Below, piece by piece: positions 1 to 64,000 of a stretch of 64,000 nt of DNA. Both the position numbers and the translations under genes were made by a program. The DNA is taken from IMG/VR virus record IMGVR_UViG_3300037089_000505, positions 1-64,000 of that record; one strand, 5' to 3'. Origin of the DNA: a virus. Numbering within the stretch: the first letter of the stretch is position 1; the number at the start of each line of letters is the position of its first letter. Below the pieces are notes generated by a model. The model searched no databases, was not told the origin of the DNA, and was given only the letters and a program-made list of their open reading frames with translations.

Positions 1-329
1 CAGCTCAGAAGAGCCCAGTACAAACGTTCAGAGTAATCTTTGCCCCAGCAGCTCCTACTTCAATTGCAGCGGCTGATGGTACTGGAAGTTCATCAGTTAG
101 TTGGACAGTCTCATCTGGCGCTACTTCTTATACTATTTATTGGAAGAGCGGTTCGTTAGTCTATACAGCAGCCCAAATTCTAGCAGCACCAACTGGTTCA
201 GTTGCAGGTACTACACCCGCTGGCCAAATAATTACTCTAGCTGCTACTACTTATTCATTTACAATCACAGCTACTAATCCGGGCGGAACTTCCCTCGGTG
301 GAACAGCTGACGGCGCTACAGTAAGTTAA
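1..329 (+). CDS. C-terminal part of a fibronectin-III-like virion protein (5' end outside window)
   Basis: The reading frame is open from base 3 to the TAA at 327-329. The visible residues form one beta-rich Ser/Thr/Ala module with the signature SVSWTVSSGATSYTIYW and ending ITATNPGGTSLGG. The same module occurs three times in the next gene. Such FN3/Ig-like modules are common in phage tail, baseplate and capsid-decoration proteins, where they are thought to bind surface carbohydrate. The start lies upstream of the window, so the full architecture is unknown. A hairpin terminator follows. Confidence 0.75.
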   Translation, partial: AQKSPVQTFRVIFAPAAPTSIAAADGTGSSSVSWTVSSGATSYTIYWKSGSLVYTAAQILAAPTGSVAGTTPAGQIITLAATTYSFTITATNPGGTSLGGTADGATVS

Positions 330-353
330 TAAAATAAAAATTGATCCATTATA

Positions 354-377
354 GGGCCCTCGGAAGAGGGCCCTTCC
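354..377 (+). terminator. Rho-independent-type hairpin after the first gene
   Basis: An 8-bp perfect GC-rich stem (GGGCCCTC / GAGGGCCC, 354-361 and 366-373) encloses a GGAA tetraloop. Only a weak T run follows (TTCCATT), so termination efficiency is uncertain, but the position between two virion genes fits. Confidence 0.6.
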
Positions 378-411
378 ATTGACAAGATAATTGCACCCGG
401 AGGCCCTATAA

Positions 412-1782
412 ATGGCAACAATAAATCCTGCAGATTTTTCTGATCGCGCCCATACGCCACCCAGATGGAAAGTATACGCCGACTATTTAGTTACTAACAA
501 TCCTAATCAACTAGCTTTACTCAATACTAGTGATATAGCGTACTACAACTACGTTCATACTAATGTTAGTGCATATCTGTCGCCAGACATTGTTGTTGCC
601 CTAGCAGCTAAAAGTGTTGGATCTTTGCAATTCCTTCTCAGCACAACAGATACTGATTTACCTGTACAATATTATTATACTCTATCTAGCATAATCCCTT
701 ATTCTGGCACACCACCTACAACCCCTGCAAGTGCTGTTACAAACTTTGGTACGAGCACAAATGCTTATGCTATACTTGGTAGTATATCTAGTGGCGGTTT
801 GATAGCTGGATCAGATGTAGTAGTAGCTATACAAGCTTCAGCTAATGTAGCTAATCCGCCTAAGACAGTAGTAGCAGGTTTTGAAGTAATTCTCGCTCCC
901 GCTGCTCCAGCGGGTGGTTTATTAGGAGCTGGGGCTGGCCAAGTTACGGTCACTTGGACTTTATCTAGTGGCGCTAGTTCATACAACGTTTATTATATTC
1001 CTAATGCAACAGGTTCAGAAACGGGGGCTCAGATAATTGCTAACGGAATAAAATTCACTGGAACTATACTTAATACTGGAACTGTAATAACTGGCATCAC
1101 TTCAGGTAATGTTGTAAGCGCAACAGTTACAGCAACTAATCCTGGCGGAACTAGCGCCCCTTCAACTGCATTACATGCAACAGTGATAGGAGCTCCTGCT
1201 GTACCTACTGTTATATTAGTTACGCCCGCATCTACTCAAGCAACAGTTACGTGGACGTTATCTGCTGGAGCCACTTCTTATGATGTCTGGTATATTGCTA
1301 ACGCAACAGGCTCAGAAACAGCAGCAACTATAATATCTACTGGAACACATTTTGTAGGAGTAGTAAGTAATCTTGGTACTGTAATAACTGGCCTCACGCC
1401 CGGTAATGTTATCAGTGTGACAGTTACAGCTACAAATACCGGTGGAACAAGCCTTGGCGGAACACCCTCCCACGCCTCACTAATTCCCGTAGCTCCCGCT
1501 TCTATATTAGCAACTTCCCCAATAGCTACAGAAGCTAATGTCACTTGGACATTATCTCATGGGGCTACTTCATATGATGTTTATTACATAGATGACGCAA
1601 CTGGATTAGAAGACGCAGCTACTATAATATCTACTGGAACACACTTTGTAGGAACAGTGCTAAATACTGGAACTGTAATAACGAGTCTAAGCACAGGCAA
1701 CATTGTAAACGTAACGGTAACGGCTACTGATAGTGGCGGAGCCAGTCTTGGCGGAACTCCTTCAAGTGTTACAGTTACTTAA
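412..1782 (+). CDS. Virion surface protein with three tandem fibronectin-III-like repeats
   Basis: 456 aa. Residues 1 to about 160 are a non-repetitive N-terminal domain, probably the attachment part. From about 163 to the end there are three modules of about 95-100 aa, each with V-TWTLS-GA-SY-VYYI near the start, an (A/T)II-(S/N)GT stretch, GTVIT in the middle and VTVTATN-GG(T/A)S at the end. The three copies are also similar at DNA level, so they arose by recent tandem duplication. There is no signal peptide. A GGAGG ribosome site sits at 400-404. It is probably a fibre, baseplate or decoration protein; the exact virion location cannot be read from sequence. Confidence 0.7.
   Translation: MATINPADFSDRAHTPPRWKVYADYLVTNNPNQLALLNTSDIAYYNYVHTNVSAYLSPDIVVALAAKSVGSLQFLLSTTDTDLPVQYYYTLSSIIPYSGTPPTTPASAVTNFGTSTNAYAILGSISSGGLIAGSDVVVAIQASANVANPPKTVVAGFEVILAPAAPAGGLLGAGAGQVTVTWTLSSGASSYNVYYIPNATGSETGAQIIANGIKFTGTILNTGTVITGITSGNVVSATVTATNPGGTSAPSTALHATVIGAPAVPTVILVTPASTQATVTWTLSAGATSYDVWYIANATGSETAATIISTGTHFVGVVSNLGTVITGLTPGNVISVTVTATNTGGTSLGGTPSHASLIPVAPASILATSPIATEANVTWTLSHGATSYDVYYIDDATGLEDAATIISTGTHFVGTVLNTGTVITSLSTGNIVNVTVTATDSGGASLGGTPSSVTVT
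1183..1780 (+). repeat. Tandem imperfect DNA repeat encoding FN3-like modules
   Basis: Two roughly 300-bp units share long identical runs, for example the block around 1329-1360 and its copy around 1620-1655. A third, more diverged unit precedes them at about 900-1180. This is coding repetition, not a CRISPR or origin iteron. Confidence 0.65.
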
Positions 1783-1789
1783 TTAATGT

Positions 1790-2104
1790 ATGGAAAGAAA
1801 AATAGACAAGAGCCTGCATACTAATCCTAGTCCGCGAGTAGCGCATTTCAAAAATTTTCCGCATGATATATTCCCAGCGATGCCTTTTGGGTACGGATTA
1901 CATATTCAGGGTCCTGCTCCAGTTCAACCCTTAAATTCTAAAAGAATAGAGGATATAAAATATTTCACTAATCCTTTAGTCACTAAGGCTTTCAACAATT
2001 GGGGTCGAATATTTCCCAAGCCAGCGATAGTAAACGACAAACCAATGGCCAACCCCAAGCACTTAGATTTAAATCCGGAGAATACGCAAAATTGGAAAGG
2101 GTAA
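1790..2104 (+). CDS. Hypothetical virion-region protein
   Basis: 104 aa, unrecognised. It is rich in Pro, Asn and aromatic residues (motifs such as FPAMPFGYG and FNNWGRIFPKP), like its neighbours, and has no transmembrane segment or signal peptide. It sits directly behind the FN3 protein and overlaps the next reading frame. Co-directional packing suggests it belongs to the same virion gene cluster. Confidence 0.6.
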   Translation: MERKIDKSLHTNPSPRVAHFKNFPHDIFPAMPFGYGLHIQGPAPVQPLNSKRIEDIKYFTNPLVTKAFNNWGRIFPKPAIVNDKPMANPKHLDLNPENTQNWKG

Positions 2105-2382
2105 AAAACTTCACTGGTAAAATAGCCTACTATTTCTACCTTAATCCTGAAGAGGATCTTGGAATTTCGCGTGTTAAACTAACAGCTCGTATTTGGAATC
2201 GGGCACGAGGCGGTTATAATAACGAGCAGTATGAAGGCGAAGTAATAGATCACATTTATGGCCCTAAATTAGAAGACAGCGCGCCTGAAACTATTAACCA
2301 TGTAGCTGCCTTAGATGTAGTAGATATGCTTTTTACAGATAGGGAAGTGATGTCGAGAATTTGGGAGTGGATTGGTAAATGA
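2092..2382 (+). CDS. Hypothetical protein, possible tail/baseplate-associated
   Basis: About 96 aa from a TTG at 2092. The frame is open from a TTG at 1999, but that would overlap the previous gene by more than 100 nt. The 2092 TTG has a GGAG site at 2077-2080 and overlaps the upstream stop by only 13 nt, so I prefer it. The product is acidic, with YYFYLNPEEDLG near the start and a C-terminal helix ending WEWIGK. No family recognised. The start is uncertain. Confidence 0.5.
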   Translation: MERVKNFTGKIAYYFYLNPEEDLGISRVKLTARIWNRARGGYNNEQYEGEVIDHIYGPKLEDSAPETINHVAALDVVDMLFTDREVMSRIWEWIGK

Positions 2383-2810
2383 TAACATTCACTTATATTG
2401 CCGCGGGTAGATCTAAAATGTCAGGGCAGGCACTAACTGCCCCGCAACAAAATGGCTTCAATCGAGCTGTAATAGTTCATCCACATCCAGGTCCAGGTAT
2501 CCCTCAATGGTACAGACCACCGACAACAGCTACTATGGGTTTCCCAATTCCAATACGCACCACGCCCGCTCATGGAAACATTCTACTTCCAGTTAAGAAA
2601 CCACTTGAGCCAGAAAATCCAGTCAATCCATATTTGGTACAAGCTTATGGGAATAATTCAAAACTTACCATGAGAATTAATCCGGGAAGTGTTTGGCCCG
2701 TTCGGCATATAGCACCTCGTGTTGAGCTTAAACGCTCACCATACAAACCTCCCGCCCGTAGATATCTCAATCCAAACCTACCAGTCAACGCGCCATACGA
2801 TAACGTTTAA
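2379..2810 (+). CDS. Proline-rich hypothetical virion-region protein
   Basis: 143 aa. The start overlaps the previous stop as ATGA. The sequence is rich in Pro, Tyr, Arg and Asn (for example HPHPGPGIPQWYRPP) with little predicted regular structure. It ends with a basic Pro/Tyr tail, a composition often seen in minor structural or scaffolding-associated phage proteins. No family recognised. Confidence 0.55.
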   Translation: MITFTYIAAGRSKMSGQALTAPQQNGFNRAVIVHPHPGPGIPQWYRPPTTATMGFPIPIRTTPAHGNILLPVKKPLEPENPVNPYLVQAYGNNSKLTMRINPGSVWPVRHIAPRVELKRSPYKPPARRYLNPNLPVNAPYDNV

Positions 2811-2828
2811 TAACACATAATTCTTTTA

Positions 2829-3029
2829 GTGAAGAAGCAAGAAGTCATTGCGATGTTGCAGGATAAAACATGCGAGTCTTGTAGCATAGAAGAAATACAA
2901 ATGATGCGATTTCCTGGAGACTCTCCAGGAGTATCCTCAACCGGATCTTGTTTTATCAAACATAGTCAATCATTTATTAGTAGTACCTGTAAATGGTGGG
3001 TACGTAAAAATGGACAAGCAGATAACTAA
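2829..3029 (+). CDS. Cys-rich mini-protein (CxxC...C...CxWW family)
   Basis: 66 aa from GTG. An N-terminal amphipathic helix (KKQEVIAMLQDKT) is followed by CESC, then one Cys (SCFIK) and a final TCKWW. This four-Cys pattern recurs in about a dozen small proteins across the window and suggests one zinc ion per protein. Function unknown; it may be a small adaptor or host-interaction protein. It overlaps the next family member by 20 nt, so the two probably arose by tandem duplication. Confidence 0.6.
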   Translation: MKKQEVIAMLQDKTCESCSIEEIQMMRFPGDSPGVSSTGSCFIKHSQSFISSTCKWWVRKNGQADN

Positions 3030-3222
3030 GAACTTACTTAAAAATCATGTCTGCTCAAACTGTTCGCATTTTTCTGATAGTATAGATTGGTGTAATAAAC
3101 AACCCAATCGACCTAAGTTTGATACGTGTCTAAAGTGGGCTGTTCGCTCGCCATTTGTACGAGTCCCATCGTCGGGACTTGGAAAAACAACACGGAGACG
3201 TCGAAGAAGAAGTCGTTACTAA
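3010..3222 (+). CDS. Cys-rich mini-protein with Arg-rich tail
   Basis: 70 aa. It has the same layout as its upstream neighbour: DKQITKNLLKNHVC, then CSNC, a single Cys (DWCNK) and CLKW. After the putative zinc module comes a strongly basic tail with six consecutive Arg, which could bind nucleic acid. The tail is specific to this copy. Confidence 0.6.
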   Translation: MDKQITKNLLKNHVCSNCSHFSDSIDWCNKQPNRPKFDTCLKWAVRSPFVRVPSSGLGKTTRRRRRRSRY

Positions 3223-3225
3223 AAG

Positions 3226-3245
3226 CCTCGAAAGGAAAGTAGAAT
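3226..3245 (+). promoter_or_regulatory. Class-1 phage promoter-like element
   Basis: CCTCGA box, exactly 8 nt, then TAGAAT hexamer (3240-3245). The ATG of the next gene is 5 nt after the hexamer (AAAGC spacer), so the transcript would be leaderless. This is one of ten copies with identical spacing in the window. Confidence 0.6.
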
Positions 3246-3250
3246 AAAGC

Positions 3251-3718
3251 ATGGGACAAATTCTTACAGACAAAGAAAAGATCGAAAAGTGGAATGACAT
3301 CTGCATGACCATGAACTGGTCGCAGCCCCACGAGCTTGAAACGTGGCTTCAAATGCACGGTGTGATGTTTACGAAATCTGGCAGCTGTGTAGGGGTCAAC
3401 CTCGTTCTTGGCGGCAAACAAATTTCGGTTATTGGACAAGTTGAAGAAATTGTTAAATCTTCAAACAGTGAAGGGATGGCAACTTATATCTTACAGGCAA
3501 TTGCTGGGCTCTTGAGTTTCAAAGTTAAGCCAGACAATACTGAAATGTTGAGCACGACATTAGAGACGATGTTTTGGAAGATAGCCTGCGAAAGATGTCA
3601 ACTCGAGTGGGAGCTTGACATTCCGCCAGAGATCATGCCCAAATACGTTCGAGAAGCTTTATTTCCTGAGCAGTTTCCTGAGGGACCAGAGAAAGGACCC
3701 ACCGATGAAGTTAAGTAG
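3251..3718 (+). CDS. Hypothetical protein, first gene after a class-1 promoter
   Basis: 155 aa, unrecognised. It is soluble, mixed alpha/beta by eye, with a CERCQ pair at about residue 118-121 and an acidic C-terminus. No Shine-Dalgarno is positioned before the ATG; the start sits 5 nt behind the promoter hexamer. It overlaps the downstream DUF5131-type gene by 14 nt and is probably co-transcribed with it. Confidence 0.65.
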   Translation: MGQILTDKEKIEKWNDICMTMNWSQPHELETWLQMHGVMFTKSGSCVGVNLVLGGKQISVIGQVEEIVKSSNSEGMATYILQAIAGLLSFKVKPDNTEMLSTTLETMFWKIACERCQLEWELDIPPEIMPKYVREALFPEQFPEGPEKGPTDEVK

Positions 3719-4367
3719 ATCCAACGGCAACATGTATGATTGGGTGACACACATGTGGTCTCCTTTTACCGGTTGCCCGCATCAATGCTCCTATTGCTAT
3801 GTGAAAAATGCCTGGCGAGATTTGCCAGAAAAGACTACTCTTCAAGAGCCCTTCCCAAATCTTGGTTCTGGCAAGACAATTTTCATCGGGCATCTTTGTG
3901 ACATGTTTGCCGAAGGCGTTGACTCTACCGATGTAATGAAGGTGATAGAGTATTGCCGAATGTGGGATAATGAATACGTCTTCCAAACAAAGAACCCACA
4001 AAACATGTGGAAGTTTATCTACAGGACGCCCTCCAAGAGAATGGTCGGAACTACTATTGAAACAAATAGGGCAGAAACACTTGAGAGGTTTTCTAAAGCA
4101 CCGCATCCCATGGAAAGAGCGAATGGGCTTAGTCAGATTGACGGCAAGAAGTTTTTAACCATTGAGCCAATCATGGACTTCGATGTTTGGGAGTTTGCTA
4201 AATTGATTGAAGCGGCGAAACCAGACTTCGTCAATATTGGAGCTGACTCCAAGAGACACAATCTGCCAGAACCTACTGGTGAAAAGGTCATGGCCTTAGT
4301 AGGGACTCTTGGTGAGCTCAAGATTCCAATTCGCAAGAAGGTCAACATAGAGAGGCTTTTGAAATGA
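3705..4367 (+). CDS. Radical-SAM-like DUF5131 (phage Gp37/Gp68 family) protein
   Basis: 221 aa from ATG 3705, which has GAAAGGA upstream; the longer open frame from 3615 lacks a good site. Near residue 21-28 it carries CPHQCSYC, the CxxxCxxC motif that binds a 4Fe-4S cluster and S-adenosylmethionine. It is preceded by WSPFTG, as in the DUF5131/Gp37-Gp68 family found in phages and mobile elements. A later FQTKNP and a TIEP segment also match the family pattern. The reaction is unknown. Base composition is more GC-rich than in the tail genes. Confidence 0.75.
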   Translation: MKLSRSNGNMYDWVTHMWSPFTGCPHQCSYCYVKNAWRDLPEKTTLQEPFPNLGSGKTIFIGHLCDMFAEGVDSTDVMKVIEYCRMWDNEYVFQTKNPQNMWKFIYRTPSKRMVGTTIETNRAETLERFSKAPHPMERANGLSQIDGKKFLTIEPIMDFDVWEFAKLIEAAKPDFVNIGADSKRHNLPEPTGEKVMALVGTLGELKIPIRKKVNIERLLK

Positions 4368-4585
4368 CACCAGAAAATAGGAATGGAATTAACTTACCAG
4401 ATTACGAAATTACAATCACTATCGGAAAGTGTCCGCGGTGTGGTCAAAAACATACCGATATTAAGTTGGTAGCAGACCCGTTACCCTGGGCGGCGCAGTC
4501 AGCCTCAGTTTTACGCATGATGGCTGAGTGTCCGGTTACTAACGAGTTCATAGTTATGACTTTCTGGACGGATGTAACAAGATGA
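4364..4585 (+). CDS. Hypothetical small protein with CPRCG knuckle
   Basis: 73 aa, ATGA overlap with the DUF5131 gene. A CPRCGQKH knuckle near residue 23 and a later Cys (MAECPVTNE) suggest a partial zinc-binding site, but only three Cys are present. No family recognised. It is probably translated in series with its neighbours. Confidence 0.55.
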   Translation: MTPENRNGINLPDYEITITIGKCPRCGQKHTDIKLVADPLPWAAQSASVLRMMAECPVTNEFIVMTFWTDVTR

Positions 4586-4854
4586 TAAATTTTTTACTTA
4601 ATGACATAGAAAAACTAATCAAGGAGCTGGAAGAGGGGCACGCTGCAGATCCTTATGACGATGGCGAAAATGGATACTATGACGCTTGTCAAGAAATAGC
4701 TGATAAACTTCGAACCTTGTATGATAAATATAAACCACGTGACCCTTTGTGTACTTGTGGTTGCGGCTATGAATGGTGTGATGATTATTGTCCAATTCAC
4801 GGCAAGAAAGGAAAGAAATCTAATGGAACAACAGATTCGCCCGACTTTGTCTGA
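4582..4854 (+). CDS. Hypothetical protein with Cys-rich C-terminus
   Basis: 90 aa, ATGA overlap upstream. An acidic helical N-terminal half (about 1-50) is followed by a cluster CTCGCGYEWCDDYCPIHG with five Cys and one His, likely a zinc knuckle. No known family. Confidence 0.55.
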   Translation: MINFLLNDIEKLIKELEEGHAADPYDDGENGYYDACQEIADKLRTLYDKYKPRDPLCTCGCGYEWCDDYCPIHGKKGKKSNGTTDSPDFV

Positions 4855-5029
4855 TAAGATTTTTGGCAAATGTAAACTCACCGGACTCCCTAGCGGAGGA
4901 AACGCAATAGGCGTTGAAGGCCTTATTCTCTGGCTTGAGGCCATGAAAGAAGATGCCATCCGCGACGACCGAAGCGGAGGTTCTGTCCTCCAGCAAATAA
5001 TCGAGATGTTGACTATCGCTGCCAAGTAG
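4823..5029 (+). CDS. Hypothetical protein
   Basis: 68 aa from ATG 4823, which has a GAAAGGA site. It overlaps the preceding gene by 32 nt. It begins MEQQIRPTLSDKIFGKC and ends in an amphipathic helix. No recognised domain. Confidence 0.5.
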   Translation: MEQQIRPTLSDKIFGKCKLTGLPSGGNAIGVEGLILWLEAMKEDAIRDDRSGGSVLQQIIEMLTIAAK

Positions 5030-5039
5030 CAGGGAGAAG

Positions 5040-5059
5040 TTTCGAAGTTGATTTAGTAT
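5040..5059 (+). promoter_or_regulatory. Class-1 phage promoter-like element
   Basis: TTTCGA box (5040-5045), 8 nt, TAGTAT hexamer (5054-5059). The box is preceded by CAGGGAGAAG, identical to the element at 6570. The ATG at 5068 is 8 nt downstream of the hexamer with no Shine-Dalgarno. Confidence 0.65.
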
Positions 5060-5067
5060 AACTCAAC

Positions 5068-5928
5068 ATGAACATTCAATCGTTGTCGATCGTAGTCCCA
5101 GCTGGTTGCCCCAACAAATGCAAATTTTGCGTAGCCCGAATGAACCACGAAGACTATGTGAATCAGATCGAAGAGAACATGAGGTTCCGCGATCTTTACA
5201 AGAGGGACTACAAAGATCGCCTCGCCTTCGCTCGTGACAACGGCTGCAACATCATGTTCACGGGCAATGGTGAAGCTCTCATGAATCGCCGATTCATGGA
5301 GATGGTCACTGATCTCAACGAGGGGTTGGATAAGCCTTTCAGAATCTTGGAACTCCAGACTTCTGGCGTCACCCTCGATGACGAAGCTCTTCGATGGCTT
5401 CGAAACACAATCAAGGTTTCAAGCCTCTCACTGTCCAGCATCTTTTCAAGCAACAAGAACCAGGAATACAACGTCACTCCCGAGAAGGTCAAGGTAGATA
5501 TCGAACATCTCTGCTCTGAAATCAAACGCTACGATTTCAACCTTCGCCTTTCACTCAACATGACCGATGAATACAACAGCATGGATATTGCGGACATTTT
5601 CAAACAGGTAAAGAAGTTGGGGGCCGATCAGGTCACTTTCCGCAAACTCTACACATCTGGCAATGACACTCCCCAGGATCTTTGGATCAAAGAACATGCA
5701 GTAGAAGAGAGTTTCTGGCCCAGGCTGAATGAGTATGTCCTCAGAAACGGCCGGAAGCTTGAACGACTCCCCTTCGGCGCCATTCGCTATTCAATCAGCG
5801 AAATATCCGCAGTAGTAGACGATGACTGTATGAGCACAGAAACCAAGGAAGACATCAAATACCTCGTCCTTCGCCAGAACTGCAAACTCTACACCAAGTG
5901 GGACGACAAGGGCTCACTTCTTTTCTAG
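5068..5928 (+). CDS. Radical SAM domain protein
   Basis: 286 aa. CPNKCKFC near residues 14-21 is the CxxxCxxC cluster-binding motif, and FTGNGEALMN resembles the GGEP-type SAM-binding strand. Several beta/alpha repeats follow, consistent with a complete core barrel. It is not an obvious QueE, NrdG or anaerobic maturase; the closest general look is the MoaA/PqqE/twitch-type group. It stands alone behind its own class-1 promoter and probably starts a transcript that includes the next two genes. Substrate unknown. This is the second CxxxCxxC protein within 2 kb. Confidence 0.8.
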   Translation: MNIQSLSIVVPAGCPNKCKFCVARMNHEDYVNQIEENMRFRDLYKRDYKDRLAFARDNGCNIMFTGNGEALMNRRFMEMVTDLNEGLDKPFRILELQTSGVTLDDEALRWLRNTIKVSSLSLSSIFSSNKNQEYNVTPEKVKVDIEHLCSEIKRYDFNLRLSLNMTDEYNSMDIADIFKQVKKLGADQVTFRKLYTSGNDTPQDLWIKEHAVEESFWPRLNEYVLRNGRKLERLPFGAIRYSISEISAVVDDDCMSTETKEDIKYLVLRQNCKLYTKWDDKGSLLF

Positions 5929-5940
5929 GAGAGAAACATC

Positions 5941-6282
5941 ATGAAACTTCCATTACTATCTACTGTGCCTGGGAAAGATACCACCAATAAGATTCGGGAA
6001 TTAATCCCGCAGATGGTCAACGATCAAAACGCCCAGGAAATAATGGACGGTTTCATTCCTCAAGGCCCAGAGGAGATTGCAAATCACAACCTTGCGTTTT
6101 ACAAAAAGGCTATGCAAAACAAAAAGAAGTGGAGACGAATGCTGAAGCAGAAAGATTGGTCAAATCCCGATCGAATCGAACGAATCTTTGACCACACTGA
6201 TTTTGATGATCAGCTTCGTCTTTACGTTTGGACCGATAAAAATGACGAACAGATTTTAGATTACGGATTCGCTACAGAATAA
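5941..6282 (+). CDS. Hypothetical protein
   Basis: 113 aa, with an AGGAG-type site before the ATG. It is charged, mostly helical by eye, with no Cys cluster and no membrane segment. It sits 12 nt behind the radical SAM gene, so is probably co-expressed. Family not recognised. Confidence 0.6.
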   Translation: MKLPLLSTVPGKDTTNKIRELIPQMVNDQNAQEIMDGFIPQGPEEIANHNLAFYKKAMQNKKKWRRMLKQKDWSNPDRIERIFDHTDFDDQLRLYVWTDKNDEQILDYGFATE

Positions 6283-6291
6283 GGAGGAGAA

Positions 6292-6555
6292 ATGAGATCA
6301 CTCATCCTGGGCATCTTATGGCTCATCATAGCTATATTCGCAATCTTCTTTTTCGGCTGGCCGACTTTGATGATGATTCAGGATCACGATTTCGACTTGC
6401 TTGTCGCCTACTCGCTAAACATCTTCCTCGGATGCGTCATCATTGTCATAGCAACCTGCGTCGGCATTTACTACTTGGGATCATTTCAGGAAGAGATGAA
6501 ATCAAGACGCTTGCATCCACAATGCGCCTTTCCCTATAGCAGGAGTGGTGGATAA
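6292..6555 (+). CDS. Small membrane protein with two TM helices
   Basis: 87 aa with a GGAGGAG site. TM1 spans about residues 4-29 (LILGILWLIIAIFAIFFFG) and TM2 about 39-66. A short basic tail follows. This topology is compatible with an inner-membrane effector or holin-like protein, but nothing in its context (no endolysin or spanin nearby) supports a lysis role. Confidence 0.6.
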   Translation: MRSLILGILWLIIAIFAIFFFGWPTLMMIQDHDFDLLVAYSLNIFLGCVIIVIATCVGIYYLGSFQEEMKSRRLHPQCAFPYSRSGG

Positions 6556-6569
6556 CTCCCAGGGAGAAG

Positions 6570-6589
6570 TTTCGACAGGGTGGTATTAT
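6570..6589 (+). promoter_or_regulatory. Class-1 phage promoter-like element
   Basis: TTTCGA box, 8 nt (CAGGGTGG), TATTAT hexamer (6584-6589), then AAAGC. In this copy a GGAGG site and 20 nt separate the hexamer from the ATG, so the leader is short but present. Confidence 0.7.
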
Positions 6590-6609
6590 AAAGCATCAGG
6601 AGGAATCAG

Positions 6610-7221
6610 ATGGGAAAGGCAAGAATCGGAGATTACGTCTCCCAGTCATTTCAGGACAGGATTGAAATCAACCTGGCCAATATCTCCCGCGGTCCCAAGG
6701 ACAAGTTCGGTCTTCTCGGCATGACCTACATTCCAGCCACTTTCAAATGCGAACTCTGCGGCCATGAGCCCTGCCTCAAGGCTTTCCACATCAAGAATCT
6801 GCAGACTTCCATCGACATGAAGGTCGGCTCCGAATGCATCCACCACTTCGGCTTCAGCCAGACCAACATCGACCTGGCCATGGGAATGGCAAAGAGGATC
6901 CAGTCCATCGTTCGGAAGATGAGACGGACCCTGAAGAAGTCCTTAGAAACCGAAGAGTACAAGACCATGTCGAAAGAGCAGAAGAGAATGCTCATCGTCA
7001 AGCTCTTCGCCAAGCACCAGACCATCGAGGCCCTCCAGGCCAACGCCGGCACGGTGAAGAAGTCTCTCCTGAAAAAGGAAGACGTCCTCAAGACTATCCA
7101 GGACAACCCCTGGGTCGAGGCGGAAGGTTCCGAAGCCGACGAGGATGAGAAGCCCACGAAGCCGACCGCCAAGAAGGCTTCGGTCAAGAAGGCAGTCAAA
7201 TCCACCCCGGCGACCAACTAG
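6610..7221 (+). CDS. Zinc-site protein with histone-like Lys/Ala/Pro tail
   Basis: 203 aa. A CELCGHEPC cluster near residues 40-48 and a later VGSECIHHF form a probable zinc site, a layout I have seen in uncharacterised large-phage proteins ending in VGSEC. The middle (about 85-160) is a basic helical region. The last 30 residues are an acidic patch followed by a Lys/Ala/Thr/Pro-rich tail resembling histone H1 tails, suggesting nucleic-acid binding. Function unknown. It is strongly GC-rich relative to downstream mini-genes. Confidence 0.65.
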   Translation: MGKARIGDYVSQSFQDRIEINLANISRGPKDKFGLLGMTYIPATFKCELCGHEPCLKAFHIKNLQTSIDMKVGSECIHHFGFSQTNIDLAMGMAKRIQSIVRKMRRTLKKSLETEEYKTMSKEQKRMLIVKLFAKHQTIEALQANAGTVKKSLLKKEDVLKTIQDNPWVEAEGSEADEDEKPTKPTAKKASVKKAVKSTPATN

Positions 7222-7247
7222 AACTCAACCAGCTCTATAAAGTAGAA

Positions 7248-7469
7248 GTGGCACCCAGCCACTTCTATTTTGTTGTAAGTAGAATTGAAGGAGATGGTGA
7301 TATAGTTGCTACTGTTCTTGATGAAGGAAGAGGATGCTTTCCCGTCATTTGGAGTGGCCCTATATTTAGCGGTGATTACTGGCCCGCTACAGTAGTCGTA
7401 ATAGATAAGAAGGAAAGAACTAAAGTTGCTCTCAAAGGATTAATAGATGACGCCAGGAGAACAATATAG
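7248..7469 (+). CDS. GKWY/SH3-like mini-protein family member, start unclear
   Basis: 73 aa from GTG 7248. The same frame is open upstream and encodes ELNQLYKVEV, which aligns with FNQLYRLWI in the paralog at 7863, so the true protein seems to begin around 7221, inside the end of the previous gene. No ATG, GTG or TTG exists there. Either the 5' end was lost, a rare start is used, or translation enters by frameshift from the gene upstream. The C-terminus KVALKGLIDD matches the family's terminal helix. Confidence 0.45.
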   Translation: MAPSHFYFVVSRIEGDGDIVATVLDEGRGCFPVIWSGPIFSGDYWPATVVVIDKKERTKVALKGLIDDARRTI

Positions 7470-7866
7470 AGCAGACTTGAAGAGACAAAAGCAACATGAG
7501 AAGAGCGTGAAGTCCCAGGCCGACTGGGCTTTGAGACAACATAAGCAACATGAAAAATTTCTCAAGGACGTTAGACAACTGAAACTCGACACTCTCTACA
7601 AACCTATCCCAGACAGGAACAGCAGATGGTCTACATCAGGCTGGAGCTATTTTGTCGTGAGAGAAAGAAACATAAAACAAGAAACTCTGACCTTAGAGAT
7701 TTTAATGACTAACACCGCGTATGGGAACACCCATGCAGTAAGCAGCCGTTATATCGAAAGAAAGATCATATCTTTTAACGATTACAAACACTTACTGTCC
7801 ACTTTTGAGCGAGTTCTTAGCAAGAAAGAAAAAACAATGGTAGGGCTAAGAGGATTAATGCCATGA
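7447..7866 (+). CDS. Mini-protein family member with coiled-coil extension
   Basis: 139 aa. Residues 1-45 are a charged helix (KRQKQHEK repeated twice), followed by LYKPI and a beta-rich domain, and a terminal KEKTMVGLRGLMP helix as in the neighbours. A segment TNTAYGNTHAVS is nearly repeated in the gene at 8371 (YNTEYGNTHVIS). It overlaps the upstream member by 23 nt. Confidence 0.5.
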   Translation: MTPGEQYRADLKRQKQHEKSVKSQADWALRQHKQHEKFLKDVRQLKLDTLYKPIPDRNSRWSTSGWSYFVVRERNIKQETLTLEILMTNTAYGNTHAVSSRYIERKIISFNDYKHLLSTFERVLSKKEKTMVGLRGLMP

Positions 7867-8153
7867 GCATCAAAAAAGTCAAATTCAACCAATTATATCG
7901 TTTGTGGATCCGAGGCCCTAATAGTTCTTATTGCATAGTCAGATTTGTAGGTCGAAAAGACTTAAGCGAAGAAGTTATTTATTCTATTGAAAGAGCTGAC
8001 TTGTGGACGACACCCAAAAGAGTTTATGTCATGCGGGTCAGTCAAGGTAATTTTGAAGATCACTGGTTTCAAAGTCTGACGGAAGTTAAGACTGAAAAAG
8101 AAAAGACGCTCATCGCCCTTAAAACAGGTTTGTCTGAAAAGATAATTCTATAA
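7863..8153 (+). CDS. GKWY/SH3-like mini-protein
   Basis: 96 aa, ATGA overlap. FNQLYRLWIRGPNSSYCIV is the first beta-hairpin of the family, and EKEKTLIALKTGL is the C-terminal helix. It is one of four adjacent related genes at 7.2-8.4 kb. Function unknown. Confidence 0.55.
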   Translation: MSIKKVKFNQLYRLWIRGPNSSYCIVRFVGRKDLSEEVIYSIERADLWTTPKRVYVMRVSQGNFEDHWFQSLTEVKTEKEKTLIALKTGLSEKIIL

Positions 8154-8374
8154 TGATGATATTTTTTAGCAAAGAACTCAAAGGTAAAAGATACGTAGAT
8201 TGGTATATTCCATTACCTAAGGGTAAATATTTTAAGGTGACAGTTGGTCTATATAAGGAATATTTAGACACGAGAACAGTTGAAGAGCCACCTTATAGTC
8301 CAATACGAATTGCTAAAAAAGAAGATTTGCAATCTTGCATTAAGTCTATATTTGAGGCAAGGATGATATTATGA
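8153..8374 (+). CDS. GKWY/SH3-like mini-protein
   Basis: 73 aa. A KGKRYVDWYIP start and a CIKSIFEARMIL C-terminal helix match the family pattern (basic residues plus hydrophobic, Phe). It overlaps the previous stop by one base (TAATG). Function unknown. Confidence 0.55.
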   Translation: MMIFFSKELKGKRYVDWYIPLPKGKYFKVTVGLYKEYLDTRTVEEPPYSPIRIAKKEDLQSCIKSIFEARMIL

Positions 8375-8616
8375 AGTTACATGAAGCAATCAAAGAAACT
8401 CGTACAGCTAAACAAATGATAGAAAATCCAGAAACGGATTCACTTATGAAATCTCTTTTAATCAAAGCAGTAAAGAGAAGCGGCGAAAAAATTACACCAG
8501 CAGGACCTAACGCTACATGGGAAAAAGCTTTGAGTGATCCACTTCATGATGGCAACTTTAGATTATGGTACAACACCGAATATGGGAACACTCATGTAAT
8601 CAGCAAGAACGAATAA
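8371..8616 (+). CDS. Hypothetical protein with capsid-targeting-like N-terminus
   Basis: 81 aa. It begins MKLHEAIKE, one of about ten N-termini of the form M(K)LxE(A) in the window that resemble T4 capsid-targeting peptides with an L-x-E cleavage site. The last 18 residues resemble a stretch of the protein at 7447. It may be a truncated or fused relic of that paralog. Confidence 0.5.
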   Translation: MKLHEAIKETRTAKQMIENPETDSLMKSLLIKAVKRSGEKITPAGPNATWEKALSDPLHDGNFRLWYNTEYGNTHVISKNE

Positions 8617-8619
8617 TAG

Positions 8620-8639
8620 TTTCGACAGCCTTATATACT
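8620..8639 (+). promoter_or_regulatory. Class-1 phage promoter-like element
   Basis: TTTCGA box, 8 nt, TATACT hexamer (8634-8639), upstream of an AGAGGAG site and the ATG at 8662. Confidence 0.65.
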
Positions 8640-8661
8640 TACTCACAAGAGGAGAAAAGGA

Positions 8662-8844
8662 ATGGCAGAGAACATCAGCAAAAACGCTCGCACCCAGAAA
8701 GACAAGACGCAGAAGTTTTTCCACAATGGTTGCGGCGGTGAAATCAAGATGGTCCGGGTTTTCGCCCACGGCCGCCTCCAGATGAAGGCTCGCTGCGAAA
8801 AGTGCTCCGCTGAGAAGAGGAGCCCTTCCGAGTTCAAGGCATAA
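8662..8844 (+). CDS. Small zinc-ribbon-like protein
   Basis: 60 aa with an AGAGGAG site. It is basic, with a single Cys in HNGCGGE and a pair CEKC 21 residues later, so a partial zinc ribbon is possible. It has its own class-1 promoter and its own terminator, so it is a single-gene unit, which implies separate and perhaps strong expression. Confidence 0.6.
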   Translation: MAENISKNARTQKDKTQKFFHNGCGGEIKMVRVFAHGRLQMKARCEKCSAEKRSPSEFKA

Positions 8845-8901
8845 GCCGACTGGTTCTGGTTGCCCTACTCCCCTCAAAATGGGGGTGTGGTACAGAACTT
8901 T

Positions 8902-8940
8902 AGAGCTCCTCTGTACAATCTGAAGAGGAGCTCTATTTTT
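8902..8940 (+). terminator. Strong intrinsic terminator
   Basis: A perfect 11-bp stem AGAGCTCCTCT / AGAGGAGCTCT (8902-8912 and 8924-8934) with an 11-nt loop is followed by ATTTTTAG. It separates the zinc-ribbon unit from the envelope cassette. Confidence 0.8.
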
Positions 8941-8992
8941 AGCGCATATATTACCTGAAAGATAATAAGACTTTTTTGAGACTGGAGACAAT

Positions 8993-9616
8993 ATGAACAA
9001 GACGACAACGACAGATGGCCTCTCGGCCGGTATTTTTGGAGGGGTAATTTTCGTAGTGTTCTTCATCTTCTTCCCTATTATTGGGTTGGATGTGGGACTC
9101 TTCCTTTCTATTCTTTTTGCCGTTGTAGCTTTCGGAGCTGGATGGTTTTTTCTTTTCGAAAGGAAGAAGCCAGAAATCCTCGAACGCGAAGCTGGTCTCA
9201 AGGTTGCTCTTGAAGAAGGCGATAAAAACCTCTCTGCAATTCGGGTCCTTGAACGACAAATCAAGAGACCCTCAATTCTCAACAAAATCAAGAACATTGA
9301 AAGTATCTTGCAGAGTATCTTGATCGATCTCAAAAAGGATCCGAACAAGCTTCGCAACGCAAAGCAGCTTCTTGATTACTATGTTCCTACTACAATCAAA
9401 ATCCTCACGAAGTACGTCGAGCTTTCTTCTCAGGGCACCACCAGCGGTGGTATTCAGACCTCTCTTACCAAAGTTGAAACAATGCTTGGGAAAATCGGGG
9501 ACGCCTTTGACGAGCAGCACGCAAGACTCTTGTCAAACGATGTCATGGATCTCGACAATGAACTTGCAACTCTTGACCAGACAATTAACATGGACGGTCT
9601 CACGAAAGACCAGTAA
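8993..9616 (+). CDS. XpaC-like membrane protein (5-bromo-4-chloroindolyl phosphate hydrolysis family)
   Basis: 207 aa. Two TM helices lie at about residues 14-32 and 36-55, followed by a cytoplasmic helical domain. The segment DPNKLRNAKQLLDYYVPTT, ending in TIKILTKYVEL, is the hallmark of the XpaC family, which is usually encoded next to TelA in bacteria. The biochemical role of XpaC is not established. Here it opens a four-gene co-directional cassette with TelA-like, SBP-OmpA and vWA genes. An AGATAATAAG stretch at 8959-8968 could be its promoter, but it lacks the class-1 box. Confidence 0.8.
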   Translation: MNKTTTTDGLSAGIFGGVIFVVFFIFFPIIGLDVGLFLSILFAVVAFGAGWFFLFERKKPEILEREAGLKVALEEGDKNLSAIRVLERQIKRPSILNKIKNIESILQSILIDLKKDPNKLRNAKQLLDYYVPTTIKILTKYVELSSQGTTSGGIQTSLTKVETMLGKIGDAFDEQHARLLSNDVMDLDNELATLDQTINMDGLTKDQ

Positions 9617-9639
9617 AGACTCAAAACAAAGGAGATACT

Positions 9640-10704
9640 ATGAGTGATCAGAACACAGCGCTGACGGCAGTAGACGTCAAGTCTTTGTCGAAGCCAGACC
9701 TTTCAAAGGCCTTGGATTTTGCCAAGGCGATCGATCCGGGTAATACCGGAAACCTGATCCAGTACGGCACTGGAGCTCAGGGTAAGATCGCTACTCTTGC
9801 CGACACGATGCTCTCCCAGATCAGGACAAAGGATACCGGCGAAGTCGGAGAGTCTCTTACAAACCTGATGTTCAAGGTGAAGGACGTGGACGTTTCCGGA
9901 TTCACCAAGGACCACAAGGGCCTCTTTGCCAACATCAAGAACAAGGTCGAGCATTTCATGGCGAAGTATGAGAAGCTCGAAACCCAGATTGACCATATCG
10001 TCGACCAGCTCAACAAGAGCAAGATGCAGATGATCACCGACATCAACATGCTCGACCAGCTCTACAAACAGAACAGCGAGTACATGCACAATCTGGATCT
10101 CTACATCGCCGGCGGCCAGGTCCGTCTCGACGAGCTCAAGACCAAGATCCTTCCACAGATGGAAGAGAAGGCCAAGACTTCCGGCACACCGGAAGATGCC
10201 CAGGAGCTCAGCGACTTCAATAACTTCATCGCTCAGGTAGAGAAGAAGCTGTATGACCTCAAGCTGAGCCGGATGATTTCCATCCAGACGGCACCCCAGG
10301 TCAAGTTGATCCAGGGCGGCGACCAGGTTCTAGTTCAGAAGATCCAGAGCTCAATCATGACGACCATCCCGCTGTGGAAGAACCAGATCGTCATCGCCAT
10401 CTCTCTCTTCAGGCAGAAGAAAGCTTTGGGAGTCGAGAAGGCAGTCACCGATGCCACCAACGACCTGCTCCAGAAGAACTCCGAGCTCCTGCACCAGGGA
10501 ACTGTCGAGGTTGCCAAAGAGAACGAGAGGGGCATCGTAGACATCGAAACCCTCCAGAAGACCAACGAGAACCTCATCGCTACGATCGAAGATTGCATCC
10601 AGATCCAGGAAGAGGGAAAGCAGAAGAGAGCAGCGGCCGAACAGACCCTGACCCAGCTCGAGAGCGATCTCAAGGCTAAGCTCACCCAGAAACGCAGCGC
10701 ATAA
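9640..10704 (+). CDS. telA: TelA-like toxic anion resistance protein
   Basis: 354 aa, close to the usual TelA length. It is soluble and almost entirely helical, with the conserved C-terminal pattern NSELLHQGTVEVAKENERG followed by IVDIETLQKTNENLIATIEDC and a Glu/Arg/Ala-rich last helix. TelA proteins are linked to tellurite and envelope or antimicrobial stress tolerance, mechanism unknown. A GGAG site precedes the ATG. It lies 23 nt behind the XpaC-like gene. GC content and codon use are markedly higher than in the tail module, suggesting acquisition from a host. Confidence 0.88.
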   Translation: MSDQNTALTAVDVKSLSKPDLSKALDFAKAIDPGNTGNLIQYGTGAQGKIATLADTMLSQIRTKDTGEVGESLTNLMFKVKDVDVSGFTKDHKGLFANIKNKVEHFMAKYEKLETQIDHIVDQLNKSKMQMITDINMLDQLYKQNSEYMHNLDLYIAGGQVRLDELKTKILPQMEEKAKTSGTPEDAQELSDFNNFIAQVEKKLYDLKLSRMISIQTAPQVKLIQGGDQVLVQKIQSSIMTTIPLWKNQIVIAISLFRQKKALGVEKAVTDATNDLLQKNSELLHQGTVEVAKENERGIVDIETLQKTNENLIATIEDCIQIQEEGKQKRAAAEQTLTQLESDLKAKLTQKRSA

Positions 10705-10718
10705 TTTCGGTACTATAC

Positions 10719-10756
10719 CTGGCCCTCCCTAGTTGGGGGCCAGATCATTTCTTTTT
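10719..10756 (+). terminator. Hairpin between telA-like and SBP-OmpA genes
   Basis: CTGGCCCTCC / GGGGGCCAG (10719-10743) forms a stable stem with a short loop and is followed after ATCATT by a run of seven T. As it lies inside the cassette it may attenuate rather than end transcription. A GGAGG site for the next gene follows immediately. Confidence 0.7.
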
Positions 10757-10773
10757 TTATAGGAGGACTCTAA

Positions 10774-12459
10774 ATGAAGCGTGGTTTGATTGGTGCTCTG
10801 ATTGTCATCGGAGTCATCGTGATCGGACTGGTACTCAGGTTCGTAGTCCTAAAGGCACCGTCTACCGGCGCTTCTACGACTGCCGCACCCAGTTCAGCGA
10901 GCGGACTCACCTTTGCCAAGGCAGCCCCTGTGACTTTGCCGCCGGTTGGCGGATACAAGCTGTCTACGGTAGATTTGGGAGAGGGACCCGTTCCTCTCAT
11001 CACAATCCCGCTTGACACCTGGGGTGGATACGCTGCTATCTTCGCAGCAAACGGCGGCACAAATCCGAATAAGGAAAGTCTCTTCTATAAGAAGGGGCAC
11101 TTCGCTGTGAAGATCGTTAGCGAAGAGAGTTCGGAAAAACAGCTCCAGGGCTATGCAAGTGGCCAGTGGCCCATCATCTGGACCCAGATGGATGCAATGC
11201 CTCTGTTCCTTGACGCTTACAAAGTTGATAAGCGAGTTGCACCCAAGGCACTCATTCTACTCGACTGGAGTGACGGCGGAGACGGAATTCTGTTCAGGAA
11301 CTCTATCAAGTCGGCGGCCGACCTAAAAGGCAGAATCGTCATTACTTCTAGCAACACGCCATTCAGTTTTATGCTGCTTTGGTATCTGGCTCAGAATGGT
11401 TTGACCGGAAACGATGTCCGGGTTGCTTGGATTGACGATGGTGATAAGGCTCTGAAAACATTCAAGCAGAACAAGGACGTCGCAGCTTGGGTCAGCTGGA
11501 CTCCTTACATCAATGACGCTGCAGATCCGAAGTCGCCCAACTACATTGACGACGCTCATCTGGTCATTTCTTCGAAGGATGCCAATCAAGTTATCGCTGA
11601 CCTCCTCATGGTTAGAAGCGACCTTTTGGCGGACAAGCCCGAAATGATGCAGGCTTTTGTCGAGGCAATCATGGAAGGGACCCAGATGATTCAGGATACG
11701 CAGACACTGAACATCATGGCAACCTTCTACAAACTGAAAACGGCTGCTGAAGCAAAGGATATGCTCACTGATGTGCATATTGCGAACTTCCCGGAGAACA
11801 AGATGTTCTTCGATCCAAACAACTCTATTGGCGCCTACAAGGTCTTCAATCTTGCCCAGGAATATTACAAGCAGCTCGGCGCACTTGGAGCTGATGCCAG
11901 CTATGATCCCGAGCGAATTCTTGCTCCGAAAATCATGGCTGCTTTGGACAAGAAAGGCATCTTCGCCAATCAGAAGAATATGATGGCTAACTCCTTTAAT
12001 AAGAAGGCTGGCCTGGATATCTCTGATCTTGAGAGCGGAAGAGTAGTACTCAATAACACCATGCAGCTCTACTTTGATGCCCAGCAGGTCACCTTTGATC
12101 CCACTAGCCTGAATCCGGCAATCCAGAATAACATGAAGCTTCTAGCCCAGGTCGCAGAACAGACCAAGTTCCTGGCTACTACAGTCGTGAAACTGGATGG
12201 ATACCTGGATACTTCCAAGGTAGCTGAATTCAAAGACCCAGTTAAGCACCACCAGCCTTCGGACTTTATCGAGGCCGCTGCCAGTGCAAAGAATCTTTCC
12301 AAGAAGAGGGCAGACTTCGTCAAGTCAATCCTTGTCAAGAACTTTAAGGTCGACCCCGACCGAATCTACACCTCAGGCAAAGGTTGGGATAATCCACTAT
12401 CCGACACTGAGCCTGACAAGAACCGCCGGGTTGAAGTCCGGTTCCTTTCTCTCGAGTAA
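10774..12459 (+). CDS. Periplasmic substrate-binding (NMT1/SsuA-type) domain fused to OmpA-like peptidoglycan-binding domain
   Basis: 561 aa. Residues 5-28 are an uncleaved-type signal anchor (LIGALIVIGVIVIGLVLRFV). About 60-360 resemble ABC-type nitrate/sulfonate/taurine substrate-binding proteins (for example WGGYAAIFAANGG, IWTQMDAMPLF, and AADLKGRIVI). No permease or ATPase gene is near. The last 65 residues are OmpA-like: NLSKKRADFVKSIL, then DPDRIYTSGKGWDNPLSD and NRRVEVRF. The protein is expected to be tethered to the inner membrane and to bind peptidoglycan, sensing or scavenging a small ligand in the periplasm. This domain fusion inside a phage is unusual. Confidence 0.82.
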   Translation: MKRGLIGALIVIGVIVIGLVLRFVVLKAPSTGASTTAAPSSASGLTFAKAAPVTLPPVGGYKLSTVDLGEGPVPLITIPLDTWGGYAAIFAANGGTNPNKESLFYKKGHFAVKIVSEESSEKQLQGYASGQWPIIWTQMDAMPLFLDAYKVDKRVAPKALILLDWSDGGDGILFRNSIKSAADLKGRIVITSSNTPFSFMLLWYLAQNGLTGNDVRVAWIDDGDKALKTFKQNKDVAAWVSWTPYINDAADPKSPNYIDDAHLVISSKDANQVIADLLMVRSDLLADKPEMMQAFVEAIMEGTQMIQDTQTLNIMATFYKLKTAAEAKDMLTDVHIANFPENKMFFDPNNSIGAYKVFNLAQEYYKQLGALGADASYDPERILAPKIMAALDKKGIFANQKNMMANSFNKKAGLDISDLESGRVVLNNTMQLYFDAQQVTFDPTSLNPAIQNNMKLLAQVAEQTKFLATTVVKLDGYLDTSKVAEFKDPVKHHQPSDFIEAAASAKNLSKKRADFVKSILVKNFKVDPDRIYTSGKGWDNPLSDTEPDKNRRVEVRFLSLE

Positions 12460-12475
12460 GGGAAAGGCAAAGAAC

Positions 12476-13291
12476 ATGAAGAAAGCAATACCAGTTCTTT
12501 TGCTGGTTGCTCTTCTGATGGGATGCGGAGGGTCTTCACCCTCCGCCCCTTCTAATGCAGCAACATCAGAGCAGCACAAGTCTCCATTTGCAGGAACGCC
12601 CGGCTATATCCTGCAGTTTCACAACGACTTCAGATCGGGCATGAATGCAGTCGACGAATCCGGCATCTCCGTGGCCATTGCGATGGATGTGAGCGGATCT
12701 ATGGGAGACGCACCCCAGGCAGGAGGAGAGCCCAAGTATATTCAGGCAACCAAAGCTCTCCGCACTGTTGCAGGCTATCTCGAAGATATGGCTAGTAAAT
12801 TGAAGGATATGAAGATTCGAGTTTGTATCCTGAGATTCAACAACCAGGTCGATCTAGTGCTTCCGCTGACTACCTTAGACGCCGATGGGATTGCAAAGTT
12901 GAATGCAGCAATCAATCCTCGGAATTTCTCCCCCAATGGCGGAACGGCGATCGGAAGAGCCATGGAAATCGAGTCTGAGATTCTTGCCGAATCTGGAACT
13001 GTCTTCAATAGCTTGATGGTAGTGACAGACGGCGAAAACAATGTCAACCCCGACCCAGAAGATGTCATGAAGGCGATTTACAGCAATCGCAACAATATGA
13101 CTACCGAAGACTTTCAAGTCATGACGTCAACACAGATGTCGAGCTTTATCGGCTTTGATGTTCGGTCACGTCAGTTTGAAAGATTCAAAGAGCTGGGAGC
13201 TAGAGTAGCTTCAGCTAACAGTCAGGCCGAAATTGAACAAGGTCTCAAATCGTTCCTCGAGGCTGACATCAAAAACCTGGAAAGCAAGTAA
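12476..13291 (+). CDS. von Willebrand factor A domain lipoprotein
   Basis: 271 aa from ATG 12476; the open frame extends upstream, but the signal peptide fixes the start. Residues 1-17 form a signal with lipobox LLMGC, so Cys18 should be lipidated. The vWA domain begins around residue 60 and contains a complete MIDAS: DVSGS (DxSxS), the Thr of NGGTAIG and the Asp of VVTDGENN. It therefore likely binds a divalent metal and a protein partner at the envelope, plausibly the SBP-OmpA protein or XpaC. It is the last gene of the cassette, followed by a strong terminator. Confidence 0.87.
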   Translation: MKKAIPVLLLVALLMGCGGSSPSAPSNAATSEQHKSPFAGTPGYILQFHNDFRSGMNAVDESGISVAIAMDVSGSMGDAPQAGGEPKYIQATKALRTVAGYLEDMASKLKDMKIRVCILRFNNQVDLVLPLTTLDADGIAKLNAAINPRNFSPNGGTAIGRAMEIESEILAESGTVFNSLMVVTDGENNVNPDPEDVMKAIYSNRNNMTTEDFQVMTSTQMSSFIGFDVRSRQFERFKELGARVASANSQAEIEQGLKSFLEADIKNLESK

Positions 13292-13297
13292 AGAAAC

Positions 13298-13325
13298 AGC
13301 CCCTCTTAACCGAGGGGCTTCTTTG
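13298..13325. terminator. Intrinsic, probably bidirectional terminator between convergent units
   Basis: The stem AGCCCCTC / GAGGGGCT (13298-13305 and 13312-13319), extended by AAGAA / TTCTT, lies between the plus-strand vWA gene and the minus-strand block. T-rich sequence on one side and A-rich on the other allow use in both directions. Confidence 0.8.
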
Positions 13326-13329
13326 TGTG

Positions 13330-13713
13330 TTAAGAAGTAGAATTCGGGGGCGTGCCGCTATAAGCTGAAGAAGTATAATTGCCGCCGCCCGTTAGCTGAT
13401 TATAGACACTGCTTGTAATGGCATAAGATCCTGTTGTAGTGGTTATTGGAAGTGCTGTCGTAGTAGCAGTAGTTGTAGTGTTACCATATGTTGTGTAATA
13501 AGCCATCATCTGTTTCCAGAACTTGCAACACCTCTTTTTTGGAAGCGTCCCTAAGACGTCGCATGTTTCTACATATTCAATCTTTGCTGTGGCACTGTAA
13601 TTAGAGCCAGCGCTAATGATCACATTCGTGGCTGTAGTTGGATCACAGAGTTTGAACTTACAATTATCGCAACTTCGTCCTTTCAACATATTTTTGACTG
13701 TTTCTTTGTCCAT
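13330..13713 (-). CDS. Cys-rich mini-protein fused to Thr/Ser-rich tail
   Basis: 127 aa. Residues 1 to about 68 are the family module (DKETVKNMLKGRSCDNC, an ETCDV Cys and RCCKFW). The remaining 60 residues are low-complexity Thr/Ser/Gly/Tyr (runs of TTTT), unlike other members. The tail may be surface-exposed or disordered. It ends the minus-strand operon. Confidence 0.55.
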   Translation of the reverse strand: MDKETVKNMLKGRSCDNCKFKLCDPTTATNVIISAGSNYSATAKIEYVETCDVLGTLPKKRCCKFWKQMMAYYTTYGNTTTTATTTALPITTTTGSYAITSSVYNQLTGGGNYTSSAYSGTPPNSTS

Positions 13714-14138
13714 TATTTTTCTTTCTTTTCAATCTTGTTGAAAGCTCCCTTTTCGATAAATATAAATTCGATTTCACCTTTTTTGTTTTTCACTTTCATC
13801 TCGGGTGTAAGGTCAAGCTCTAACATAGCCGACTGTCGATCTTTGGCGATTACAGTTTGACTAGTTAAGATCTTACACTCTTTTTTATCGACTGCGATAA
13901 CTTCATAGATAAACATTCTTTCTTCCATTCTCTCCTCCTTGGCGACTACAACTGGTGTTATCCATGTTGCCGGAATAATTACTGGCATTGGGATGTAAGC
14001 GGGCATTGGTATTGTGTAAGTAGGTTGATAGTAGTTAATATTATCCCAATATTGATACGTTGGACAATTAGTCCCCGTCCCACAATCTGAAACACCAATT
14101 GTGCAATTATTATCTGCAGTTAAAAATCTTGTACTCAT
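13713..14138 (-). CDS. Hypothetical fusion: low-complexity head plus small alpha/beta domain
   Basis: 141 aa. Residues 1-70 are Thr/Pro/Tyr/Ile-rich low complexity (PMPAYIPMPVIIP). The C-terminal 71 residues start MEERMFIYEV and look like a compact domain. An excellent AAGGAGGAGA site directly precedes the internal ATG at 13928 (minus strand), so the C-terminal domain can be made separately and is probably the ancestral gene. Unrecognised. Confidence 0.5.
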   Translation of the reverse strand: MSTRFLTADNNCTIGVSDCGTGTNCPTYQYWDNINYYQPTYTIPMPAYIPMPVIIPATWITPVVVAKEERMEERMFIYEVIAVDKKECKILTSQTVIAKDRQSAMLELDLTPEMKVKNKKGEIEFIFIEKGAFNKIEKKEK

Positions 14139-14617
14139 TTTATTTCTCCGTTAAGATCTATTAGAATATCTGACGTAGATGTCGTTGCGCCAGAAGCATT
14201 GTAGCTTGTAGTGCTAGTGATGGCGGTAGTGTTGGTTATTTGTGTCAAATTAATAGAATTACTAGAGGAAGAATAATTGACAGCCCAATTGTTAGCAGAT
14301 GGTATAGAAACTGAATTCACGAAAGCAGTATTGACTGACATTACAGTGGCGCTAGCCGAAGGAGAAGAAACTGCTAGCTGCAGAAGTCTCTCAAGTTCCT
14401 GAATCGCGATGTCTTGGTATTTGTTTTTGAAACTTTGCCAAACGTCTTTATCGATTTGAACTATACTTGTTTCACTCGATGTAGGTTTTTGATAATTCGC
14501 CATGATTTTTTCAAGAGTGTCTGAAGCATTCGGTGCCTTCTCTCTAAACTCTTCCCAAATTTTTTTATTAACTGATATCCCGGGTTTAATTCTTTTAGAT
14601 ATTAATGATCTTGCCAT
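14135..14617 (-). CDS. Protein with two ribbon-helix-helix-like segments and Ser/Thr-rich tail
   Basis: 160 aa, ATGA overlap with the next gene. ISVNKKIWEEFREKA (about 14-28) and VQIDKDVWQSFKNKY (about 52-66) each look like the strand and first helix of an RHH/MetJ-Arc fold and are followed by a second helix, so a DNA-binding role is possible. From about residue 85 the sequence is Ser/Thr/Asn/Ala low complexity. It could be a repressor with an appended tail. Confidence 0.5.
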   Translation of the reverse strand: MARSLISKRIKPGISVNKKIWEEFREKAPNASDTLEKIMANYQKPTSSETSIVQIDKDVWQSFKNKYQDIAIQELERLLQLAVSSPSASATVMSVNTAFVNSVSIPSANNWAVNYSSSSNSINLTQITNTTAITSTTSYNASGATTSTSDILIDLNGEIK

Positions 14618-14936
14618 ATCTATCCGTCCTTATCCTAACAAATTTAAAATCAGGATATATTTTTTCAATTTCAATCTGTCTGATTTTATCTTTTTCTTTG
14701 AGTTGATCGTGATAATAGTGAGTTGTTTCGTCCCATTCTATTATTAACTTTTTCTCAAAATTAATGTAATCGACCCAATAACCTAACTCTTCAATGTAAT
14801 GCTCACCTCCATTAGTTCCATATTTACCAACGGTTTTATTTTCTTTATCAAATTTTTCAAACCACTCACAAGAGTTTAGATTGAAAGATGGACAAATTCC
14901 TTGAGCCTTGAGTCTTCCAGAAAAATCTTGTCTCAT
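14595..14936 (-). CDS. Split homing endonuclease, catalytic half
   Basis: 113 aa. CEWFEKFDKENKTVGKYGTN and GYWVDYINFEKKLIIEWDE align closely with the C-terminal domain of the intact protein at 19630-20451. The conserved D-Y-I-N...I-I-E-W-(D/N)-E block resembles the catalytic strand of Vsr/PD-(D/E)xK nucleases. It is joined to the upstream zinc-finger half by an ATGA overlap, so two polypeptides replace one. Confidence 0.6.
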   Translation of the reverse strand: MRQDFSGRLKAQGICPSFNLNSCEWFEKFDKENKTVGKYGTNGGEHYIEELGYWVDYINFEKKLIIEWDETTHYYHDQLKEKDKIRQIEIEKIYPDFKFVRIRTDRYGKIINI

Positions 14937-15202
14937 ATACTTTCTCTAGGATCTGTCCAGCGCTTCTTTTGCTCTTCGCTTTTCTTTTTCTTATTTTCTT
15001 CAGTCACAATATGATGTAAGGTAAAGCATTTATGAGAGCAGTATTTATTACCAGTAAATAGCTTACCACAACCCACGCACAATTTTAGAGTTCTTCTAAC
15101 AGATTGAAGATAACATTTCTTACTACAATAAGTTTTGCGTGGAGTTATTTTATTATTACAGCCTTTACAAAATTTATCTGGCATAACTTTTTTCTTGGCC
15201 AT
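14933..15202 (-). CDS. Split homing endonuclease, zinc-finger half
   Basis: 89 aa. Two treble-clef-like finger motifs, CKGCNNKITPRKTYCSKKC and CVGCGKLFTGNKYCSHKC, correspond to the N-terminal fingers of the protein at 19630. A basic tail ends at the ATGA junction. It probably binds DNA and may act with the catalytic half. Confidence 0.6.
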   Translation of the reverse strand: MAKKKVMPDKFCKGCNNKITPRKTYCSKKCYLQSVRRTLKLCVGCGKLFTGNKYCSHKCFTLHHIVTEENKKKKSEEQKKRWTDPRESI

Positions 15203-15269
15203 GCGTGGCCAACAATTTTATCTTGTGAAAAATTATGCTTTCTTGGAGGTAAATTAGAAAAGTTAAAAA

Positions 15270-16397
15270 TTATTCTTCTTCAGGTTCGGGCTGCCAAGGT
15301 AGATTCTTTATTATGCTATGATTTTGCTTTGGATCAAAACCTTTAGTAGGTGAGTATTTAATTTCTATCTCGTCGTCATAGCCGCCTTGCCCTTCTGGCG
15401 TATAAAAAGAGCACGAGAAATAACCGTTGTGATAATCAATACCGCCATCCATAATTTGTGGTATTATCCATTTTACTTCATCAACTTGAGGATCATACTT
15501 CATTAAGCCCGATCTTTCTTTACCGTAGGCCTCTTGAAGATTAAAGAAATAACCAGCAGCACCTAAGTTGTCGATATTTATATAGTTTTTCTTGCTTAGG
15601 GGTATTATCCATTTTTGAGTTTTAACGTTATAAACACCCTGTTTGTCACCATCGGTCATCGTGAAAAGATTATATTTTTCTAATCGCTCTACATCGTCAT
15701 ATTTAAATGGAAGAACTATTTTACCCGTTAAACTCATTATACCCGTATAGCCATTAGCATCAATTAATTCAAACCAAGTATCAAAAAAGTTTTTAGGATT
15801 CTTGTCTCTTATATAGCTTATATCACTATAAAGACCGAAAGGAATAGTCATAGCATTTGTAGATTTATTGTATACGCCGTTTTGACCTTTGTGATTTTCT
15901 ACATAGATAAATGGATCAAACCAATTTACTTTTCTAACCCAAACTTCATCGGCGTGTGATTTGAAATTTTTGTCGAATACTTCTTTAACGTCCTTCTTGT
16001 TTTTGAACCACCAACCGCCTACTGGTTTAGTAGTCTTTCCAAATTGTCTATACACAAACGGTAGAATCGTTTTACCAGTAACCGAATCTAGGACGCCAAT
16101 ATTGTCGTTTTGGTCTTCAGCAATTAAATATTTAGGGCCTGCGTCTTCATGAATTTCGTCGTATTTGATTAGGGTTAATTTTTTTCCCTGAGGCGAAAAA
16201 AGACCCCATCTATGATTTCTTCGACATAAAAAATAACGACTTGGATATTTAGATTTCCACTCTGCAAACGTATTGTCTAATACAGTTTGCTTTCCTTCCC
16301 TATTACGAAGACCAAATTCGCCCTCTTTTTGGAATGGCTGAACGCCGTATTTATTAGGTTCTCCGAAATATTTGATTGCTTCTAATAGTGTTGTCAT
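15270..16397 (-). CDS. WG-repeat protein
   Basis: About 375 aa. I use the ATG at 16397 because GGAG lies 9 nt upstream; a second in-frame ATG at 16412 is possible. Multiple degenerate WG (KWG) repeats are visible: HRWGLFSPQGKKLTLIKYDE, NIGVLDSVTGKTILPFVYR, YTGIMSLTGKIVLPFKYDD and KQGVYNVKTQKWIIP. WG repeats form small beta units used for binding. The N-terminus MTTLLEAIKYFG resembles the L-x-E capsid-targeting peptides elsewhere in the window. Role unknown. Confidence 0.75.
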   Translation of the reverse strand: MTTLLEAIKYFGEPNKYGVQPFQKEGEFGLRNREGKQTVLDNTFAEWKSKYPSRYFLCRRNHRWGLFSPQGKKLTLIKYDEIHEDAGPKYLIAEDQNDNIGVLDSVTGKTILPFVYRQFGKTTKPVGGWWFKNKKDVKEVFDKNFKSHADEVWVRKVNWFDPFIYVENHKGQNGVYNKSTNAMTIPFGLYSDISYIRDKNPKNFFDTWFELIDANGYTGIMSLTGKIVLPFKYDDVERLEKYNLFTMTDGDKQGVYNVKTQKWIIPLSKKNYINIDNLGAAGYFFNLQEAYGKERSGLMKYDPQVDEVKWIIPQIMDGGIDYHNGYFSCSFYTPEGQGGYDDEIEIKYSPTKGFDPKQNHSIIKNLPWQPEPEEE

Positions 16398-16711
16398 CTT
16401 TTGAAACTCCATACAGTGTATTCAAATATTATCTTTATCAGTTTCTTAGCTCTATTCTTGAGGTTATTCCAAATCCGTGGATCGTCTGACATTTTTATAA
16501 CTCGACCGTATCTAAAAGGTAAGTATTGGTCCGATAGTCTACGAAGCGGCTGGTTGCTATTAAGCGTCTTGGTATCTAGTAAATCTATTATGATCACAAT
16601 TCCAGAGCCCCAATCTTTTTCGTCATAACCCAAATAGAGCCAAATAGATTCAGGATGATGCGCAACTTTCCCACCCTTCCAATATATGATATCAAATGGC
16701 TTAAACTTCAT
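16394..16711 (-). CDS. GKWY/SH3-like mini-protein (minus-strand copy)
   Basis: 105 aa. The FKPFDIIYWKGGK start and RAKKLIKIIFEY C-terminal helix match the array family at 20-26 kb, especially the member at 22696 (YRPGNVIFWKQ). ATG-stop overlaps with both neighbours show it is part of the minus-strand operon. Confidence 0.55.
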   Translation of the reverse strand: MKFKPFDIIYWKGGKVAHHPESIWLYLGYDEKDWGSGIVIIIDLLDTKTLNSNQPLRRLSDQYLPFRYGRVIKMSDDPRIWNNLKNRAKKLIKIIFEYTVWSFKR

Positions 16712-17351
16712 GCTTCATATATCCATAAATATACTTCAAAAATCTCTTTTTCAAAGCTAGATCTTTTTCAAGAGCGGCATTAAACGAAACTAAAAATATA
16801 GAATTTTGTAGGTATTTTGATTGTTGGAAGTTGGCTATATCTTTGTCTGGCGCGCCTTTAGACTTTAAATAGTCTACAAGGCCAGCTGCATAAGCCATCA
16901 ACTCTAATTTATCACTGAAGTATTTTTGTAAATCATTCTTATACTTCATAGTTATTTCTGGACTTTTGCCAGCTTTGAAAATTCTTTTATTCTGAGCTAC
17001 ATGTATTAATTCATGCTTTATAGTTTCGTTCTGCTCGTGCACAAATAAATCATATCTGCCTCTTTCCAGCCAATCTATATTGTTGGCATCTATGTAAATG
17101 TTGATTATGTTATCAGCCCCGACTCCGCCACCTTTACTAATTGGTTTCTTATCTTTGGCATCAGCTACAAATTTGATATCAAACTTCGATACTTTGCCAT
17201 TGAGGAAGTTAGCAATAGCCTCAGCTTTGTTTTGCCTAGTGGTGCCACGCCGCAAGTGAAATAGAACTCCACTTTTGTTGTTGATTAAGATTTTATTAAA
17301 AGAGTCTACTATAGATTTTTCAGGAAATAATACGGCCTCAGCTAATTTCAT
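16701..17351 (-). CDS. Putative zinc metallopeptidase (HELIH)
   Basis: 216 aa. ETIKHELIHVAQ carries the HExxH zinc motif, and KLELMAYAAG about 40 residues later offers a third ligand Glu, as in gluzincin-like phage metallopeptidases. The N-terminus MKLAEAV has the L-x-E form of a capsid-targeting peptide, suggesting it may be packaged in the head and injected. ATGA overlap with the next gene upstream. Confidence 0.6.
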   Translation of the reverse strand: MKLAEAVLFPEKSIVDSFNKILINNKSGVLFHLRRGTTRQNKAEAIANFLNGKVSKFDIKFVADAKDKKPISKGGGVGADNIINIYIDANNIDWLERGRYDLFVHEQNETIKHELIHVAQNKRIFKAGKSPEITMKYKNDLQKYFSDKLELMAYAAGLVDYLKSKGAPDKDIANFQQSKYLQNSIFLVSFNAALEKDLALKKRFLKYIYGYMKHEV

Positions 17352-17629
17352 TTTGCAGCTAATTTTAAAATTTCTTGTCGGTGTTGTGAGATAAATTCCA
17401 TCTCTTTCTCAGAGCTGTAGTATTGCTCAAAGAACTCATCGACAAAACTGTCTAACATGTCTACTCTATCATTTAAACTAGCTGATTCCCATTCGTCTTG
17501 CATCTCTTCATCATCAGGCATAAACTTGTCCATGTTATATGAGACATTCTGTGCTATTTCTTTTATTTGTGCCGATGGTGAAGGTTTCTTACTTTTAGTA
17601 ACACCCTCAAAAAGTTGTGATAAATTCAT
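17348..17629 (-). CDS. Acidic hypothetical protein with capsid-targeting-like N-terminus
   Basis: About 93 aa. The frame extends upstream to 17746, but that part overlaps the divergent Cys-rich gene. ATG 17629 gives MNLSQLFEGVTK, an ideal L-x-E/G prohead-protease-type site. The rest is acidic and helical. The upstream control sequence resembles that before the gene at 18099. Confidence 0.55.
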   Translation of the reverse strand: MNLSQLFEGVTKSKKPSPSAQIKEIAQNVSYNMDKFMPDDEEMQDEWESASLNDRVDMLDSFVDEFFEQYYSSEKEMEFISQHRQEILKLAAK

Positions 17630-17630
17630 T

Positions 17631-17657
17631 GTAAGATTATCTTGCATATTTTTCAAT
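17631..17657. promoter_or_regulatory. Divergent control element, copy 1
   Basis: It contains AAGATTATCTT (a near-perfect inverted repeat) next to GCATATTTTTCAATATG and separates the minus-strand acidic gene from the plus-strand Cys-rich gene. A closely similar element separates the genes at 18099 and 18125. Confidence 0.4.
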
Positions 17658-17834
17658 ATGACCGCCACTAAAGAGCAAATCATAAATCTAATAATAGGAT
17701 GCGATAAATGCGGCCATCGAGGCACTTCAAAAACTGATGTTTGCAATCCGCCATATAGTGGTAAATGGCGCCCAATTACTAATTTGGGTTGTGAAAATTA
17801 TTTGGCGCCAAGTGATTGGCATAAGTCTAAATAG
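17658..17834 (+). CDS. Cys-rich mini-protein
   Basis: 58 aa from ATG 17658. ATKEQIINLIIGCDKCGH, a single Cys (DVCNPP) and GCENY match the family, although the final W is replaced by NY. Unusually for this block it lies on the plus strand, divergent from the minus-strand operon. Its last bases overlap the end of the convergent gene at 17827. Confidence 0.5.
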   Translation: MTATKEQIINLIIGCDKCGHRGTSKTDVCNPPYSGKWRPITNLGCENYLAPSDWHKSK

Positions 17835-18099
17835 TTTCCTTCTTATTAAACGCCCGCCTGATTATGATTTGCTTTGCCCGCCACAAACTGAAATGAGTAG
17901 GAAAGTCGCTAGCATAATAAAAATCGAGACTGTCGGTATCACCATAATTACGACGCCAAAAAATCCTTGGTCTGTGGCGTTCTTCAAATGACAAAAACCA
18001 AACCTTCTTAGGCGACTTTTTTACTACTATAAGCAAGTCATTATATGTGCCCAAAATAGTTCCAATTTTTAGATCTTCAAAATCGTATTGGTCAGCCAT
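17827..18099 (-). CDS. GKWY/SH3-like mini-protein
   Basis: 90 aa from ATG 18099. FEDLKIGTILGTYNDLLIV is related to the 'GQI' subgroup of the array (22998 and 25576), and AKQIIIRRAFNKK is the family C-terminal helix. The AAGATAAC element lies 3 nt before the start codon. Confidence 0.5.
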   Translation of the reverse strand: MADQYDFEDLKIGTILGTYNDLLIVVKKSPKKVWFLSFEERHRPRIFWRRNYGDTDSLDFYYASDFPTHFSLWRAKQIIIRRAFNKKETI

Positions 18100-18124
18100 A
18101 AAGTTATCTTGCATATTTTAGTAT
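18100..18124. promoter_or_regulatory. Divergent control element, copy 2
   Basis: AAGTTATCTTGCATATTTTAGTATATGG spans this spacer (the last bases enter the ATG at 18125). It shares TTATCTTGCATATTTT with copy 1 and again lies between a minus-strand mini-gene and a plus-strand Cys-rich gene. Confidence 0.4.
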
Positions 18125-18283
18125 ATGGACAAATGCGAAGTCATCATCTTACTAAAAGCTTCTTGTGAGACTTGTGTTAAGCGATGGCCACATCATTCTT
18201 TTTGCAAAAGAGACTATAATAATGTATGGTGGCCTATCACGAATTATGGATGTGAACATTGGGAAAGAGTCTATTCCCTTTAG
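18125..18283 (+). CDS. Cys-rich mini-protein
   Basis: 52 aa. DKCEVIILLKASCETC, SFCKRDYNN and GCEHWERVY give the full C-x2-C...C...C-x-x-W pattern of the family. The last 47 nt overlap, antisense, the 3' end of the HNH gene, so one of them has been extended. It is the most compact member and useful for defining the motif. Confidence 0.55.
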   Translation: MDKCEVIILLKASCETCVKRWPHHSFCKRDYNNVWWPITNYGCEHWERVYSL

Positions 18284-18806
18284 CTAAATTGTCTTTACGC
18301 CATAAGGGCTGAAGGTTAGCTAAAGACCAACACTGCTTAAACTCAGGATCATTAGCGTCAGAATACTCCCACCAAGATTCTGGTATTTTGTGATCGATGT
18401 GCCATTTACCATAATTATCCCAAGACATTCCTGGTGTCCACAAATTTTCCAGATGCCGCTTTAATTCTTCTACCGTCCAATTAACTAACGTCTCCCACTT
18501 ACGACCCTTTTTATTTCCTCTTAACGACTTACGAATTGCGCTACTCAAGTTCTTTTCAAGTTGGTATTGAGGTTCAGAACGGCGAGCTTTCTTGTATTCA
18601 CGCTGGTATTTTCTGAATCTAGGCTCATTCCGATAAGTTTCAAAATAAATATTTCGGGCTGTTCTGTGTTCAGCTGATTTATTGTGTGCTCTTCTCTTAG
18701 CTTTCCTATGAGGTTGATTTTTACGAGCTCCCCATTTGATTCTATATTCTAACGTTTGTCGGTAAAGATGACGCGCTAAGACTTTTTCTTCTGGTGTTCT
18801 TTTCAT
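18237..18806 (-). CDS. HNH endonuclease (homing-type)
   Basis: 189 aa. A basic Arg/Lys-rich helical first half is followed by the HNH core: WHIDHKIPESWW, then ANLQPLWRKDNLAKGNR. This is the usual phage HNH layout with His-Asp-His, Asn and Lys-Asn-Asn. It is probably a free-standing homing endonuclease. It sits at the border between the minus-strand block and the neck module. Confidence 0.85.
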   Translation of the reverse strand: MKRTPEEKVLARHLYRQTLEYRIKWGARKNQPHRKAKRRAHNKSAEHRTARNIYFETYRNEPRFRKYQREYKKARRSEPQYQLEKNLSSAIRKSLRGNKKGRKWETLVNWTVEELKRHLENLWTPGMSWDNYGKWHIDHKIPESWWEYSDANDPEFKQCWSLANLQPLWRKDNLAKGNRLFPNVHIHNS

Positions 18807-18841
18807 ACTATTATGTAAAGATAATTATGCGGAGGCGATTT

Positions 18842-19546
18842 ATGGCTTACAACGCTATCAAAAATTTCATCATGGGAAGAATGGGTTATCCCAGAGTTAA
18901 AGTTTATATTACAGAAGAGCAGCTGGATGATTGCATCTGGGAAGCTATGAGCTATTACTTTGAATATAGGGATGATATAATCCGTGAGAGTTATATTTCA
19001 GGAACGGCATATGTCGGCGAATATACACTTCCTCCAACTATCGTTCCAAAATATATACATAACGTAATCTTTAAACCGACAGACCCCCTGTTCAGTTTAA
19101 CAGGAGTAATGCAAGACGTCTATCTGTTGTATTATTTACAGAACGCAGGCGGCGCCGCAAACTTCATCGTAGACTATTGGATGACGCTGTCCAACTATAA
19201 GGAATATGAACGTGTATTAGGAAACCAACCGCACTGGGATATAATTAATGGCAACGTCTTGAAATTAGACCCCACACCGTCTATTGACTTCCAAATTGGA
19301 ATTAGATATATGGCTTTACCCGACGAGACTACTATTGAAAACACAAGGTGGATTAGACTCTTCGCTTTAGCTTGTGCAAAATCTGTAGAAGGTGAAATTC
19401 GAGAAAAGTTTTCTACGCTTCAAGCTGGTAGTGGCGAGATTAGTCTAAATGGAGCAGCACTTAAAGCTGAAGGTGAAGTAGAAAAACAAAGACTCTGGGA
19501 TGAGAACTTTTCAAAACAGCTCCCGCTGGGTATGTTATTTGGTTGA
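18842..19546 (+). CDS. Neck protein, T4 gp13-like
   Basis: 234 aa from ATG 18842 with GGAGG at 18831. An N-terminal helix with VKVYITEEQLDDCIWEAMSYYFEY, and a C-terminal part with LFALACAKSVEGEIREKF and SLNGAALKAEGEVEKQ, follow the pattern of T4-like head-tail neck proteins. It forms part of the connector between portal and tail. In T4, gp13 is followed directly by gp14; here the gp14-like gene is 7.3 kb away. Confidence 0.65.
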   Translation: MAYNAIKNFIMGRMGYPRVKVYITEEQLDDCIWEAMSYYFEYRDDIIRESYISGTAYVGEYTLPPTIVPKYIHNVIFKPTDPLFSLTGVMQDVYLLYYLQNAGGAANFIVDYWMTLSNYKEYERVLGNQPHWDIINGNVLKLDPTPSIDFQIGIRYMALPDETTIENTRWIRLFALACAKSVEGEIREKFSTLQAGSGEISLNGAALKAEGEVEKQRLWDENFSKQLPLGMLFG

Positions 19547-19601
19547 GTTGAAAATTTCTCTAAACAAAATCTAAAAATCTCTCAATATTTAGCATATTTC
19601 T

Positions 19602-19611
19602 CTAAGATAAC
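19602..19611 (+). promoter_or_regulatory. AAGATAA-type upstream element
   Basis: CTAAGATAAC preceded by GCATATTTCT, 19 nt before the start of the endonuclease gene, with AAGGAG between. It is one of about a dozen occurrences near gene starts in the AT-rich part. Confidence 0.35.
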
Positions 19612-19629
19612 AAAATCAAGGAGAAACTT

Positions 19630-20451
19630 ATGTTTTGTAAAATATGTGGGAAAGAATTTCCTAACAAAAAAACTCGGCGGGGCCCCAAAAAATATTGCTC
19701 TGTACAATGTACGAATAAGGATCGCAAAAACATTGGAAGCAGAAAACCAGGTAGATATAAAAAAGTTTTAGTTGAGCGCCATCATACTTGTATTTATTGT
19801 AAGAAAGACTTTTCTAATAGACGAAAGAAAGCTAAATACTGCTCTAAGCGATGTAGCGAGTTGGGCTGGAAAAAAAATAAACGCTCCTGCCCAATTTGTG
19901 GTAAGTCTGTAGTACGTAAACACGGCGAATCAACAACTCACGACAACAAACAAATTTATTGTAGTGTAGAATGTCGAGGTATCGCCGAACGAAAACCAAG
20001 ACCTAACTGTTTAATCTGTGGCGGTGAATGTAAACACTGGTATAGTAGAACTTGCTCTATGAATTGTCAAGCTGAATTCAAGCGCATATTCCACTTACTA
20101 CGAATTAAGAAGGCTTTGGCCATCGGCGTCCAGTTAAATCCCTTCTACAACTTAGACGCTTGCAAATGGTTTGAGCAGTATGATAAAGACAACAACACGA
20201 TCGGTAAATACGCAACTAATGGTGGCGAAGAGTTTGTAAAAGGCTATTGGCTTGATTATATCAATCATGACAAAAAGCTAATTATCGAATGGAACGAGAA
20301 GCAGCACTACAACAAAGATGGATCTCTTAGAAAAAGAGATATAAGAAAAAGAGACGACATTCTAAAGTCTTTTCCAGCCTACGAGTTCTGGTCTATCAAA
20401 GAAGACACAATGCAAATCGACAAGATAATTCTTAATGGCGTGGTTAGTTAA
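19630..20451 (+). CDS. Zinc-finger homing endonuclease, Vsr/PD-(D/E)xK-like
   Basis: 273 aa. Four finger motifs of the form CxxC...YC(S)xxC occupy residues 2 to about 140 (CKICGKEF, CIYCKKDF, CPICGKS and CLICGGE). The C-terminal domain has GYWLDYINHDKKLIIEWNE and a basic helix, matching the split pair at 14595-15202. It is likely a free-standing homing endonuclease that marks the left edge of the mini-gene island. Confidence 0.7.
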   Translation: MFCKICGKEFPNKKTRRGPKKYCSVQCTNKDRKNIGSRKPGRYKKVLVERHHTCIYCKKDFSNRRKKAKYCSKRCSELGWKKNKRSCPICGKSVVRKHGESTTHDNKQIYCSVECRGIAERKPRPNCLICGGECKHWYSRTCSMNCQAEFKRIFHLLRIKKALAIGVQLNPFYNLDACKWFEQYDKDNNTIGKYATNGGEEFVKGYWLDYINHDKKLIIEWNEKQHYNKDGSLRKRDIRKRDDILKSFPAYEFWSIKEDTMQIDKIILNGVVS

Positions 20452-20635
20452 TGACTCTGACGGATATTATATACTCTACAAAACAGCAGGAGCCAAATCC
20501 GTCGCAGAAAGATATGATATTGCACCCGGTTATTTTTCAAAGAAACTAGTAAGCCCAAATACAATTTTTGAAACTGAGGGACTAAGACCCATCCACCGCT
20601 ATGATATTATAAAATTGGTTTGGAGTAAAGTGTGA
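20435..20635 (+). CDS. Mini-protein, left end of tandem array
   Basis: 66 aa. The start lies within the last codons of the endonuclease gene, 17 nt overlap. It has little of the GKWY box, but the C-terminus YDIIKLVWSKV is of the family type. It overlaps the next gene by 4 nt (GTGA). Confidence 0.45.
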   Translation: MAWLVNDSDGYYILYKTAGAKSVAERYDIAPGYFSKKLVSPNTIFETEGLRPIHRYDIIKLVWSKV

Positions 20636-20949
20636 AAATTAGATTTTTCAAATGGTATGAGAGAGAACACGGCGAATTACCAGGGATAGCGCTTGGAACA
20701 ATAAAAGACTATGCTATTAACAACGTATTTTCAAAAGATCCTAACTCATCTGATATACTTGCAATATGGTATAAAGATGGCAAATGGCGTCGAGGCGATA
20801 CATGGGCGTGGGGCGCTGTAGTTCCAAATCTCACTCGTGAATTAAATATGAATTTTAACTTAGTTAAGCGGCCGTCTAAATTAGACTATATAGATTTTAG
20901 ATCGGCAATTAAGAAATTGTTTAACAAAGAATATTTGCTTAGAAAATGA
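20632..20949 (+). CDS. GKWY/SH3-like mini-protein (array)
   Basis: 105 aa from GTG. It starts KIRFFKWYEREHGELPG, and the terminal helix is AIKKLFNKEYLL. Several Trp residues lie in the middle (KWRRGDTWAWG). Soluble, function unknown. Confidence 0.5.
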   Translation: MKIRFFKWYEREHGELPGIALGTIKDYAINNVFSKDPNSSDILAIWYKDGKWRRGDTWAWGAVVPNLTRELNMNFNLVKRPSKLDYIDFRSAIKKLFNKEYLLRK

Positions 20950-20976
20950 AAATTAGAGATATTTTTAGGTAAAAGA

Positions 20977-21237
20977 ATGACACTCAAAAAATGGCGTTGG
21001 TATAAAACGCTCAATATGTATATCATGCCTACAAAAATAGTTAAAGCAAAGGGCACAGAGTATTTTGACTACTTTGAATATAACGATGAAAAGGAACGAT
21101 TGAGATATTTCGTAAATATACCTGATGATCAATTTTATGGTATAGATAACAGAGATTTTTTTGGTCGTTGGAAATTAACCACTAAAATTCAACATAAAAT
21201 GATAAAGACAGCATTTAGACCGAAGACGCACTATTAA
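20977..21237 (+). CDS. GKWY/SH3-like mini-protein (array)
   Basis: 86 aa. KKWRWYKTLNMYIMP at the start and KMIKTAFRPKTHY at the end. The first strand resembles LGRWYKDEYNEYTMP of the distant copy at 48383, so the two are probably close relatives. Confidence 0.5.
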   Translation: MTLKKWRWYKTLNMYIMPTKIVKAKGTEYFDYFEYNDEKERLRYFVNIPDDQFYGIDNRDFFGRWKLTTKIQHKMIKTAFRPKTHY

Positions 21238-21249
21238 GCGGAGGACACA

Positions 21250-21561
21250 ATGGAACTAGGTAATTTATTCAGAATGTTAGGCGAAGAACTAAATGAGGCT
21301 TTGGCCCCACAAGTTCACATGGCCAGACGGCGAGCAATGAAATCACAACTGGAAACAGATAAGCCAGGGACTGAAAGTGAAAGCAATGGACAATGGCAAT
21401 ACACTTCTTCGCAAGGTATAAAAGTCACAGAGCTAAAAGATGACACCTGGGAAGTTGAATTTGAGGGTAAAAAAGAAAAAGGTGATTTTGAAACTATCCT
21501 CAAGAAGGCAAAGGCAGCCTCTAAACTACACTATAGTCGAAGAGAATCCAAACTAAGCTAA
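21250..21561 (+). CDS. Hypothetical protein with capsid-targeting-like N-terminus
   Basis: 103 aa with a GGAGG site. MELGNLFRMLGEELNEA contains L-x-E sites (LGE, LNE/A). The rest is a hydrophilic linker followed by a small domain (IKVTELKDDTWEVEFEGK). It is not a member of the GKWY family, although it sits inside the array. Candidate internal head protein. Confidence 0.5.
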   Translation: MELGNLFRMLGEELNEALAPQVHMARRRAMKSQLETDKPGTESESNGQWQYTSSQGIKVTELKDDTWEVEFEGKKEKGDFETILKKAKAASKLHYSRRESKLS

Positions 21562-21605
21562 ATGTATTTTCGTTATAAGTTGTGGATTAATACGCAAGGT
21601 CAAAA

Positions 21606-21884
21606 GTGAACGTAGAAAAATATCAAGTTGGTAAGTGGTATGCAACTGATAGTGCGCTCTCCATCCAAACAGGACTTCCATCAGGCAATGGTTTTTATTG
21701 GATTTTAATAGGAAATGGGCGTCATGTAGTCATAGATGCTCGTAAAATAAACATAACCTCTAACCCTCAATTGTATGGGGCAAAACTTACTAAATATAAT
21801 AGGCTACTAACTATTGCTGAGGCGTCTGCAGCGAGTAAGGAATTTGTTAAGCGTTTGTTTAAAGAAGAGTTAATTAAGATATGA
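21606..21884 (+). CDS. GKWY/SH3-like mini-protein (array)
   Basis: 92 aa from GTG. YQVGKWYATDSA is the clearest GKWY box. FYWILIGNGRHVVI forms the next strands, and FVKRLFKEELIKI is the C-terminal helix. ATGA overlap with the next member. Confidence 0.55.
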   Translation: MNVEKYQVGKWYATDSALSIQTGLPSGNGFYWILIGNGRHVVIDARKINITSNPQLYGAKLTKYNRLLTIAEASAASKEFVKRLFKEELIKI

Positions 21885-22186
21885 AATTCGAGCATCCATA
21901 TAAACAATATTTGGGTAAGCTGATAATCAACCCAGATAAAAATTGGTATTATCCGACGCGAATTTTAGCAACTCAAGGTACTATTAAAAAAGAAGGCGGT
22001 AAAGATTTTATTAGATTTTTCGGAATCAACGATAGAGCTTTAGCCACATTCCCAAATGTGGCCGCCCCAAGAGTTTTTAGCTTAGCTAAAGAATGGGCAA
22101 CTACAAAAGTGATGCCCATTACAGAGTCTTATTATCACCTTATATTAAAATCTGCTTTCAATAAGGATAATAGTAAATGGCTATAA
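21881..22186 (+). CDS. Mini-protein, PYxQYxGK subgroup (array)
   Basis: 101 aa. FEHPYKQYLGKLIINPD defines a subgroup with 22434 (FKKPFEQYVGR) and 23826 (FKKPYSQYSGK). The terminal helix is LILKSAFNKDNS. Coupled to both neighbours by short overlaps. Confidence 0.55.
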   Translation: MKFEHPYKQYLGKLIINPDKNWYYPTRILATQGTIKKEGGKDFIRFFGINDRALATFPNVAAPRVFSLAKEWATTKVMPITESYYHLILKSAFNKDNSKWL

Positions 22187-22437
22187 AGTACCATGCATGG
22201 GTTTGGACTAGTAAGAATTGGAAAGATAGTTTCAGGATAGATAAGGTTGAACATCTATACACTAAAAAGGGAACGGCCTATATAAAACTACTAGAGTTAA
22301 TTAAGACAAACACTAAAGAGTTTCCTTTCTCAAGTCCAGGTTATGGAGTAATCAGCACAGAAGAAGTATCACCTAATCGCTTGTTCAAAACATTAGATGA
22401 GGCGCGACACCTTGTTATAAGAGAAATAATTCCATGA
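22177..22437 (+). CDS. Mini-protein, FxIDK subgroup (array)
   Basis: 86 aa. KYHAWVWTSKNWKDSFRIDK defines a second subgroup shared with 23274 (DSFCIDKIS) and 23573 (NQFCIDELE). The C-terminus is HLVIREIIP. Confidence 0.55.
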   Translation: MAIKYHAWVWTSKNWKDSFRIDKVEHLYTKKGTAYIKLLELIKTNTKEFPFSSPGYGVISTEEVSPNRLFKTLDEARHLVIREIIP

Positions 22438-22709
22438 CAGAACCACTAAAGTTCAAAAAACCATTCGAACAATATGTGGGTCGAACTCTTGTAGATATAG
22501 AAGCAGCCCATGGTAAAATCTATCTAGTCAAATATCTATCTAAGAAAGATCCCAGTAACTTAGATAGAAAAGGCTATTTAGGTGTAGGCTATAATTCTGA
22601 AATAGAAATAAGAGAGTTTTGGTTTCATGATGGCCTGTATTATTTAAAACCGATTAGCTATGACAATAAAAAAGAAGTAGTGAGAGCAATTTTCAATGAA
22701 GCTGAATGA
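22434..22709 (+). CDS. Mini-protein, PYxQYxGK subgroup (array)
   Basis: 91 aa, ATGA overlap. FKKPFEQYVGRTLVDI at the start and EVVRAIFNEAE at the end. Overlaps the next start by 14 nt. Confidence 0.55.
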   Translation: MTEPLKFKKPFEQYVGRTLVDIEAAHGKIYLVKYLSKKDPSNLDRKGYLGVGYNSEIEIREFWFHDGLYYLKPISYDNKKEVVRAIFNEAE

Positions 22710-23001
22710 ATTTATAAAAGTCTCATCATTTTCTAAGTTCCCTGAGGCTAAAAAAAGATATAGGCCGGGTAATGTTATATTTTGGAAACAGAAGCCCGAT
22801 TTCTATAATTGGTATATTGTTAAAGACGTGGACGAACTTAGTATAAATGGTGTGTATATATCGATAAGTATACCCGGAGGACCATCTTCAGAAACGATTC
22901 CACTTTTCAAAGACGATACTGCATTAGAGTCAATTGGTGAAGATGTAAAAGTTGTAAATAAACATCATCTAATTAAGGGTTTGTTTGGGGATATAAAATG
23001 A
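22696..23001 (+). CDS. Mini-protein fused to capsid-targeting-like peptide (array)
   Basis: 101 aa. MKLNEFIKVSSFSKFPEAKK is an N-terminal addition of the M-K-L-x-E type. It is followed by the family domain (YRPGNVIFWKQ) and terminal helix HHLIKGLFGDIK. It is the one array member with a putative packaging peptide, linking the two classes. Confidence 0.55.
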   Translation: MKLNEFIKVSSFSKFPEAKKRYRPGNVIFWKQKPDFYNWYIVKDVDELSINGVYISISIPGGPSSETIPLFKDDTALESIGEDVKVVNKHHLIKGLFGDIK

Positions 23002-23270
23002 ACTTCAAAGATGTAAGACCCGGACAAATTTTCGAATACAATATGGTTTATAATACTGAGCATTTATTGATATTGAGTAAAGAAAAAAATAAGCTGGGCA
23101 TAACTATCGTCAACTGTGTTTCTGAAGCGGATGGTACTTTTGAGTTTTTCGACCTAGATAAAGATAGATGGTCAAAAGAGAACTACGAATTAATAGTAAA
23201 CATAGAAGAGCTGAGAGAAAGAAGAAGAGATTTCATATACAACAGTTTTGAACAAAGAGATGAAGTTTAG
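22998..23270 (+). CDS. Mini-protein, RxGQI subgroup (array)
   Basis: 90 aa, ATGA overlap. FKDVRPGQIFEYNMVYNTEH is nearly repeated in 25576 (FEEIRAGQIIEHNKTYYTEW), which shows duplication within the array. The C-terminus is RRRDFIYNSFEQ. Confidence 0.6.
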   Translation: MNFKDVRPGQIFEYNMVYNTEHLLILSKEKNKLGITIVNCVSEADGTFEFFDLDKDRWSKENYELIVNIEELRERRRDFIYNSFEQRDEV

Positions 23271-23273
23271 TAA

Positions 23274-23576
23274 ATGGTAGGTTTACAAAAATTGAAATAC
23301 TATGTAAATTTTTGGGGCGGGGATGAGTGGCAGGGCGTGTGGGATAAAGAGGTTCCAACAGATAGTTTTTGTATAGATAAAATTAGCTCGCGTTACTTTA
23401 GCGAATTTAGTTCTAATGTAGAAATAGTAGAACACGTAGTATATTATGCTACAAGAAATACAGATTCGCCAACTAACGAAGTTGGTGATAAAGTTGCTAT
23501 CCGCAACAAGGATCCAAACTTGTTTGATAGTTTAGAAGACGCTAAACACCACGTCATAAGAGTATTCCTCAAATGA
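23274..23576 (+). CDS. Mini-protein, FxIDK subgroup (array)
   Basis: 100 aa. LKYYVNFWGGDEWQGVW, then DSFCIDKISSRYF, and HHVIRVFLK at the end. It follows the previous gene by 3 nt and overlaps the next by 4. Confidence 0.55.
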   Translation: MVGLQKLKYYVNFWGGDEWQGVWDKEVPTDSFCIDKISSRYFSEFSSNVEIVEHVVYYATRNTDSPTNEVGDKVAIRNKDPNLFDSLEDAKHHVIRVFLK

Positions 23577-23836
23577 CAAAATACGGTGTCTGGTTTGAAA
23601 ATGATACGCTCAATCAATTTTGCATAGACGAATTAGAAGTAGACCCAAAATATAACTCATATAACTTTCAAGGAATTTTCATTAGAAACATATTGGAAAC
23701 TAAACGTATGAAGGAAAACTCAGATCGACCAAAGAAAGGATCAAAAATGGGCTGGGAAAATTATATGAATCTATTTAAGTCAGTAGGAGAGGCAAAGGCT
23801 TTTCTTATCAAAAAGGCTTTTAGAAATGATATTTAA
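23573..23836 (+). CDS. Mini-protein, FxIDK subgroup (array)
   Basis: 87 aa, ATGA overlap. TKYGVWFENDTLNQFCIDEL at the start and AFLIKKAFRNDI at the end. Close relative of the preceding gene. Confidence 0.55.
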   Translation: MTKYGVWFENDTLNQFCIDELEVDPKYNSYNFQGIFIRNILETKRMKENSDRPKKGSKMGWENYMNLFKSVGEAKAFLIKKAFRNDI

Positions 23837-24113
23837 AAAACCGTATTCACAATACAGTGGTAAGTGGTATAAGAGGACTGATGTAGAAGAAGATATTGTC
23901 TATTATATAGTAAGCGGCTATGAAGCGAAGGGTCATATATCAGATTGGCCACGACCCTGGAGAATGGTAGTATTAACAAAAGGCCAAGATTATTACTCGT
24001 CTAAAATGACTGTACATATATCACAAAAAGATTTACGCAAATATAATCCGGAAACAAATGATAAGGCAAGAGTACTAAAAACAATATTCGGGGAAGGTTG
24101 GAGAAGTGGATAA
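23826..24113 (+). CDS. GKWY/SH3-like mini-protein (array)
   Basis: 95 aa. FKKPYSQYSGKWYKRTDVEE unites the PYxQY and GKWY boxes in one protein, so the two subgroups are one family. Terminal helix RVLKTIFGEGW. Confidence 0.6.
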   Translation: MIFKKPYSQYSGKWYKRTDVEEDIVYYIVSGYEAKGHISDWPRPWRMVVLTKGQDYYSSKMTVHISQKDLRKYNPETNDKARVLKTIFGEGWRSG

Positions 24114-24645
24114 TAAGAGATCATTAAGAAGAATACCCGCACCTGGAGCTGATGTAAAAAAAATTTTACAACACTTGAAATCTCAGGGAGTTGTTCGAAC
24201 AAACTCTAAAGATGGTGATGCAGCAGCTGAGCAATTGATCAAAGATGGTTACATAAGCGATGAGAATATAGTAACTAGAACAGATCAATTTACCTTACTA
24301 ACTAATTTGATTCATGATGCAAAAATATTAGAAGTAACTAAGCTGATAGACACTGTCCCTAAACACAAAATAGACGATTGGCTTTGGAAACTCGACAGAT
24401 ACAAATACAGGAAATACCCGGCCACATCTATAGCCATAGAAAAGCTAAAAGATAGGAAAGTAGACAAGTTTGCCAAGCTAATTACTTTAATAAGAAATAG
24501 AAGAGAATTGGATATGACAGGCCTAATAGATACAATCCGACGCCAAGAGATAGGTGCTTGGATTGAGAGACTAGAAAAAGGATACAATAGTCTACCTTAT
24601 ACAGCAGTTGCTATTGCAAAATTGAAAAACAGAAGAGGATTCTAA
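24106..24645 (+). CDS. Helical repeat protein inside the array
   Basis: 179 aa from GTG. Two copies of a unit of about 57 residues are seen: ILEVTKLIDTVPKHKIDDWL, then YRKYPATSIAIEKLKDRK, and ELDMTGLIDTIRRQEIGAWI, then YNSLPYTAVAIAKLKNRR. An alpha-helical repeat of this kind usually serves protein binding. Not a GKWY family member. Confidence 0.55.
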   Translation: MDNKRSLRRIPAPGADVKKILQHLKSQGVVRTNSKDGDAAAEQLIKDGYISDENIVTRTDQFTLLTNLIHDAKILEVTKLIDTVPKHKIDDWLWKLDRYKYRKYPATSIAIEKLKDRKVDKFAKLITLIRNRRELDMTGLIDTIRRQEIGAWIERLEKGYNSLPYTAVAIAKLKNRRGF

Positions 24646-24894
24646 GTGGGCAAGATTTTTTATGAGCCACCAACAAATAATTACTTTGAAGCTTGGGACC
24701 TTTACAAAAACAATAACAAAGATATACTAAGAATTGCATATGACCCAGAATCGGATAATTTAGATGCTTTAACTCTTCAAGGCGATGCAGAAGAAGAGCC
24801 GGCTAAACCAGCCACTGAGGCACAGCTACAAAAACTTATAAGAATGATCTTTAATGTAAAAAGTATATATAGGGAGCGGGAAGAAGATGAGTAA
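24646..24894 (+). CDS. Mini-protein (array)
   Basis: 82 aa from GTG immediately after the previous stop. YFEAWDLYKNNNKDILRIAY forms the beta part, followed by an acidic Pro/Ala linker and the family helix LIRMIFNVKSIY. The acidic tail is unusual in the array. Confidence 0.5.
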   Translation: MGKIFYEPPTNNYFEAWDLYKNNNKDILRIAYDPESDNLDALTLQGDAEEEPAKPATEAQLQKLIRMIFNVKSIYREREEDE

Positions 24895-25114
24895 TAACAT
24901 GTATGATATTTTGAACGAGTGGGAAGAATTTACAACAGTGAGTGGTAAAATTCCCCATAAACATGGTTACAAAGTAGATGATAAAGGTGATGGTAAAACT
25001 ACCAACACAATTAGTGAAGGTGAAAAAAAATCACCCAAACATATTCATGAAATAAAAATGTGGAAGGCATTAGCTGTGGGTGGCGATAACCACACTCATC
25101 AAATAAAAATATGA
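24887..25114 (+). CDS. His-rich small protein
   Basis: 75 aa. HKHGYKVDDKGDGKT, then HIHEIKMW and NHTHQI repeat an HxH pattern typical of metal-binding trimeric phage structural motifs. The N-terminal YDILNEWEEF has an L-x-E site. Not a GKWY family member. Confidence 0.5.
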   Translation: MSNNMYDILNEWEEFTTVSGKIPHKHGYKVDDKGDGKTTNTISEGEKKSPKHIHEIKMWKALAVGGDNHTHQIKI

Positions 25115-25368
25115 CGATGTATTACTACAGCAAAGACCAACCCGGAAAGTATGTAGAACTAACTTGGGTAATGTATAAACCTAATGGAAGTTCTTTGTGG
25201 GTAAGAGTTAACTACGCGACCTACAATTTAGTTTATACTTGGGTGAATGTGTCTACTGAAAAGCCTGATATGGACAAGATGACTGAAATTGAAGCCAGAA
25301 AACTAATGAAACTGATATTTAAGATTAAAAAATTAAAGCAGCGGGAAATCAAGAAATATGAAAGTTGA
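25111..25368 (+). CDS. Mini-protein (array)
   Basis: 85 aa, ATGA overlap. PGKYVELTWVMYKPNGSSLW, then YTWVNVS, and the C-terminal helix LMKLIFKIKKL. Basic tail. Confidence 0.5.
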   Translation: MTMYYYSKDQPGKYVELTWVMYKPNGSSLWVRVNYATYNLVYTWVNVSTEKPDMDKMTEIEARKLMKLIFKIKKLKQREIKKYES

Positions 25369-25579
25369 AGGTAAGTGGTATACACATGAATCAACTAATG
25401 CAATAGCCTTTGCAATAGGTCCAATAAGTTTAATGACTGTAGGTCGCCGATCAATATGGATTTCTGCAATGCAGGAAGATTTTTATAAAGTATGGACCCA
25501 AATTCCTTGGGATAAATCTGGAAGTAAGTATAGTCATCATTTAATTAAGAAAACATTCATAGCAAAGATAATTATATGA
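25358..25579 (+). CDS. GKWY/SH3-like mini-protein (array)
   Basis: 73 aa, the shortest full member: VEGKWYTHESTNAIAF at the start and HHLIKKTFIAKIII at the end. It is a good minimal definition of the family. Confidence 0.6.
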   Translation: MKVEGKWYTHESTNAIAFAIGPISLMTVGRRSIWISAMQEDFYKVWTQIPWDKSGSKYSHHLIKKTFIAKIII

Positions 25580-25836
25580 ACTTTGAAGAAATTAGAGCCG
25601 GTCAAATTATTGAGCACAATAAAACTTATTATACAGAGTGGTTGTTCGTATTAGAAAGAAAAAAGAATTTGATTTGGACTTTGAAAGATACAGGTGATGA
25701 CATAATAGAACGTGTAATAATTAGTAAATTAGTTTGGGATGAAGATCATAGAAGTGATGAAATTTTGGGTAATAAAGAAGAAGCCAGCGAAAGAAGAAAA
25801 GACTATATCGTTTTTATGTGGAATAGTCGACTATGA
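25576..25836 (+). CDS. Mini-protein, RxGQI subgroup (array)
   Basis: 86 aa, ATGA overlap. FEEIRAGQIIEHNKTYYTEW closely matches the member at 22998, and RRKDYIVFMWNSRL closes it. Confidence 0.6.
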   Translation: MNFEEIRAGQIIEHNKTYYTEWLFVLERKKNLIWTLKDTGDDIIERVIISKLVWDEDHRSDEILGNKEEASERRKDYIVFMWNSRL

Positions 25837-26128
25837 ATTATGAGGGTAAGTGGTATTCTAATTTACTAGGTAAGCCAGAAGAACTATCTTTTGTATTAAG
25901 GGCCGTTCCTGGTAAGGCGCAACCTCACCCGCCGAACGCGGCGCTAAAGAAGATTGGATCAATTTAGAAATGTTATATCTTACTAGAAAATATGTAGCGA
26001 TAACAAAACAGGTAATCGTTGAAAAATTTCTATTGAGACCATTAAAGGGCTATGAAATTGATCGGCCCAAGCAGATGCTCATAATCAAGCTTTTCAACAA
26101 ACTAGAATTGAATAGAATGTATTTTTAA
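25833..26128 (+). pseudogene. Frameshifted GKWY mini-gene at the right end of the array
   Basis: The ATGA-coupled frame starts MNYEGKWYSNLLGKPEEL and stops at 25967 after 44 codons. Another frame, open from about 25950, continues EDWINLEMLYLTRKYVAI and ends MLIIKLFNKLEL, the family helix, at 26128. A single frameshift within the GC-rich stretch around 25915-25950 explains both. It is therefore a broken member, or two fragments, next to the right-hand endonuclease. Confidence 0.6.
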
Positions 26129-26138
26129 TGGAGAAAAT

Positions 26139-26861
26139 ATGAAGCTATGTAGGACCTGCAACAAAGAGTTACCGAAAAACAGAAAACTCTATTGCTCTAA
26201 TAACTGCAAACGGCATGAGCGCAAAGAGTTATTATGTAAAGTCTGTGGTAAATCTATTCCCATAAAAAGAAAACGAAGAACAACTTTTTGTTCTGAGGAA
26301 TGTCATCAAAAATCTTGTAGAGGCCCTGGCAATCCCATGTATGGTAAGGCAAGCGCTATGAAAGGGAAACCTGGTGCAATGCTTGGCAAGAAACATAAAA
26401 TTAGCACTATTGATAAAATGAGTTTAACGCGCAAAAAACAATGGAGTGATGCTGAATTTAGAAAAGTTATGATAGATAAATTAGCAAAGGGTAGGGGCAA
26501 CTCTAGACCAGAGTTAAAAGTTAAAGAAATTTTAGATAATTTGGGTATAACCTATAAAAGAGAAAAGCTTGAGAAAAAGTATCTATATGATTTTTACATT
26601 CCAATTAAAAATATATACATAGAAGTTAATGGCGATTTTTGGCACGCCAATCCTAACAAATACATGGCTGACTCTGAGTTGTCCTTTCCGGGCTACGGTA
26701 AAATAAAAGCTAAACACCTTTGGGACAAAGATAAAAAGAAAAGAGAATATGTAGAAGGTTTAGGCGCCAAGTATGTTTGCATTTGGGAATCAGAGTTGAA
26801 AGACAAAGATGCGAACATACTATTAACAGAGAGGTTAAATCATGCCGGATTTTCCATTTGA
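26139..26861 (+). CDS. Homing endonuclease with NUMOD3 motifs and Vsr-like domain
   Basis: 240 aa. Two N-terminal zinc-finger motifs (CRTCNKEL and CKVCGKSI with following CS/CSEEC) are followed by NUMOD3-type DNA-binding segments (GNPMYGKAS, GAMLGKKHK). A C-terminal Vsr/EDxHD-like nuclease domain follows: YLYDFYIP, IYIEVNGDFWHANP and YVCIWESEL. This architecture is known from phage free-standing homing endonucleases. It marks the right edge of the island, next to the gp14-like gene. Confidence 0.8.
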   Translation: MKLCRTCNKELPKNRKLYCSNNCKRHERKELLCKVCGKSIPIKRKRRTTFCSEECHQKSCRGPGNPMYGKASAMKGKPGAMLGKKHKISTIDKMSLTRKKQWSDAEFRKVMIDKLAKGRGNSRPELKVKEILDNLGITYKREKLEKKYLYDFYIPIKNIYIEVNGDFWHANPNKYMADSELSFPGYGKIKAKHLWDKDKKKREYVEGLGAKYVCIWESELKDKDANILLTERLNHAGFSI

Positions 26862-27390
26862 ACTATATGACCCAGAGAATAATTTTGAATTAGAGTTATT
26901 TGATCTTGTGGATCAGGAAAGAATGGCAATTCAAGGTTCACCTCTTTTTATTTGGGCATTTGATTTAGCAGCAACTAGGCTATCTAACGACGAAGCAGAA
27001 ATTGGGATTCCTGATGAGGGCTTAGATTTGAATACTTTATACGGCGAAGCTTTACCCGAGCACATGGTTTTCCACGGACCTTTTGGTCCCATCAAAGGCG
27101 CTTATATAACTCCTACGTGGACACAAGATTTAATGGCGTTCGGTATTACAGAGCCAGAGGAGATAAACATAAAATTCAACAAGAATCAACTCATCACATT
27201 ACTAGGTCGACCTTTCATCCGCGGTGATGTCCTTAGAACTTTCCATTTGAAGTATTATATAGTAGAAGACACTTATGTAACAGAAGAAACAGTCTTGTGG
27301 AACTACATTCACTTGAATGTCATAGCTAGAAAAGTAGATCAGACGCAATTGAATCTAACTTCGGTTCCGTCCAATGCAGCAGCAGAATAA
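26842..27390 (+). CDS. Neck protein, T4 gp14-like
   Basis: 182 aa, overlapping the endonuclease by 20 nt. Position (between gp13-like and gp15-like genes), length and the pattern of a short acidic N-terminus followed by beta-rich segments (HGPFGPIKGAYITPTW, and IKFNKNQLITLLGRPF) suit a T4-like neck protein. The assignment rests partly on synteny. Confidence 0.55.
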   Translation: MPDFPFELYDPENNFELELFDLVDQERMAIQGSPLFIWAFDLAATRLSNDEAEIGIPDEGLDLNTLYGEALPEHMVFHGPFGPIKGAYITPTWTQDLMAFGITEPEEINIKFNKNQLITLLGRPFIRGDVLRTFHLKYYIVEDTYVTEETVLWNYIHLNVIARKVDQTQLNLTSVPSNAAAE

Positions 27391-27683
27391 TGTTTAAAAT
27401 ATATTGCAGTAGAAGTAAAAGTGGCAGCTTCAGGTGGGCCTATTTGACGAAACGTGTTAATACAAAAGAAGGTTATTACATCAGCTATTTAGCTATCGAA
27501 GGTCCTTTGGTTAAAGCTTCTTTTACTGATATTAATCGGCCCGACCGCTGGAACAGCTGGAATCAAAATCACTTTGAAGATATGTTTGCTCGGCCAGATG
27601 CTTACGGCGGCAGCCTAGAACAGTTGGATATGAAGGATGAAAAGACATTGAAACGCATCGTAAAGAAAATTTGGAAAAAATAA
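27390..27683 (+). CDS. Mini-protein, possible family outlier
   Basis: 97 aa, one-base overlap with the gp14-like gene. FRWAYLTKRVNTKEGYYISY and the terminal TLKRIVKKIWKK resemble the array proteins, here inserted within the neck module. Unknown function. Confidence 0.5.
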   Translation: MFKIYCSRSKSGSFRWAYLTKRVNTKEGYYISYLAIEGPLVKASFTDINRPDRWNSWNQNHFEDMFARPDAYGGSLEQLDMKDEKTLKRIVKKIWKK

Positions 27684-28153
27684 TGGAATACGAAATTAAA
27701 GTAAGACTCACTGGCAAAGCGGATGATTACACAAAACTCAAGCGTAATTTGGGTGAAGCAGTAAATAAGAAAATCTTGCCAGACGTACAAGAATTCTTAA
27801 CTGGGGCTCTACTTTATAGAAACATGAGAGGATTGGGGACTGGCTCAAAAACTAAACCGTTAGATGAATTCAGAGCACAACATGCAGGACTAATTACCTT
27901 GGGGATTCTAGATCATGTGAATAAAAAATATATTGATTTTGGTGATACTCCAGGTGGACAGCCAAAATCTAGCGCAACAGTTACTAAAGGTGGAAGCTCT
28001 CTAATAGTAGATTTCAAATTCACATTAAAAGATTTATCGCCTGACAAAATTGGCATTTCCATTACTCCCCAAAGCATAGTGGCTAAAACATTCAATCCAA
28101 CGTTTATCAACGATATATTTAAGAAAGCCGCCGCAGGCTTGAAAGATAAATAA
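27683..28153 (+). CDS. Hypothetical structural-module protein
   Basis: 156 aa from ATG 27683 (TAATG coupling). A charged helical N-terminus is followed by a Gly/Ser loop and a beta-rich C-terminal part. Lying between gp14- and gp15-like genes, it may be a neck or head-completion protein, but I recognise no family. Confidence 0.6.
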   Translation: MEYEIKVRLTGKADDYTKLKRNLGEAVNKKILPDVQEFLTGALLYRNMRGLGTGSKTKPLDEFRAQHAGLITLGILDHVNKKYIDFGDTPGGQPKSSATVTKGGSSLIVDFKFTLKDLSPDKIGISITPQSIVAKTFNPTFINDIFKKAAAGLKDK

Positions 28154-28154
28154 T

Positions 28155-28913
28155 ATGCAACTTGATTACCCTATTTTTGCTGAATATCACTACTGGCTAA
28201 AGAAGTGGTTTCAATGTTTATTGACATTGCCAAGATTAGATACGCTAAGTATAAAAATTCCCGTAGTATATGCAACTTCGCGGCGCGCATTTGCTTTAGG
28301 CGGATCTGAGCTAGAAGTTGGCAACGAAGGTAAACCGCCTTTGTACGCGCCACCAAATCAGGGCAATAACTGGCTTCCTATTTTAGCTTTTCACATGACT
28401 GGTATGACTCCCGTATTAGGAAAATTTATACCATATGAGCACATTTTATATAGAGCTACTACAAACCCCCCATATTCTTCTAACGGTCAAGTAACTGGTT
28501 ACACAAAACGAAAACCATATCTAACTTTTGAAACTACTTATATAGCTTCTTTATATTGTGCTCTAGTTCAAGATATGGATATTCTAACATGGAAAATAGT
28601 CACAGAATTTAAACCACAAGCTAACTTATGGATTGGTCCACCAGAAACAGTTGGGAATAGAAACGAAGGTGTCTATGCCCAGATGTTACTGGACTCTGTT
28701 ACTGACGCCACTGAATATGAACCGGGTGACATAGGAGAAAGAGTAGTTAGAAAAGATTTTGCTTGGAAGATTACAGAAGCTTATGTTCCTACTTCTATAA
28801 CTGTACTAGACGAGAATATAATAAAAGACGTTTTTATAGACACCTATTATACCGTTCCACCTACTGCTACACAAAGCGGCATTGAGATCGATGTTAACGT
28901 CCCAAAGGGCTGA
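28155..28913 (+). CDS. Tail completion / sheath stabiliser, T4 gp15-like
   Basis: 252 aa (T4 gp15 is 272). SIKIPVVYATSRRAFAL parallels the conserved P-I-x-Y-A segment of gp15, and YLTFETTYIASLYCALVQDM followed by WKIVTEFKPQANLWIGPP parallels the gp15 core. In T4, gp15 caps the tail tube and sheath and joins the head. Synteny with the sheath gene supports this. Confidence 0.65.
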   Translation: MQLDYPIFAEYHYWLKKWFQCLLTLPRLDTLSIKIPVVYATSRRAFALGGSELEVGNEGKPPLYAPPNQGNNWLPILAFHMTGMTPVLGKFIPYEHILYRATTNPPYSSNGQVTGYTKRKPYLTFETTYIASLYCALVQDMDILTWKIVTEFKPQANLWIGPPETVGNRNEGVYAQMLLDSVTDATEYEPGDIGERVVRKDFAWKITEAYVPTSITVLDENIIKDVFIDTYYTVPPTATQSGIEIDVNVPKG

Positions 28914-28953
28914 GAAGAATTTGAATAGGGTTTATTTTTTGCTGTCATACTCA

Positions 28954-28965
28954 CAAGATAATTTC
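28954..28965 (+). promoter_or_regulatory. AAGATAA-type upstream element before the sheath unit
   Basis: CAAGATAATTTC, the same 12 bases as at 48371-48382, preceded by TCATACT. It lies in the 81-nt gap between the gp15-like gene and the small gene before the sheath. Confidence 0.4.
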
Positions 28966-28994
28966 AACAGAAAATTTTGTGAGGGTGTATTGTA

Positions 28995-29177
28995 ATGAAA
29001 TATATAATTAAGAACAAAACTACTACAACTCATGTATTGCTCCTTAATAATTCTACGTATTATTTGCTTGCTAAAGGCAATAAGGACAAAAGAGATATTG
29101 TAGAAGTTGACTCTTTGACGCCCCAACTGAAGAACATGAAAAACATGAAATTTATACAGATAAACAAAGTTGACTAG
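28995..29177 (+). CDS. Hypothetical 60-aa protein
   Basis: GAGGG upstream of the ATG. It is basic and polar with YYLLAKGNKDKRDIVEVDS. Sits directly before the sheath gene, so perhaps a small virion or regulatory protein. Unrecognised. Confidence 0.5.
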   Translation: MKYIIKNKTTTTHVLLLNNSTYYLLAKGNKDKRDIVEVDSLTPQLKNMKNMKFIQINKVD

Positions 29178-29191
29178 CGGAGGATTTTTAA

Positions 29192-32065
29192 ATGGCAAAT
29201 AATTTGCTTTCACCTGGCGTTGCGGTACAAATAATAGATCAAACGACTACAACAGCTCCTATACAAGGTACAGTCGCAGCTGTAGTTGGTTTCGCTGATA
29301 AAGGGCCAGTCAATGTGCCGACATTTGTGCCAGACTTAAATACGTTCACAACTACTTTTGGTAACTCTATACCAGCTTATCCTTATATGGCTATGTTCGC
29401 CTCAAAATTCTTGACGGTGTCTACGGCCTACTTCACAAGAATTGCTCATGAAGTTGAATTCAATTCAATTCAAGGCACTGCAGCACCATCACTGAATTTT
29501 GTAACTGTAAGCCCTGCGGCATTTTGGGTAGACATATCGGGATTACCTATACTTGCCAACAATGGTATATATAGAGTTTTTTGGACAGCTAACGTTGTAT
29601 ACTCTACTATTACAGCTTTAGTAGCAGCTATAAATACAGCCTTCGCAGCAACAAAATTAGCAGACAATGTAACATTTTTGAGTAGCTATTTAACAGCGAC
29701 GACAGATATTACTAATACATTTATTGTTATTGAGTCAACAGCGCTAAATATCAATTTTACTCTTAGACAAGATGGATGGCCCATTGCTTCTATAACTAAC
29801 GTTCTTAAAACTACACCTCCAGGAAGTCTTGGATTTGCGGACGGAGCTAGTACAACTACCAATAGCGATATCTTGGCCTATGCATTAGTAAGAGTACCAG
29901 TAAGTGATGTAGCAGCTACGAACGCTAGCATAACTAGTCCTACGGCGATTTCAGCTCAGAATCTTAATAAGATCAATGCTTTCCCCTACATCGATATTGC
30001 ATATGATGGTGATTCAACTCCTATAACGTTGCCACCTTCAGCGGCCCCAAATCCACCATTCTCAAACACTGTAGTAAGTTTAAGCACCAGCTTAAACATA
30101 GTACCTACAAACGGACAACAAGGAGCCTTCGCTATATTGGGAGCGCTTGCTGCACCAGCAACTTTCAACTGGACGGGCGTACCTGTTACTGGCCCAAATA
30201 TTGCTATTACGCTACAAGGATTCTATAACTTTAACTCGACCGATACAACAACTGAAGTTAATGCGACTTTCACGATTTTCCCTAGTATAAGTTTTATTGC
30301 TGGCACAACGCCTATCTCACAATTAATCATTGCTTTAAACGCAGCTTTACTAGCAACGACTTCAGGTACTGGTGGAGCTTTTACTGGTGGATCTAGCTTA
30401 CAAACATATATTCAATTTTCTACAGTTAACGGCTTCCTATCAATAGGAGCTGGTACAGGGCCCTTATTCAACTTGGGTTCACAATGCTCTGTAGCTATAG
30501 CTGATGGTACAGGCGGAGGATTAATATCAAATCTAGGTTATAACGCTGTTAGCGTACCGCCAAATAATATAGCATTTGGAGTAGATGCTACTTGGACACT
30601 AAGTGATGTGGCTAACAAAATAAACTCTGTTGCAGCTTCTAATAGATTAACTATATTTGCTTCAGCTTCTAACGGATTCCTAAGTATAAGTAGCGACAGA
30701 CTTGGATATACTAGCTTCATACAAATACTAAGTCCATCAAACGTAGTTTTATTTCCAAGTGCCGTACAAACGGTATTGAATTTCGTCCCTACTACAAAAG
30801 CTTTTGGAGTTACAGAAAGCGATTCTGGAGTCTTTAACTTCGTCGCTTTAACGCCTGGAACTGACGGCAACAAAATATCAGTACTGACATACACTAATGT
30901 CAACCCAGTTACTCTAGTCACACAATACTATTTACAGGTATTTTACAATGGCGTCAGCAGAGAAGTTTGGGGTCCAATAAACTGGACTACTTCAACTGAT
31001 CCACAGTTCATTAATACTGTGATCAAGAACTCAGCTTATATAACTGTAGACTTTGGTGAAATAAGTCAGTTTCCAAATCCTATAACTAATCCAGTTCCTA
31101 CACAAGCACCACCCAATGGAACATATAGACTAACTGGTGGTAATAACGGCATACCAGCTGGTGGCGTAATATCTGAATCAGATACTAGTATAGCTGACTC
31201 ATTGGCTATAGTAGCCATAGACGCTTATAACAATCCAGAGGTATACGTAATAGATTTGGCTTTAGCTCCTGGATTTGTAAGTCCTCCAGTCACTTCGGCT
31301 TTACAAGCTTTGGGTGAGGCTAGACAAGATATTCTATGCTTAGTAGATCCACCTGCTTTCTTGAGCTATACTGATATAGTCAACTGGCACAACGGTCTAT
31401 TGAATGGGTCAGTAGATCTAACTTCGAAGTATACGGTAGTAGTTTGGGATTGGCAGAAGGACTTTGACACATTTAATTCTGAATATGTCAACTTACCGCC
31501 TTCAATTTATGAAGCTACAATTATTGCTTCTACCCAAAAGGGCTTTAATCTATGGGAAGCTCCAGCAGGTCCAGTAAGAGGAGTAATCAATTCTATCTCT
31601 TCATATTCTCAACCAACACAGGCTCAAAGAGATGTATTATACAACGACACAGTGCCATCTTGTGTTAACCCAATAGTTCAGTTTCCGTCACAGGGTATAA
31701 TGGTTTATGGTCAAAAGACTACCTATAGAGTGAGCTCAGAACTTACAAGAATTAACGTAGTAAGAACTGTAAACTATGTAAGAAGAAACGTCTCGGCTAT
31801 CGCTAGCAATTATCTATTTGCCCTAGACCAAGCTTCTACATGGGCGGCAATTACACGAGACTTAAATGCGTTTTTAGCTAACGTACAACAGAGAGGTGGT
31901 ATTCAAGCATTCAACGTAATATTTGACAATACTACTAACACACCAAATTTGATATCTCAGAACATAATGTATGGAAAGATCTTTATACAGCCTACTACAG
32001 TAGCTGAACGAATTTATATTGATTTGACTATCCAAAACGCTGGGGCAACAGTAACAGTAGGTTAA
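29192..32065 (+). CDS. Tail sheath protein, T4 gp18-like
   Basis: 957 aa against 659 in T4, so about 300 residues longer. The N-terminus LLSPGVAVQIIDQ and AVVGFADKGPVNVPT, and the C-terminal ITRDLNAFLANVQQRGGIQA followed by GKIFIQPTTVAERIYIDLTI, are the conserved sheath core that polymerises and contracts. The extra length lies in the middle (about residues 90-560), Thr/Ala/Asn-rich beta sequence probably forming outward-facing insertion domains. GGAGG site at about 29179-29183. Confidence 0.9.
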   Translation: MANNLLSPGVAVQIIDQTTTTAPIQGTVAAVVGFADKGPVNVPTFVPDLNTFTTTFGNSIPAYPYMAMFASKFLTVSTAYFTRIAHEVEFNSIQGTAAPSLNFVTVSPAAFWVDISGLPILANNGIYRVFWTANVVYSTITALVAAINTAFAATKLADNVTFLSSYLTATTDITNTFIVIESTALNINFTLRQDGWPIASITNVLKTTPPGSLGFADGASTTTNSDILAYALVRVPVSDVAATNASITSPTAISAQNLNKINAFPYIDIAYDGDSTPITLPPSAAPNPPFSNTVVSLSTSLNIVPTNGQQGAFAILGALAAPATFNWTGVPVTGPNIAITLQGFYNFNSTDTTTEVNATFTIFPSISFIAGTTPISQLIIALNAALLATTSGTGGAFTGGSSLQTYIQFSTVNGFLSIGAGTGPLFNLGSQCSVAIADGTGGGLISNLGYNAVSVPPNNIAFGVDATWTLSDVANKINSVAASNRLTIFASASNGFLSISSDRLGYTSFIQILSPSNVVLFPSAVQTVLNFVPTTKAFGVTESDSGVFNFVALTPGTDGNKISVLTYTNVNPVTLVTQYYLQVFYNGVSREVWGPINWTTSTDPQFINTVIKNSAYITVDFGEISQFPNPITNPVPTQAPPNGTYRLTGGNNGIPAGGVISESDTSIADSLAIVAIDAYNNPEVYVIDLALAPGFVSPPVTSALQALGEARQDILCLVDPPAFLSYTDIVNWHNGLLNGSVDLTSKYTVVVWDWQKDFDTFNSEYVNLPPSIYEATIIASTQKGFNLWEAPAGPVRGVINSISSYSQPTQAQRDVLYNDTVPSCVNPIVQFPSQGIMVYGQKTTYRVSSELTRINVVRTVNYVRRNVSAIASNYLFALDQASTWAAITRDLNAFLANVQQRGGIQAFNVIFDNTTNTPNLISQNIMYGKIFIQPTTVAERIYIDLTIQNAGATVTVG

Positions 32066-32081
32066 AAACTGGAAATTATTA

Positions 32082-32110
32082 TGACGTTTGCTAAGATATT
32101 TACAACGTCA
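32082..32110 (+). promoter_or_regulatory. Inverted repeat between sheath and tube genes
   Basis: TGACGTT (32082-32088) and AACGTCA (32104-32110) form a perfect 7-bp stem with a 15-nt loop and are followed by CGTTTTT. Possible weak terminator, mRNA processing hairpin or operator. Confidence 0.45.
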
Positions 32111-32133
32111 CGTTTTTACGGAGGAACAAACTA

Positions 32134-32769
32134 ATGCCTATTAGTATAAGTAGTGCAATATCGGGAAGAAGAGAACCAAAGAGAGCCAATAGGTGGGTAC
32201 TAAAGTTTGAGACTGTACCTTATCCAGCGGGTTTATTCATAGGAAATCAGAACTTCTCTAACGGTGCTTCGGATATGTCTGAATCACTTGCTATTGACCT
32301 GTTGTCCGCATCACGACCAAATGTTAGCCACAACATGGGAGAAATCGCAAGGTTAAATGAAAAATGGAAATTTGCTGTTAACCCAACTTGGGATCCAATA
32401 TCAGTTGTATTTTATGACTTTGATTCAGGTTTGGGTTCTACTGCTCAGATCATGTGGAGATGGGCACAGACTGTATATGATGTTCTAAATGGCACGATGG
32501 GTTATGCTGCCACCTACAAAGTAGATGCTAGCTTAATATTACTTGGACCCGGTCAAACAAGTACATCTCGGGCAGCAACAACTGACATTGAAATTATAGA
32601 GGCTTGGGATATATTTGGCATGTGGCCAAACACTGTAAACGGCGGTGAACTAACTTATGAAGGTACTGATGCGCTAAGGATCACGGCAGAATTCCAATAT
32701 GACTATGCTAACCTTCATACTACAACTGACTTTGGTTCGCCCGGTGGTACTTGGAGTACTATTCACTAA
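32134..32769 (+). CDS. Tail tube protein, T4 gp19-like
   Basis: 211 aa with a GGAGG site. It follows the sheath, as in T4, and has the tube pattern: RANRWVLKFETVP near the N-terminus, NEKWKFAVNPTWDPISVVFY, and a closing TAEFQYDYA. It forms the rigid inner tube. T4 gp19 is 163 aa, so this one has an insertion. Confidence 0.85.
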   Translation: MPISISSAISGRREPKRANRWVLKFETVPYPAGLFIGNQNFSNGASDMSESLAIDLLSASRPNVSHNMGEIARLNEKWKFAVNPTWDPISVVFYDFDSGLGSTAQIMWRWAQTVYDVLNGTMGYAATYKVDASLILLGPGQTSTSRAATTDIEIIEAWDIFGMWPNTVNGGELTYEGTDALRITAEFQYDYANLHTTTDFGSPGGTWSTIH

Positions 32770-32775
32770 ATCTAA

Positions 32776-32952
32776 ATGAAATTAAAAGATCTATTTGAAC
32801 AAGGTAATCCGCATTACGGCGAGCTTCCCAGGAGCCCAAAAAATCCTGTTAGAAATATGATAGTCGCAATGCTTAATAAGCTGAAAAAGCAAAAGCCGCT
32901 ACCAGTAGATGACATTGCAAAACTAGAAAAGAGGCTTAAAGACCTAAAATAA
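32776..32952 (+). CDS. Small basic protein with capsid-targeting-like N-terminus
   Basis: 58 aa. MKLKDLFEQGNP has an L-F-E site of the prohead-protease type. The rest is Lys-rich and helical. It lies between tube and hub genes and could be an internal head protein. Confidence 0.55.
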   Translation: MKLKDLFEQGNPHYGELPRSPKNPVRNMIVAMLNKLKKQKPLPVDDIAKLEKRLKDLK

Positions 32953-33014
32953 AAACCGCACTTTTCTGGCAGTAGTCTTAAATTAATATAGAGACTATTT
33001 TGAAGGAGTTCAAT

Positions 33015-33920
33015 ATGGCTGACGATAAAGATAAAATAACTGAAATTCCTATTCCCTTGAATAGACAAAAAGAGAGAGTTCGGGCTTCTCATCCCGAGAA
33101 GCCTGAAATTTCATCTTCTACAAGACCCATCCCAATTAATGCTCCATCTCGTTTTGAACCTCCAGCTATACAAGTAGAGATACCTTCGCATGGATTTCTA
33201 TACGTTGGTAAAGTAAACGATCCTGATTTAGCTAGCGGTACAATCAAAATTAGACAAATGACCTTAAGAGAAGAAAAGATACTAACTACAGATAGGTTTG
33301 TACAAGATGGACGGGCTCTAGATATGATCCTAGAAAATTGTATTAAATCACCTATAAATCCTTATGACCTATTATCCTCTGATAGAGTTTATTTACTATT
33401 TTATTTACGTGGTATGTCTTATGGCTTAGACTATGATTTTGCCGTTAAATGCTATCATTGTGGTTTTAATTTCGAACAGACTGTAAGCATAAACAAATTA
33501 GAGATAGCTGAATGGGAAGTTGCTCCTGAAGAACCAATAGTTATAACTTTGCCAATGTCTAAATTTGTAGTGAAAGCTCATTACATGAGAGGACGTGACG
33601 AACAAAGATTAACAGAAAAAGCTAGAGAGCTTAAAAATATTAATCAATCAGACTCAGCAGCAGGCGACTCTATATCGTTATTGATTGATGAAATTGCTAC
33701 GGATGAAGGGGAAATATTAGGACCTAGAGATAAAGAAGACTTTATCAACAATATGGTCGGCGGTGATGCTGATTATTTTCGAGAAACTATGAACGATAGA
33801 GATTGCGGATTAAAACCACTCAAACACATTTATTGCCCCAAATGCGATGGCGAATTGGAGTTTAGCGTCCCACTCGGACGCAACTTTTTTCGTCGATCTA
33901 GACAGCGAACGCAATCATAA
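33015..33920 (+). CDS. Baseplate hub protein, T4 gp26-like
   Basis: 301 aa from ATG 33015 with AAGGAG. It shows the family layout: VEIPSHGFLYVGKV, then IKIRQMTLREEKILTTDRF, a Zn-type CYHCGF in the middle and CPKCDGELEFSVPLGRNFF at the end. T4 gp26-family proteins take part in assembly of the central hub. It overlaps the downstream gene by 74 nt. Confidence 0.8.
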   Translation: MADDKDKITEIPIPLNRQKERVRASHPEKPEISSSTRPIPINAPSRFEPPAIQVEIPSHGFLYVGKVNDPDLASGTIKIRQMTLREEKILTTDRFVQDGRALDMILENCIKSPINPYDLLSSDRVYLLFYLRGMSYGLDYDFAVKCYHCGFNFEQTVSINKLEIAEWEVAPEEPIVITLPMSKFVVKAHYMRGRDEQRLTEKARELKNINQSDSAAGDSISLLIDEIATDEGEILGPRDKEDFINNMVGGDADYFRETMNDRDCGLKPLKHIYCPKCDGELEFSVPLGRNFFRRSRQRTQS

Positions 33921-34215
33921 ACGCTATAGAGCTTTAATAGACGAACAATTTCGTATAGCTTATCACTCGGAAGGCGCAATGGATTTTCATGCGTTAGAGT
34001 GTTTGACACATGATGACAGATCTCTTATTGGTGAAATTCTGTCTGAAATAAAACGTGATGAAAAAGAGCAAATAGAAAGATCGTCTGGGCGTCAAAGTGG
34101 ACCTGGCCCTTTACCTAGTTTGAACAACGCGCCCAAAACCCCAACGCAACAAAATTTTAGTAGCCGATCTAGAAATAGTTCAGTTAACATACCCAAGTTC
34201 CCCACAAGAAGATAA
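33847..34215 (+). CDS. Hub/tail assembly chaperone-like protein in overlapping +1 frame
   Basis: 122 aa if started at ATG 33847, which has no Shine-Dalgarno. Natural-looking sequence starts only at FFVDLDSERNHKRYRALIDE, directly behind a six-T run (AACTTTTTTCG) where the hub gene ends its conserved part. The core RIAYHSEGAMDFHALECL resembles the small helical chaperone region that follows gp26-type genes. It may be made by +1 frameshifting as an extension of the hub protein. Confidence 0.55.
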   Translation: MANWSLASHSDATFFVDLDSERNHKRYRALIDEQFRIAYHSEGAMDFHALECLTHDDRSLIGEILSEIKRDEKEQIERSSGRQSGPGPLPSLNNAPKTPTQQNFSSRSRNSSVNIPKFPTRR

Positions 34216-34236
34216 GAGCAAGCATATTTCATAATA

Positions 34237-35268
34237 ATGAAAATTGTTATTTATAGCGATCTGCATTTGTACAATCATCATAGGCTTTTAGTGAATTCTG
34301 AAACGGCTTTAAACTTTTTGTCCTATATAAAGAAGTACGCTTTGGATAATTCAATAAACACAATTATAAGCGCTGGTGATTTTTTTCACACTAAAGCAAA
34401 GGCTTACGCTCCGCATGTCGTGCAAGGCTGGCTGCGTGTGAAAGATATGTACAAATCTAAACTCAAACATTACATGATAGTCGGCAATCACGACATGGCT
34501 AATCCAGAAAATACAATGAACTCTATTTTGTTCTTGTATAGTGATTACGCTAAAATCATACCAGACTATTTTTGGTTGGATACTGAGAAGACTCGTATTC
34601 ATATGCTCAGTTATTCAATTAGCCAATTCGACTTTGAAAATTTTGTTTTAGCTGAAGATAAACATAATGTATTGGTGGCTCATTTAGATATAGTTGGCTT
34701 TATGATGCCCAATGGCTTTAAGTCAAATACAGGTTATAAAGTTGAAGATTTCAAAATGTTTGATTTGGTCATATCTGGCCACTATCATAAATTTCAAACA
34801 AGAGACAACGTCATATACGTTGGAAGTCCCTATCAAACGAGTTTTGCAGAAAGAGAACAACCGCATGGCTTTTTAATTCTTGATACGGATACTGTTCAAT
34901 GGGAATTTGTAGAAAATCTGAGTGCACCAAAATACAAAGTAATTGAAGTCAGAAAAATAGAAGATATACCTCCATCTGAAATTAACGGCAATTTCGTAAA
35001 AGCTAAGATCCTTTCTAGAAACATAAGTAAAGATGAATTAAGAGATTACTTGTTTAAACTCGGAGCTATAAGCGCCGAAGTTATTCCTCCAGAAGATGTG
35101 AAGGAGATAGAAAAATATTATGATAAAGCTCTGGGCAACGATCCAATCGATGTAGCTTCAGCCTATCTGAAAAGTCTAACCGATTTACCTTTTGAAAATC
35201 AAGAGCTAATGAAAGCTTTTGCTAAAATAGCCGAAGTATCAAATAACATAACAGATTATGAAGTTTAA
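34237..35268 (+). CDS. SbcD/Mre11-like nuclease, T4 gp47-like
   Basis: 343 aa. Calcineurin-type metal motifs in order: YSDLHLYNHH, SAGDFFH, GNHDMAN, LVAHLDI and SGHYHKF. With gp46 it forms the recombination nuclease that resects DNA ends for recombination-dependent replication. The stop overlaps the gp46 start by 11 nt. Confidence 0.9.
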   Translation: MKIVIYSDLHLYNHHRLLVNSETALNFLSYIKKYALDNSINTIISAGDFFHTKAKAYAPHVVQGWLRVKDMYKSKLKHYMIVGNHDMANPENTMNSILFLYSDYAKIIPDYFWLDTEKTRIHMLSYSISQFDFENFVLAEDKHNVLVAHLDIVGFMMPNGFKSNTGYKVEDFKMFDLVISGHYHKFQTRDNVIYVGSPYQTSFAEREQPHGFLILDTDTVQWEFVENLSAPKYKVIEVRKIEDIPPSEINGNFVKAKILSRNISKDELRDYLFKLGAISAEVIPPEDVKEIEKYYDKALGNDPIDVASAYLKSLTDLPFENQELMKAFAKIAEVSNNITDYEV

Positions 35269-37075
35269 TTACGTCAAATTTAAAAACTTTCTAAGTTTTG
35301 GCGATTATCTTTGTGTGATTGATTTATCACAACCAGGTCTTACATTAATTACTGGCGACAATCAAAAAGATGGTGGTAGTAATGGAAGTGGTAAATCTAC
35401 TGCAATCGTAGACTCTATCACTTACGCTTTATTTGGTAAGACTACTAAAAAGCTAAAAGCTGAAGCTGTCGTAAATAATAAAATCAAGAAAAATTGCTAT
35501 GTGGAACTAGGCTTTGAAATAAATCAAAAATTCTATGTCATACGCCGATGGAGAGCCCACGAAGAATTTGGCAATAAACTTACATTAGAAGAAGATGAAG
35601 TAGATATTTCTAAAGACAAGATGCCAGATACTCAAGATCTAATTGAGTCAATTATACTAATCGACTTTAAGCCCTTCGTACAATCTATTGTTTTAAGCCA
35701 AGAAAATATAGAAAACTTTGCTAGCGCTGAGCCGCTTGAAAGAAAAAAGATTGTAGAAAATTTATTGATGTTTGGATTCATTACTCAATATCACAAAGGC
35801 ACGAAAGAAATATTACGCAAGATCAATCCACAACTTGAACTCTTACAAGGCTTTTATGTTGACAAGAAAGCAACTATCAAAACACTCACCGACAATCTAC
35901 TCAAATATATAGAGAAGTGGGAAAATGAAATAAAGTCTAAGCGGTCTAGAATAGAATTGCTACAAGAACAAATAGATCAATGGAAACATATTGATGTGGA
36001 TAAAGAACTAAAAACTTTACAAGAGAGAACTCAGAAAATACGAATTAAAGATGAACTGGCAACAAAAAAAGAACACCTTGATGACAATATTTTTAGGACC
36101 AAAGATTATAAGAAGCAACTTGATAAAAAACTAAAAGAGAAAGAGAAAGAAATAGCTGCGGCCAATAAAAACCCCGAAGCGTGTCCAGTTTGTGGCTCTG
36201 ACATTAAAAAGAGTGTATTGAAAGAATACTTGGCTAAGAAACAAAAAGAATTAGATAATCTACGATCTGACTTAAAGTCCCAAGAGCATTACTTACAAGA
36301 AAACATAGACGTGCTAGAAACTACTAAACAGGAACTAGAAATTAAGACGGCTGAAATAGATCAGCTAAATATTTTACTTACTACCCGCTTATCAGAAGTT
36401 GAAGTAGCTAACATAAAACAAACTATAATTAAAGCTGAATCAGAAATTGGTATTTTAGGCGGCCAAATTGAAGGTGACATAGAACTTGACGAATACATAA
36501 AAAATACTCAAGTGGCAATTGAGGGCATTAAGAAAGAAGCCAAAGATATCAGGCTCAAGATGAAGAGATTAGAACACGATGCGCATTTATTTGAGTGGTG
36601 GAAAGAAGCTTTGAGTAATTCGCCGAGCTCTATGAAAACGTTCAGCGTCAATCAAATTTTGATATCTCTTAATAAATACATCAACTATTATTTGAACTTT
36701 TTTGGTTTCAATATAACCTATTCTCTCAGTGCAGAATTGAATGATACAATTACTAAAGACGGCGAAGAAATACCCTTCGGAGCTTTAAGTGGAGGTGAAA
36801 AGAGATCGGTAGAAATTAGTTTAGTATTTGCCCTTTATGAAATCGTGCGGATAAGATTACCCGACAATATAAATATCATTGTTCTAGATGAACTATTGTC
36901 AAGGTATTTAGATGAAGTAAGAATCACTGATGCGCTGGGAATACTAAACGAATTAGAAGAAAGACAGTTAAGTATATTTGTGATTGATCACAAAAATCTA
37001 ATAAAGGAAAGTTTGAACTGTAAAACCATAAATATCACTAAGGGGAAAAATGGCTTTTCAACGCTCGAACAATAA
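35258..37075 (+). CDS. SbcC/Rad50-like ATPase, T4 gp46-like
   Basis: 605 aa. Walker A GGSNGSGKST near residue 38, a long coiled coil interrupted by the zinc hook CPVCGSD, signature LSGGEKRSVEISL and Walker B IIVLDELLS. A complete short-coil Rad50, partner of the gp47-like nuclease encoded just upstream. Confidence 0.92.
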   Translation: MKFNYVKFKNFLSFGDYLCVIDLSQPGLTLITGDNQKDGGSNGSGKSTAIVDSITYALFGKTTKKLKAEAVVNNKIKKNCYVELGFEINQKFYVIRRWRAHEEFGNKLTLEEDEVDISKDKMPDTQDLIESIILIDFKPFVQSIVLSQENIENFASAEPLERKKIVENLLMFGFITQYHKGTKEILRKINPQLELLQGFYVDKKATIKTLTDNLLKYIEKWENEIKSKRSRIELLQEQIDQWKHIDVDKELKTLQERTQKIRIKDELATKKEHLDDNIFRTKDYKKQLDKKLKEKEKEIAAANKNPEACPVCGSDIKKSVLKEYLAKKQKELDNLRSDLKSQEHYLQENIDVLETTKQELEIKTAEIDQLNILLTTRLSEVEVANIKQTIIKAESEIGILGGQIEGDIELDEYIKNTQVAIEGIKKEAKDIRLKMKRLEHDAHLFEWWKEALSNSPSSMKTFSVNQILISLNKYINYYLNFFGFNITYSLSAELNDTITKDGEEIPFGALSGGEKRSVEISLVFALYEIVRIRLPDNINIIVLDELLSRYLDEVRITDALGILNELEERQLSIFVIDHKNLIKESLNCKTINITKGKNGFSTLEQ

Positions 37076-37081
37076 TATACT

Positions 37082-37585
37082 ATGATCTGGAGTAAAGATA
37101 ACTATATGAGCACAGAAAAAAACCCCATCAGCAAGACATGCGTCATTAATGACCCGCTGATTAATACTGTTCAGAATTTGCTATCCACTGGATGGCGCAA
37201 GAAAGAGGATCGTGTTTTCTACAAAGGTAGGAACACTTATATTATAGAGTTGAATGGTAATTACCATCCAATGTGGGGAATTGAGATCACACCCATTAAT
37301 GATGGTTTTGATCCAAACGATTGGAAGCTGCGAAAAGATTTAAACAGCCTAAAGAACTTGGGCCACGTTACCGACAAGAGGCTTTATCTTAACGACGGCA
37401 ACAAAGAAGAAATATCACATATGATTGCTGCATTACAACAGAATCGTTTTAATTTAATCTACGACAATTCCTATGTAGTATTTAGAGCAGCGCCTAATCG
37501 TGTGAGAATCTTTAAAATTGCCGCTACGATGGATTTAGTCGAACAGCCAGACGGCTGGTATGTTGGAGAGAAAAAGATATTATGA
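37082..37585 (+). CDS. Hypothetical protein in the recombination operon
   Basis: 167 aa from ATG 37082, or 159 aa from ATG 37106, which has AAAGATAAC just before it. It is soluble, mixed, with two YVVFRAAPNRVRIFK-like strands and several Trp. No recognised domain. Confidence 0.55.
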   Translation: MIWSKDNYMSTEKNPISKTCVINDPLINTVQNLLSTGWRKKEDRVFYKGRNTYIIELNGNYHPMWGIEITPINDGFDPNDWKLRKDLNSLKNLGHVTDKRLYLNDGNKEEISHMIAALQQNRFNLIYDNSYVVFRAAPNRVRIFKIAATMDLVEQPDGWYVGEKKIL

Positions 37586-37597
37586 AGATAGGAAAAT

Positions 37598-37783
37598 ATG
37601 TGGGACGAAGTTTCTGTTTGGGAAAATGAGGGTGGTTTTAATCGCGAGATTGAAAATCATGGCTCGAAAGAATTAAAAAAGCTTCTAAAAACATTTGAAA
37701 AAATGACACCAGAAGAATATAGAATTTTGCATCAAAAAGCTTGTGAGCTCGAAAAAGAGGACCCGAGTCCAAAAATAATATGA
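37598..37783 (+). CDS. Hypothetical 61-aa protein
   Basis: Acidic, helical, with a TATGTGGG start after ATAGGAAA. It overlaps the next gene by 4 nt. Unrecognised. Confidence 0.5.
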   Translation: MWDEVSVWENEGGFNREIENHGSKELKKLLKTFEKMTPEEYRILHQKACELEKEDPSPKII

Positions 37784-38190
37784 ATCTAAAAATAGGATCC
37801 CGTATATTTCTAAAGAAAGCATTCATTGAAAGAATAGTTAAAACCGGCGATATGTCTGGTAGCTCGTTGGCATTTGGCATAGTGGCAATCACAGATTATG
37901 CCATAAACTTAAAGAATTTACGAACTGGAAAGCTATACACTATTCCTCTAAGTGAAATGCAAGGCAACGTAGATGAGTCAGCTGACTTACAACAACCACG
38001 ACCAATAGCGACTCCAAAAGAAAAGACTGAAGTAGTAACACTAAATTCGACAATCAAAATTGAAACACCAACAAAGCCAAAGAAAGATTTTACATATGAA
38101 GCTACTGCTACTTTACATTTTCCTGCCGCTACTGCAAATGTCGTTATATTAAAGACCGGCGACCCATTTGCCTATTTATATGAGAGCTAA
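37780..38190 (+). CDS. Hypothetical beta-rich protein
   Basis: 136 aa. The first 60 residues (LKIGSRIFLKKAF, then TGKLYTIPLSEMQ) look like an SH3/KOW-type small barrel, followed by a Pro/Thr/Lys linker and a short C-terminal strand pair. Possibly distantly related to the GKWY family. Confidence 0.5.
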   Translation: MNLKIGSRIFLKKAFIERIVKTGDMSGSSLAFGIVAITDYAINLKNLRTGKLYTIPLSEMQGNVDESADLQQPRPIATPKEKTEVVTLNSTIKIETPTKPKKDFTYEATATLHFPAATANVVILKTGDPFAYLYES

Positions 38191-38258
38191 GACAAACAGC
38201 ATATATCATACAATATATTAGTGTGATTAAAGCATTAAAAACGTAAGGAGTAAAAACA

Positions 38259-39371
38259 ATGGATAGAGAATTAAGTGTTCTAGAGAAAAGTTTGTTAGGA
38301 AACATCAACAAAAAGTTTGGCAAAGACATGGAACTAATGGTTCAGCTCACCGATGATGCCATCTACGGTAAACCAAGAGGTTGGGTAGACACTGGCATTT
38401 ACGCATTAAATTGGTTAATATCTGGTGACTTTAATGGCGGTTATCCGGGTGGACGAATTACCGAAATGGCTGGCGATCCAAGCACAGGCAAATCATTGCT
38501 TTGTGAAATGGCCATCAAAGATAAGGATTTAGGACTCGTAATTTATTTTGATACAGAGACTGCTATAGATAAAGACTTCTTAAAATTCTTAGGTGTAGAT
38601 AATTCTAAAATTCTTTATCAACCAATCGACACAGTAGAACAATTAATTAGAGTATGTCAAGAAGTGTTAGATACTGTTGTAGCTAATAACCAGACTGAAA
38701 AGAAAATTTTAATGATCATTGATTCGATAGCTCTAGCTTCCACCGAAAAAGAAATGGATCCTGAAGGTGGGCAAGACATGGGCTATAAGGCCAGAATGCT
38801 CAGAAAGTTCTTCAGAGTATATGCTCGCAAGATTGAGAAATATAACATCGCTTTATTAGCCACTAACCATTACACTCAGAAAGTAGGCCAGAGTTATGGT
38901 CCAAGTAAGGTTACAACGGGCGGTAGTGGGCTGCTATATGCCGCTAGCGTGCGACTAGATCTTAAGGTGGTAGAACTTGAAATCGATAAGAAGCTTGAAT
39001 CATTAGGCGCTAGTTCTGTAATGATCCAAGCAAAAACTGAAAAAAATAGATGCTTTTCGCCTAAACGTAAAGTCAATTTCATGCTAGATTTTGAGAAGGG
39101 TGTCAATAGATATAGCGGCTTATTTAAGATTTTGCAAGATTACAAACTAGCCACAAAAGGGGGCGCTTGGTGCAAATTGGGATTCGAAGTAGACCCAGAA
39201 ATACCTGAAAAATTCTTTGAGAAAGACTTTCCTGGTATTGTAGAAAAATACAACTTGCTACCAATAATTCAAAGCAATCTACAACAAGTTATAAGCAAAG
39301 ACATTGATACAGAAGATCTTGAAATAGAAGCAATGGAAGAAGTGACTGCCAAAGAGTCAGATGGAGAGTAA
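38259..39371 (+). CDS. uvsX: UvsX/RecA recombinase
   Basis: 370 aa. Walker A GDPSTGKS near residue 72, Walker B LMIIDSIAL, and a central KVTTGGSGLLYAASVRLDL-type L2/ATP-cap segment fit RecA/UvsX. It has the acidic C-terminus typical of UvsX (DIDTEDLEIEAMEEV). It polymerises on single-stranded DNA and drives strand invasion. AAGGAG site. Confidence 0.92.
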   Translation: MDRELSVLEKSLLGNINKKFGKDMELMVQLTDDAIYGKPRGWVDTGIYALNWLISGDFNGGYPGGRITEMAGDPSTGKSLLCEMAIKDKDLGLVIYFDTETAIDKDFLKFLGVDNSKILYQPIDTVEQLIRVCQEVLDTVVANNQTEKKILMIIDSIALASTEKEMDPEGGQDMGYKARMLRKFFRVYARKIEKYNIALLATNHYTQKVGQSYGPSKVTTGGSGLLYAASVRLDLKVVELEIDKKLESLGASSVMIQAKTEKNRCFSPKRKVNFMLDFEKGVNRYSGLFKILQDYKLATKGGAWCKLGFEVDPEIPEKFFEKDFPGIVEKYNLLPIIQSNLQQVISKDIDTEDLEIEAMEEVTAKESDGE

Positions 39372-39382
39372 GGAGAAATTAA

Positions 39383-39790
39383 ATGCCTAATGAATATGAG
39401 GCTAAAATACGAAACACCGCCGATACTATAAGATCGTTAAGGGAGAATTCAGGAGCAACTTCAAGCACATTTATGTTTGCCGTCTTGGCAACTTTATTAG
39501 CTAAGAATAAGATTTCCGATAAAGACCTCGACGTTATATTTGATGTAGAGAAGTTTCAAACTCGTAACACCTTAAAGAGTTATTACGAACAAGGCCAGGG
39601 TGACCCACATTTCGAAATGAAAAGTGAGCAAGAATTAATCGATGTTCAAAATGTTTGTGATGCACAAGTAGACGAATACAATAAGTTTGTCAAACAAGTT
39701 GCTTCGCAAATAAAAACTAAAAGACAGAAAAGGAAAGACGGAACTATCCCCGGCAAAGATGAAGACGAGGATGAAGACGAAGATGAATGA
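39383..39790 (+). CDS. Hypothetical protein with poly-Asp/Glu tail
   Basis: 135 aa. A helical body ends in a Lys/Arg-rich stretch followed by an alternating Asp-Glu tail of about 12 residues. It lies directly behind uvsX. Such acidic tails are typical of DNA-mimic or ssDNA-binding accessory proteins, so a recombination accessory role is possible but unproven. Confidence 0.6.
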   Translation: MPNEYEAKIRNTADTIRSLRENSGATSSTFMFAVLATLLAKNKISDKDLDVIFDVEKFQTRNTLKSYYEQGQGDPHFEMKSEQELIDVQNVCDAQVDEYNKFVKQVASQIKTKRQKRKDGTIPGKDEDEDEDEDE

Positions 39791-40040
39791 GCCATATAAA
39801 CCAATCGAAGATTTAAAAGACGATTGGGACTTTGTAAAATCAGATGAAGAAATCATAGCTCGTTATGGACAAGAAACCTATGATCTAATAAAAAAAGTGG
39901 CCGAGTCTAGCGAGAAAAGAATTGCACTTAGATTGAAAAGATCTAAGACGCTTTGGGGTCGATATCTCAATTGGCGAACTGATCGCCAAGAAAGAAAAGC
40001 GGCAGTCAACTTCATCATGTATGGACCGGGTGGCGATTAA
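39783..40040 (+). CDS. Hypothetical helical protein
   Basis: 85 aa from ATG 39783, overlapping the previous gene by 8 nt. Acidic first half, basic second half (RLKRSKTLWGRYLNWRTDRQ). Unrecognised. Confidence 0.5.
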   Translation: MNEPYKPIEDLKDDWDFVKSDEEIIARYGQETYDLIKKVAESSEKRIALRLKRSKTLWGRYLNWRTDRQERKAAVNFIMYGPGGD

Positions 40041-40056
40041 AAATAAGGAGAAAACA

Positions 40057-40332
40057 ATGACATTCAAAAAATTCAAGTACACAAAGAAAAGCGACAATGA
40101 AACTAAGGACTATTTTGTTCTAGTATTAGATGAAAATAAAAACCCTAAACATTTTGGTGGTATTGAGTTAGGATTGCTAGATGATAAAGAAATATCACAA
40201 CTGATTACAATTCAAAGTAAATATGAAGAGGCCGTAAAGCCTTTTGTAAGTAAGGCCTATAGACTTTTCATAGAAGAGAACATTAATGACGTCCGTACTG
40301 ACAGTGAAGACGAACTTCTTGATTCTAAGTAG
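40057..40332 (+). CDS. Hypothetical protein
   Basis: 91 aa from ATG 40057 with AAGGAG. FKKFKYTKKSDNETKDYFVL resembles a small beta domain. It overlaps the helicase start by 47 nt, probably for coupled translation. Confidence 0.5.
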   Translation: MTFKKFKYTKKSDNETKDYFVLVLDENKNPKHFGGIELGLLDDKEISQLITIQSKYEEAVKPFVSKAYRLFIEENINDVRTDSEDELLDSK

Positions 40333-41665
40333 CGAAGACACAGATCTTTTAGAAAATATATACGATACACTTAGTTTTGCCGACACCTCTAAAGCTTTCT
40401 ATAATGGAGTCTTTAATAAAGATCGAATAACACAAGTACGTTTTTCAAAGTATGTAGAGGGATTAGGCTTACCAAGTTTAAGGATTCCCATAGGCTTTCT
40501 TGATTTTATTCAGAGTGTGCTTAAAGGTTATAGCCACACTGTAGTTGATGATAGAAAGCCTATAAAAGAAATCGAAGTAGACGACATAGAAAATCTAGAA
40601 GGCATAGAATTAGTAGAACATCAAATAGGTGCAATCTATAAAGCTTTAGGTAGAAGACGAGGAATTGTACGAGCTCCCACTGCTTCAGGTAAAACAGAAA
40701 TATTTTTAGCCATACTTAACATGCTTGAAGAACCCTCTTTAGTTTTATTTAACCGTGAACAGCTTGCTAAACAAACGGTAGATAGAGCTGCAGAGCGTGG
40801 CCTAGATGTAGGCTTAGTTCAAGGTCCAAATGTTTTAGAAAAAAATATTACGATGGCCACAGTACAGAGCATACACAAACTCAAGAACATACACAAATAT
40901 AAAAACCTTGTATTAGATGAAGTACATAACTGTGGATCTAAATCATATCAAAAAGTTTTGAAGTTAGCTCATTGGGAAAGAGTGTATGGATTTAGTGCTA
41001 CACCCGTCGATCCTAAAAAAATGAATTTGAGATCTGCTAAATTAATTGCCTATGTGGGACCTATAATTTATGACGTCAGTGCTAAAGAATTAATGGAAGC
41101 CGAGATTATAGCTAAACCAAAAATCTTTATGCTGCCTGTAAACGAACCAGACGATCTTGAAGACTGTAATTATAGAGAAGCTGAGATGTTGGGTTTGATC
41201 TATAACACTTACCGAAACAATCTGATCAAAGACTTGGCTGAAAAACATAAAGAAGATAAGGTATTGATTTTGACTAAATATATCGACCAGGGGCAAGAAA
41301 TAGCTAAGTTGATACCTGATGCTGAATTTATATGGCACGAAGTATCAGTCGCAGAGAGATTAAAAGCAGTCGCAAGATTTGAGAGCGGCGAGCTCAAGAT
41401 ATTAATAGCTTCCCGTATCCTTGATGAAGGCATAGATATTAAAGAATTCAAAGTTCTAATAATAGCCAGTGCAGGTATTAGCTTTATAAAAACTATCCAG
41501 AGATTAGGACGCGGCTTAAGAGTTACTGAAGATAAAAAGAATATAACAGTCTATGATTTTATGGACAACACCAGCCCCAAATTACTTAAACATTCCCGTG
41601 CGAGAAAAAAGACTTACAAAATGTTTGGTTATGATGACATAACTGTAGTGGAGAAAATAGCATGA
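40286..41665 (+). CDS. SF2 DNA helicase, UvsW-like
   Basis: 459 aa. Motif I APTASGKTE, motif II DEVHNCG, motif III FSATP, and late motifs ASRILDEGIDIKE and QRLGRGLR in the second RecA-like domain. UvsW-type helicases unwind R-loops and recombination intermediates and control the switch from origin to recombination-dependent replication. Position in the gp46/UvsX block supports this. Confidence 0.88.
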   Translation: MTSVLTVKTNFLILSSEDTDLLENIYDTLSFADTSKAFYNGVFNKDRITQVRFSKYVEGLGLPSLRIPIGFLDFIQSVLKGYSHTVVDDRKPIKEIEVDDIENLEGIELVEHQIGAIYKALGRRRGIVRAPTASGKTEIFLAILNMLEEPSLVLFNREQLAKQTVDRAAERGLDVGLVQGPNVLEKNITMATVQSIHKLKNIHKYKNLVLDEVHNCGSKSYQKVLKLAHWERVYGFSATPVDPKKMNLRSAKLIAYVGPIIYDVSAKELMEAEIIAKPKIFMLPVNEPDDLEDCNYREAEMLGLIYNTYRNNLIKDLAEKHKEDKVLILTKYIDQGQEIAKLIPDAEFIWHEVSVAERLKAVARFESGELKILIASRILDEGIDIKEFKVLIIASAGISFIKTIQRLGRGLRVTEDKKNITVYDFMDNTSPKLLKHSRARKKTYKMFGYDDITVVEKIA

Positions 41666-41838
41666 TAGAAATACACGATGAAAAATTTATCGCTGAAGGA
41701 ATAGACGACGCCTCTTATTTTATTGAGAAATATAAAGTGACTGGCGACGCTATAAATTTAGATAAAGCTGCTCTTTTATTGAAGAGTGTAAAAGTTTATC
41801 TAACCGCAAAGAAGAGCGTTCTCAACTATGAAATATGA
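41662..41838 (+). CDS. Hypothetical 58-aa helical protein
   Basis: ATGA overlap with the helicase. Two amphipathic helices, acidic first half and Lys/Leu-rich second half. Unrecognised. Confidence 0.5.
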   Translation: MIEIHDEKFIAEGIDDASYFIEKYKVTGDAINLDKAALLLKSVKVYLTAKKSVLNYEI

Positions 41839-41956
41839 AAACCCTTATCCAATCGAGAGTGTTACAGTCGAATTTGTAGCAATACAACATGGCTGGAAAA
41901 ATTATATCTGGAGTGTATTGTATCAAAGAGAACCAAAATATAGGAGAGGAAACTAG
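41828..41956 (+). CDS. Hypothetical 42-aa protein
   Basis: Start overlaps the previous gene by 11 nt. KYENPYPIESVTVEFVAIQ and a Trp-rich basic C-terminus. Tiny but tightly packed between real genes. Confidence 0.4.
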   Translation: MKYENPYPIESVTVEFVAIQHGWKNYIWSVLYQREPKYRRGN

Positions 41957-41958
41957 AG

Positions 41959-42222
41959 ATGCCTTTATACGAATATGATTGTCCAAAATGTAAAACTAGA
42001 ACAGATCACTTACATGGTTATAATAAGAAACCAAAACTAAAATGTCCAGAATGCGGTACGCTATTAGCGAAAAGATTTTCACTTACGTCATCTATAATAA
42101 TTAAACAATCATTTAAAGCCGTTTCGAATCCCAGATGGTTAGACAAAAAAATAGAGAAGATAAGAGCCAATCCAGACTTAGACCCATACAAGAAACATAG
42201 GGATAAGGACACACCCTTATAA
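41959..42222 (+). CDS. FmdB-like zinc-ribbon protein
   Basis: 87 aa. PLYEYDCPKCKTRTDHL and LKCPECGTLLAKRFS form the paired CxxC ribbon of the FmdB family of putative regulatory proteins. Phage copies are thought to act as transcription or DNA-metabolism regulators. AGGAGAGG upstream. Confidence 0.8.
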   Translation: MPLYEYDCPKCKTRTDHLHGYNKKPKLKCPECGTLLAKRFSLTSSIIIKQSFKAVSNPRWLDKKIEKIRANPDLDPYKKHRDKDTPL

Positions 42223-42233
42223 GGAGCCTTTCT

Positions 42234-42461
42234 ATGGAACACAGAATATTAGTAGATGATGTTTTATACATCGTAGAAGATAATAAAATAGAAAAACTAA
42301 AAACATGGTTAACTAAAAATGGCCTAGAGGCAGGCCAAGTCAAAAGCGACTTAGATGTTGAAGATATAGTTTATGAGTTTGAAGCAACCGAACCGGTTTC
42401 TAGTAAGTTACCGGTCGAAGATAAAACCCCCAGGAGGAGAAGTAAGAAAAATGAAGATTAA
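42234..42461 (+). CDS. Hypothetical acidic protein with basic tail
   Basis: 75 aa with AAGGAG. Acidic body, then TPRRRSKKNED. Unrecognised; lies in the replication block. Confidence 0.5.
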   Translation: MEHRILVDDVLYIVEDNKIEKLKTWLTKNGLEAGQVKSDLDVEDIVYEFEATEPVSSKLPVEDKTPRRRSKKNED

Positions 42462-42597
42462 TCTCAAGAATTTCGATGAAACAGATTTACTTGAGCTGAA
42501 TGATGAAGCAATCGAGCAACTAAAAGATCAAGACTATAAAGAGACACAAAAAAAGAAAATGAATAGGAATACGAAACATATCGGTAGATCTAAATAA
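42451..42597 (+). CDS. Hypothetical 48-aa protein
   Basis: ATG 42451 with AGGAGGAG. An acidic helix followed by a Lys/Asn-rich tail. Overlaps the previous gene by 11 nt. Unrecognised. Confidence 0.45.
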   Translation: MKINLKNFDETDLLELNDEAIEQLKDQDYKETQKKKMNRNTKHIGRSK

Positions 42598-42615
42598 CTT
42601 CCCACCATTGCATAT

Positions 42616-42621
42616 TATAAT
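42616..42621 (+). promoter_or_regulatory. Consensus -10 box before primase
   Basis: TATAAT within GCATATTATAATATATAATG. The primase ATG begins 5 nt after the hexamer and no Shine-Dalgarno is present, so a leaderless transcript is predicted. Confidence 0.5.
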
Positions 42622-42626
42622 ATATA

Positions 42627-43655
42627 ATGAAAATTAAGTACTCGTTCAAAACTGTTGAAAGTTTCCTCAAGGAGTACGTTAAAGACTATAAGGTATTGGG
42701 CAGCGGCGAATTAGCAATTAATTCGCCGTTCATGAGCGATACGACTTATGACTGTCATATAAACGTAGAGAAGGGAGCCTTCCATGATTGGGAATCTGAC
42801 GAACATGGAAACATAGAGGACTTAGTCGCCATTATTCTTGAGACCGACGACCCCGATGAAGCCCGACGAACATTATTCAAATATGGCTTTGCTGATATTC
42901 AAATTCAAGACACCAGACCCCAAGAACCTTTAATCTTAGACACTAAAGAAATAACGCTACCACCAAATACGTTAGCTTTTAGCAAGAAAGAAAAACGTGG
43001 CGGTATTAGAAATTTACAACTCGCACAAGCATTCTTAATGGAAAAACTTGTCAACTATAAATTGGCCACTAGATATAACCTGCGATGGACAGAAAGTTCT
43101 TATATAGGCAGTGTAAAAGATCCAGCTAAAAAATATAATCTTAGCCGCAGAATAATCATACCTACTTATGAAGATGGTAAATTAGTGTATTTTCAAGCGA
43201 GAGATTATACAGGCAAGAGCGAATTAAGATACAAGAATCCGCCAAAGGAATTGCAGCTCAAAAGTATCATAGTCCCATTTTATGACTTGATACTACCCAA
43301 CGAAATTCTGTTCATAAGCGAAGGACCGTGGGAAGCTATTCAATATTCTGGAACTTACATGTTAGGGCCCGTGATTTCTGATAGGCAGATATTTAAGATC
43401 AAAAAGAAAAATCCTAAAGCGATATATTTTGTGCCAGATAATGATGAGACTGGCCGAAGAAAGTTGATCAAAAACTTGGGTCACATAAAAAGTTTTCTCA
43501 GTTGTCCTATATACATCGTCAAGTGGTGGAAGAATGATTATGCAAACTTCAAAGATCCAATTGATGCCAAGATAAAGTTTGATGATTTAGTGAATGCTGA
43601 CTTTATTGAGTTTGACCAATATACCGAACTCAAAATAAGGATGGGTAATATATGA
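42627..43655 (+). CDS. DnaG-type primase with Toprim domain
   Basis: 342 aa. The Toprim core is visible as LFISEGPWEAIQ (Glu-Gly, usual EGxxDA with W-E in place) and YFVPDNDETGRRK (DxD). The N-terminal 60 residues have a GAFHDWES segment instead of a full CHC2 zinc finger. It supplies RNA primers with the DnaB-like helicase encoded 3 kb downstream. Confidence 0.82.
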   Translation: MKIKYSFKTVESFLKEYVKDYKVLGSGELAINSPFMSDTTYDCHINVEKGAFHDWESDEHGNIEDLVAIILETDDPDEARRTLFKYGFADIQIQDTRPQEPLILDTKEITLPPNTLAFSKKEKRGGIRNLQLAQAFLMEKLVNYKLATRYNLRWTESSYIGSVKDPAKKYNLSRRIIIPTYEDGKLVYFQARDYTGKSELRYKNPPKELQLKSIIVPFYDLILPNEILFISEGPWEAIQYSGTYMLGPVISDRQIFKIKKKNPKAIYFVPDNDETGRRKLIKNLGHIKSFLSCPIYIVKWWKNDYANFKDPIDAKIKFDDLVNADFIEFDQYTELKIRMGNI

Positions 43656-43879
43656 AGAAAGATTTTACGAAAGAAGACGCACTTTTGACAAAATGGAAAC
43701 CATTTTTACCACCATGGAAAATAACCCACAGAAAGAGTAAAAAGCGTAAGATACTTCTACTGACAGCTCAATTACTTGATAATCAAGAAAAGTATATGAA
43801 AGGTTTACCGCCCCAAGGATCTTCATTACTTGAGTGGATGACCTCATTACATTCAGTGGAGCTCACAAATGAACGTTGA
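43652..43879 (+). CDS. Hypothetical protein
   Basis: 75 aa, ATGA overlap with the primase. Basic, with KRKILLLTAQLLD. Unrecognised. Confidence 0.5.
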   Translation: MKKDFTKEDALLTKWKPFLPPWKITHRKSKKRKILLLTAQLLDNQEKYMKGLPPQGSSLLEWMTSLHSVELTNER

Positions 43880-44342
43880 AATCGAACGCAAGTTCCTTGT
43901 AAAAGGAGACGGTTACAAAAGCCTTAGATTTAAAATCTATCGTCAAGGATATCTCTCCACAGAAACGAAGCATACAGTAAGGGTGCGAACGGTAGGGCGA
44001 AAAGCCTTTATAACCATCAAGGGTAAAAGAGTTGGAATTAGTCGGACTGAGTTTGAATACGAAATTCCTTATAGTGATGCCAAAGAAATGCTTGAGTTTC
44101 TATGCGAAAGGCCTATCATAGAAAAGACGCGATATATTGTTAAATACGGCGAACTGACTTGGGAAGTAGATGAATTCATGGGTGAGAACCAAGGACTTGT
44201 AATAGCAGAAGTTGAGCTCGAGAGCGAAGATCAAAAAATTCATTTGCCGCCATGGGTAGGAGAAGATGTATCAAAAGATCCCCGCTATGCTAATTCTAAT
44301 TTAGTGAGGAATCCTTACAAATCATGGCCGACAAAGAATTAA
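43869..44342 (+). CDS. CYTH-domain protein (inorganic triphosphatase-like)
   Basis: 157 aa. It begins VEIERKFLV, the ExExK signature, followed by HTVRVRT, AFITIKGKR, EFEYEIP and WEVDEF, the alternating charged strands of the triphosphate tunnel. Substrates in the family include inorganic triphosphate, thiamine triphosphate and RNA 5'-ends. Confidence 0.88.
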   Translation: MNVEIERKFLVKGDGYKSLRFKIYRQGYLSTETKHTVRVRTVGRKAFITIKGKRVGISRTEFEYEIPYSDAKEMLEFLCERPIIEKTRYIVKYGELTWEVDEFMGENQGLVIAEVELESEDQKIHLPPWVGEDVSKDPRYANSNLVRNPYKSWPTKN

Positions 44343-44560
44343 CACTTGCATTACTTAAAGCAAGAGAGTGGATAAAAATAAGAGGTGTGCTAGTTCAAGT
44401 CTCACAAGAATATTCGCCTGACGGCATTGGAAGATTTCATGTAGATTTCATGACCACTAATATGGATTCACAACAACGATTGGGTCAGCTCATCTATCAA
44501 AATGTAATGCCATATAGTCCAACTAAAGAAACTGAACTCTGGATTATTAAAGTTGATTAG
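44324..44560 (+). CDS. Hypothetical protein
   Basis: 78 aa, 19-nt overlap. Soluble, FHVDFMTTN. No family recognised. Confidence 0.5.
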   Translation: MADKELTLALLKAREWIKIRGVLVQVSQEYSPDGIGRFHVDFMTTNMDSQQRLGQLIYQNVMPYSPTKETELWIIKVD

Positions 44561-44744
44561 TAAGAAGGTTACTATTTTGATGCTTAGAGGCTTACACTGT
44601 GGAAACTGTCGGCACTTAGCACACATAGTAAGTGCAGTCGGTACCGGCTACTTATATCATTGTGAAAATAAAAAGTCTCGGCGACCAACGATGTCGTTAG
44701 AGGAAGCACGTTATCCGTGTAGCCATTGGAAAAAAGTTAAGTAA
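44553..44744 (+). CDS. Cys-rich mini-protein
   Basis: 63 aa from TTG. KKVTILMLRGLHCGNC, YHCENKK and YPCSHWKKV reproduce the full family motif. Overlaps the following Cys-rich reading frame. Confidence 0.55.
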   Translation: MISKKVTILMLRGLHCGNCRHLAHIVSAVGTGYLYHCENKKSRRPTMSLEEARYPCSHWKKVK

Positions 44745-45063
44745 TTACTTTTACGATTGTTGTAAGTGTAAGAATAGCGCACAGCCGTTAGATGATATAG
44801 GCTTATACTGTCGAGCGAAAGAAAAAGACGTATTGCCGTCTCAAAAAAAGTGCGAACATTATGCGGAGTATACATTGACTAAGAAAGAGTTCACAATAGG
44901 AGTTCTCAAAGATGAGTTGTGGTGTTGTTTATGTGTGCGTGGAACGGTAATTGCAAAGCCGGGCTCTCCTATTTATTGCACTATACATAATAGAGATGTG
45001 GCAATAAAATCACCACCATGCAAAAATTATTGCGATTGGAGAGGACCTATAAAAAATGAATGA
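44725..45063 (+). CDS. Double Cys-rich protein, start codon unclear
   Basis: From TTG 44833 the frame gives 76 aa with one module (LWCCLCVRG, YCTIHN and PCKNYCDW). But the same frame is open from 44701 and encodes a second module upstream: YDCCKCKNS, YCRAKEK and KKCEHY. No ATG, GTG or TTG precedes that half; ATT at 44725 is the first plausible codon. Either a rare start or a frameshift from the previous gene, which is one frame away, would give a two-module protein. Confidence 0.45.
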   Translation: MGKKLSNYFYDCCKCKNSAQPLDDIGLYCRAKEKDVLPSQKKCEHYAEYTLTKKEFTIGVLKDELWCCLCVRGTVIAKPGSPIYCTIHNRDVAIKSPPCKNYCDWRGPIKNE

Positions 45064-45553
45064 TCTAAAATTCAATTGGCTTGGTGAAGGAATGCACTAT
45101 GGACAAGACACTCACTTCTTTTGCCTAACAGCTTTTAACATTGACCTTATATATTCAATCAATAAAAGAACTAAAATGTCAGACGGCGAAGAGTCGTTTG
45201 TAATAAATCGAGTAACACAAAAAAGTATAGGTAATGTCAACAAGAATAGAAGTATAGATGAAACTATAAACAATGTCTTTTTAATAAAAACAGATGATGC
45301 CTTTCATAGGAAATTCAAACATAGTTACTATTTGCTTAAGTTTGTTACAGATACTAATGTTATTACGATAGGTAAATATTCAGATAACACTGCTAGTAGT
45401 TCTTTTTATCTAATCTGCGGTACTGACTATATAAATCTATTAGCTGATACTAAAAAAGTTGAGTCAGCCGACGATATTAGAGAAACAGCGTTCAAACCAC
45501 TTATGTGTGTGTTTGATCGCAACGAAATGACTAAGGAACTGCTTCGAGATTAA
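45056..45553 (+). CDS. Hypothetical protein
   Basis: 165 aa, 8-nt overlap with the gene upstream. Mixed alpha/beta, polar, FCLTAFNIDLIY near the N-terminus. It sits directly before the helicase, so possibly a replication accessory protein (for example a loader), but no motif supports that. Confidence 0.55.
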   Translation: MNDLKFNWLGEGMHYGQDTHFFCLTAFNIDLIYSINKRTKMSDGEESFVINRVTQKSIGNVNKNRSIDETINNVFLIKTDDAFHRKFKHSYYLLKFVTDTNVITIGKYSDNTASSSFYLICGTDYINLLADTKKVESADDIRETAFKPLMCVFDRNEMTKELLRD

Positions 45554-45570
45554 GGAGATAAAGTTAGCCC

Positions 45571-46839
45571 ATGAAAGAAAGTTTAAACCTTGGAACACTT
45601 GAACATTTGATCTTAAACTACTCTACAAAAGATCAAAGCTTCTGGTTGAAAGTATTCGAAAATCTAAAACCCGCCTTCTTTGAGAAGGACGATAATAAGA
45701 AAGTCTTTACATTCTTTAAGAACTATTTCGGTAAGTACAAACAAATACCTGCTCGACAAATAGTTGCAAACGAATTAAGAGACGTAGATGCATCTACATT
45801 ATCGGTTATTTATGAAGCACCTACCGAAGACGCAAAACAATACATATACGAAAAGACTCTTACCTTCATAAAAGAGAGTATGATGAAAGAGGCTTTTATG
45901 AAGTCTATCGACATTCTAGAAAAGAATGGTAAGGATAAGTTTGACGAAATAGAATCTGAAGTAAGAAAAGTCGTTAGATTCAATATGGATGTCTCGCTTG
46001 GTATTAGACTATCAGACGTAGATACCAGATACGAAAAGATCAAATCACTTGAGACAGAAAGAATACCCACTGGTTTCCCTCAATTAGACGCTTTACTCCA
46101 TGGAGGATGGGGACGTAAAGAGTTATTTGCCTGTGCAGCGCCTCCAGGAATTGGTAAATCAATCTTCTTAGCTAATTGGGCAGTTCAAGCTATGAAGCAC
46201 GGACATAACGTTCTAGTCTACACACTAGAAATAGCAGAAGAGCGATTGTCAATGAGGCATGATGCTATTCTAACTAAAATACCAGTAGACGAATTGATAT
46301 TAGATATTGATGCAATCAAAGCAAAGTATAAGATGTTTGCCAAAGTGTCTAAAGCTGACATGCAGATAAAAGAGTTCCCAACTAAGGGTGTCAGCATAAA
46401 CCAATTGAAGTCGCATTATGAACAACTAAATCTATATGAGGGTTTTGAACCAGAAATAATCTTTGTAGACTATGCTGGTCTATTAAGACCGTCCTTCAGA
46501 GTAGGAGATAACTACGAAGATTTAAGAACCATCTTTGAAGAACTAAGAGGTTGGGCGGTAGAGTTAGACATTCCTATCGTTACAGCTGCTCAAACAAACC
46601 GAAAGAGCATAGACGAAAAAGGTGGAACAAAAGAAATCATTACAATGGCTCAAGTAGCTGACTCACTTGGTATTACCCAAACCCTAGACGTCTTTATGAC
46701 TATAACACAATCAAGAACTGAAAAAGAAGAAGGCCGAATCAATTTGTATATAGATAAAAGCCGTAACGGAGAATCTTCAAAATCCATCGAGCTAAGCATA
46801 GATTATAAGAACTTCATAGTAGAGGAGTTAGGAATATGA
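45571..46839 (+). CDS. Replicative DnaB-like helicase, T4 gp41-like
   Basis: 422 aa. Walker A APPGIGKSIF near residue 194, Walker B IIFVDYAGLLR, then TAAQTNRKSIDEKG and a terminal arginine-finger-type YIDKSRNGESS. It is a hexameric 5'-3' helicase that works with the Toprim primase. AAGGAG site. Confidence 0.9.
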   Translation: MKESLNLGTLEHLILNYSTKDQSFWLKVFENLKPAFFEKDDNKKVFTFFKNYFGKYKQIPARQIVANELRDVDASTLSVIYEAPTEDAKQYIYEKTLTFIKESMMKEAFMKSIDILEKNGKDKFDEIESEVRKVVRFNMDVSLGIRLSDVDTRYEKIKSLETERIPTGFPQLDALLHGGWGRKELFACAAPPGIGKSIFLANWAVQAMKHGHNVLVYTLEIAEERLSMRHDAILTKIPVDELILDIDAIKAKYKMFAKVSKADMQIKEFPTKGVSINQLKSHYEQLNLYEGFEPEIIFVDYAGLLRPSFRVGDNYEDLRTIFEELRGWAVELDIPIVTAAQTNRKSIDEKGGTKEIITMAQVADSLGITQTLDVFMTITQSRTEKEEGRINLYIDKSRNGESSKSIELSIDYKNFIVEELGI

Positions 46840-47072
46840 TAGAATTCGAAGAAAGCAAGAGAGTGGATAATAAGCCTATTTCTCAGTTAGTTAATCGCGA
46901 AACTGGAAAACGCTACATTGATATGGACGACCTATTACATTTCTTGGATAATGTTGCTTTTCGAAGTGAAGGCTATACTGGCCCACAAGTCGTAGAATTC
47001 CTGAAGCAGCGCCTGACAGTTATGATGTCAGGTCAAGACGACAAATGTTGTTATGAGTTATTTAGTCTCTAA
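46836..47072 (+). CDS. Hypothetical protein
   Basis: 78 aa, ATGA overlap with the helicase. Acidic, helical, with DMDDLLHFLD. Unrecognised. Confidence 0.5.
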   Translation: MIEFEESKRVDNKPISQLVNRETGKRYIDMDDLLHFLDNVAFRSEGYTGPQVVEFLKQRLTVMMSGQDDKCCYELFSL

Positions 47073-47313
47073 GGAAGAAGCACTACTACTCTTAAAAGGC
47101 TGGCAAAAATCTCATCCACCAAAAGACGGTAGAGACTTTGTAGGACTTTGGTCTGACAGAGAACCTCATCTTTTATTTTGGGATAAAAATAATGAGACTT
47201 GGTCTGGCGTAACTAAAGACGAATATGAAGAGCCAGAGTATTGGCGTGAGTTGAATGCCACTGAGAATAAAAGATTAGAAAAATGGACGAAGTTCCTTGA
47301 TAAATGGTCATGA
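47053..47313 (+). CDS. Trp-rich hypothetical protein
   Basis: 86 aa. SKEEALLLLKGWQ resembles the N-terminal helix of the Cys-rich family, but the Cys residues are absent. FVGLWSDREPHLLFWDK suggests a small beta domain. Probably related to the next gene. Confidence 0.5.
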   Translation: MSYLVSKEEALLLLKGWQKSHPPKDGRDFVGLWSDREPHLLFWDKNNETWSGVTKDEYEEPEYWRELNATENKRLEKWTKFLDKWS

Positions 47314-47588
47314 CAAAAGAAGAGGTCATAAAACTTTTAAAATTAAAAGGCAGCGAACCACCACACGATAGATCCTTTCTAGGTCGTTGGTTTATTCGAG
47401 ACGCGACTTTTCGTATTGAAAAGGGCACTTATCATTGTACTGAGAGGTGGGTGACCCACATAATTCATTGGGAGAATGGTGAGTGGTGGTCAGATGATTC
47501 AGCTTATCCGTGGAGAAAACCAGAGGGTGGATGGAGAGAAATAGAAGAAGGAGATGAATACGATGAAGAATGGTATGAAGGCAGATGA
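47310..47588 (+). CDS. Trp-rich hypothetical protein
   Basis: 92 aa from ATG 47310 (ATGA coupling). TKEEVIKLLKLKG, then FLGRWFIRDATFRI and IIHWENGEWWSDD. It shares its layout with 47053, so the two form a tandem pair. Acidic C-terminus. Confidence 0.5.
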   Translation: MTKEEVIKLLKLKGSEPPHDRSFLGRWFIRDATFRIEKGTYHCTERWVTHIIHWENGEWWSDDSAYPWRKPEGGWREIEEGDEYDEEWYEGR

Positions 47589-47916
47589 TATAAAACCAGC
47601 TTGGGAACTTGACCCAAAAGACATAACTAAAAGATTGCTAAAGGATATACCGAGCGGACTTCGCTATACTCAGAAAGATAAAGAGCGAGCTATAGATGAG
47701 GCTTTCAGTGCTTGTGCCTTCGGTAGTATGCAGAATGGAGTACCTGGTGAAATCATTAACCATCTATCCAAAGAAACTCGCGACATACTACAACATTGCA
47801 CATCGCAAGATTGGATGCACAGAATACCGACTTGGCTTGACAACGATAAAAGCCTTGATGCACAAATTCGCAGAATGGCGCCGAATTGGAATAAAAAGAA
47901 TGGACGACGAAGGTAG
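47563..47916 (+). CDS. Hypothetical protein
   Basis: 117 aa; ATG 47563 has GGAG 9 nt upstream, and ATG 47554 is an alternative. Helical, with DIPSGLRYTQKDKERA. Overlaps the following gene by 17 nt. Confidence 0.5.
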   Translation: MKNGMKADDIKPAWELDPKDITKRLLKDIPSGLRYTQKDKERAIDEAFSACAFGSMQNGVPGEIINHLSKETRDILQHCTSQDWMHRIPTWLDNDKSLDAQIRRMAPNWNKKNGRRR

Positions 47917-48367
47917 TGTTTGGTTTCACGGGACCGATACCAAAAAGAAGTATCTCTCAATACTAAAAAGTGGGTTCAAACCTTATACTTATTTTACACC
48001 ATACCTTGATACAGCTATCGGATATGGTGGGAAATATGTATTTGCTATTTACTTTGAAAAGAACCCTACTAAGTACTGGGAATGGAGAAATACCGAAATA
48101 ATCCCGCCTGACAGAATCTTACACGTCAAAGAATACTCCTACACCGTTAAATATATCAACGAAGCTGCTCTTAAAGAACAACACCATTCTGATCTTTTAG
48201 AAAGAAATCCTGGTAAAATTATTTGCCCAAAATGCGACGGTCACGGCGAACATAGACCTAAGAAATATAGACTTCAACACATATACAAAATCGGGGGTGG
48301 ATCTTTCAGGACCAGAAAAGACAAATGTAATATTTGTGAAAACTGTAACGGATATGGAGTAGTCTAA
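47900..48367 (+). CDS. ADP-ribosyltransferase-like domain with DnaJ-type zinc cluster
   Basis: 155 aa from ATG 47900. SVWFHGTDTKKKYLSILKSG, then YFTPYLDTAIGYGGKYVFAI, follows the H-G-T ... Y pattern of KptA/PARP-like ADP-ribosyl folds; the third catalytic residue is not clear. The last 50 residues have CPKCDGHGE and CNICENCNGYG, like a DnaJ Cys-rich hairpin. Possible phage effector that modifies host proteins or RNA. Moderate confidence only. Confidence 0.5.
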   Translation: MDDEGSVWFHGTDTKKKYLSILKSGFKPYTYFTPYLDTAIGYGGKYVFAIYFEKNPTKYWEWRNTEIIPPDRILHVKEYSYTVKYINEAALKEQHHSDLLERNPGKIICPKCDGHGEHRPKKYRLQHIYKIGGGSFRTRKDKCNICENCNGYGVV

Positions 48368-48370
48368 AGT

Positions 48371-48382
48371 CAAGATAATTTC
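48371..48382 (+). promoter_or_regulatory. AAGATAA-type element directly before a start codon
   Basis: CAAGATAATTTC identical to 28954-28965, ending 0 nt before the ATG at 48383. Whether it is a promoter element or a translation signal is unclear. Confidence 0.35.
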
Positions 48383-48664
48383 ATGGTTAAGCTTGGCCGC
48401 TGGTACAAAGACGAATACAATGAATATACAATGCCTCTCGTTGTTGATATACTGAAAGATAAACTAACTGCTATTATTTCTTTACCAGATACTAGAAACT
48501 CAGACTCTGAAAAACTTAATTACATTTTAACAGATAGATACACCGACACCTTCGGCCTAATGATAGGTGAGATGCCAAAACTACAATCTAAAAGTTTCTC
48601 TAGAAAATTGCCCAGAAAGACAATGCGAAAGGCACTCAAAGCTATATTTACGGGGAAAGCGTAA
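48383..48664 (+). CDS. GKWY/SH3-like mini-protein (distant copy)
   Basis: 93 aa. VKLGRWYKDEYNEYTMPLVV matches the array member at 20977, and TMRKALKAIFTGKA is the family helix. It lies 23 kb from the array, so the family is dispersed as well as tandem. Confidence 0.6.
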   Translation: MVKLGRWYKDEYNEYTMPLVVDILKDKLTAIISLPDTRNSDSEKLNYILTDRYTDTFGLMIGEMPKLQSKSFSRKLPRKTMRKALKAIFTGKA

Positions 48665-48686
48665 AGATAAATATAAGGAGACTCTC

Positions 48687-48992
48687 ATGACACTTTACGG
48701 TTTACTGTTACAAAATTTGACTGACTTAAATGAAATGCATGCAGTTCCAGGCCCAGGTGGATTAAGGCACGGACGTGGGGCAGCTGGACACTTAAGAGGT
48801 TTTGAAAAATCTAAACCACCTGCAGGTATGTCTGGTAAAGATTGGCACATTGGAGATAAGTGGATGAGCTATGAAGAAGCTCAATTATATCTCAAAGACA
48901 AACTGAAACGATCTGTTCCAGAAAAAGAACTTGACCACATGGACGTAGATGAAATGGTCGCTAAAACAAAGGAACTGGCTTTAAAATTGTGA
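48687..48992 (+). CDS. Hypothetical protein, candidate internal head protein
   Basis: 101 aa from ATG 48687 with AAGGAG. TLYGLLLQNLTDLNEMHAVP has an L-x-E site. A Gly/Arg/His-rich segment (GPGGLRHGRGAAGHLRG) and an acidic helical C-terminus follow. It is the first of three consecutive genes with this N-terminal type. Confidence 0.5.
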   Translation: MTLYGLLLQNLTDLNEMHAVPGPGGLRHGRGAAGHLRGFEKSKPPAGMSGKDWHIGDKWMSYEEAQLYLKDKLKRSVPEKELDHMDVDEMVAKTKELALKL

Positions 48993-49276
48993 AATTGTCA
49001 GAAGCTCTTTTTCTAGAAATGAACGTAGAGTCTCCTATTAACCCACTAGGCTCATATCCTGGTCCCGGATATGCAAGTCCTGGCTTTAAATTCAATACGC
49101 CTCAAACTCCAGTTACTTCGCAAGGTGCAGACAAAGAAGCTTATAAATATTACGGGAAAAGATACCCTATTCCTAAGAAAAAGAAGAAAGAAAAAAGAAA
49201 GAGGGGCGTAGATGAGATTGATAAACTATCAACAGATATTGATGCGCCAGGTAATGGCTTCGGATCAATGTATTAG
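48989..49276 (+). CDS. Candidate internal head protein
   Basis: 95 aa from GTG, GTGA overlap. MKLSEALFLEMNVES, then a Pro/Gly/Tyr-rich linker and a cluster of Lys/Arg (PKKKKKEKRKR) that could bind packaged DNA. No domain recognised. Confidence 0.5.
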   Translation: MKLSEALFLEMNVESPINPLGSYPGPGYASPGFKFNTPQTPVTSQGADKEAYKYYGKRYPIPKKKKKEKRKRGVDEIDKLSTDIDAPGNGFGSMY

Positions 49277-49284
49277 GAGTTAAT

Positions 49285-49470
49285 ATGAAGCTAGCAGAAG
49301 CTATAGGAACAATCCCTACACCAAACAAGATGAATGAACCATACTTGAACTTCGGCACTCATATAGAAAAACCCCGTAAGAGACCTAAGCCGTTGCGCCG
49401 ACGTCTCAACCCACTCAAGGCAGCGACTCGCCTACCCAACATAAAACCTGCTCCACTCGAAGGCTATTAA
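49285..49470 (+). CDS. Small very basic protein, candidate internal head protein
   Basis: 61 aa with a GGAG site. MKLAEAIGTIPTP, then a Lys/Arg/Pro-rich tail (KPRKRPKPLRRRLNPLK). Size, charge and N-terminus resemble T4 internal proteins. Confidence 0.5.
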   Translation: MKLAEAIGTIPTPNKMNEPYLNFGTHIEKPRKRPKPLRRRLNPLKAATRLPNIKPAPLEGY

Positions 49471-49497
49471 CTATCGATTCTATAATATAGTCCACTA

Positions 49498-49761
49498 ATG
49501 GACGCGAACAAACTAAAAAAACTTAAGGAAATCAAATACCAGATTCGGAAATGCTGTGGAACATGTAAGCACGCTAACTTCCCCGCGAATGATTGGTCTA
49601 CCTGCCAATTTCACACATATCAACATCAAAAACATACAGTAGAAATGAGAAACTTATCTGTCAACAGCTATGGATATTGTCCCAGCTTTGAGTGGAGTGA
49701 GTTTTATCTAAAGGCTGAACTCGGTCTTTGGTTGAGCTTTACTGAAGGAAGTGAAACATGA
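49498..49761 (+). CDS. Cys-rich mini-protein
   Basis: 87 aa. KYQIRKCCGTCKHANF, a Cys in TCQFH and YCPSFEW match the family, with a C-terminal extension. TATAAT at 49481-49486 precedes the ATG by 11 nt. Confidence 0.55.
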   Translation: MDANKLKKLKEIKYQIRKCCGTCKHANFPANDWSTCQFHTYQHQKHTVEMRNLSVNSYGYCPSFEWSEFYLKAELGLWLSFTEGSET

Positions 49762-50135
49762 CAAAAACAAAGATCGTTCTTGCAACTGGAGCTGGATTAT
49801 TTGTAATTCTTTTCTTCTTTTTGGTTATATGTTTTCCAAGGCCATTTCCAACTGAAACTCAGCAATTTTCAGAAATCCAAAAATCAATCGACGAGAACGA
49901 AAAGAAACTCCAAGAAGCCGAGCAAGGCGTGTGGAACATTCAAAGGGATTTGTGCAATCTTACTCTTCAGATTTGGGTGACGGATATGATTCGTCATCAT
50001 CAAACTTTTTCTCTCACACACATTGAGACTATAGAAGATTTTAGTCCAATGACCGATTGGATGGCTTTATTGGACAGTTGGGTTCTTTGGCTTCAAAAGA
50101 AAATCATCATCAGAGAAGTTTCGAATCCAGTTTAG
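49758..50135 (+). CDS. Single-TM protein
   Basis: 125 aa, ATGA overlap. A TM/signal segment (residues 5-27, IVLATGAGLFVILFFFLVIC) is followed by a coiled-coil (about 35-60) and a helical outer part. Base composition becomes GC-richer from here. Unrecognised; a spanin-like or envelope role is possible. Confidence 0.55.
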   Translation: MTKTKIVLATGAGLFVILFFFLVICFPRPFPTETQQFSEIQKSIDENEKKLQEAEQGVWNIQRDLCNLTLQIWVTDMIRHHQTFSLTHIETIEDFSPMTDWMALLDSWVLWLQKKIIIREVSNPV

Positions 50136-50138
50136 TAT
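50119..50138 (+). promoter_or_regulatory. Class-1 phage promoter-like element
   Basis: TTTCGA box preceded by CAGAGAAG, 8 nt, TAGTAT hexamer (50133-50138), then 6 nt to the GTG at 50145. Lies within the 3' end of the previous gene. Leaderless. Confidence 0.6.
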
Positions 50139-50144
50139 TAATTT

Positions 50145-50669
50145 GTGGAAAAGGTCAATCTCCCAGAAATGCAGAAAGGTGCTTGGAAGGTAGAACGTTT
50201 CACTACCGACCGAACTGATTGGAGTTCACTCTTTCATGGAAGGGCAGTTCCAGTTGGCGAAACCTATACGCGCCTCATGCGAGACAATGTTCTAGTAATG
50301 TCGGACACTCCTGCTGAAATGCACGACCATCGAGATCCTGTCGATTTTGCAAGAGGCTCCTGTCTTTTGAGTGGACTTGGCCTTGGAATGGTTTTGAAAA
50401 ACATCCTGCTCAAGCCATATGTTACAGATGTAACAGTGATAGAAGTCTCTCAAGATCTGATCGACCTTATTTCGCCTTTCTACATTGATCCACGAGTCAC
50501 AATCATTTGTGCAGATGCTTTAGCCTACAGGCCGCCCAGAGGCAAACACTACAATATGGTCTGGCATGATATCTGGGACAACATCTGTGAAGACAATCTT
50601 GAGAGCATGAAAAAGCTCAGAATGAAGTACGCAAGGCGAAGTGATTGGCAAGGTTGCTGGGCTCAATAG
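50145..50669 (+). CDS. SAM-dependent methyltransferase-like (spermidine-synthase fold)
   Basis: 174 aa from GTG. SGLGLGMVLKNIL is a glycine-rich SAM-binding loop, VTVIEVSQDLIDL the acidic strand 2 and VTIICADALAYRP strand 4, the order of a spermidine synthase-like Rossmann fold. The C-terminal substrate part is short, so the protein may be truncated. Substrate unknown. Confidence 0.65.
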   Translation: MEKVNLPEMQKGAWKVERFTTDRTDWSSLFHGRAVPVGETYTRLMRDNVLVMSDTPAEMHDHRDPVDFARGSCLLSGLGLGMVLKNILLKPYVTDVTVIEVSQDLIDLISPFYIDPRVTIICADALAYRPPRGKHYNMVWHDIWDNICEDNLESMKKLRMKYARRSDWQGCWAQ

Positions 50670-50680
50670 GAATGCAAAAG

Positions 50681-51148
50681 ATGAAGTTTCTTTTCAAAGC
50701 ATTAAATCCTTTTACACAAAGCAGCAAGACAATGTTCTTCATATTCCTGTTTCGTCTTTTACTCATGTTGGTCTTTTTGCTTCTTGCAGCTCTTGTCTGC
50801 TTTGGGCAAGACGTAACTACTGGTACATGGGTAGATAGAGCCCATGGCGGTGCAGAAGCTACTTTCAACGATGATGGTACTAGTATATGGTTGAAGTCTA
50901 ATCCAGTCCTCACTGACGACGAAGTTCAGTGGATAAGAACTGAATGGCATTTCACATACGCAATTGAGGGCGACAAAATAACTCTACTCCGTCTAACGGA
51001 TAACGTAACGTTCATCGGCAAAGTTGTCAGGTGTACGCCGTCACATTTGACATTATTGATCAAGGACGGCAAACTTTCCACAAGATACGAATTTGAAAAC
51101 GAGAATGTCCAAACGTTTGAACCTGACGAAAATGATTGGGAGGACTGA
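50681..51148 (+). CDS. Membrane-anchored or secreted hypothetical protein
   Basis: 155 aa from ATG 50681 (AGGA 9 nt upstream). A hydrophobic segment (FFIFLFRLLLMLVFLLLAAL) near residues 19-38 acts as anchor or signal, then a beta-rich soluble domain of about 110 residues (TGTWVDRAHGGAEATF). Lipocalin-like in appearance, but not assigned. Confidence 0.55.
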   Translation: MKFLFKALNPFTQSSKTMFFIFLFRLLLMLVFLLLAALVCFGQDVTTGTWVDRAHGGAEATFNDDGTSIWLKSNPVLTDDEVQWIRTEWHFTYAIEGDKITLLRLTDNVTFIGKVVRCTPSHLTLLIKDGKLSTRYEFENENVQTFEPDENDWED

Positions 51149-51149
51149 A

Positions 51150-51479
51150 ATGATTTATCGACTGTCTTCTTACATGGCACCCAAAAAGAAAAGTGCTCAG
51201 TTCAGGGGTAATCTCAAATTTGAGATTACAGTCAGAGGTAGTATGCGAATACTCATCAGGGATATTCTTCACGCAATCAAATATCGCATTGAGTCAGCAC
51301 AGGAAACTGAGGCTTTTATAAATATTCTCGAAGACAGGAGGCTCTTAACTTCAGTTTTTCATATTCATGCCCGTCGAGTGACCATACTTGAAACTGCTGC
51401 AATAAAAAAAGCTGCTGAGCAAATCTTCAAGCAGCTTCATGCGCCCGCATATTTTCATTCGAAAGGAATCGTAGTTTGA
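51150..51479 (+). CDS. Hypothetical basic protein
   Basis: 109 aa from ATG 51150 with GGGAGG. Lys/Arg-rich start, then GNLKFEITVRGSMRILIRDI and helices. Unrecognised. Confidence 0.5.
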   Translation: MIYRLSSYMAPKKKSAQFRGNLKFEITVRGSMRILIRDILHAIKYRIESAQETEAFINILEDRRLLTSVFHIHARRVTILETAAIKKAAEQIFKQLHAPAYFHSKGIVV

Positions 51480-51832
51480 GAAGTCCCGTAGATGTAGCAC
51501 ATAGAATCGCGCGGCAAGTCCCACTTGAACTTAAAGGACAGTTTGAAGACTTAGCCGTCAATGATCTTGCGTGGTACATCCGAGACTTTGCTTGCAAGCC
51601 ACCTGAGCAGTGGATCACTTGTTTTGCAAATCTTCAGGACTATTGCTGGTCTCATCTATGGAATGAAAGTGGCTATCTGCCCGAAGAATGGCAACAAAAG
51701 GTCGCTGCTATCATTTCGGATAGAACGCTCGAAGAAGTCAAAAGACTTAACGCGGAGGAGTACAAGCACAGAGTCAAATACGATTTAAAAAAGAAGGCGA
51801 AAAATGAAGATTACAATAGTTGGAAGCGGTAA
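51476..51832 (+). CDS. Hypothetical helical protein
   Basis: 118 aa from TTG (TTGA overlap). Trp-rich helices (WITCFANLQDYCWSHLW) and a basic C-terminus. Unrecognised. Overlaps the MBL gene by 29 nt. Confidence 0.5.
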   Translation: MRSPVDVAHRIARQVPLELKGQFEDLAVNDLAWYIRDFACKPPEQWITCFANLQDYCWSHLWNESGYLPEEWQQKVAAIISDRTLEEVKRLNAEEYKHRVKYDLKKKAKNEDYNSWKR

Positions 51833-52625
51833 CGCTTTTTCGTTCAAAAATTACAACACCTGTTTTTTACTCGAAGAAGATAACAAGAAACTACTCATCG
51901 ACTGTGGTGGAGAAGTTCCACAAGCTTTACACGATAAACTCAATCTGAGCTATAAAGATATAGACGCAATCTATGTAAGCCACTCGCATGCTGATCATAT
52001 TGGCGGCTTAGAAAAGTTTGGCTTTGCTCGATATGATTGGGTAAACAAACCACGTCTATGGAATCAATCCGAAAAGCCTTATGCGCCCGTTCTGATTGGC
52101 AATGCAACGTTACTTCTAAACATTTGGCAAAGATCACTTCGTGGTGGAATGGACACGCTTGAGTTTCAAACCACACTGGAAACCTTTTTCCATACTTTGC
52201 CTATAGACAACAATGAGTTTTATTGGCAGGGATGGGACTTTAAACTTATTCGCAACCTTCACGGAGAAGGCAACAACAAATATTCATATGGCCTTTATGG
52301 CGTTAGGCCAAATTATCCCTCGGTTTACTTTACCACTGATAGTAGATTCGATGATTCATCTGAAAAGATTGAACTATATCGCAAAGCCGATAGAATTTTC
52401 CAGGATTGCGAATGCACTCCATATCTTTCTGGTGCTCATGCAAACTATCAACAGCTGGTGACTTTACCGACTGATATTAAGAAGAAAATGTATCTCACTC
52501 ACTATCAAGATTCTGTGTATGACGGTGGTGATGAAAACAAATATGAAGTTAGGGCAGAACTTGACGGCTTCGTTGGTTTTATCGAGCCGGGTGAAATTTG
52601 GTATTTATCAGAGGTAAATAAATGA
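51804..52625 (+). CDS. Metallo-beta-lactamase-fold hydrolase
   Basis: 273 aa. SHSHADHIGG is the HxHxDH zinc motif. LLIDCGG, YFTTDSRFDD and LTHYQDS provide the other ligand positions. Size and order match the tRNase Z / phosphodiesterase branch. It may cleave a phosphodiester, either RNA or a cyclic-nucleotide signal. Stop overlaps the next gene (ATGA), a phosphoesterase, so the two probably work together. Confidence 0.8.
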   Translation: MKITIVGSGNAFSFKNYNTCFLLEEDNKKLLIDCGGEVPQALHDKLNLSYKDIDAIYVSHSHADHIGGLEKFGFARYDWVNKPRLWNQSEKPYAPVLIGNATLLLNIWQRSLRGGMDTLEFQTTLETFFHTLPIDNNEFYWQGWDFKLIRNLHGEGNNKYSYGLYGVRPNYPSVYFTTDSRFDDSSEKIELYRKADRIFQDCECTPYLSGAHANYQQLVTLPTDIKKKMYLTHYQDSVYDGGDENKYEVRAELDGFVGFIEPGEIWYLSEVNK

Positions 52626-53188
52626 ACTACTTCTCTTCCGACTGGCATCTCGGCCATACCAATATCATCAAATACTGCCATCGGCCTTTTGTAAGCTCAG
52701 AAGAGATGGATGCTATTATACTCAAAAACTTTTTTGACACTGTCAAACCTGGAGATAAATTTTTCTATCTTGGAGATCTTTCTTTTCATATTGACACAAT
52801 CAAGAGAGTATTAAATAGTCTAGCCGGTACTAATATCAAAAGCGTATTCTTAGTAGGGAACCACGATAATTACAACGTAGCCATTAGACAAGTGGCAAAA
52901 TCTGGGGGCATTGAAATAGTGGATGGCTTTCTTGACATTAACATAGAAGGTCAAGCTATAACCTTATGCCATTATGCAATGCAGTCTTTTTACAAATCTC
53001 ATTTTGGCGCTTGGGGTCTGTACGGCCATCATCATACTAATGTCAGCCAAGAAGTGACTGGCAAAAAGATGAATGTGGGAGTAGATCAACACAACTTCTT
53101 TCCAGTTTCATTTGATCAGGTAAAGGCCTACATGAAAAACCGACCCGACAATTGGGACACAATTCATGATGCCGAAAAAAGATTTTAA
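52622..53188 (+). CDS. Calcineurin-like metallophosphoesterase
   Basis: 188 aa. SSDWHLGHTN, LGDLSFH, VGNHDNYN, CHYAM and YGHHHTN are the metal-binding motifs of a small stand-alone phosphoesterase of the type often found in phages. ATGA-coupled to the MBL gene. Confidence 0.85.
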   Translation: MNYFSSDWHLGHTNIIKYCHRPFVSSEEMDAIILKNFFDTVKPGDKFFYLGDLSFHIDTIKRVLNSLAGTNIKSVFLVGNHDNYNVAIRQVAKSGGIEIVDGFLDINIEGQAITLCHYAMQSFYKSHFGAWGLYGHHHTNVSQEVTGKKMNVGVDQHNFFPVSFDQVKAYMKNRPDNWDTIHDAEKRF

Positions 53189-53402
53189 AGCCATAGAAGC
53201 ATATCATCGTTCTGAGCGTGATAGGTTAGATGCCGCTCTACCAAGAAAAGAATCTACAATTCGCATTCTTAAAGATCAAGATTGTCAACATTGTACTTAT
53301 CAGGGTTTAAAAAAACCTAAAGATATAGCTGATGCTTTATTTGGTTACTGTCCATACTTTGGATTTGAGCCAAATACTTGCAACTGGTGGAAAAGCAAAT
53401 AA
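53166..53402 (+). CDS. Cys-rich mini-protein
   Basis: 78 aa, 23-nt overlap. STIRILKDQDCQHCTYQG, YCPYFGF and TCNWWKSK give the canonical family layout. Confidence 0.6.
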   Translation: MMPKKDFKAIEAYHRSERDRLDAALPRKESTIRILKDQDCQHCTYQGLKKPKDIADALFGYCPYFGFEPNTCNWWKSK

Positions 53403-53661
53403 CTAAAAAAACAAGAACGCTCAAACTACTTAAGGGCGAAGATTGCCAGCATTGTATGCGATTTGAGCGAAGACATAAGCCAGTTGTGGGCGGTATTGAG
53501 TCATACTGCCATATATGCGAAAAGATTCTATTCTAAAAGAGAATACTTGTGACGAATGGTGGCCGAGCAATGAAACGCTGAAAGAAAAGTTAGTGCGAGC
53601 CGTACAGATTCCAAAGGAATATTTGTTTCGAGAAGAGAGTATAAATAAACGAAAGAGGTGA
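53387..53661 (+). pseudogene. Frameshifted Cys-rich mini-gene
   Basis: From GTG 53387 the frame gives 49 aa with LKLLKGEDCQHCMRF and YCHICEK, and stops at 53536. In the -1 frame the family ending follows at once: ENTCDEWWPSN, then about 35 residues to TGA 53661. A single-base change in the A-run GCGAAAAG near 53518-53524 accounts for it. Either decay, assembly error or programmed -1 slippage. Confidence 0.55.
53626..53645 (+). promoter_or_regulatory. Class-1 phage promoter-like element
   Basis: TTTCGA box, 8 nt, TATAAA hexamer (53640-53645), before an AAGAGG site and ATG 53664. Lies inside the end of the broken Cys-rich gene. Confidence 0.65.
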
Positions 53662-53663
53662 GC

Positions 53664-54113
53664 ATGAACTACTTTCAGAGACTCTGGACAAAAACGCCAC
53701 TCAGTAACAAGATCACGCTGGCTGTTTTGGCCCTTGTCATAGATCTCATTCCGATTTTCTGTCTTTGTTGGAGTCTATCACTTCCGCCGGGATCGAAGTA
53801 CCAAACTTTTGACATTGTAGTCAGTGTAATTGCCGTTCCCCTCTTTCTCCTTGGAATCCCATTTGCCTTGTCTGCCCAGGATCTAGCTCAGATTGAAAAG
53901 CGAGAGAAGGAAGTGGCCAAAGATCAGCAAGACTTTCTCAACGATGAAGACGGCTACTTGGAAGGCATGGCCGAAAGAGTCATCACAGAGATTGAATTTG
54001 ATATGGAGATTAAGGAGCTCACTGATTTACAAAAACGGAAATTCGTCAACAAGATTCTTTACAAAATAGTTTCACACTTCAGGGGTTTAGGAAAGGAGAA
54101 GGAAAAGATATGA
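53664..54113 (+). CDS. Two-TM membrane protein
   Basis: 149 aa from ATG 53664 (GTG 53658 also possible). TM helices at about 17-40 (ITLAVLALVIDLIPIFCLCW) and 51-71, then a cytoplasmic helical tail of 75 residues. It precedes nadE by a 4-nt overlap. Unrecognised. Confidence 0.6.
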   Translation: MNYFQRLWTKTPLSNKITLAVLALVIDLIPIFCLCWSLSLPPGSKYQTFDIVVSVIAVPLFLLGIPFALSAQDLAQIEKREKEVAKDQQDFLNDEDGYLEGMAERVITEIEFDMEIKELTDLQKRKFVNKILYKIVSHFRGLGKEKEKI

Positions 54114-54940
54114 TCAAGGATTTCACGGGCCTCATCAACGCGACGACCATCAGCATCAGGAACTTTACTGACTGTGCGGTCCTCGGACTCTCAGGCGGAG
54201 CTGACTCGACGCTAGTGGCCATTCTTTCCGCCATGGCTTTGGGCCAGGAAAACGTCTACGGAATCGGACTACCCTACAGCGATCTTGACAAGCAGACTTT
54301 CAATTCACGGTCGGCACGGATCGCCCACAGGCTGAACATTCACTACCTGGAAATCCCCATCAAGAAGCAGGTCGACGCTATCATCGAGTCGCTCAAGTGG
54401 GATGATGACCATCCCATGGAGCTCGATGCCATTCAGTTGGGCAACATCAAAGCTCGAGTCCGAATGGCCACGCTCTACGGCCTGAACGGAGCCTTCTCGG
54501 ATGAAGGAACTCGGTACCGTGTCATAGGCACTGGGAACTTCAGCGAGGACTTCATCGGCTACGATACCAAGGGTGGCGATGCTCTTGCCGACATCTTCCC
54601 TATCGGTTGTCTTTTCAAGAGTGAGGTCTATCAGCTTCTCGATCATTTCATTTCTCAAGGATTCATCGAAGAAGACCTTGTCGACCGGGTTCCGAGCGCC
54701 GGTCTCTGGGAAGGCCAGACAGACGAGGGTGAGCTCGGTCATACCTACGCTGACATGGAACCCAAGATCGTCCAGCTCGTCGATGCTTACAAGGATGAGA
54801 TTGGAGAAGTCCAGACTGATGCTCTGACAGAAGATGTCCGCCTGAGACACCTTGCCAACAAGCACAAGCACATGGCTCCTCCGGTTCTCAACCTTCGCAA
54901 GTTCTGCGAATGGAACGATCCGACTGGCTATTTCGCATAA
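54110..54940 (+). CDS. nadE: NAD synthetase
   Basis: 276 aa. SGGADSTL is the ATP-pyrophosphatase P-loop. Then NIKARVRMATLYG, GTGNFSEDFIGYDTKGGD and PSAGLWEGQTDEGELG match ammonia-dependent NadE, which converts nicotinic acid adenine dinucleotide to NAD+ in the cytoplasm. Full length for a single-domain NadE; no glutaminase domain. Located 2.1 kb before a WGR-PARP gene, so the phage may replenish NAD+ consumed by ADP-ribosylation or by host NAD-depleting defence. Confidence 0.9.
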   Translation: MIKDFTGLINATTISIRNFTDCAVLGLSGGADSTLVAILSAMALGQENVYGIGLPYSDLDKQTFNSRSARIAHRLNIHYLEIPIKKQVDAIIESLKWDDDHPMELDAIQLGNIKARVRMATLYGLNGAFSDEGTRYRVIGTGNFSEDFIGYDTKGGDALADIFPIGCLFKSEVYQLLDHFISQGFIEEDLVDRVPSAGLWEGQTDEGELGHTYADMEPKIVQLVDAYKDEIGEVQTDALTEDVRLRHLANKHKHMAPPVLNLRKFCEWNDPTGYFA

Positions 54941-54948
54941 CACTTTGA

Positions 54949-54978
54949 GCTGAGGTTGTAAAGCTTTACAACCTCAGC
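54949..54978. terminator. 30-bp perfect palindrome after nadE
   Basis: GCTGAGGTTGTAAAG is followed directly by its exact reverse complement. It can form a hairpin on either strand. Only TTCGTTT follows, so it may be a terminator with weak U-tract or a protein-binding site. Confidence 0.6.
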
Positions 54979-54999
54979 TTCGTTTGGGAGAAAAAGAAA

Positions 55000-55185
55000 A
55001 TGGATTGGGACGATATCGATGATGGTGATCACGTTCGACACATAATCACAAAAGAAGAAGGCATTGTCATTAACGCCGATCCGTTCTTTGAACTCGGCGA
55101 GAAAGTGTGGGTGAAGTTTTGGGACCCAGTTAAAAGGAAATGGCGCAAAGAAAAAATTCATCCAGGCGAGGTGGAATGGGCATGA
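55000..55185 (+). CDS. Small hypothetical protein, SH3/KOW-like
   Basis: 61 aa with GGGAGAAAAAG upstream. DIDDGDHVRHIITKEEGIVI, then VWVKFWDPVKRKW, reads like a single small beta-barrel of the KOW/Tudor type. ATGA overlap downstream. Confidence 0.55.
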   Translation: MDWDDIDDGDHVRHIITKEEGIVINADPFFELGEKVWVKFWDPVKRKWRKEKIHPGEVEWA

Positions 55186-55304
55186 AGGCTTTGATCGAGC
55201 TTCTAACTGATTTTGCTAGAGAGCATCCTATCATCTTCTTTTTTCTCATGCTCCTTACAGCTATCGTCGGATGGCTGTTTATCACTCTATCTTTTATTCT
55301 TTAG
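55182..55304 (+). CDS. 40-aa single-TM peptide
   Basis: MKALIELLTDFAREHP followed by a strongly hydrophobic helix (about residues 17-40). ATGA-coupled. A class-1 promoter begins at its stop codon. Short, but translation context is good. Confidence 0.45.
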   Translation: MKALIELLTDFAREHPIIFFFLMLLTAIVGWLFITLSFIL

Positions 55305-55324
55305 TTTCGACAGGGATATATTAT
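55305..55324 (+). promoter_or_regulatory. Class-1 phage promoter-like element
   Basis: TTTCGA box, 8 nt (CAGGGATA), TATTAT hexamer (55319-55324), AAAGC, ATG. The best copy in the window, nearly identical to the one at 6570. Start codon 5 nt downstream, leaderless. Confidence 0.75.
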
Positions 55325-55329
55325 AAAGC

Positions 55330-55626
55330 ATGGACACAAAACGAACTTGCAATGCTTGCTGGTTTTACGAGAAGGATGGAACCAATTGGTTCGTTTCCAA
55401 AAACGCCGAAGTAAAGCCCAAGCCCAACCAGGAATGGTGCACACTGAACAACGCGCCCTGCCCGGCAGCTCGGACTTGCCCTTCTTGGATGACCACGGCA
55501 GGAACCAAGCCGATCATGAACGGATCTGATACAAAGACCAAACAGGAAGCAGCGGCTGCCAAGAAAGAAAAGAGGCGGCTCCGGAAACTAGCCAAGAAAG
55601 CTATCCTCGAAGGGAGTCGAGAATGA
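55330..55626 (+). CDS. Cys-rich protein with basic helical tail
   Basis: 98 aa. TKRTCNACWFYEKDG, EWCTLNN and APCPAARTCPSW carry the family pattern with one extra Cys. A Lys/Arg-rich helix follows (KKEKRRLRKLAKKAI). First gene after a leaderless class-1 promoter. Confidence 0.6.
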   Translation: MDTKRTCNACWFYEKDGTNWFVSKNAEVKPKPNQEWCTLNNAPCPAARTCPSWMTTAGTKPIMNGSDTKTKQEAAAAKKEKRRLRKLAKKAILEGSRE

Positions 55627-55820
55627 TCGTGGCCGTAATTGCCTATATCATCTTAGGCATCATTATGAGCGTTAAGCTTGAATCGGAAATCCTGGAATTT
55701 CCGCTGAGCTTCATAAGTCAAGACACCTATAGAAAGGCAATCGTATTGCCTATCTTGTTTTGGCCTTTTCTGGTCGGAGCTTCTTGGATCTATTTCGTTA
55801 GGAACGGAGAAGGAAATTGA
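55623..55820 (+). CDS. Two-TM small membrane protein
   Basis: 65 aa, ATGA overlap. TM1 MIVAVIAYIILGIIMSV, TM2 IVLPILFWPFLVGASWIYF. Unrecognised. Confidence 0.5.
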   Translation: MIVAVIAYIILGIIMSVKLESEILEFPLSFISQDTYRKAIVLPILFWPFLVGASWIYFVRNGEGN

Positions 55821-56014
55821 AACCTTACGGAGTCAAAGTCATCCAGTCTCCCGACGTGGCCGATATCCAGGCTATGGGTGCCAAGTCCAGCACTGGAAAG
55901 TTTCCCGGTAAGAGCGGAGATTTTCATCCCTACAGCCGGACCAAAAACAAAAAGGCGATCCGCCAGTATTGGAAGAGCAAGGCCCGCCACCAGAAAATCG
56001 ACTTGGAGGATTAG
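55817..56014 (+). CDS. Small basic hypothetical protein
   Basis: 65 aa from TTG (TTGA coupling). Lys/Arg-rich second half (RTKNKKAIRQYWKSKARHQK). Unrecognised. Confidence 0.5.
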   Translation: MKPYGVKVIQSPDVADIQAMGAKSSTGKFPGKSGDFHPYSRTKNKKAIRQYWKSKARHQKIDLED

Positions 56015-56446
56015 ATGGCCGAAGTTTTTAATAGCATCATGCGGGGGCTGGAAGAAGTCAAAGAAATACGGGCTGCCGATACGGCTCTTGAGCAAGATTT
56101 GAAATGGGCGGTTCAGATTCGCAAACTCCGCAAGGGTCTTGAACGATGGGAGAATCCCTACGTCATCGCAAAAATCCTCAAAATCCTGAAAAAAACTGGA
56201 ACCCCACTTTTCTGGTTCAGCATTGAGAGTCCGAACTGCCTTGAAGAAGAGGACAACGAGAATACTCTCCGAGAGGTTGTGAAGATGCTCAAGCACCACG
56301 TGAAATTCGTAAAGGGCGGGGGAAAAGTACCCACTGTCCAGGGAGTCCCTTTCAAATACGCCCACACCGTCACCTCCGATGATGAAACCAAAATCATGTT
56401 CACAGACATTTCTAACCTGGGCGATTATGTCATTTTCGACGACTAG
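56015..56446 (+). CDS. Hypothetical helical protein
   Basis: 143 aa starting directly after the previous stop, with GGAGG-like site. Charged helices and a C-terminal beta segment ending DISNLGDYVIFDD. Unrecognised. Confidence 0.55.
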   Translation: MAEVFNSIMRGLEEVKEIRAADTALEQDLKWAVQIRKLRKGLERWENPYVIAKILKILKKTGTPLFWFSIESPNCLEEEDNENTLREVVKMLKHHVKFVKGGGKVPTVQGVPFKYAHTVTSDDETKIMFTDISNLGDYVIFDD

Positions 56447-56457
56447 GAGAGAAGATA

Positions 56458-56656
56458 TGCCAGGATACATTGAAGACACCACGGGAATACACACGGTTTC
56501 ATAGCTGAAGAATGTGACACCTTGGATGCATCAGTGTTCACCGGAGATCAACTTCTTGAAAAATCAAATCGAGAAGGCTTGAAAATGTATCTCGATCGAT
56601 GGCAAAAGAAAATTATGGAATGGGAAGAAATGGCAAAAGAATTGGGGTACAAATGA
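56458..56656 (+). pseudogene. Frameshifted small gene
   Basis: An AGGAGAG site and ATG 56458 start MPGYIEDTTGIHTVS and stop at 56505. In another frame a coherent peptide runs from about 56493 (HGFIAEECDTLDASVFTGDQ) to ELGYK and TGA 56656, coupled as ATGA to the next gene. One base lost or gained near ATACACACGG explains the break. Confidence 0.5.
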
Positions 56657-57027
56657 TACTCGGTCTTGATGTTCATGGAGTGATCGATAAAGAGCCTGAC
56701 AAGTACGCTGCTCTAGCACGTGCCGTTCGGTCGAAGAAGGGTGGCAAAGTTTATATCATCACCGGACAATCTGATACTCCCGAATTAAGAAATTTGCTAG
56801 ACAATCTCGGAATGACGTTTGATAGGCTCGTTTCAATTCAGGATGAGCTTATGGCAGTTAGTGCTCCCATCATGGGATACGAAGAAGGAAGACCAATCTT
56901 TCGTTCTCTTGATTGGGACGGCTTCAAAGGGTCATATTGCGCCCGCAATCATGTTGATCTAATGATTGATGACAGCCCAGAATATCGTCTTTATTTCACG
57001 ACTCCTTTCCTTTTAATAAACAAGTAA
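56653..57027 (+). CDS. HAD-like phosphatase/nucleotidase
   Basis: 124 aa from ATG 56653. ILGLDVHGVIDKEP corresponds to HAD motif I (DxxGV, second Asp replaced by His), VYIITGQSD to motif II, and HVDLMIDDSPEY to motif IV. The second catalytic Asp is altered, so activity may be reduced or different. Confidence 0.6.
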   Translation: MILGLDVHGVIDKEPDKYAALARAVRSKKGGKVYIITGQSDTPELRNLLDNLGMTFDRLVSIQDELMAVSAPIMGYEEGRPIFRSLDWDGFKGSYCARNHVDLMIDDSPEYRLYFTTPFLLINK

Positions 57028-57030
57028 AAC

Positions 57031-57050
57031 TTTCGAAAGCGAGGTATAAT
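57031..57050 (+). promoter_or_regulatory. Class-1 phage promoter-like element
   Basis: TTTCGA box, 8 nt, TATAAT hexamer (57045-57050), then AAAGAT and the ATG of the PARP gene. Perfect hexamer; leaderless. Confidence 0.75.
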
Positions 57051-57056
57051 AAAGAT

Positions 57057-58289
57057 ATGGAAACACGCGGAGATAAGTCACTCATCATGGTCACCGCTGA
57101 CAACAACAACAAATTTTACAAGATGCATGATAATACCGATGGAACCTTCACGGTGAAATACGGTCGGGTCGGAGTCACTGAGACGACTATGAACTACCCC
57201 ATAAAGAAATGGGATTCCATTTACCGAGACAAGACCGGCAAAGGTTATCGGGATGTTACGGAGCTTCGGGCCGAGAAGACGGTCAACAACAGCAATGGCA
57301 ACACCCCGAGTTTCGCCGACATCAAAATCGCCCAGATCAAATCTCTGGTCGCCACTCTCCAGTCCTATGCGAAGAAATCAGTCACCGAGAACTATACGGT
57401 CACTTCTGAGGCAGTCACTCAAGCCCAGGTCGACGAAGCACAGTCTGTTTTGGACCGGATCACCACTCTGAAGGTCACCGATACCAAGATCCTCAATGAC
57501 ACCCTCCTGGAACTCTACAAGGTCATTCCCCGAAGAATGGCCAACGTCAAGCATCACCTCTTCGGTCTGGAAGAGGGACTTGATAGCAAGCCGGACATTT
57601 TCAAAAGGACAATTGAGACCGAGCAAGCCACTCTGGACGTTATGAGAGGCCAGGTTTCTACTAACACCAAGACCAAGGACGTTTCTAACAAAGCCAACCA
57701 GACACTGCTCGAGGCCATGGGGCTGGAAATCGTTCCCATCGAAGATTCGGATCGGCAGATCATTCTCAAACTTCTCGGCCCCAACAGCCGGCAATTCCGT
57801 TCGGCCTTCAAGGTGATCAACGTCAAGACTCAAGGCCTCTTTGATAAGAAACTGGTCGAAGTCACCAACAAATCCACCAACCTTTTTTGGCACGGCTCTC
57901 GCAACGAAAACTGGTGGTCCATTCTGGACTCCGGCCTCATGATCAGGCCTTCCAACGCCATCTACACTGGGTCCATGTTCGGAGATGGAATCTACTTCGC
58001 CGATAAGGCTCAGAAGTCTATCGGCTACACTTCTCTTCGGGGAAGCTACTGGGCCGGTGGCGGAAGCAACAAGGCTTACCTGGCAGTCTTCAATGTCCAT
58101 ACCGGAAACTGGCTCAAAGCTCAGAGGCACGAGTCCTGGATGTACGAACTGACTGAGAAGAAGCTGAAAGCCCGGGGCGCTTACGATTCTTTCTTCGCTC
58201 TCGACGGAGCTGATCTCCGGAACAATGAATACATCGTCTACAACAAGGCACAGTGCACCGTCCAGTACCTGGTCGAGATCGGAGACTAA
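57057..58289 (+). CDS. WGR-PARP: poly(ADP-ribose) polymerase-like protein
   Basis: 410 aa. Residues 1-75 form a WGR domain (FYKMHDNTDGTFTVKYGRVG). The middle 90-260 is helical, as in the PARP regulatory domain. The catalytic part has LFWHGSRNENWWSIL (His), MFGDGIYFADKAQKSIGYT (Tyr) and LRNNEYIVYN (Glu), the H-Y-E triad of true poly-ADP-ribosylating PARPs. It would use NAD+ to modify proteins or nucleic acid, probably triggered by DNA ends via WGR. It has its own leaderless class-1 promoter. Confidence 0.88.
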   Translation: METRGDKSLIMVTADNNNKFYKMHDNTDGTFTVKYGRVGVTETTMNYPIKKWDSIYRDKTGKGYRDVTELRAEKTVNNSNGNTPSFADIKIAQIKSLVATLQSYAKKSVTENYTVTSEAVTQAQVDEAQSVLDRITTLKVTDTKILNDTLLELYKVIPRRMANVKHHLFGLEEGLDSKPDIFKRTIETEQATLDVMRGQVSTNTKTKDVSNKANQTLLEAMGLEIVPIEDSDRQIILKLLGPNSRQFRSAFKVINVKTQGLFDKKLVEVTNKSTNLFWHGSRNENWWSILDSGLMIRPSNAIYTGSMFGDGIYFADKAQKSIGYTSLRGSYWAGGGSNKAYLAVFNVHTGNWLKAQRHESWMYELTEKKLKARGAYDSFFALDGADLRNNEYIVYNKAQCTVQYLVEIGD

Positions 58290-58290
58290 A

Positions 58291-58566
58291 TTGATCCGAT
58301 ACGGAATCTACAACACAGAAGTCGGAACCATTACCGAGCTCCTTGCCGACGAGGGCGACACAATCACTATTCGAGCAAAAAACGGTTTTGCAAAATCAAG
58401 AACTATCAAGATTGAAGACTTGGTTGCTTTACTCGAAAAAAACTCTACTCTAAAAAGAGCTGGAGAGATCTTGGCTAAAAAGCTCCGGACGGTTCAAGGC
58501 CTTCAAGTCGGAGATGCTTTCTTAAATTTCGAAGATGAATTGCTCGCATGGGAAAAGGCAAAATGA
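58291..58566 (+). CDS. Hypothetical protein
   Basis: 91 aa from TTG 58291 with GGAG. IRYGIYNTEVGTITELLADE and a helical C-terminus. The first 40 residues look like a small beta-barrel. It directly follows the PARP gene and may be co-transcribed. Confidence 0.5.
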   Translation: MIRYGIYNTEVGTITELLADEGDTITIRAKNGFAKSRTIKIEDLVALLEKNSTLKRAGEILAKKLRTVQGLQVGDAFLNFEDELLAWEKAK

Positions 58567-58567
58567 A

Positions 58568-58684
58568 ATGGCTATCTTTTTAGCACTTCTACCGGCTGCA
58601 ATTCTCTGGAAGCTCTTCGCCTATTTGGTCGTCCTGCTACTCTGGGGAACTATGTGCTTCTTCGTCGGAAGGTGGACAAAGTGA
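58568..58684 (+). CDS. 38-aa membrane peptide
   Basis: MAIFLALLPAAILWKLFAYL and VVLLLWGTMCFF, two short hydrophobic stretches. Located between two genes with coupling to the upstream stop. Tentative. Confidence 0.4.
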   Translation: MAIFLALLPAAILWKLFAYLVVLLLWGTMCFFVGRWTK

Positions 58685-58688
58685 AAGC

Positions 58689-58708
58689 CTTCGACAGCGA
58701 CATAGTAT
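58689..58708 (+). promoter_or_regulatory. Class-1 phage promoter-like element
   Basis: CTTCGA box, 8 nt, TAGTAT hexamer (58703-58708), then a GAAGGGAAG site and ATG 58729. Confidence 0.6.
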
Positions 58709-58728
58709 CAAGCGAAGGGAAGAAATAA

Positions 58729-59136
58729 ATGGCAACCTGGCGGTCATGGTCAAAAAAGCGATGGAGTGAGGCTGGATTCGCTCGCGCACCAGAACACGAG
58801 GAAGATGCAAAGAGGATGGCGCTCGCTGCTATTCGCAATATTTCTATGTCCGAGTTCATGGCTATTCTTGGTCGACCCAAAGAGGAATATGCCGGTCATG
58901 GCTCTGAGCTCTACAATGCTATTATCAATCCCACGATCCGGCGAGAAATGGTTCTGAAAGCATTTTTCGGAAACAAGATTCCTGACATGAAAATTCATCG
59001 ACACAAGACCGTTTGGGTTTGCCAGGATTGCGCAGACGTCAATCACGGCCTTCTGCTCACCAACGGGACAAAAATGCTCTTCACAGAGTGCTCCGATTGT
59101 AGCCAGATGAAACCCTGTATAGACATCGAGAAGTAA
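58729..59136 (+). CDS. Hypothetical protein with zinc-ribbon-like C-terminus
   Basis: 135 aa. Helical N-terminal 90 residues, then VWVCQDCADVNHG and FTECSDCSQMKPC, a CxxC...CxxC pair. Unrecognised. Confidence 0.55.
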   Translation: MATWRSWSKKRWSEAGFARAPEHEEDAKRMALAAIRNISMSEFMAILGRPKEEYAGHGSELYNAIINPTIRREMVLKAFFGNKIPDMKIHRHKTVWVCQDCADVNHGLLLTNGTKMLFTECSDCSQMKPCIDIEK

Positions 59137-59150
59137 TAAGGAGAAGACAA

Positions 59151-59399
59151 ATGAGAATTCTAATTGGCCTTGATGAAAAGGCTCTAAAGGAAGCGTTGAA
59201 GAATGGCGGCCCCGTAGTTGTTGTTGATACTGCTGAAACGCCAGTTTCTCTCGTAATTACTGAGGGCGAGATTGAGGACATTTCGTCTATGAAAGGGCAG
59301 AAAGACGATCAAGAAAACCCCATTGATACTTACAATCTTTTTCCAGAGAGCATGTCTGAAAAAGAGTTCAACCAAATCATGAAGGAGACAAAGAAATGA
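59151..59399 (+). CDS. Hypothetical protein
   Basis: 82 aa with AAGGAG. MRILIGLDEKALKEALKNGG, mixed alpha/beta. Overlaps the next start (ATGA). Confidence 0.5.
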   Translation: MRILIGLDEKALKEALKNGGPVVVVDTAETPVSLVITEGEIEDISSMKGQKDDQENPIDTYNLFPESMSEKEFNQIMKETKK

Positions 59400-59470
59400 A
59401 GGTGACGAAGATTCTTGTCGTTCTGTTGGCCGTTCTGTTTGCGGCCCTTGTGGGATGCACTTGCTCATAG
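59396..59470 (+). CDS. 24-aa lipoprotein peptide
   Basis: VTKILVVLLAVLFAALVGCT: a complete signal with lipobox ALVGC, but only four residues after the signal. Could be a tiny lipoprotein or toxin-like peptide, or a truncated o-spanin. ATGA-coupled. Confidence 0.4.
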   Translation: MKVTKILVVLLAVLFAALVGCTCS

Positions 59471-59871
59471 TTGGTGGTTTTTACTTCTTTCAATAGCAAC
59501 GATCATAGGTGTTACTGGATGTCTTGTTGAAGTATACGACGAGGCCAAGCTAGTTGATGGTAGGGCTAAAGAAATTAGATGGGGTAGTCAACCATTTCCC
59601 AAAGATGAAGTCTTGGCCATGTTGAAGGATGCTCATACTTGTATCAACTGCTATTGGGAGCGTGGTACTGGGAAAGTCAATCGGCAATTGCATAAAGTGC
59701 CAAAAAGCATTTCCAGTTGAACATAAGTGTCTCTGGGAAGAAGTAGAGGCTCGAACGATTACAACCGAAGATTTTCGTAGACCTGATCTTGAAAAGCGAG
59801 TCACTGCTGAAATCAAAATTCTCAAATGTCATATCTGTGGGGATTTGAAAGAGTTTAGGATAAGCATATGA
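59448..59871 (+). pseudogene. Frameshifted Cys-rich membrane protein
   Basis: First frame (TTG starts only; 59448 chosen) encodes a hydrophobic anchor with VTGC, then FPKDEVLAMLKDAHTCINCY, and stops at 59720. The downstream half KCQKAFPVEHKCLWEE and an extra CHICGDL pair lies in another frame ending at 59871. Together they give the full C-x2-C...C...C-x-W family motif, so a frameshift near 59690-59705 is likely. Confidence 0.5.
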
Positions 59872-60137
59872 AACGATCTTTTATGGTTATAGTAAAAGAA
59901 AAGTCTTGGGAAATCTATTGGCGACTACAAGAATCATGGTTTTGGAAATTCTATCGGTGGTTCACACCGTCCTGGCTATCTTATGTTTTCGAGAAGAGAC
60001 GGGGAGGTAATGACACGCCATGGTTGACAGTCATTCACTGTCGGGTCATGGGTCATCCAAATGGCGAAGTGTTCTACAATCTCGGTGGCTCTGAGCCTAA
60101 TCATCATTGTAAAGATTGCGGCGAGGATATAGGATAA
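59868..60137 (+). CDS. Hypothetical protein with CxxC/His cluster
   Basis: 89 aa, ATGA overlap. Trp-rich amphipathic start (WEIYWRLQESWFWKFYRWF), then HCRVMGHPNG and NHHCKDCGEDIG, a probable zinc site. The Trp-rich part suggests membrane association. Confidence 0.55.
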   Translation: MKRSFMVIVKEKSWEIYWRLQESWFWKFYRWFTPSWLSYVFEKRRGGNDTPWLTVIHCRVMGHPNGEVFYNLGGSEPNHHCKDCGEDIG

Positions 60138-60298
60138 TGAATCGTGACTGGCCCACAATTGAAGACGTTGAAAAGGGTAAGATGTCTGACCTCTCTCACT
60201 GGTTCGTATTGTTACCCAACGCTGAAACTCCAGAGCAAGAAGCAATTGTGTATCGAATTCGACTTAGAATCAAAGAACTTTATAGCGAGGTAAAGTAA
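60137..60298 (+). CDS. Small hypothetical protein
   Basis: 53 aa from ATG 60137 (TAATG coupling). Acidic start DWPTIEDVEKG, helical. Unrecognised. Confidence 0.45.
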   Translation: MNRDWPTIEDVEKGKMSDLSHWFVLLPNAETPEQEAIVYRIRLRIKELYSEVK

Positions 60299-60589
60299 AT
60301 GAAGATTACTAAAGAGCAGCTTCTTCACAAAGGTGGATCTTGGCTTGGTGCAATCCGTTCGTGGATTCAATGGAATGCCATAAACGGAAGTCAAGTAACA
60401 TGGGGTAGCGACGAGCCGCTTCGATTCACAAAAGCTCTGACGGTCAAAGACCTGGAAGAACTGGCTGCTGAAATCGCGGCCAATGCCCTCAACTATCCGC
60501 CTTTGTTTTCAACTCAATATCGTCGGCCTCTCGATCCTAAAGAGGAATCTCTTAGAGAATTGAACAGGCTCAAAGATGAAACCGTATGA
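60299..60589 (+). CDS. Hypothetical protein
   Basis: 96 aa starting at once after the previous stop. KITKEQLLHKGGSWLGAIRS and a helical C-terminus. Unrecognised. Overlaps the next gene by 14 nt. Confidence 0.5.
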   Translation: MKITKEQLLHKGGSWLGAIRSWIQWNAINGSQVTWGSDEPLRFTKALTVKDLEELAAEIAANALNYPPLFSTQYRRPLDPKEESLRELNRLKDETV

Positions 60590-61034
60590 GTTCATCGACC
60601 GTATAAATTACGTTTTTCATCCAATAAGAATCTCTACATTCCAGAAATTTTTCTGGCGTGTGTTGGGACTCTTATTGACTGCCCTCACGTTCGGGGTAGT
60701 AGCCATACTTTTCTATAGCGTATTTTTTGACAGAGCTGACTTTCTCAACAGGAGAAAAATGTGCCAGCTTCTGACGAAATCCCCTTGCCTTTTGAAAGAT
60801 CCTGTCAAGGTAAAGATAGGTATCACAAAAGGATATCTCTGGCAGCTTGATCTGAGAACTGACGTTTGCTGGACTGAAGACGGAGTCTTTTGTTACTGTA
60901 ATGAGGACATACTCTTTTGTACCTTCTTGCCAGATCGGCTTCAGAAAAAATACGATCTTAAAATGAGAAGAGTTCTCAAAGCTTCTCTAAAACAACAAAG
61001 AAGAGAAAAGAAAGCAATCACAAAAGAATCATGA
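60576..61034 (+). CDS. Single-TM protein with Cys-rich soluble part
   Basis: 152 aa. TM at about 28-52 (VLGLLLTALTFGVVAILFYS), then a region with seven Cys including CWTEDGVFCYCNEDILFC, and a very basic C-terminus. Unrecognised. Confidence 0.55.
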   Translation: MKPYEFIDRINYVFHPIRISTFQKFFWRVLGLLLTALTFGVVAILFYSVFFDRADFLNRRKMCQLLTKSPCLLKDPVKVKIGITKGYLWQLDLRTDVCWTEDGVFCYCNEDILFCTFLPDRLQKKYDLKMRRVLKASLKQQRREKKAITKES

Positions 61035-61780
61035 AAATTTTATTCACAGCTGATCTACATGGATTAGAAAGTGCATTTGTACGATATGTTGAACTTCTCA
61101 AAGACTATGACATTGGCGTCATTGCTGGAGATTTACAAGACGACCGTTTACCAGAAAATAAAATTGCTGAGCTACTTGGTGTTCCAGCTGCAAGTTTACG
61201 TCTGGACCAAGAGTATGATCGTTTCATAGACGCCTACGAGGCTCTTGAAAAACAGAGCGACAAAGCTCTAGAAGTCCAAGCAATCAAATTGAATACGATT
61301 CTTAATTCAGCAAATAAACCCGTTCTGATAATTAAGGGTAATCACGATCGATGCGCTTGGCCCTCGAATGGCAACGTCCACAATATCGATCAGACTAGTT
61401 TCAAGTATGAAAAGCTTAATTTTGTGGGGTACCAATGGACTAATTTCCACAGAAGCGAACTCATGCAGGAAGCTGACCTTCAGTCTCTTGTACCCCTAAT
61501 GGATGAGAACACAGTGTTAGTAACTCATGCTCCGCCATACAGAGTTTTAGACACTATCACAGTCCATATTTTTGGTTATGGTCCTACTAAACAACCGCTC
61601 GGTAGTCAGGCCATTCGGTATTTCGTAGAAAAGACACATCCCAAACTGCATCTCTTTGGACATATTCACGAAGGCTTCGGTCGACGAGGCAATTCGTTCA
61701 ATGGATCCTATAGATTCCCCAAACGTTTTGTAGGTATCACCATTGAAGGTAATGAAATTTTGCATAGAGAACTTTCTTAG
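61031..61780 (+). CDS. Calcineurin-like metallophosphoesterase
   Basis: 249 aa, ATGA overlap. TADLHGLES, AGDLQDDR, KGNHDRCAW, VTHAPPY and GHIHEGFG are the ordered metal motifs. It is the second stand-alone phosphoesterase in the accessory region; substrate could be a nucleotide or cyclic nucleotide. Confidence 0.85.
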   Translation: MKILFTADLHGLESAFVRYVELLKDYDIGVIAGDLQDDRLPENKIAELLGVPAASLRLDQEYDRFIDAYEALEKQSDKALEVQAIKLNTILNSANKPVLIIKGNHDRCAWPSNGNVHNIDQTSFKYEKLNFVGYQWTNFHRSELMQEADLQSLVPLMDENTVLVTHAPPYRVLDTITVHIFGYGPTKQPLGSQAIRYFVEKTHPKLHLFGHIHEGFGRRGNSFNGSYRFPKRFVGITIEGNEILHRELS

Positions 61781-61800
61781 TATCGAAGGCGACTTATGTT
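61781..61800 (+). promoter_or_regulatory. Class-1 phage promoter-like element (weaker)
   Basis: TATCGA box, 8 nt, TATGTT hexamer (61795-61800), then GGAGG and ATG 61817. Spacing conserved, sequence less so. Confidence 0.45.
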
Positions 61801-61816
61801 CTTCTTGGAGGCGCAC

Positions 61817-62089
61817 ATGTTTGAAGAGATAGGTAAATTCATCGACCATCTTCCCACAGCTGTTGTGAAATTCACAGATGCAGTTGCCAAGGGACTTGAA
61901 AAGAATATGTCCCTTTGGCTTTTGATTATTTTCAATGCCTATCTCCTGGGTGGTATTACTTGGACAATCGTCACATCTGTGGCTGTTGGATGGTGGCTGT
62001 TGCTCGCAATACTTCCTATACTACTCGCAATACCCTATGCGATTGCTCTAATCAGGAAGATAAGGAGTCACCATGAAAAGACTGTTTAA
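61817..62089 (+). CDS. Two-TM protein, paralog A (holin-like topology)
   Basis: 90 aa. An amphipathic N-terminus (FEEIGKFIDHLPTAVVKFTD) is followed by TM1 SLWLLIIFNAYLLGGITW, TM2 GWWLLLAILPILLAIPYAI and the basic end ALIRKIRSHHEK. It is clearly homologous to the product of 62375. Topology fits a class II holin, but no endolysin is adjacent. Confidence 0.6.
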   Translation: MFEEIGKFIDHLPTAVVKFTDAVAKGLEKNMSLWLLIIFNAYLLGGITWTIVTSVAVGWWLLLAILPILLAIPYAIALIRKIRSHHEKTV

Positions 62090-62333
62090 TTTACTAGTCA
62101 TAGCCATTTTGGTAGCTTTACCTTTTGTAGCATGCGGTGTAGCTCCATCTGATCCAACGCCGAAAGTTCCAGGCTTACAAGCACAAAATCTCCCGTCGAG
62201 TTTCGTATTTGTTGAAGCCAAAGGTAATTACTATTACATCTATAAGGATGAAAATGGCTATTACCTCATCCATCAGGATTCTACATTTGCCCAGAGCGTT
62301 CATATCACTTGGCTTGGTACTACGATTCATTAA
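62073..62333 (+). CDS. Small lipoprotein
   Basis: 86 aa, 17-nt overlap. Signal LFNLLVIAILVALPFVACG with a lipobox (FVAC) near residue 21, then a Pro-rich linker and FVEAKGNYYYIYKDENGYYL. Placed between two related two-TM proteins. Confidence 0.65.
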   Translation: MKRLFNLLVIAILVALPFVACGVAPSDPTPKVPGLQAQNLPSSFVFVEAKGNYYYIYKDENGYYLIHQDSTFAQSVHITWLGTTIH

Positions 62334-62374
62334 AGCATCGAGACATATATTCTTTTAGTAACTGGAGGACCAAG

Positions 62375-62713
62375 ATGTTTGCTGAAGCTTTCAAAGCTAT
62401 CGGTGAAGCCATAGACACGTTCTTCAACGTCGTGCCCAAGGCTATCGTAGATTTTTTCAGGGCTATGTACAAGAGCGATGCTTTTCAGAAAATGCCTTAT
62501 TGGTTTCTGATCGCTTTCGCTGTCTTCAATCTTGTATTTGTTACTTGGGATATTATCTATATAATCAACACGGGCCTTATCTGGTTTCCGTTCCTGGCGG
62601 CGCTTCAACTTTTTATTGCCTCGCCCTATGTGGTCGGCTTGATCAGGAAGATGCGCCAGGGAAATGTGATTTCCAGTCTGATTTCAAAGCTGAAGGGAAA
62701 GAAAGATGTCTGA
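62375..62713 (+). CDS. Two-TM protein, paralog B
   Basis: 112 aa from ATG 62375 with GGAGG. Same layout as 61817: amphipathic helix, TM1 (PYWFLIAFAVFNLVFVTW), TM2, then PYVVGLIRKMR against PYAIALIRKIR. ATG/stop overlap with the RNA ligase. Confidence 0.6.
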   Translation: MFAEAFKAIGEAIDTFFNVVPKAIVDFFRAMYKSDAFQKMPYWFLIAFAVFNLVFVTWDIIYIINTGLIWFPFLAALQLFIASPYVVGLIRKMRQGNVISSLISKLKGKKDV

Positions 62714-63746
62714 AAGAAAACTCGCTTCAATCCAGAGGATCGCCAAGATCGAGCCCATCGAGGGCGCCGACGCAATCGAGCGTCTTTCCATTCTCGGCTG
62801 GCATTGCGTAAGCCAGAAGGGCACCTTCAAAGAGGGAGACCTTTGTGTCTACTTTGAAGTGGACTCTTTGCTTCCTGTGAAGCCGGAATATGAATTTCTT
62901 CGCAAGAGTTCGTTCAATCCTCGGCTCAATGGTTTCCGCATCACGACCATCAAACTTCGGGGTCAGATTTCGCAGGGTCTTGCCCTTCCCTGGAAAGAAT
63001 TGGAATTTGGCGACCAGAACAACATTGTCGAAGGAGCTAACGCAACAGAAGCTCTCGGCGTTCGGAAATACGAGCCCGAAATTCACCCCTCTCTCATGGG
63101 CGATGTGAAAGGCAACTTCCCATCTTACGTTCCCAAGACGGACGAGGAAAGAATCCAGAACGTTCCCAACGTTCTTACCCGCCATGCCGACAAACTCTTT
63201 GTGGCGACAGAAAAGCTGGATGGAACCTCTACTACCTTCTTTGTCTTTGAAGGAGAATTCGGAGTTTGCGGAAGAAACTGGGAACTCAAGCCGACTGAAA
63301 AGAACACCTACTGGGAAGTGGCAAGAAAGATCGATGCTGAGCTCAAGCTCAAGAAATCCGCCTGGAAGAATGTCGCCGTCCAGGGCGAAATCGTTGGACC
63401 CGGAATCCAGAAGAACAAATACGCTCTTTCTGAGTTCAAGTTCTTCGTCTACCATGTATTCGACATCGACGCCTACAGGTACTTCAACCACTCCGCGCTG
63501 ATGCATTTTTGCAAAGCCAATGGTTTTGACACAGTGCCTGAGGTTGCAGTAGATTTCCACCTGCAGGACAAAATGCCCAATGTGGAAGCAGCCGTCAATT
63601 TCTCTAACGCCAAATCGCTTCTCAATCCTGTCATCATGAGGGAGGGTGTGGTAGTCAAGTCGGCTATAGAGAACATTGATCCTGAGCTCGGGCGACTTTC
63701 ATTCAAAGTCATCAATCCCTACTTCCTACTCAAACACGAGGAATAA
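62706..63746 (+). CDS. RNA ligase, Rnl5/DraRnl-like
   Basis: 346 aa. Residues 1-110 form an N-terminal OB-like domain (ASIQRIAKIEPIEGADAIER), as in Deinococcus-type RNA ligase. The nucleotidyltransferase core has motif I EKLDGTS, motif III GEFGVCGRNW, motif IV VAVQGEIVGPG and motif V VVVKSAIE. It would seal RNA nicks or 5'-P/3'-OH ends, perhaps repairing host nuclease damage to tRNA. Confidence 0.85.
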   Translation: MSERKLASIQRIAKIEPIEGADAIERLSILGWHCVSQKGTFKEGDLCVYFEVDSLLPVKPEYEFLRKSSFNPRLNGFRITTIKLRGQISQGLALPWKELEFGDQNNIVEGANATEALGVRKYEPEIHPSLMGDVKGNFPSYVPKTDEERIQNVPNVLTRHADKLFVATEKLDGTSTTFFVFEGEFGVCGRNWELKPTEKNTYWEVARKIDAELKLKKSAWKNVAVQGEIVGPGIQKNKYALSEFKFFVYHVFDIDAYRYFNHSALMHFCKANGFDTVPEVAVDFHLQDKMPNVEAAVNFSNAKSLLNPVIMREGVVVKSAIENIDPELGRLSFKVINPYFLLKHEE

Positions 63747-63747
63747 A

Positions 63748-63906
63748 ATGTATGGTCTAGAAGATGAAATTGCTGGTCAAAGAGAAGATATAGAAAAACT
63801 CAAAAGAAAGAACGCAAAGTTGCACAAGCAACTTAAGGACAAGGATACACTAATCAAAACTTTGCAGGAAACAATTGATCGTCTGCAAAAGAAACCATCG
63901 ACGTGA
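63748..63906 (+). CDS. Small coiled-coil protein
   Basis: 52 aa from ATG 63748. Heptad pattern through almost the whole length (EDIEKLKRKNAKLHKQLKDK). Directly behind the RNA ligase. Confidence 0.5.
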   Translation: MYGLEDEIAGQREDIEKLKRKNAKLHKQLKDKDTLIKTLQETIDRLQKKPST

Positions 63907-64000
63907 AGATAAAGACTGGGAGGTCTTTTCATGAGCCCCGCTATTTTTATTATAGCCCTGTCCCTTGGGAGATCACCTGCCCTTGTCGCCCAGATTTATA
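63903..64000 (+). CDS. Partial gene at window end (start ambiguous)
   Basis: GTG 63903 is GTGA-coupled to the previous stop and gives KIKTGRSFHEPRYFYYSPVP, then WEITCPC. Alternatively ATG 63931, with a strong GGGAGG site 7 nt upstream, gives a hydrophobic start SPAIFIIALSLGRSP. The two frames differ; the sequence ends before a decision is possible. Confidence 0.4.
   Translation, partial: MKIKTGRSFHEPRYFYYSPVPWEITCPCRPDL

What the first reader, a model, noticed from the sequence alone, without database searches (positions are those of the whole stretch)
8993..13291. Phage-borne envelope cassette: XpaC-like, TelA-like, SBP-OmpA fusion and vWA lipoprotein
Four adjacent genes combine a membrane XpaC-like protein, cytoplasmic TelA-like protein, a periplasmic substrate-binding domain fused to an OmpA peptidoglycan-binding domain, and a lipoprotein with a complete MIDAS. 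No transporter ATPase or permease is present, so this is not an ABC importer. TelA and XpaC are known as neighbours in bacteria and linked to anion and envelope stress. The SBP-OmpA plus vWA partners suggest a trans-envelope sensing or stabilising complex. A lytic-type phage carrying it could protect the infected cell, block superinfection, or counter a membrane-targeting defence. Strong terminators on both sides and a higher GC content suggest it moved as a unit.
Basis: partly seen in the sequence, partly recalled or inferred. Interest (0 to 1): 0.85.

Follow-up and report, generated by a model that had tools for sequence, protein, structure and literature searches.

The report
Phage-carried bacterial envelope-stress gene cassette
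A large, probably spirochaete-infecting phage carries four envelope genes, also found in two other, very different phages and, together with an ABC transporter, in some spirochaete chromosomes; this suggests that phages keep a stripped-down copy of a host cell-envelope device, whose function is still untested.

Summary
XpaC (8993-9616), TelA (9640-10704), an SBP-OmpA fusion (10774-12459) and a vWA lipoprotein (true start 12476, end 13291) are intact, with peptidoglycan-binding and MIDAS residues conserved.

The cassette is a real unit. Two other IMG/VR phages (114 and 178 kb) carry the same four genes, same order and strand, in unrelated surroundings. TelA and SBP-OmpA are the two most conserved proteins shared between these phages. 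Selection is purifying where it could be estimated.

Spirochaetota chromosomes carry the SBP-OmpA+vWA pair (7 genomes), XpaC-TelA pairs and, in two genomes, one seven-gene operon: SBP, SBP-OmpA, permease, ATPase, vWA, XpaC, TelA. Trees place phage SBP-OmpA beside the pair-only clade and phage TelA beside a treponeme, so the cassette looks assembled from two spirochaete gene pairs. No importer permease was found in the three phage records. Lak and two other huge phages match two further SBP-OmpA operon types with ABC genes.

Most likely: a membrane-to-peptidoglycan envelope-stress module, ABC-derived but not an importer on its own. The function is inferred; no published description of the combination was found in the open-access library.

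The parts
8901..8935 (+). hairpin followed by a T-run, likely terminator of the upstream gene
   Evidence: fold -20.9 kcal/mol, z -3.8
8993..9616 (+). XpaC-like protein, 207 aa: N-terminal hydrophobic stretch, then a likely cytoplasmic helical part
   Evidence: PF10112 E=6.5e-26; aligned with 8 relatives
9640..10704 (+). TelA, 354 aa, mostly helical
   Evidence: PF05816 E=2.8e-116; phage clade beside a treponeme TelA inside a mostly Spirochaetota group; structure model too poor to interpret
10719..10743 (+). internal terminator-like hairpin between TelA and SBP-OmpA
10774..12459 (+). SBP-OmpA, 561 aa: N-terminal membrane helix, NMT1/TauA-type binding domain, C-terminal OmpA domain
   Evidence: Pfam; model pLDDT 81.5; best PDB match TauA, TMt 0.75
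10780..10848 (+). predicted membrane anchor helix, residues 3-25 of SBP-OmpA
12061..12447 (+). OmpA peptidoglycan-binding domain, with D479 and R512 conserved
   Evidence: both invariant in 14 relatives
12476..13291 (+). vWA lipoprotein, 271 aa, lipobox LMGC with Cys17
   Evidence: Pfam VWA_2; N-termini compared
12686..13030 (+). MIDAS of the vWA domain: D71, S73, S75, T157, D185
   Evidence: invariant in 8 relatives
13298..13319 (+). terminator-like hairpin downstream of the cassette
   Evidence: z -4.7 for 13288-13330

Best explanation
The cassette is a host-derived (Spirochaetota) envelope-stress module that phages maintain and exchange as a block. It joins two gene pairs. XpaC-TelA is a membrane protein plus a helical cytoplasmic partner, of the kind induced by envelope stress. 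SBP-OmpA + vWA is an inner-membrane-anchored solute-binding protein whose OmpA domain holds peptidoglycan, with a metal-site (MIDAS) partner. In two Spirochaetota the same four proteins are encoded with an SBP, a TauC-like permease and an ABC ATPase, so they are probably accessory parts of, or derived from, an ABC-linked envelope device. The phages carry only the non-transporter part. Proposed working (inferred): SBP-OmpA ties the inner membrane to the peptidoglycan and binds a small ligand; vWA docks through its metal site; the state is passed to XpaC in the membrane, and TelA forms a scaffold on the inner face, keeping the membrane sealed and energised during infection or under membrane-active attack.
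For: Same four genes, order and strand in three phages with otherwise different neighbourhoods. TelA and SBP-OmpA rank first and second in identity among reciprocal best hits in all three comparisons, against medians of 40-46%. dN/dS 0.05-0.13 where it could be estimated. Two Spirochaetota have SBP, SBP-OmpA, permease, ATPase, vWA, XpaC, TelA in one row. XpaC lies next to another SBP-OmpA/vWA operon type in four genomes. Functional residues intact. Trees. Literature: xpaC-yaaN is in the core sigma-W regulon (PMC3498285); the XpaC-like gene and telA1 rise in the study of the CesSR stress sensor (PMC3139573); a Listeria TelA mutant is more sensitive to nisin and tellurite (Collins 2010, cited in PMC12791056).
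Against: No contact between the proteins was predicted or measured. An internal terminator-like hairpin separates the two pairs. Seven Spirochaetota contigs carry the SBP-OmpA+vWA pair without XpaC-TelA beside it, and TelA presence in SBP-OmpA genomes is not significantly enriched (4 of 11 against 67 of 392, P=0.10). The ligand is unknown. Protection during infection is inference.
Confidence: 0.45

Rival explanations
1. Superinfection exclusion or competition factor: the cassette alters the envelope so that other phages or toxic peptides cannot enter.
For: Iyer et al. 2021 (PMC7824862) propose this for TelA and Ter genes in jumbo phages; the cassette is more conserved than the phage backbones.
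Against: No direct evidence; only TelA of the Ter components was found in the cassette; no meaningful PADLOC match. It overlaps with the best explanation, since sealing the envelope could also exclude phages.
Confidence: 0.25
2. Auxiliary uptake: SBP-OmpA and vWA work with a host-encoded permease and ATPase to bring in a nutrient such as a sulfonate or other small anion during infection.
For: SBP domain closest to TauA/SsuA; homologous operons contain permease and ATPase; several huge phages keep the transporter genes.
Against: All three phages of this type lack a detectable permease, as do the seven pair-only Spirochaetota neighbourhoods; no role of XpaC-TelA in uptake is known to me.
Confidence: 0.15
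3. Two unrelated accessory gene pairs that happen to sit side by side, each useful alone.
For: Internal terminator-like hairpin; the pairs occur separately in bacteria and have different nearest relatives; XpaC and TelA diverged very unequally between two of the phages.
Against: The combination is conserved across three diverged phages and occurs in a different gene order with ABC genes in two Spirochaetota.
Confidence: 0.15

Closest known systems
XpaC-TelA (xpaC-yaaN) envelope-stress pair of Firmicutes and Spirochaetota
   Same: Same two families in the same order; phage TelA is nearest to Spirochaetota TelA
   Different: Here joined to SBP-OmpA and vWA and carried by phages
TauABC/SsuABC-type ABC importers
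   Same: The SBP domain is of the TauA/SsuA type; homologous bacterial operons have a TauC-like permease and an ABC ATPase
   Different: SBP is membrane-anchored and fused to OmpA; no permease found in the three phage records
Ter/TelA systems in jumbo phages (Iyer et al. 2021, PMC7824862)
   Same: Phage-borne TelA; proposed role in conflict or stress
   Different: That paper's text does not mention OmpA, and its vWA proteins are TerF or a MoxR partner, not an SBP-OmpA neighbour
SBP-OmpA operons with ABC genes in huge phages (Lak, LR756501, LR756511, phage G)
   Same: Homologous SBP-OmpA proteins; LR756511 also has vWA
   Different: ABC transporter genes are included, XpaC-TelA are not adjacent, and SBP-OmpA identity to the window is only 22-23%

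Membership tests
XpaC-TelA pair | PF10112 and PF05816 genes adjacent, same strand | tested here: met
   both above Pfam cut-offs
XpaC-TelA pair | induction by envelope stress | not testable with these tools
   known for Firmicutes from PMC3498285 and PMC3139573 only
TauABC-type ABC importer | substrate-binding protein of the family | tested here: met
   NCBIfam scores lie below the curated cut-offs, so only the fold and general family are met, not the substrate class
TauABC-type ABC importer | permease (BPD_transp_1) | tested here: not met
   no match in the three phage records; the records may be incomplete
TauABC-type ABC importer | ABC ATPase | tested here: inconclusive
   absent from the cassette; whole records not searched with PF00005
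OmpA-type peptidoglycan anchor | Asp and Arg of the diaminopimelate-binding site | tested here: met
   D479 and R512 invariant in 14 proteins; assignment to the known site is from memory
vWA domain with MIDAS | DxSxS, T and D metal-site residues | tested here: met
Ter system | TerC/TerD and associated genes with TelA | tested here: inconclusive
   none in the cassette; the whole record was not searched for them

The most novel reading that the evidence does not exclude
SBP-OmpA, vWA, XpaC and TelA make up an undescribed trans-envelope complex, transporter-coupled in bacteria, that diverse large phages have taken up in stripped form (with a lipid anchor in place of a membrane helix on vWA) to control the infected cell's envelope.
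Probability: 0.35. Interest if true: 0.8.

Novelty: new variant of a known kind. Interest (0 to 1): 0.6.

Why it matters
TelA and XpaC are widespread but mechanistically unexplained. This gives them candidate periplasmic partners and a minimal four-gene set that phages keep under selection, so their role in envelope stress can be tested directly. It also shows that several huge phages carry distinct SBP-OmpA operons with bacterial counterparts.

Tried and rejected
First genome-contig scan with SBP-OmpA found no relatives. Plasmid hits were SBPs matching at most 58% of the query, none over most of it. Bacillota: 299 genomes gave SBP-like matches but no full-length SBP-OmpA. TelA structure model too poor to interpret (pLDDT 55). 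Two proteins in phage LR756511 tested as XpaC/TelA relatives: no. No defence-system model gave a meaningful hit. Literature searches found no paper on the four-protein combination. Phage G lacks detectable relatives of the two helper proteins of the Lak-type operon. Genome-wide co-occurrence statistic not significant.

Full report
What is there. XpaC, TelA, NMT1+OmpA and vWA domains all pass Pfam cut-offs. The SBP-OmpA model (pLDDT 81.5) shows an N-terminal membrane helix, a two-lobed binding protein closest to TauA, and a C-terminal OmpA domain. The core motifs are invariant among 14 SBP-OmpA and 8 vWA proteins. Hairpins lie before, after and inside the cassette.

A conserved phage block. The window belongs to a 143,947-base virus record. 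Contig 3300037086_000398 (114 kb) carries the same four genes at 91% (TelA), 79% (SBP-OmpA), 66% (vWA) and about 58% (XpaC) identity, and none of the rest of its 17.7-kb locus aligns at DNA level. Contig 3300020048_000018 (178 kb) carries them again at 62, 61, 48 and 40%. TelA and SBP-OmpA are the two most similar proteins shared in every pair of phages; the tail sheath is only 34% identical between the first two. dN/dS is 0.05-0.13 for TelA, SBP-OmpA and vWA between the two closest phages; other comparisons are saturated at silent sites. The cassette therefore looks selected and exchanged. In all three phages vWA has a lipobox, whereas the readable Spirochaetota vWA N-termini mostly look like membrane helices.

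The bacterial counterpart. The best TelA hits in bacteria are Spirochaetota. Eleven of 392 Spirochaetota genomes carry a full-length SBP-OmpA of this type. Seven have vWA directly beside it. Two (G026, G325) have SBP, SBP-OmpA, permease, ATPase, vWA, XpaC, TelA in one row. Phage SBP-OmpA forms one clade (100/99) sister to the seven pair-only genomes. Phage TelA forms one clade (99/95) sister to a treponeme TelA that has XpaC beside it but no SBP-OmpA match in its genome. The simplest reading is that the phage cassette was assembled from two spirochaete pairs, and that the pairs were also combined, separately, in the seven-gene operon. Genome-wide, however, TelA is not significantly enriched in SBP-OmpA genomes (4 of 11 against 67 of 392, P=0.10).

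Other operon types. A second type (two coiled-coil proteins, SBP-OmpA, permease, ATPase) occurs in four Spirochaetota genomes (one contig is cut before the ATPase) and in the same order in Lak phage and the 735-kb phage LR756501. A third (SBP, permease, ATPase, SBP-OmpA, vWA, SBP-OmpA, with XpaC next to it in four genomes) resembles the 595-kb phage LR756511, where SBP, permease and ATPase come last instead of first. Phage G has permease and ATPase near two SBP-OmpA genes. Sinorhizobium phage Phosso has a YqiJ-like protein, flotillin, XpaC and TelA in a row. Whether Spirochaetota are the source for these other phages is not known, because other phyla apart from Bacillota were not sampled.

Function. 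Shown by others: XpaC and TelA belong to envelope-stress regulons in Firmicutes, and a Listeria TelA mutant is more sensitive to nisin and tellurite. Proposed by others: TelA and Ter genes in jumbo phages act against superinfection. Inferred here: SBP-OmpA tethers membrane to peptidoglycan and senses a ligand, vWA docks by its metal site, and XpaC-TelA acts at the membrane. I give this 0.45; the superinfection reading overlaps with it.

Limits. Virus records may be incomplete; the ATPase was not searched for across the whole records; physical interaction is untested; host assignment is by gene relatedness only; the literature search covers open-access papers only.

Noticed in passing
window 57057-58289: Phage-encoded WGR + PARP protein (PF00644 E=5.9e-23, PF05406), listed in PHROGs as 'polymerase'.
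   Followed up: partly
window 54110-54940 and the same record at 93225-94412 (beyond the window): NAD synthase and nicotinate phosphoribosyltransferase on the same phage, an NAD salvage set alongside a PARP; the NAPRTase is 55% identical to one in the 178-kb phage.
   Followed up: partly
L005 758-3295: 845-aa Major Vault Protein shoulder / SPFH-domain protein about 2.9 kb upstream of the cassette in the second phage; no Band_7 match in the other two phage records.
   Followed up: partly
the window's record at 107893-109032 (beyond the window): Pyridoxal-dependent decarboxylase of the ornithine/DAP/arginine decarboxylase family.
   Followed up: no
window 9640-10704 against 8993-9616: Between the first two phages TelA is 91% identical and dS is 0.98, while the adjacent XpaC is 59% identical and saturated at silent sites, suggesting recombination inside the cassette.
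   Followed up: no
window 14595-14936 (-) and 19630-20451 (+): Two related ORFs (49-60% over the shared part), one weakly like DUF559.
   Followed up: no
window 5068-5928: Radical SAM protein (PF04055 E=1.1e-09).
   Followed up: no

Follow-up and report, generated by a model that had tools for sequence, protein, structure and literature searches.

Diverse small genes with a common C-terminal tail form an exchangeable cassette between the neck genes gp13 and gp14 in a clade of T4-like phages

In a T4-like phage, the neck genes gp13 and gp14 enclose an array of small genes whose products have a short C-terminal tail in common. It occupies positions 20435 to 26128 of the window, i.e. the first 64,000 nucleotides of IMG/VR record IMGVR_UViG_3300037089_000505. 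Judged from the sequences, the array is made up of at least four or five interleaved small families, and the tail, with the consensus [LI][IV]KxI[FW], is the true common feature of its members. The cassette is exchangeable in a clade of T4-like phages, and the group carrying it is an undescribed T4-like group. By analogy with T4 internal proteins, it is tentatively proposed that the tail might be a docking tag leading the payloads to one partner, most likely the prohead core, to be packaged and ejected with the DNA.

The densely packed small plus-strand ORFs reported in the earlier note extend across the whole interval (Table 1), and its count of 17 mini-genes holds if the two halves of the last one (25833-25967 and 25970-26128) are regarded as a single frameshifted gene. 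The frameshift is also present in a sister record, which is 99.99% identical to this one (other copies were saturated); the ortholog at the same place in the relative G002 is intact. Three genes within the array (starting at 21250, 24106 and 24887) are unlike the mini-genes. Neighbouring genes were described as overlapping by 1-20 nt, which applies to most junctions (4-14 nt), while a few are gaps of up to 44 nt. In T4, KVP40 and phiM12, gp13 adjoins gp14, i.e. the cassette site is closed. For the gp14-like border gene, no Pfam match and only a weak one to phrog_10008 was obtained. Homing-endonuclease-like genes are located on both flanks of the array. The T4 late promoter TATAAATA was not more frequent than expected by chance and was not found within the array. 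A scan of the genome contigs gave no hints to the host.

Table 1. Genes of the array, its borders and related mini-genes elsewhere in the window
Position	Strand	Feature	C-terminal tail	Remarks
7248..8153	+	three type-B mini-genes (7248, 7447, 7863)		
8153..8374	+	tagged mini-gene	CIKSIF	
16394..16711	-	tagged mini-gene	LIKIIF	
17827..18114	-	tagged mini-gene	IIRRAF	
18794..19546	+	gp13-like neck protein (head-tail adaptor Ad2)		upstream border; phrog_211 E=9.7e-15; relatives' orthologs 66% identical
19630..20451	+	HNH endonuclease-like gene		directly upstream of array; phrog_1271 HNH endonuclease E=2e-15
20435..20635	+	mini-gene	DIIKLVW	
20632..20949	+	mini-gene	AIKKLF	
20977..21237	+	mini-gene	MIKTAF	
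21250..21561	+	untagged gene within array		N-terminus MELGNLF (MKLxEF-like)
21606..21884	+	GKWY group	FVKRLF	
21881..22186	+	GKWY/PYxQY group	LILKSAF	profile link to G001 GKWF tandem
22177..22437	+	FxIDK group	VIREII	AlphaFold model pLDDT 82.6, beta-meander + C-terminal helix
22434..22709	+	PYxQY group	VVRAIF	
22696..23001	+	mini-gene with N-terminal MKLNEFI	LIKGLF	
22998..23270	+	RxGQI group	FIYNSF (degenerate)	
23274..23576	+	FxIDK group	VIRVFL	
23573..23836	+	FxIDK group	LIKKAF	
23826..24113	+	GKWY group	VLKTIF	
24106..24645	+	cassette core gene		C-terminus AIxKLKxRRG[YF]; repeat unit doubled in this record
24646..24894	+	YYY group	LIRMIF	
24887..25114	+	untagged gene within array		
25111..25368	+	YYY group	LMKLIF	
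25358..25579	+	GKWY group	LIKKTF	
25576..25836	+	RxGQI group	YIVFMW (degenerate)	
25833..26128	+	GKWYSN group	MLIIKLF	frameshift-split
26139..26861	+	Vsr-like endonuclease gene		directly downstream of array; PF03852 E=3e-4, below curated cut-off
26842..27390	+	gp14-like neck gene		downstream border; position + 61-65% identical orthologs in relatives
27390..27683	+	tagged mini-gene 3' of gp14	IVKKIW	
48383..48664	+	GKWY-group mini-gene	ALKAIF	

The mini-genes had been taken for one GKWY/SH3-like family, of which one half should recover the other. This was not the case: a full-length profile built from half of the array found 4.4% of the other half (E<0.01), and iterated searches brought back subgroups only. 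The first beta-hairpin ascribed to all members could not be confirmed either, since only the C-terminal approximately 16 residues align when the GKWY, RGQI and FxIDK profiles are compared with each other. Scans of 36 members against Pfam, PHROGs, NCBIfam and PADLOC gave matches at noise level only, and neither PDB sequence profile searches with members nor tblastn of one GKWY member against phage records yielded any. The suggestion of repeated local duplication of interleaved subgroups was supported, as members of the same subgroup recur along the array and relatives have tandem copies of their own (WG copies with 69-78% identity; two FxIDK copies of L026 forming a 100/99 clade). The dedicated machinery of a diversification system, as envisaged before, was not seen in this record; a reverse transcriptase (PF00078), as required for a diversity-generating retroelement, gave no match in the incomplete sequence.

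The basic-hydrophobic C-terminal tail ending in Phe, in turn, was recovered with 22 motif matches in the last 10 residues of proteins of 60-140 aa encoded by the 144-kb contig, against a background of about 2 per 5-residue bin elsewhere. The position logo of 73 tails reads L/I-I/V-K-x-I-F. A 9-residue motif derived unsupervised from this record scored above threshold in 15 of 40 held-out proteins of relatives compared to 6% of other tails (p=9e-7), and the strict tag expression matched 18 of the 45 non-core small ORFs in the relatives' gp13-gp14 cassettes compared to 3 of 92 small ORFs (p=8e-8) from T4, KVP40 and two other T4-like regions. Within the array, split-half discrimination by the tail was modest (AUC 0.70 versus 0.51). 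A counterpart of gp68 was considered as a further tagged protein and dropped; the tail FVNKIF of the G001 protein is absent in L029.

Such a tail might also be the last helix of an SH3- or chromo-like domain inherited by common descent, which closes the barrel while the bodies diverged and has no targeting function. This somewhat unlikely explanation is consistent with the predicted folds, available for two of the at least five groups: in the models of a GKWY (pLDDT 72) and an FxIDK member (pLDDT 83) alike, a beta-meander leads into a helix at the C-terminus. The tail of the modelled FxIDK protein belongs to a confident helix (pLDDT about 95 at residues 71-80) and may therefore simply pack on the barrel. 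Foldseek searches with the predicted models gave no significant match; in the PDB, the FxIDK model came closest, if weakly (E >= 0.24), to Tudor and chromo barrels, the fold of which includes such a helix. On the other hand, the same tail terminates WG-repeat proteins of a different fold (PF14903 E=7.5e-34), and the profiles detect the tail and nothing of the barrel, whereas a fold core normally keeps strand residues as well. Furthermore, 0 to 20 residues follow the Phe of the tail, and helix and linker of the GKWY model are of low confidence. Tudor, chromo and KOW SH3-like barrels resemble the FxIDK model in the order of beta-meander and helix, but the resemblance is not significant (best E 0.24) and has no counterpart in Pfam or PDB sequence matches of the members.

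It is very improbable that the tail is a recombination anchor at the DNA level, with near-identical 3' ends exchanging the bodies and the peptide itself being inert. Modular bodies with a common end and endonuclease-like genes at both borders would fit, but the conservation is at the residue level: with approximately 24% identity overall, and aligned tails differing at most variable positions, the members are too diverged for homologous recombination via an 18-nt stretch.

Ten related phages carry a cassette at the same gp13-gp14 position. It consists of one conserved core gene, present in one copy in each of the ten, and 1 to about 17 tagged genes. No comparable tagged cassette was detected among the neighbours in LR756511, SRB7757 and phiM12, and no described counterpart was found. 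The head gene cluster (gp21, gp22, gp23) was not found in this record, which is incomplete. The relative G001 encodes a gp21-type S77 protease, portal, terminase and gp23, with protease, gp23 and portal identified by profile, while its gp22 was assigned to an acidic ORF by position and acidity only.

Among the small ORFs of this record, 23 of 56 are tagged in the intervals 15-28 and 109-127 kb, compared to 1 of 135 in 28-109 kb; the corresponding figures for G001 are 23 of 101 (head/neck side) and 0 of 22 (replication side). This enrichment partly restates the clustering of the tagged genes. Tail-bearing banks recur elsewhere in the genome, on its morphogenesis side. According to the docking proposal, the C-terminal helix would guide small payload domains of many kinds to a single shared partner, most likely the prohead core (gp22-type scaffold). 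With this partner, the payloads would be built into the head and ejected together with the DNA, as is the case for T4 internal proteins, which use an N-terminal capsid targeting sequence (CTS). The gene banks would grow by tandem duplication and exchange, possibly promoted by the endonuclease-like genes at the borders. Injection is plausible only from the gene position and the analogy to T4 internal proteins. That the LIKxIF helix represents a second, C-terminal head-loading code, by which the particle injects dozens of interchangeable small effectors from banks at gp13-gp14 and elsewhere, is rather doubtful. Among the points against head loading, the [LI]xE cleavage motif is not enriched near the tail (0.62 versus 0.51 per last 40 residues), and the product of 22696..23001 carries both an N- and a C-terminal tag. 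Genes with the N-terminus MKLxEF/MKLNEFLNEA, resembling MKTYQEFIAEA of T4 IPII, are present in the same genomes, which speaks for head loading; only 3 of 85 tail-bearing ORFs match this N-terminal pattern as well, and, as a further point against, the genes with the N-terminal tag are not significantly nearer to those with the C-terminal tag (p=0.09, p=0.45).

Alternatively, the tail could dock the payloads to a different single, putative partner produced during infection, with which they would act in the producing cell (host RNA polymerase, sliding clamp, ribosome, a phage enzyme or the neck itself), the bank encoding host-directed inhibitors which are not packaged. Variable bodies joined to one short docking motif would suit any common partner, the position between gp13 and gp14 also suits a neck-associated role, and tiny, quickly changing phage genes are often host-directed. 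We consider this unlikely, since the tags are nearly absent between 28 and 109 kb, the expected place of host-takeover genes, and known families and defence-related models gave no match above noise.

Several known systems resemble the proposed docking tag. In encapsulins, a short C-terminal cargo-loading peptide directs diverse proteins into an HK97-fold shell; its sequence differs from LIKxIF, and the analogy is a functional one only. The CTS of T4 takes divergent proteins into the head (PMC9026906). IPI, IPII, IPIII and Alt, which carry it, are like the tagged set in being small, otherwise divergent proteins with a short amphipathic signal at one terminus, in occurring in a phage type with gp21, gp22 and gp23, and in their fast turnover between relatives (PMC9026906). 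However, the CTS is N-terminal, 10-19 residues long and cut by gp21 at [LI]xE, whereas the tag is C-terminal and not evidently cleaved. Unlike the T4 internal proteins, the tagged genes form banks of up to about 17 between gp13 and gp14. Phage SPN3US possesses a 20-member family of head protein paralogs (family B: gp83, gp138-154, gp161 and gp237), mostly encoded by consecutive genes (PMC5694885), and a C-terminal packaging signal was proposed for its protease (PMC7411985). The likeness is one by description: family B was detected in heads by mass spectrometry and its members are interrelated by PSI-BLAST, while the groups of the tagged set share the tail only.

Should the tail serve as a loading tag, every protein ending in LIKxIF would be predicted as virion cargo, dozens of orphan phage genes would become candidates for injected effectors, and foreign proteins could be loaded by means of a short peptide. 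Without loading, the clade-wide hypervariable gp13-gp14 cassette would still be a defined place for new host-directed phage proteins.

Of about eight additional copies assumed outside the array, those starting at 8153, 16394, 17827, 27390 and 48383 are tagged mini-genes, while those at 7248, 7447 and 7863 are of a different type (type B), ending in KEKTxxxLKGL, unlike LIKxIF. A second tagged array is located at 115.9-120.4 kb of the contig, beyond the window. For type B, the C-terminus looks like a side effect of translation coupling: K/R-G is encoded by AAAGG or AGAGG, which precedes the overlapping ATG by a few nt (window 7248-7866; G001 52168-54200), and the final K/R-G-L codons of 7248 and 7447 appear to provide the following gene with its ribosome-binding site. 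The same origin of the LIKxIF tail is highly unlikely and is refuted by the spacing distribution, as the motif lies 4-16 nt before the next start in only 14 of 70 cases. The gap exceeds 10 nt in 26 of the 70, including genes without an overlapping downstream gene, and the tail is kept in last genes and in minus-strand members.

Several unlike bodies carry one common tail in the mini-gene array between the neck genes, namely a C-terminal helix with the logo L/I-I/V-K-x-I-F (73 tails). At sequence level, the products do not form the one homologous GKWY/SH3-like family proposed in the earlier note: whole-protein similarity is absent between groups, and profiles built from half of the array retrieve 4% of the remaining members. 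Iterated searches sort the members into FxIDK (nine members in six phages), RxGQI (RGQI), YYY, GKWY and singletons. Only the last 16-17 columns align in profile-profile comparisons of GKWY with RGQI and with FxIDK, and only the last 14 between RGQI and FxIDK, with scores that are not strong in any case. A motif learned unsupervised from the array tails picks out 15 of 40 held-out tails in relatives, the rate among other tails being 6% (p = 9e-7, Mann-Whitney test). When the array itself is split into halves, discrimination is modest, with an AUC of 0.70 compared to 0.51 for random genes.

In the related phage contig G001, five WG-repeat proteins (PF14903, E = 7.5e-34 in the one copy scanned) end in DFY[KN]LIKG/SL/IF, so the LIKxIF tail is not bound to a single fold. 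Both these proteins and the silence of the bodies in the profile comparison speak, though not decisively, against the main rival to a loading tag, according to which the helix is merely the end of a small barrel. For both a GKWY representative (L033:3335-3625; pLDDT 72) and an FxIDK representative (window 22177; pLDDT 83), the predicted structure is a beta-meander with a C-terminal helix after it, and the FxIDK model matches Tudor and chromo barrels best in the PDB, though weakly. The SH3-like fold once assumed for all members is therefore possible for some groups and unproven.

As a loading tag, the tail would bind one common partner, which may, less surely, be the prohead core. A precedent is provided by the T4 internal proteins, unrelated small proteins brought into the head by short terminal signals, of which IPI inhibits a restriction enzyme once injected (PMC9026906). 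For SPN3US, the protease has been suggested to carry a packaging signal at its C-terminus (PMC7411985), and 20 head proteins form a family encoded by mostly consecutive genes (PMC5694885). Genes of the clade with an N-terminus of the MKLNEFLNEA type, close in sequence to MKTYQEFIAEA of T4 IPII, are taken to encode conventional targeting sequences. Two results count against head loading: no cleavage motif was found beside the LIKxIF tail, and co-location of genes with the N-terminal and C-terminal signals was not significant.

Relatives were located via UvsX and the neck genes. In each of the ten distinct phages, the gp13-gp14 interval contains exactly one core gene, whose product ends in AIxKLKxRRG[YF] or a similar sequence, alongside tagged genes that vary in number; in phiM12, T4 and KVP40, gp13 adjoins gp14 directly. 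Counted by a deliberately simple regular expression, which overlooks degenerate tails and admits some false positives, strictly tagged small ORFs amount to 18/45 in the cassettes of relatives compared to 3/92 in four other T4-like regions, those of T4 and KVP40 among them (p = 8e-8). Within the whole record (G000), 23/56 small ORFs are tagged at 15-28 and 109-127 kb compared to 1/135 at 28-109 kb, where the single one looks false, and G001 has 23/101 on the head/neck side compared to 0/22 on the replication side, an excess that is partly simple clustering in both.

The source virus is a T4-like myovirus. The window covers positions 1 to 64,000 of a 143,947-bp record and encodes a gp13-like neck protein (phrog_211), tail sheath, tube and baseplate hub, together with ORFs reading as gp46/47, UvsX, a gp41-type helicase and further replication genes. 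The record is incomplete, since it starts just downstream of the site where relatives have gp23 and contains no recognisable gp23 or large terminase. About 20 small plus-strand ORFs are located between the gp13-like (18794) and gp14-like (26842) genes; 17 of them fit the list in the earlier note, provided that the two parts of the last gene, separated by a frameshift at approx. 25.96 kb, are counted together. The near-identical record 3300037091_000310 has this frameshift too; the two records show 3 differences over 22.9 kb, none of them within the array.

Tandem duplication is visible among young copies, such as the WG-repeat proteins (69-78% identical) and two FxIDK copies in L026, which form one clade (support 100/99). 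The copies in G000, at a median identity of 24%, are old. This incomplete record yielded no reverse transcriptase.

Arrays of a second type are preceded by the same gene (window 6610 ortholog) in the window and in G001, and their copy number varies between relatives at the same place. The proteins have the common end KxxTKLxLKGL, LKGL(V). The LKGL(V) end is written in AAAGGA or AGAGGA-like codons, and the ATG of the following gene, which overlaps, comes 6-9 nt later. The K/R-G-L codons look like the ribosome-binding site of that gene, so translation coupling accounts for at least these last residues. As the source of the LIKxIF tail, translation coupling was rejected, the spacing being suitable in only 14/70 cases.

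Table. Coordinates of array-related and other features in the window and in related contigs
Feature	Location	Remarks
HNH-like gene	window 19630	borders array
Vsr-like gene	window 26139	borders array
Array ORFs of other kinds	window 21250, 24106, 24887 (+)	unlike the 17 listed members
Core gene	window 24106-24645	~60-aa repeat doubled; 179 aa vs 61-96 aa in relatives; iterated profile also pulled in gp41-type helicases
Second array type	window 7248-8153; G001 52168-54200 (L027:4817-6849)	eight genes in G001
Second LIKxIF-tailed mini-gene array	G000 115.9-120.4 kb (L003:15904 to L004:437)	outside window; near ribonucleotide-reductase-like gene
N-terminal MKLxEA/MKLNEFLNEA genes	window 48989, 49285, 16701, 32776; G001 30021, 14222, 8768	T4 capsid-targeting-sequence-like; on unrelated bodies, among them a cupin (G001 14503)
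Dispersed small family, start K-x-x-[VT]-x-x-L-L-K-[DG]-x-x-C-x-x-C	window 2829, 3010, 13330; L001:5277; L002:15082; L004:8034	putative zinc mini-proteins; also tandem in G001 46891-51624
Two minus-strand genes upstream of gp13	window 13713-14617 (-)	order kept in nearly all relatives; motifs MxxKxKPGIxIxxxxWxxFKE... and ...ExExIFxExGxF...
75-aa ORF	window 43652-43879	like N-terminal propeptide region of gp23 (LTKWKPFL ... LLDNQEKYM), no gp23 body after it
Insertion in portal gene	G001 36211-39345	large; HNH endonuclease similarity, intein-like
PARP catalytic domain and WGR domain	window 57057-58289	PF00644, E=6e-23; possible phage ADP-ribosyltransferase
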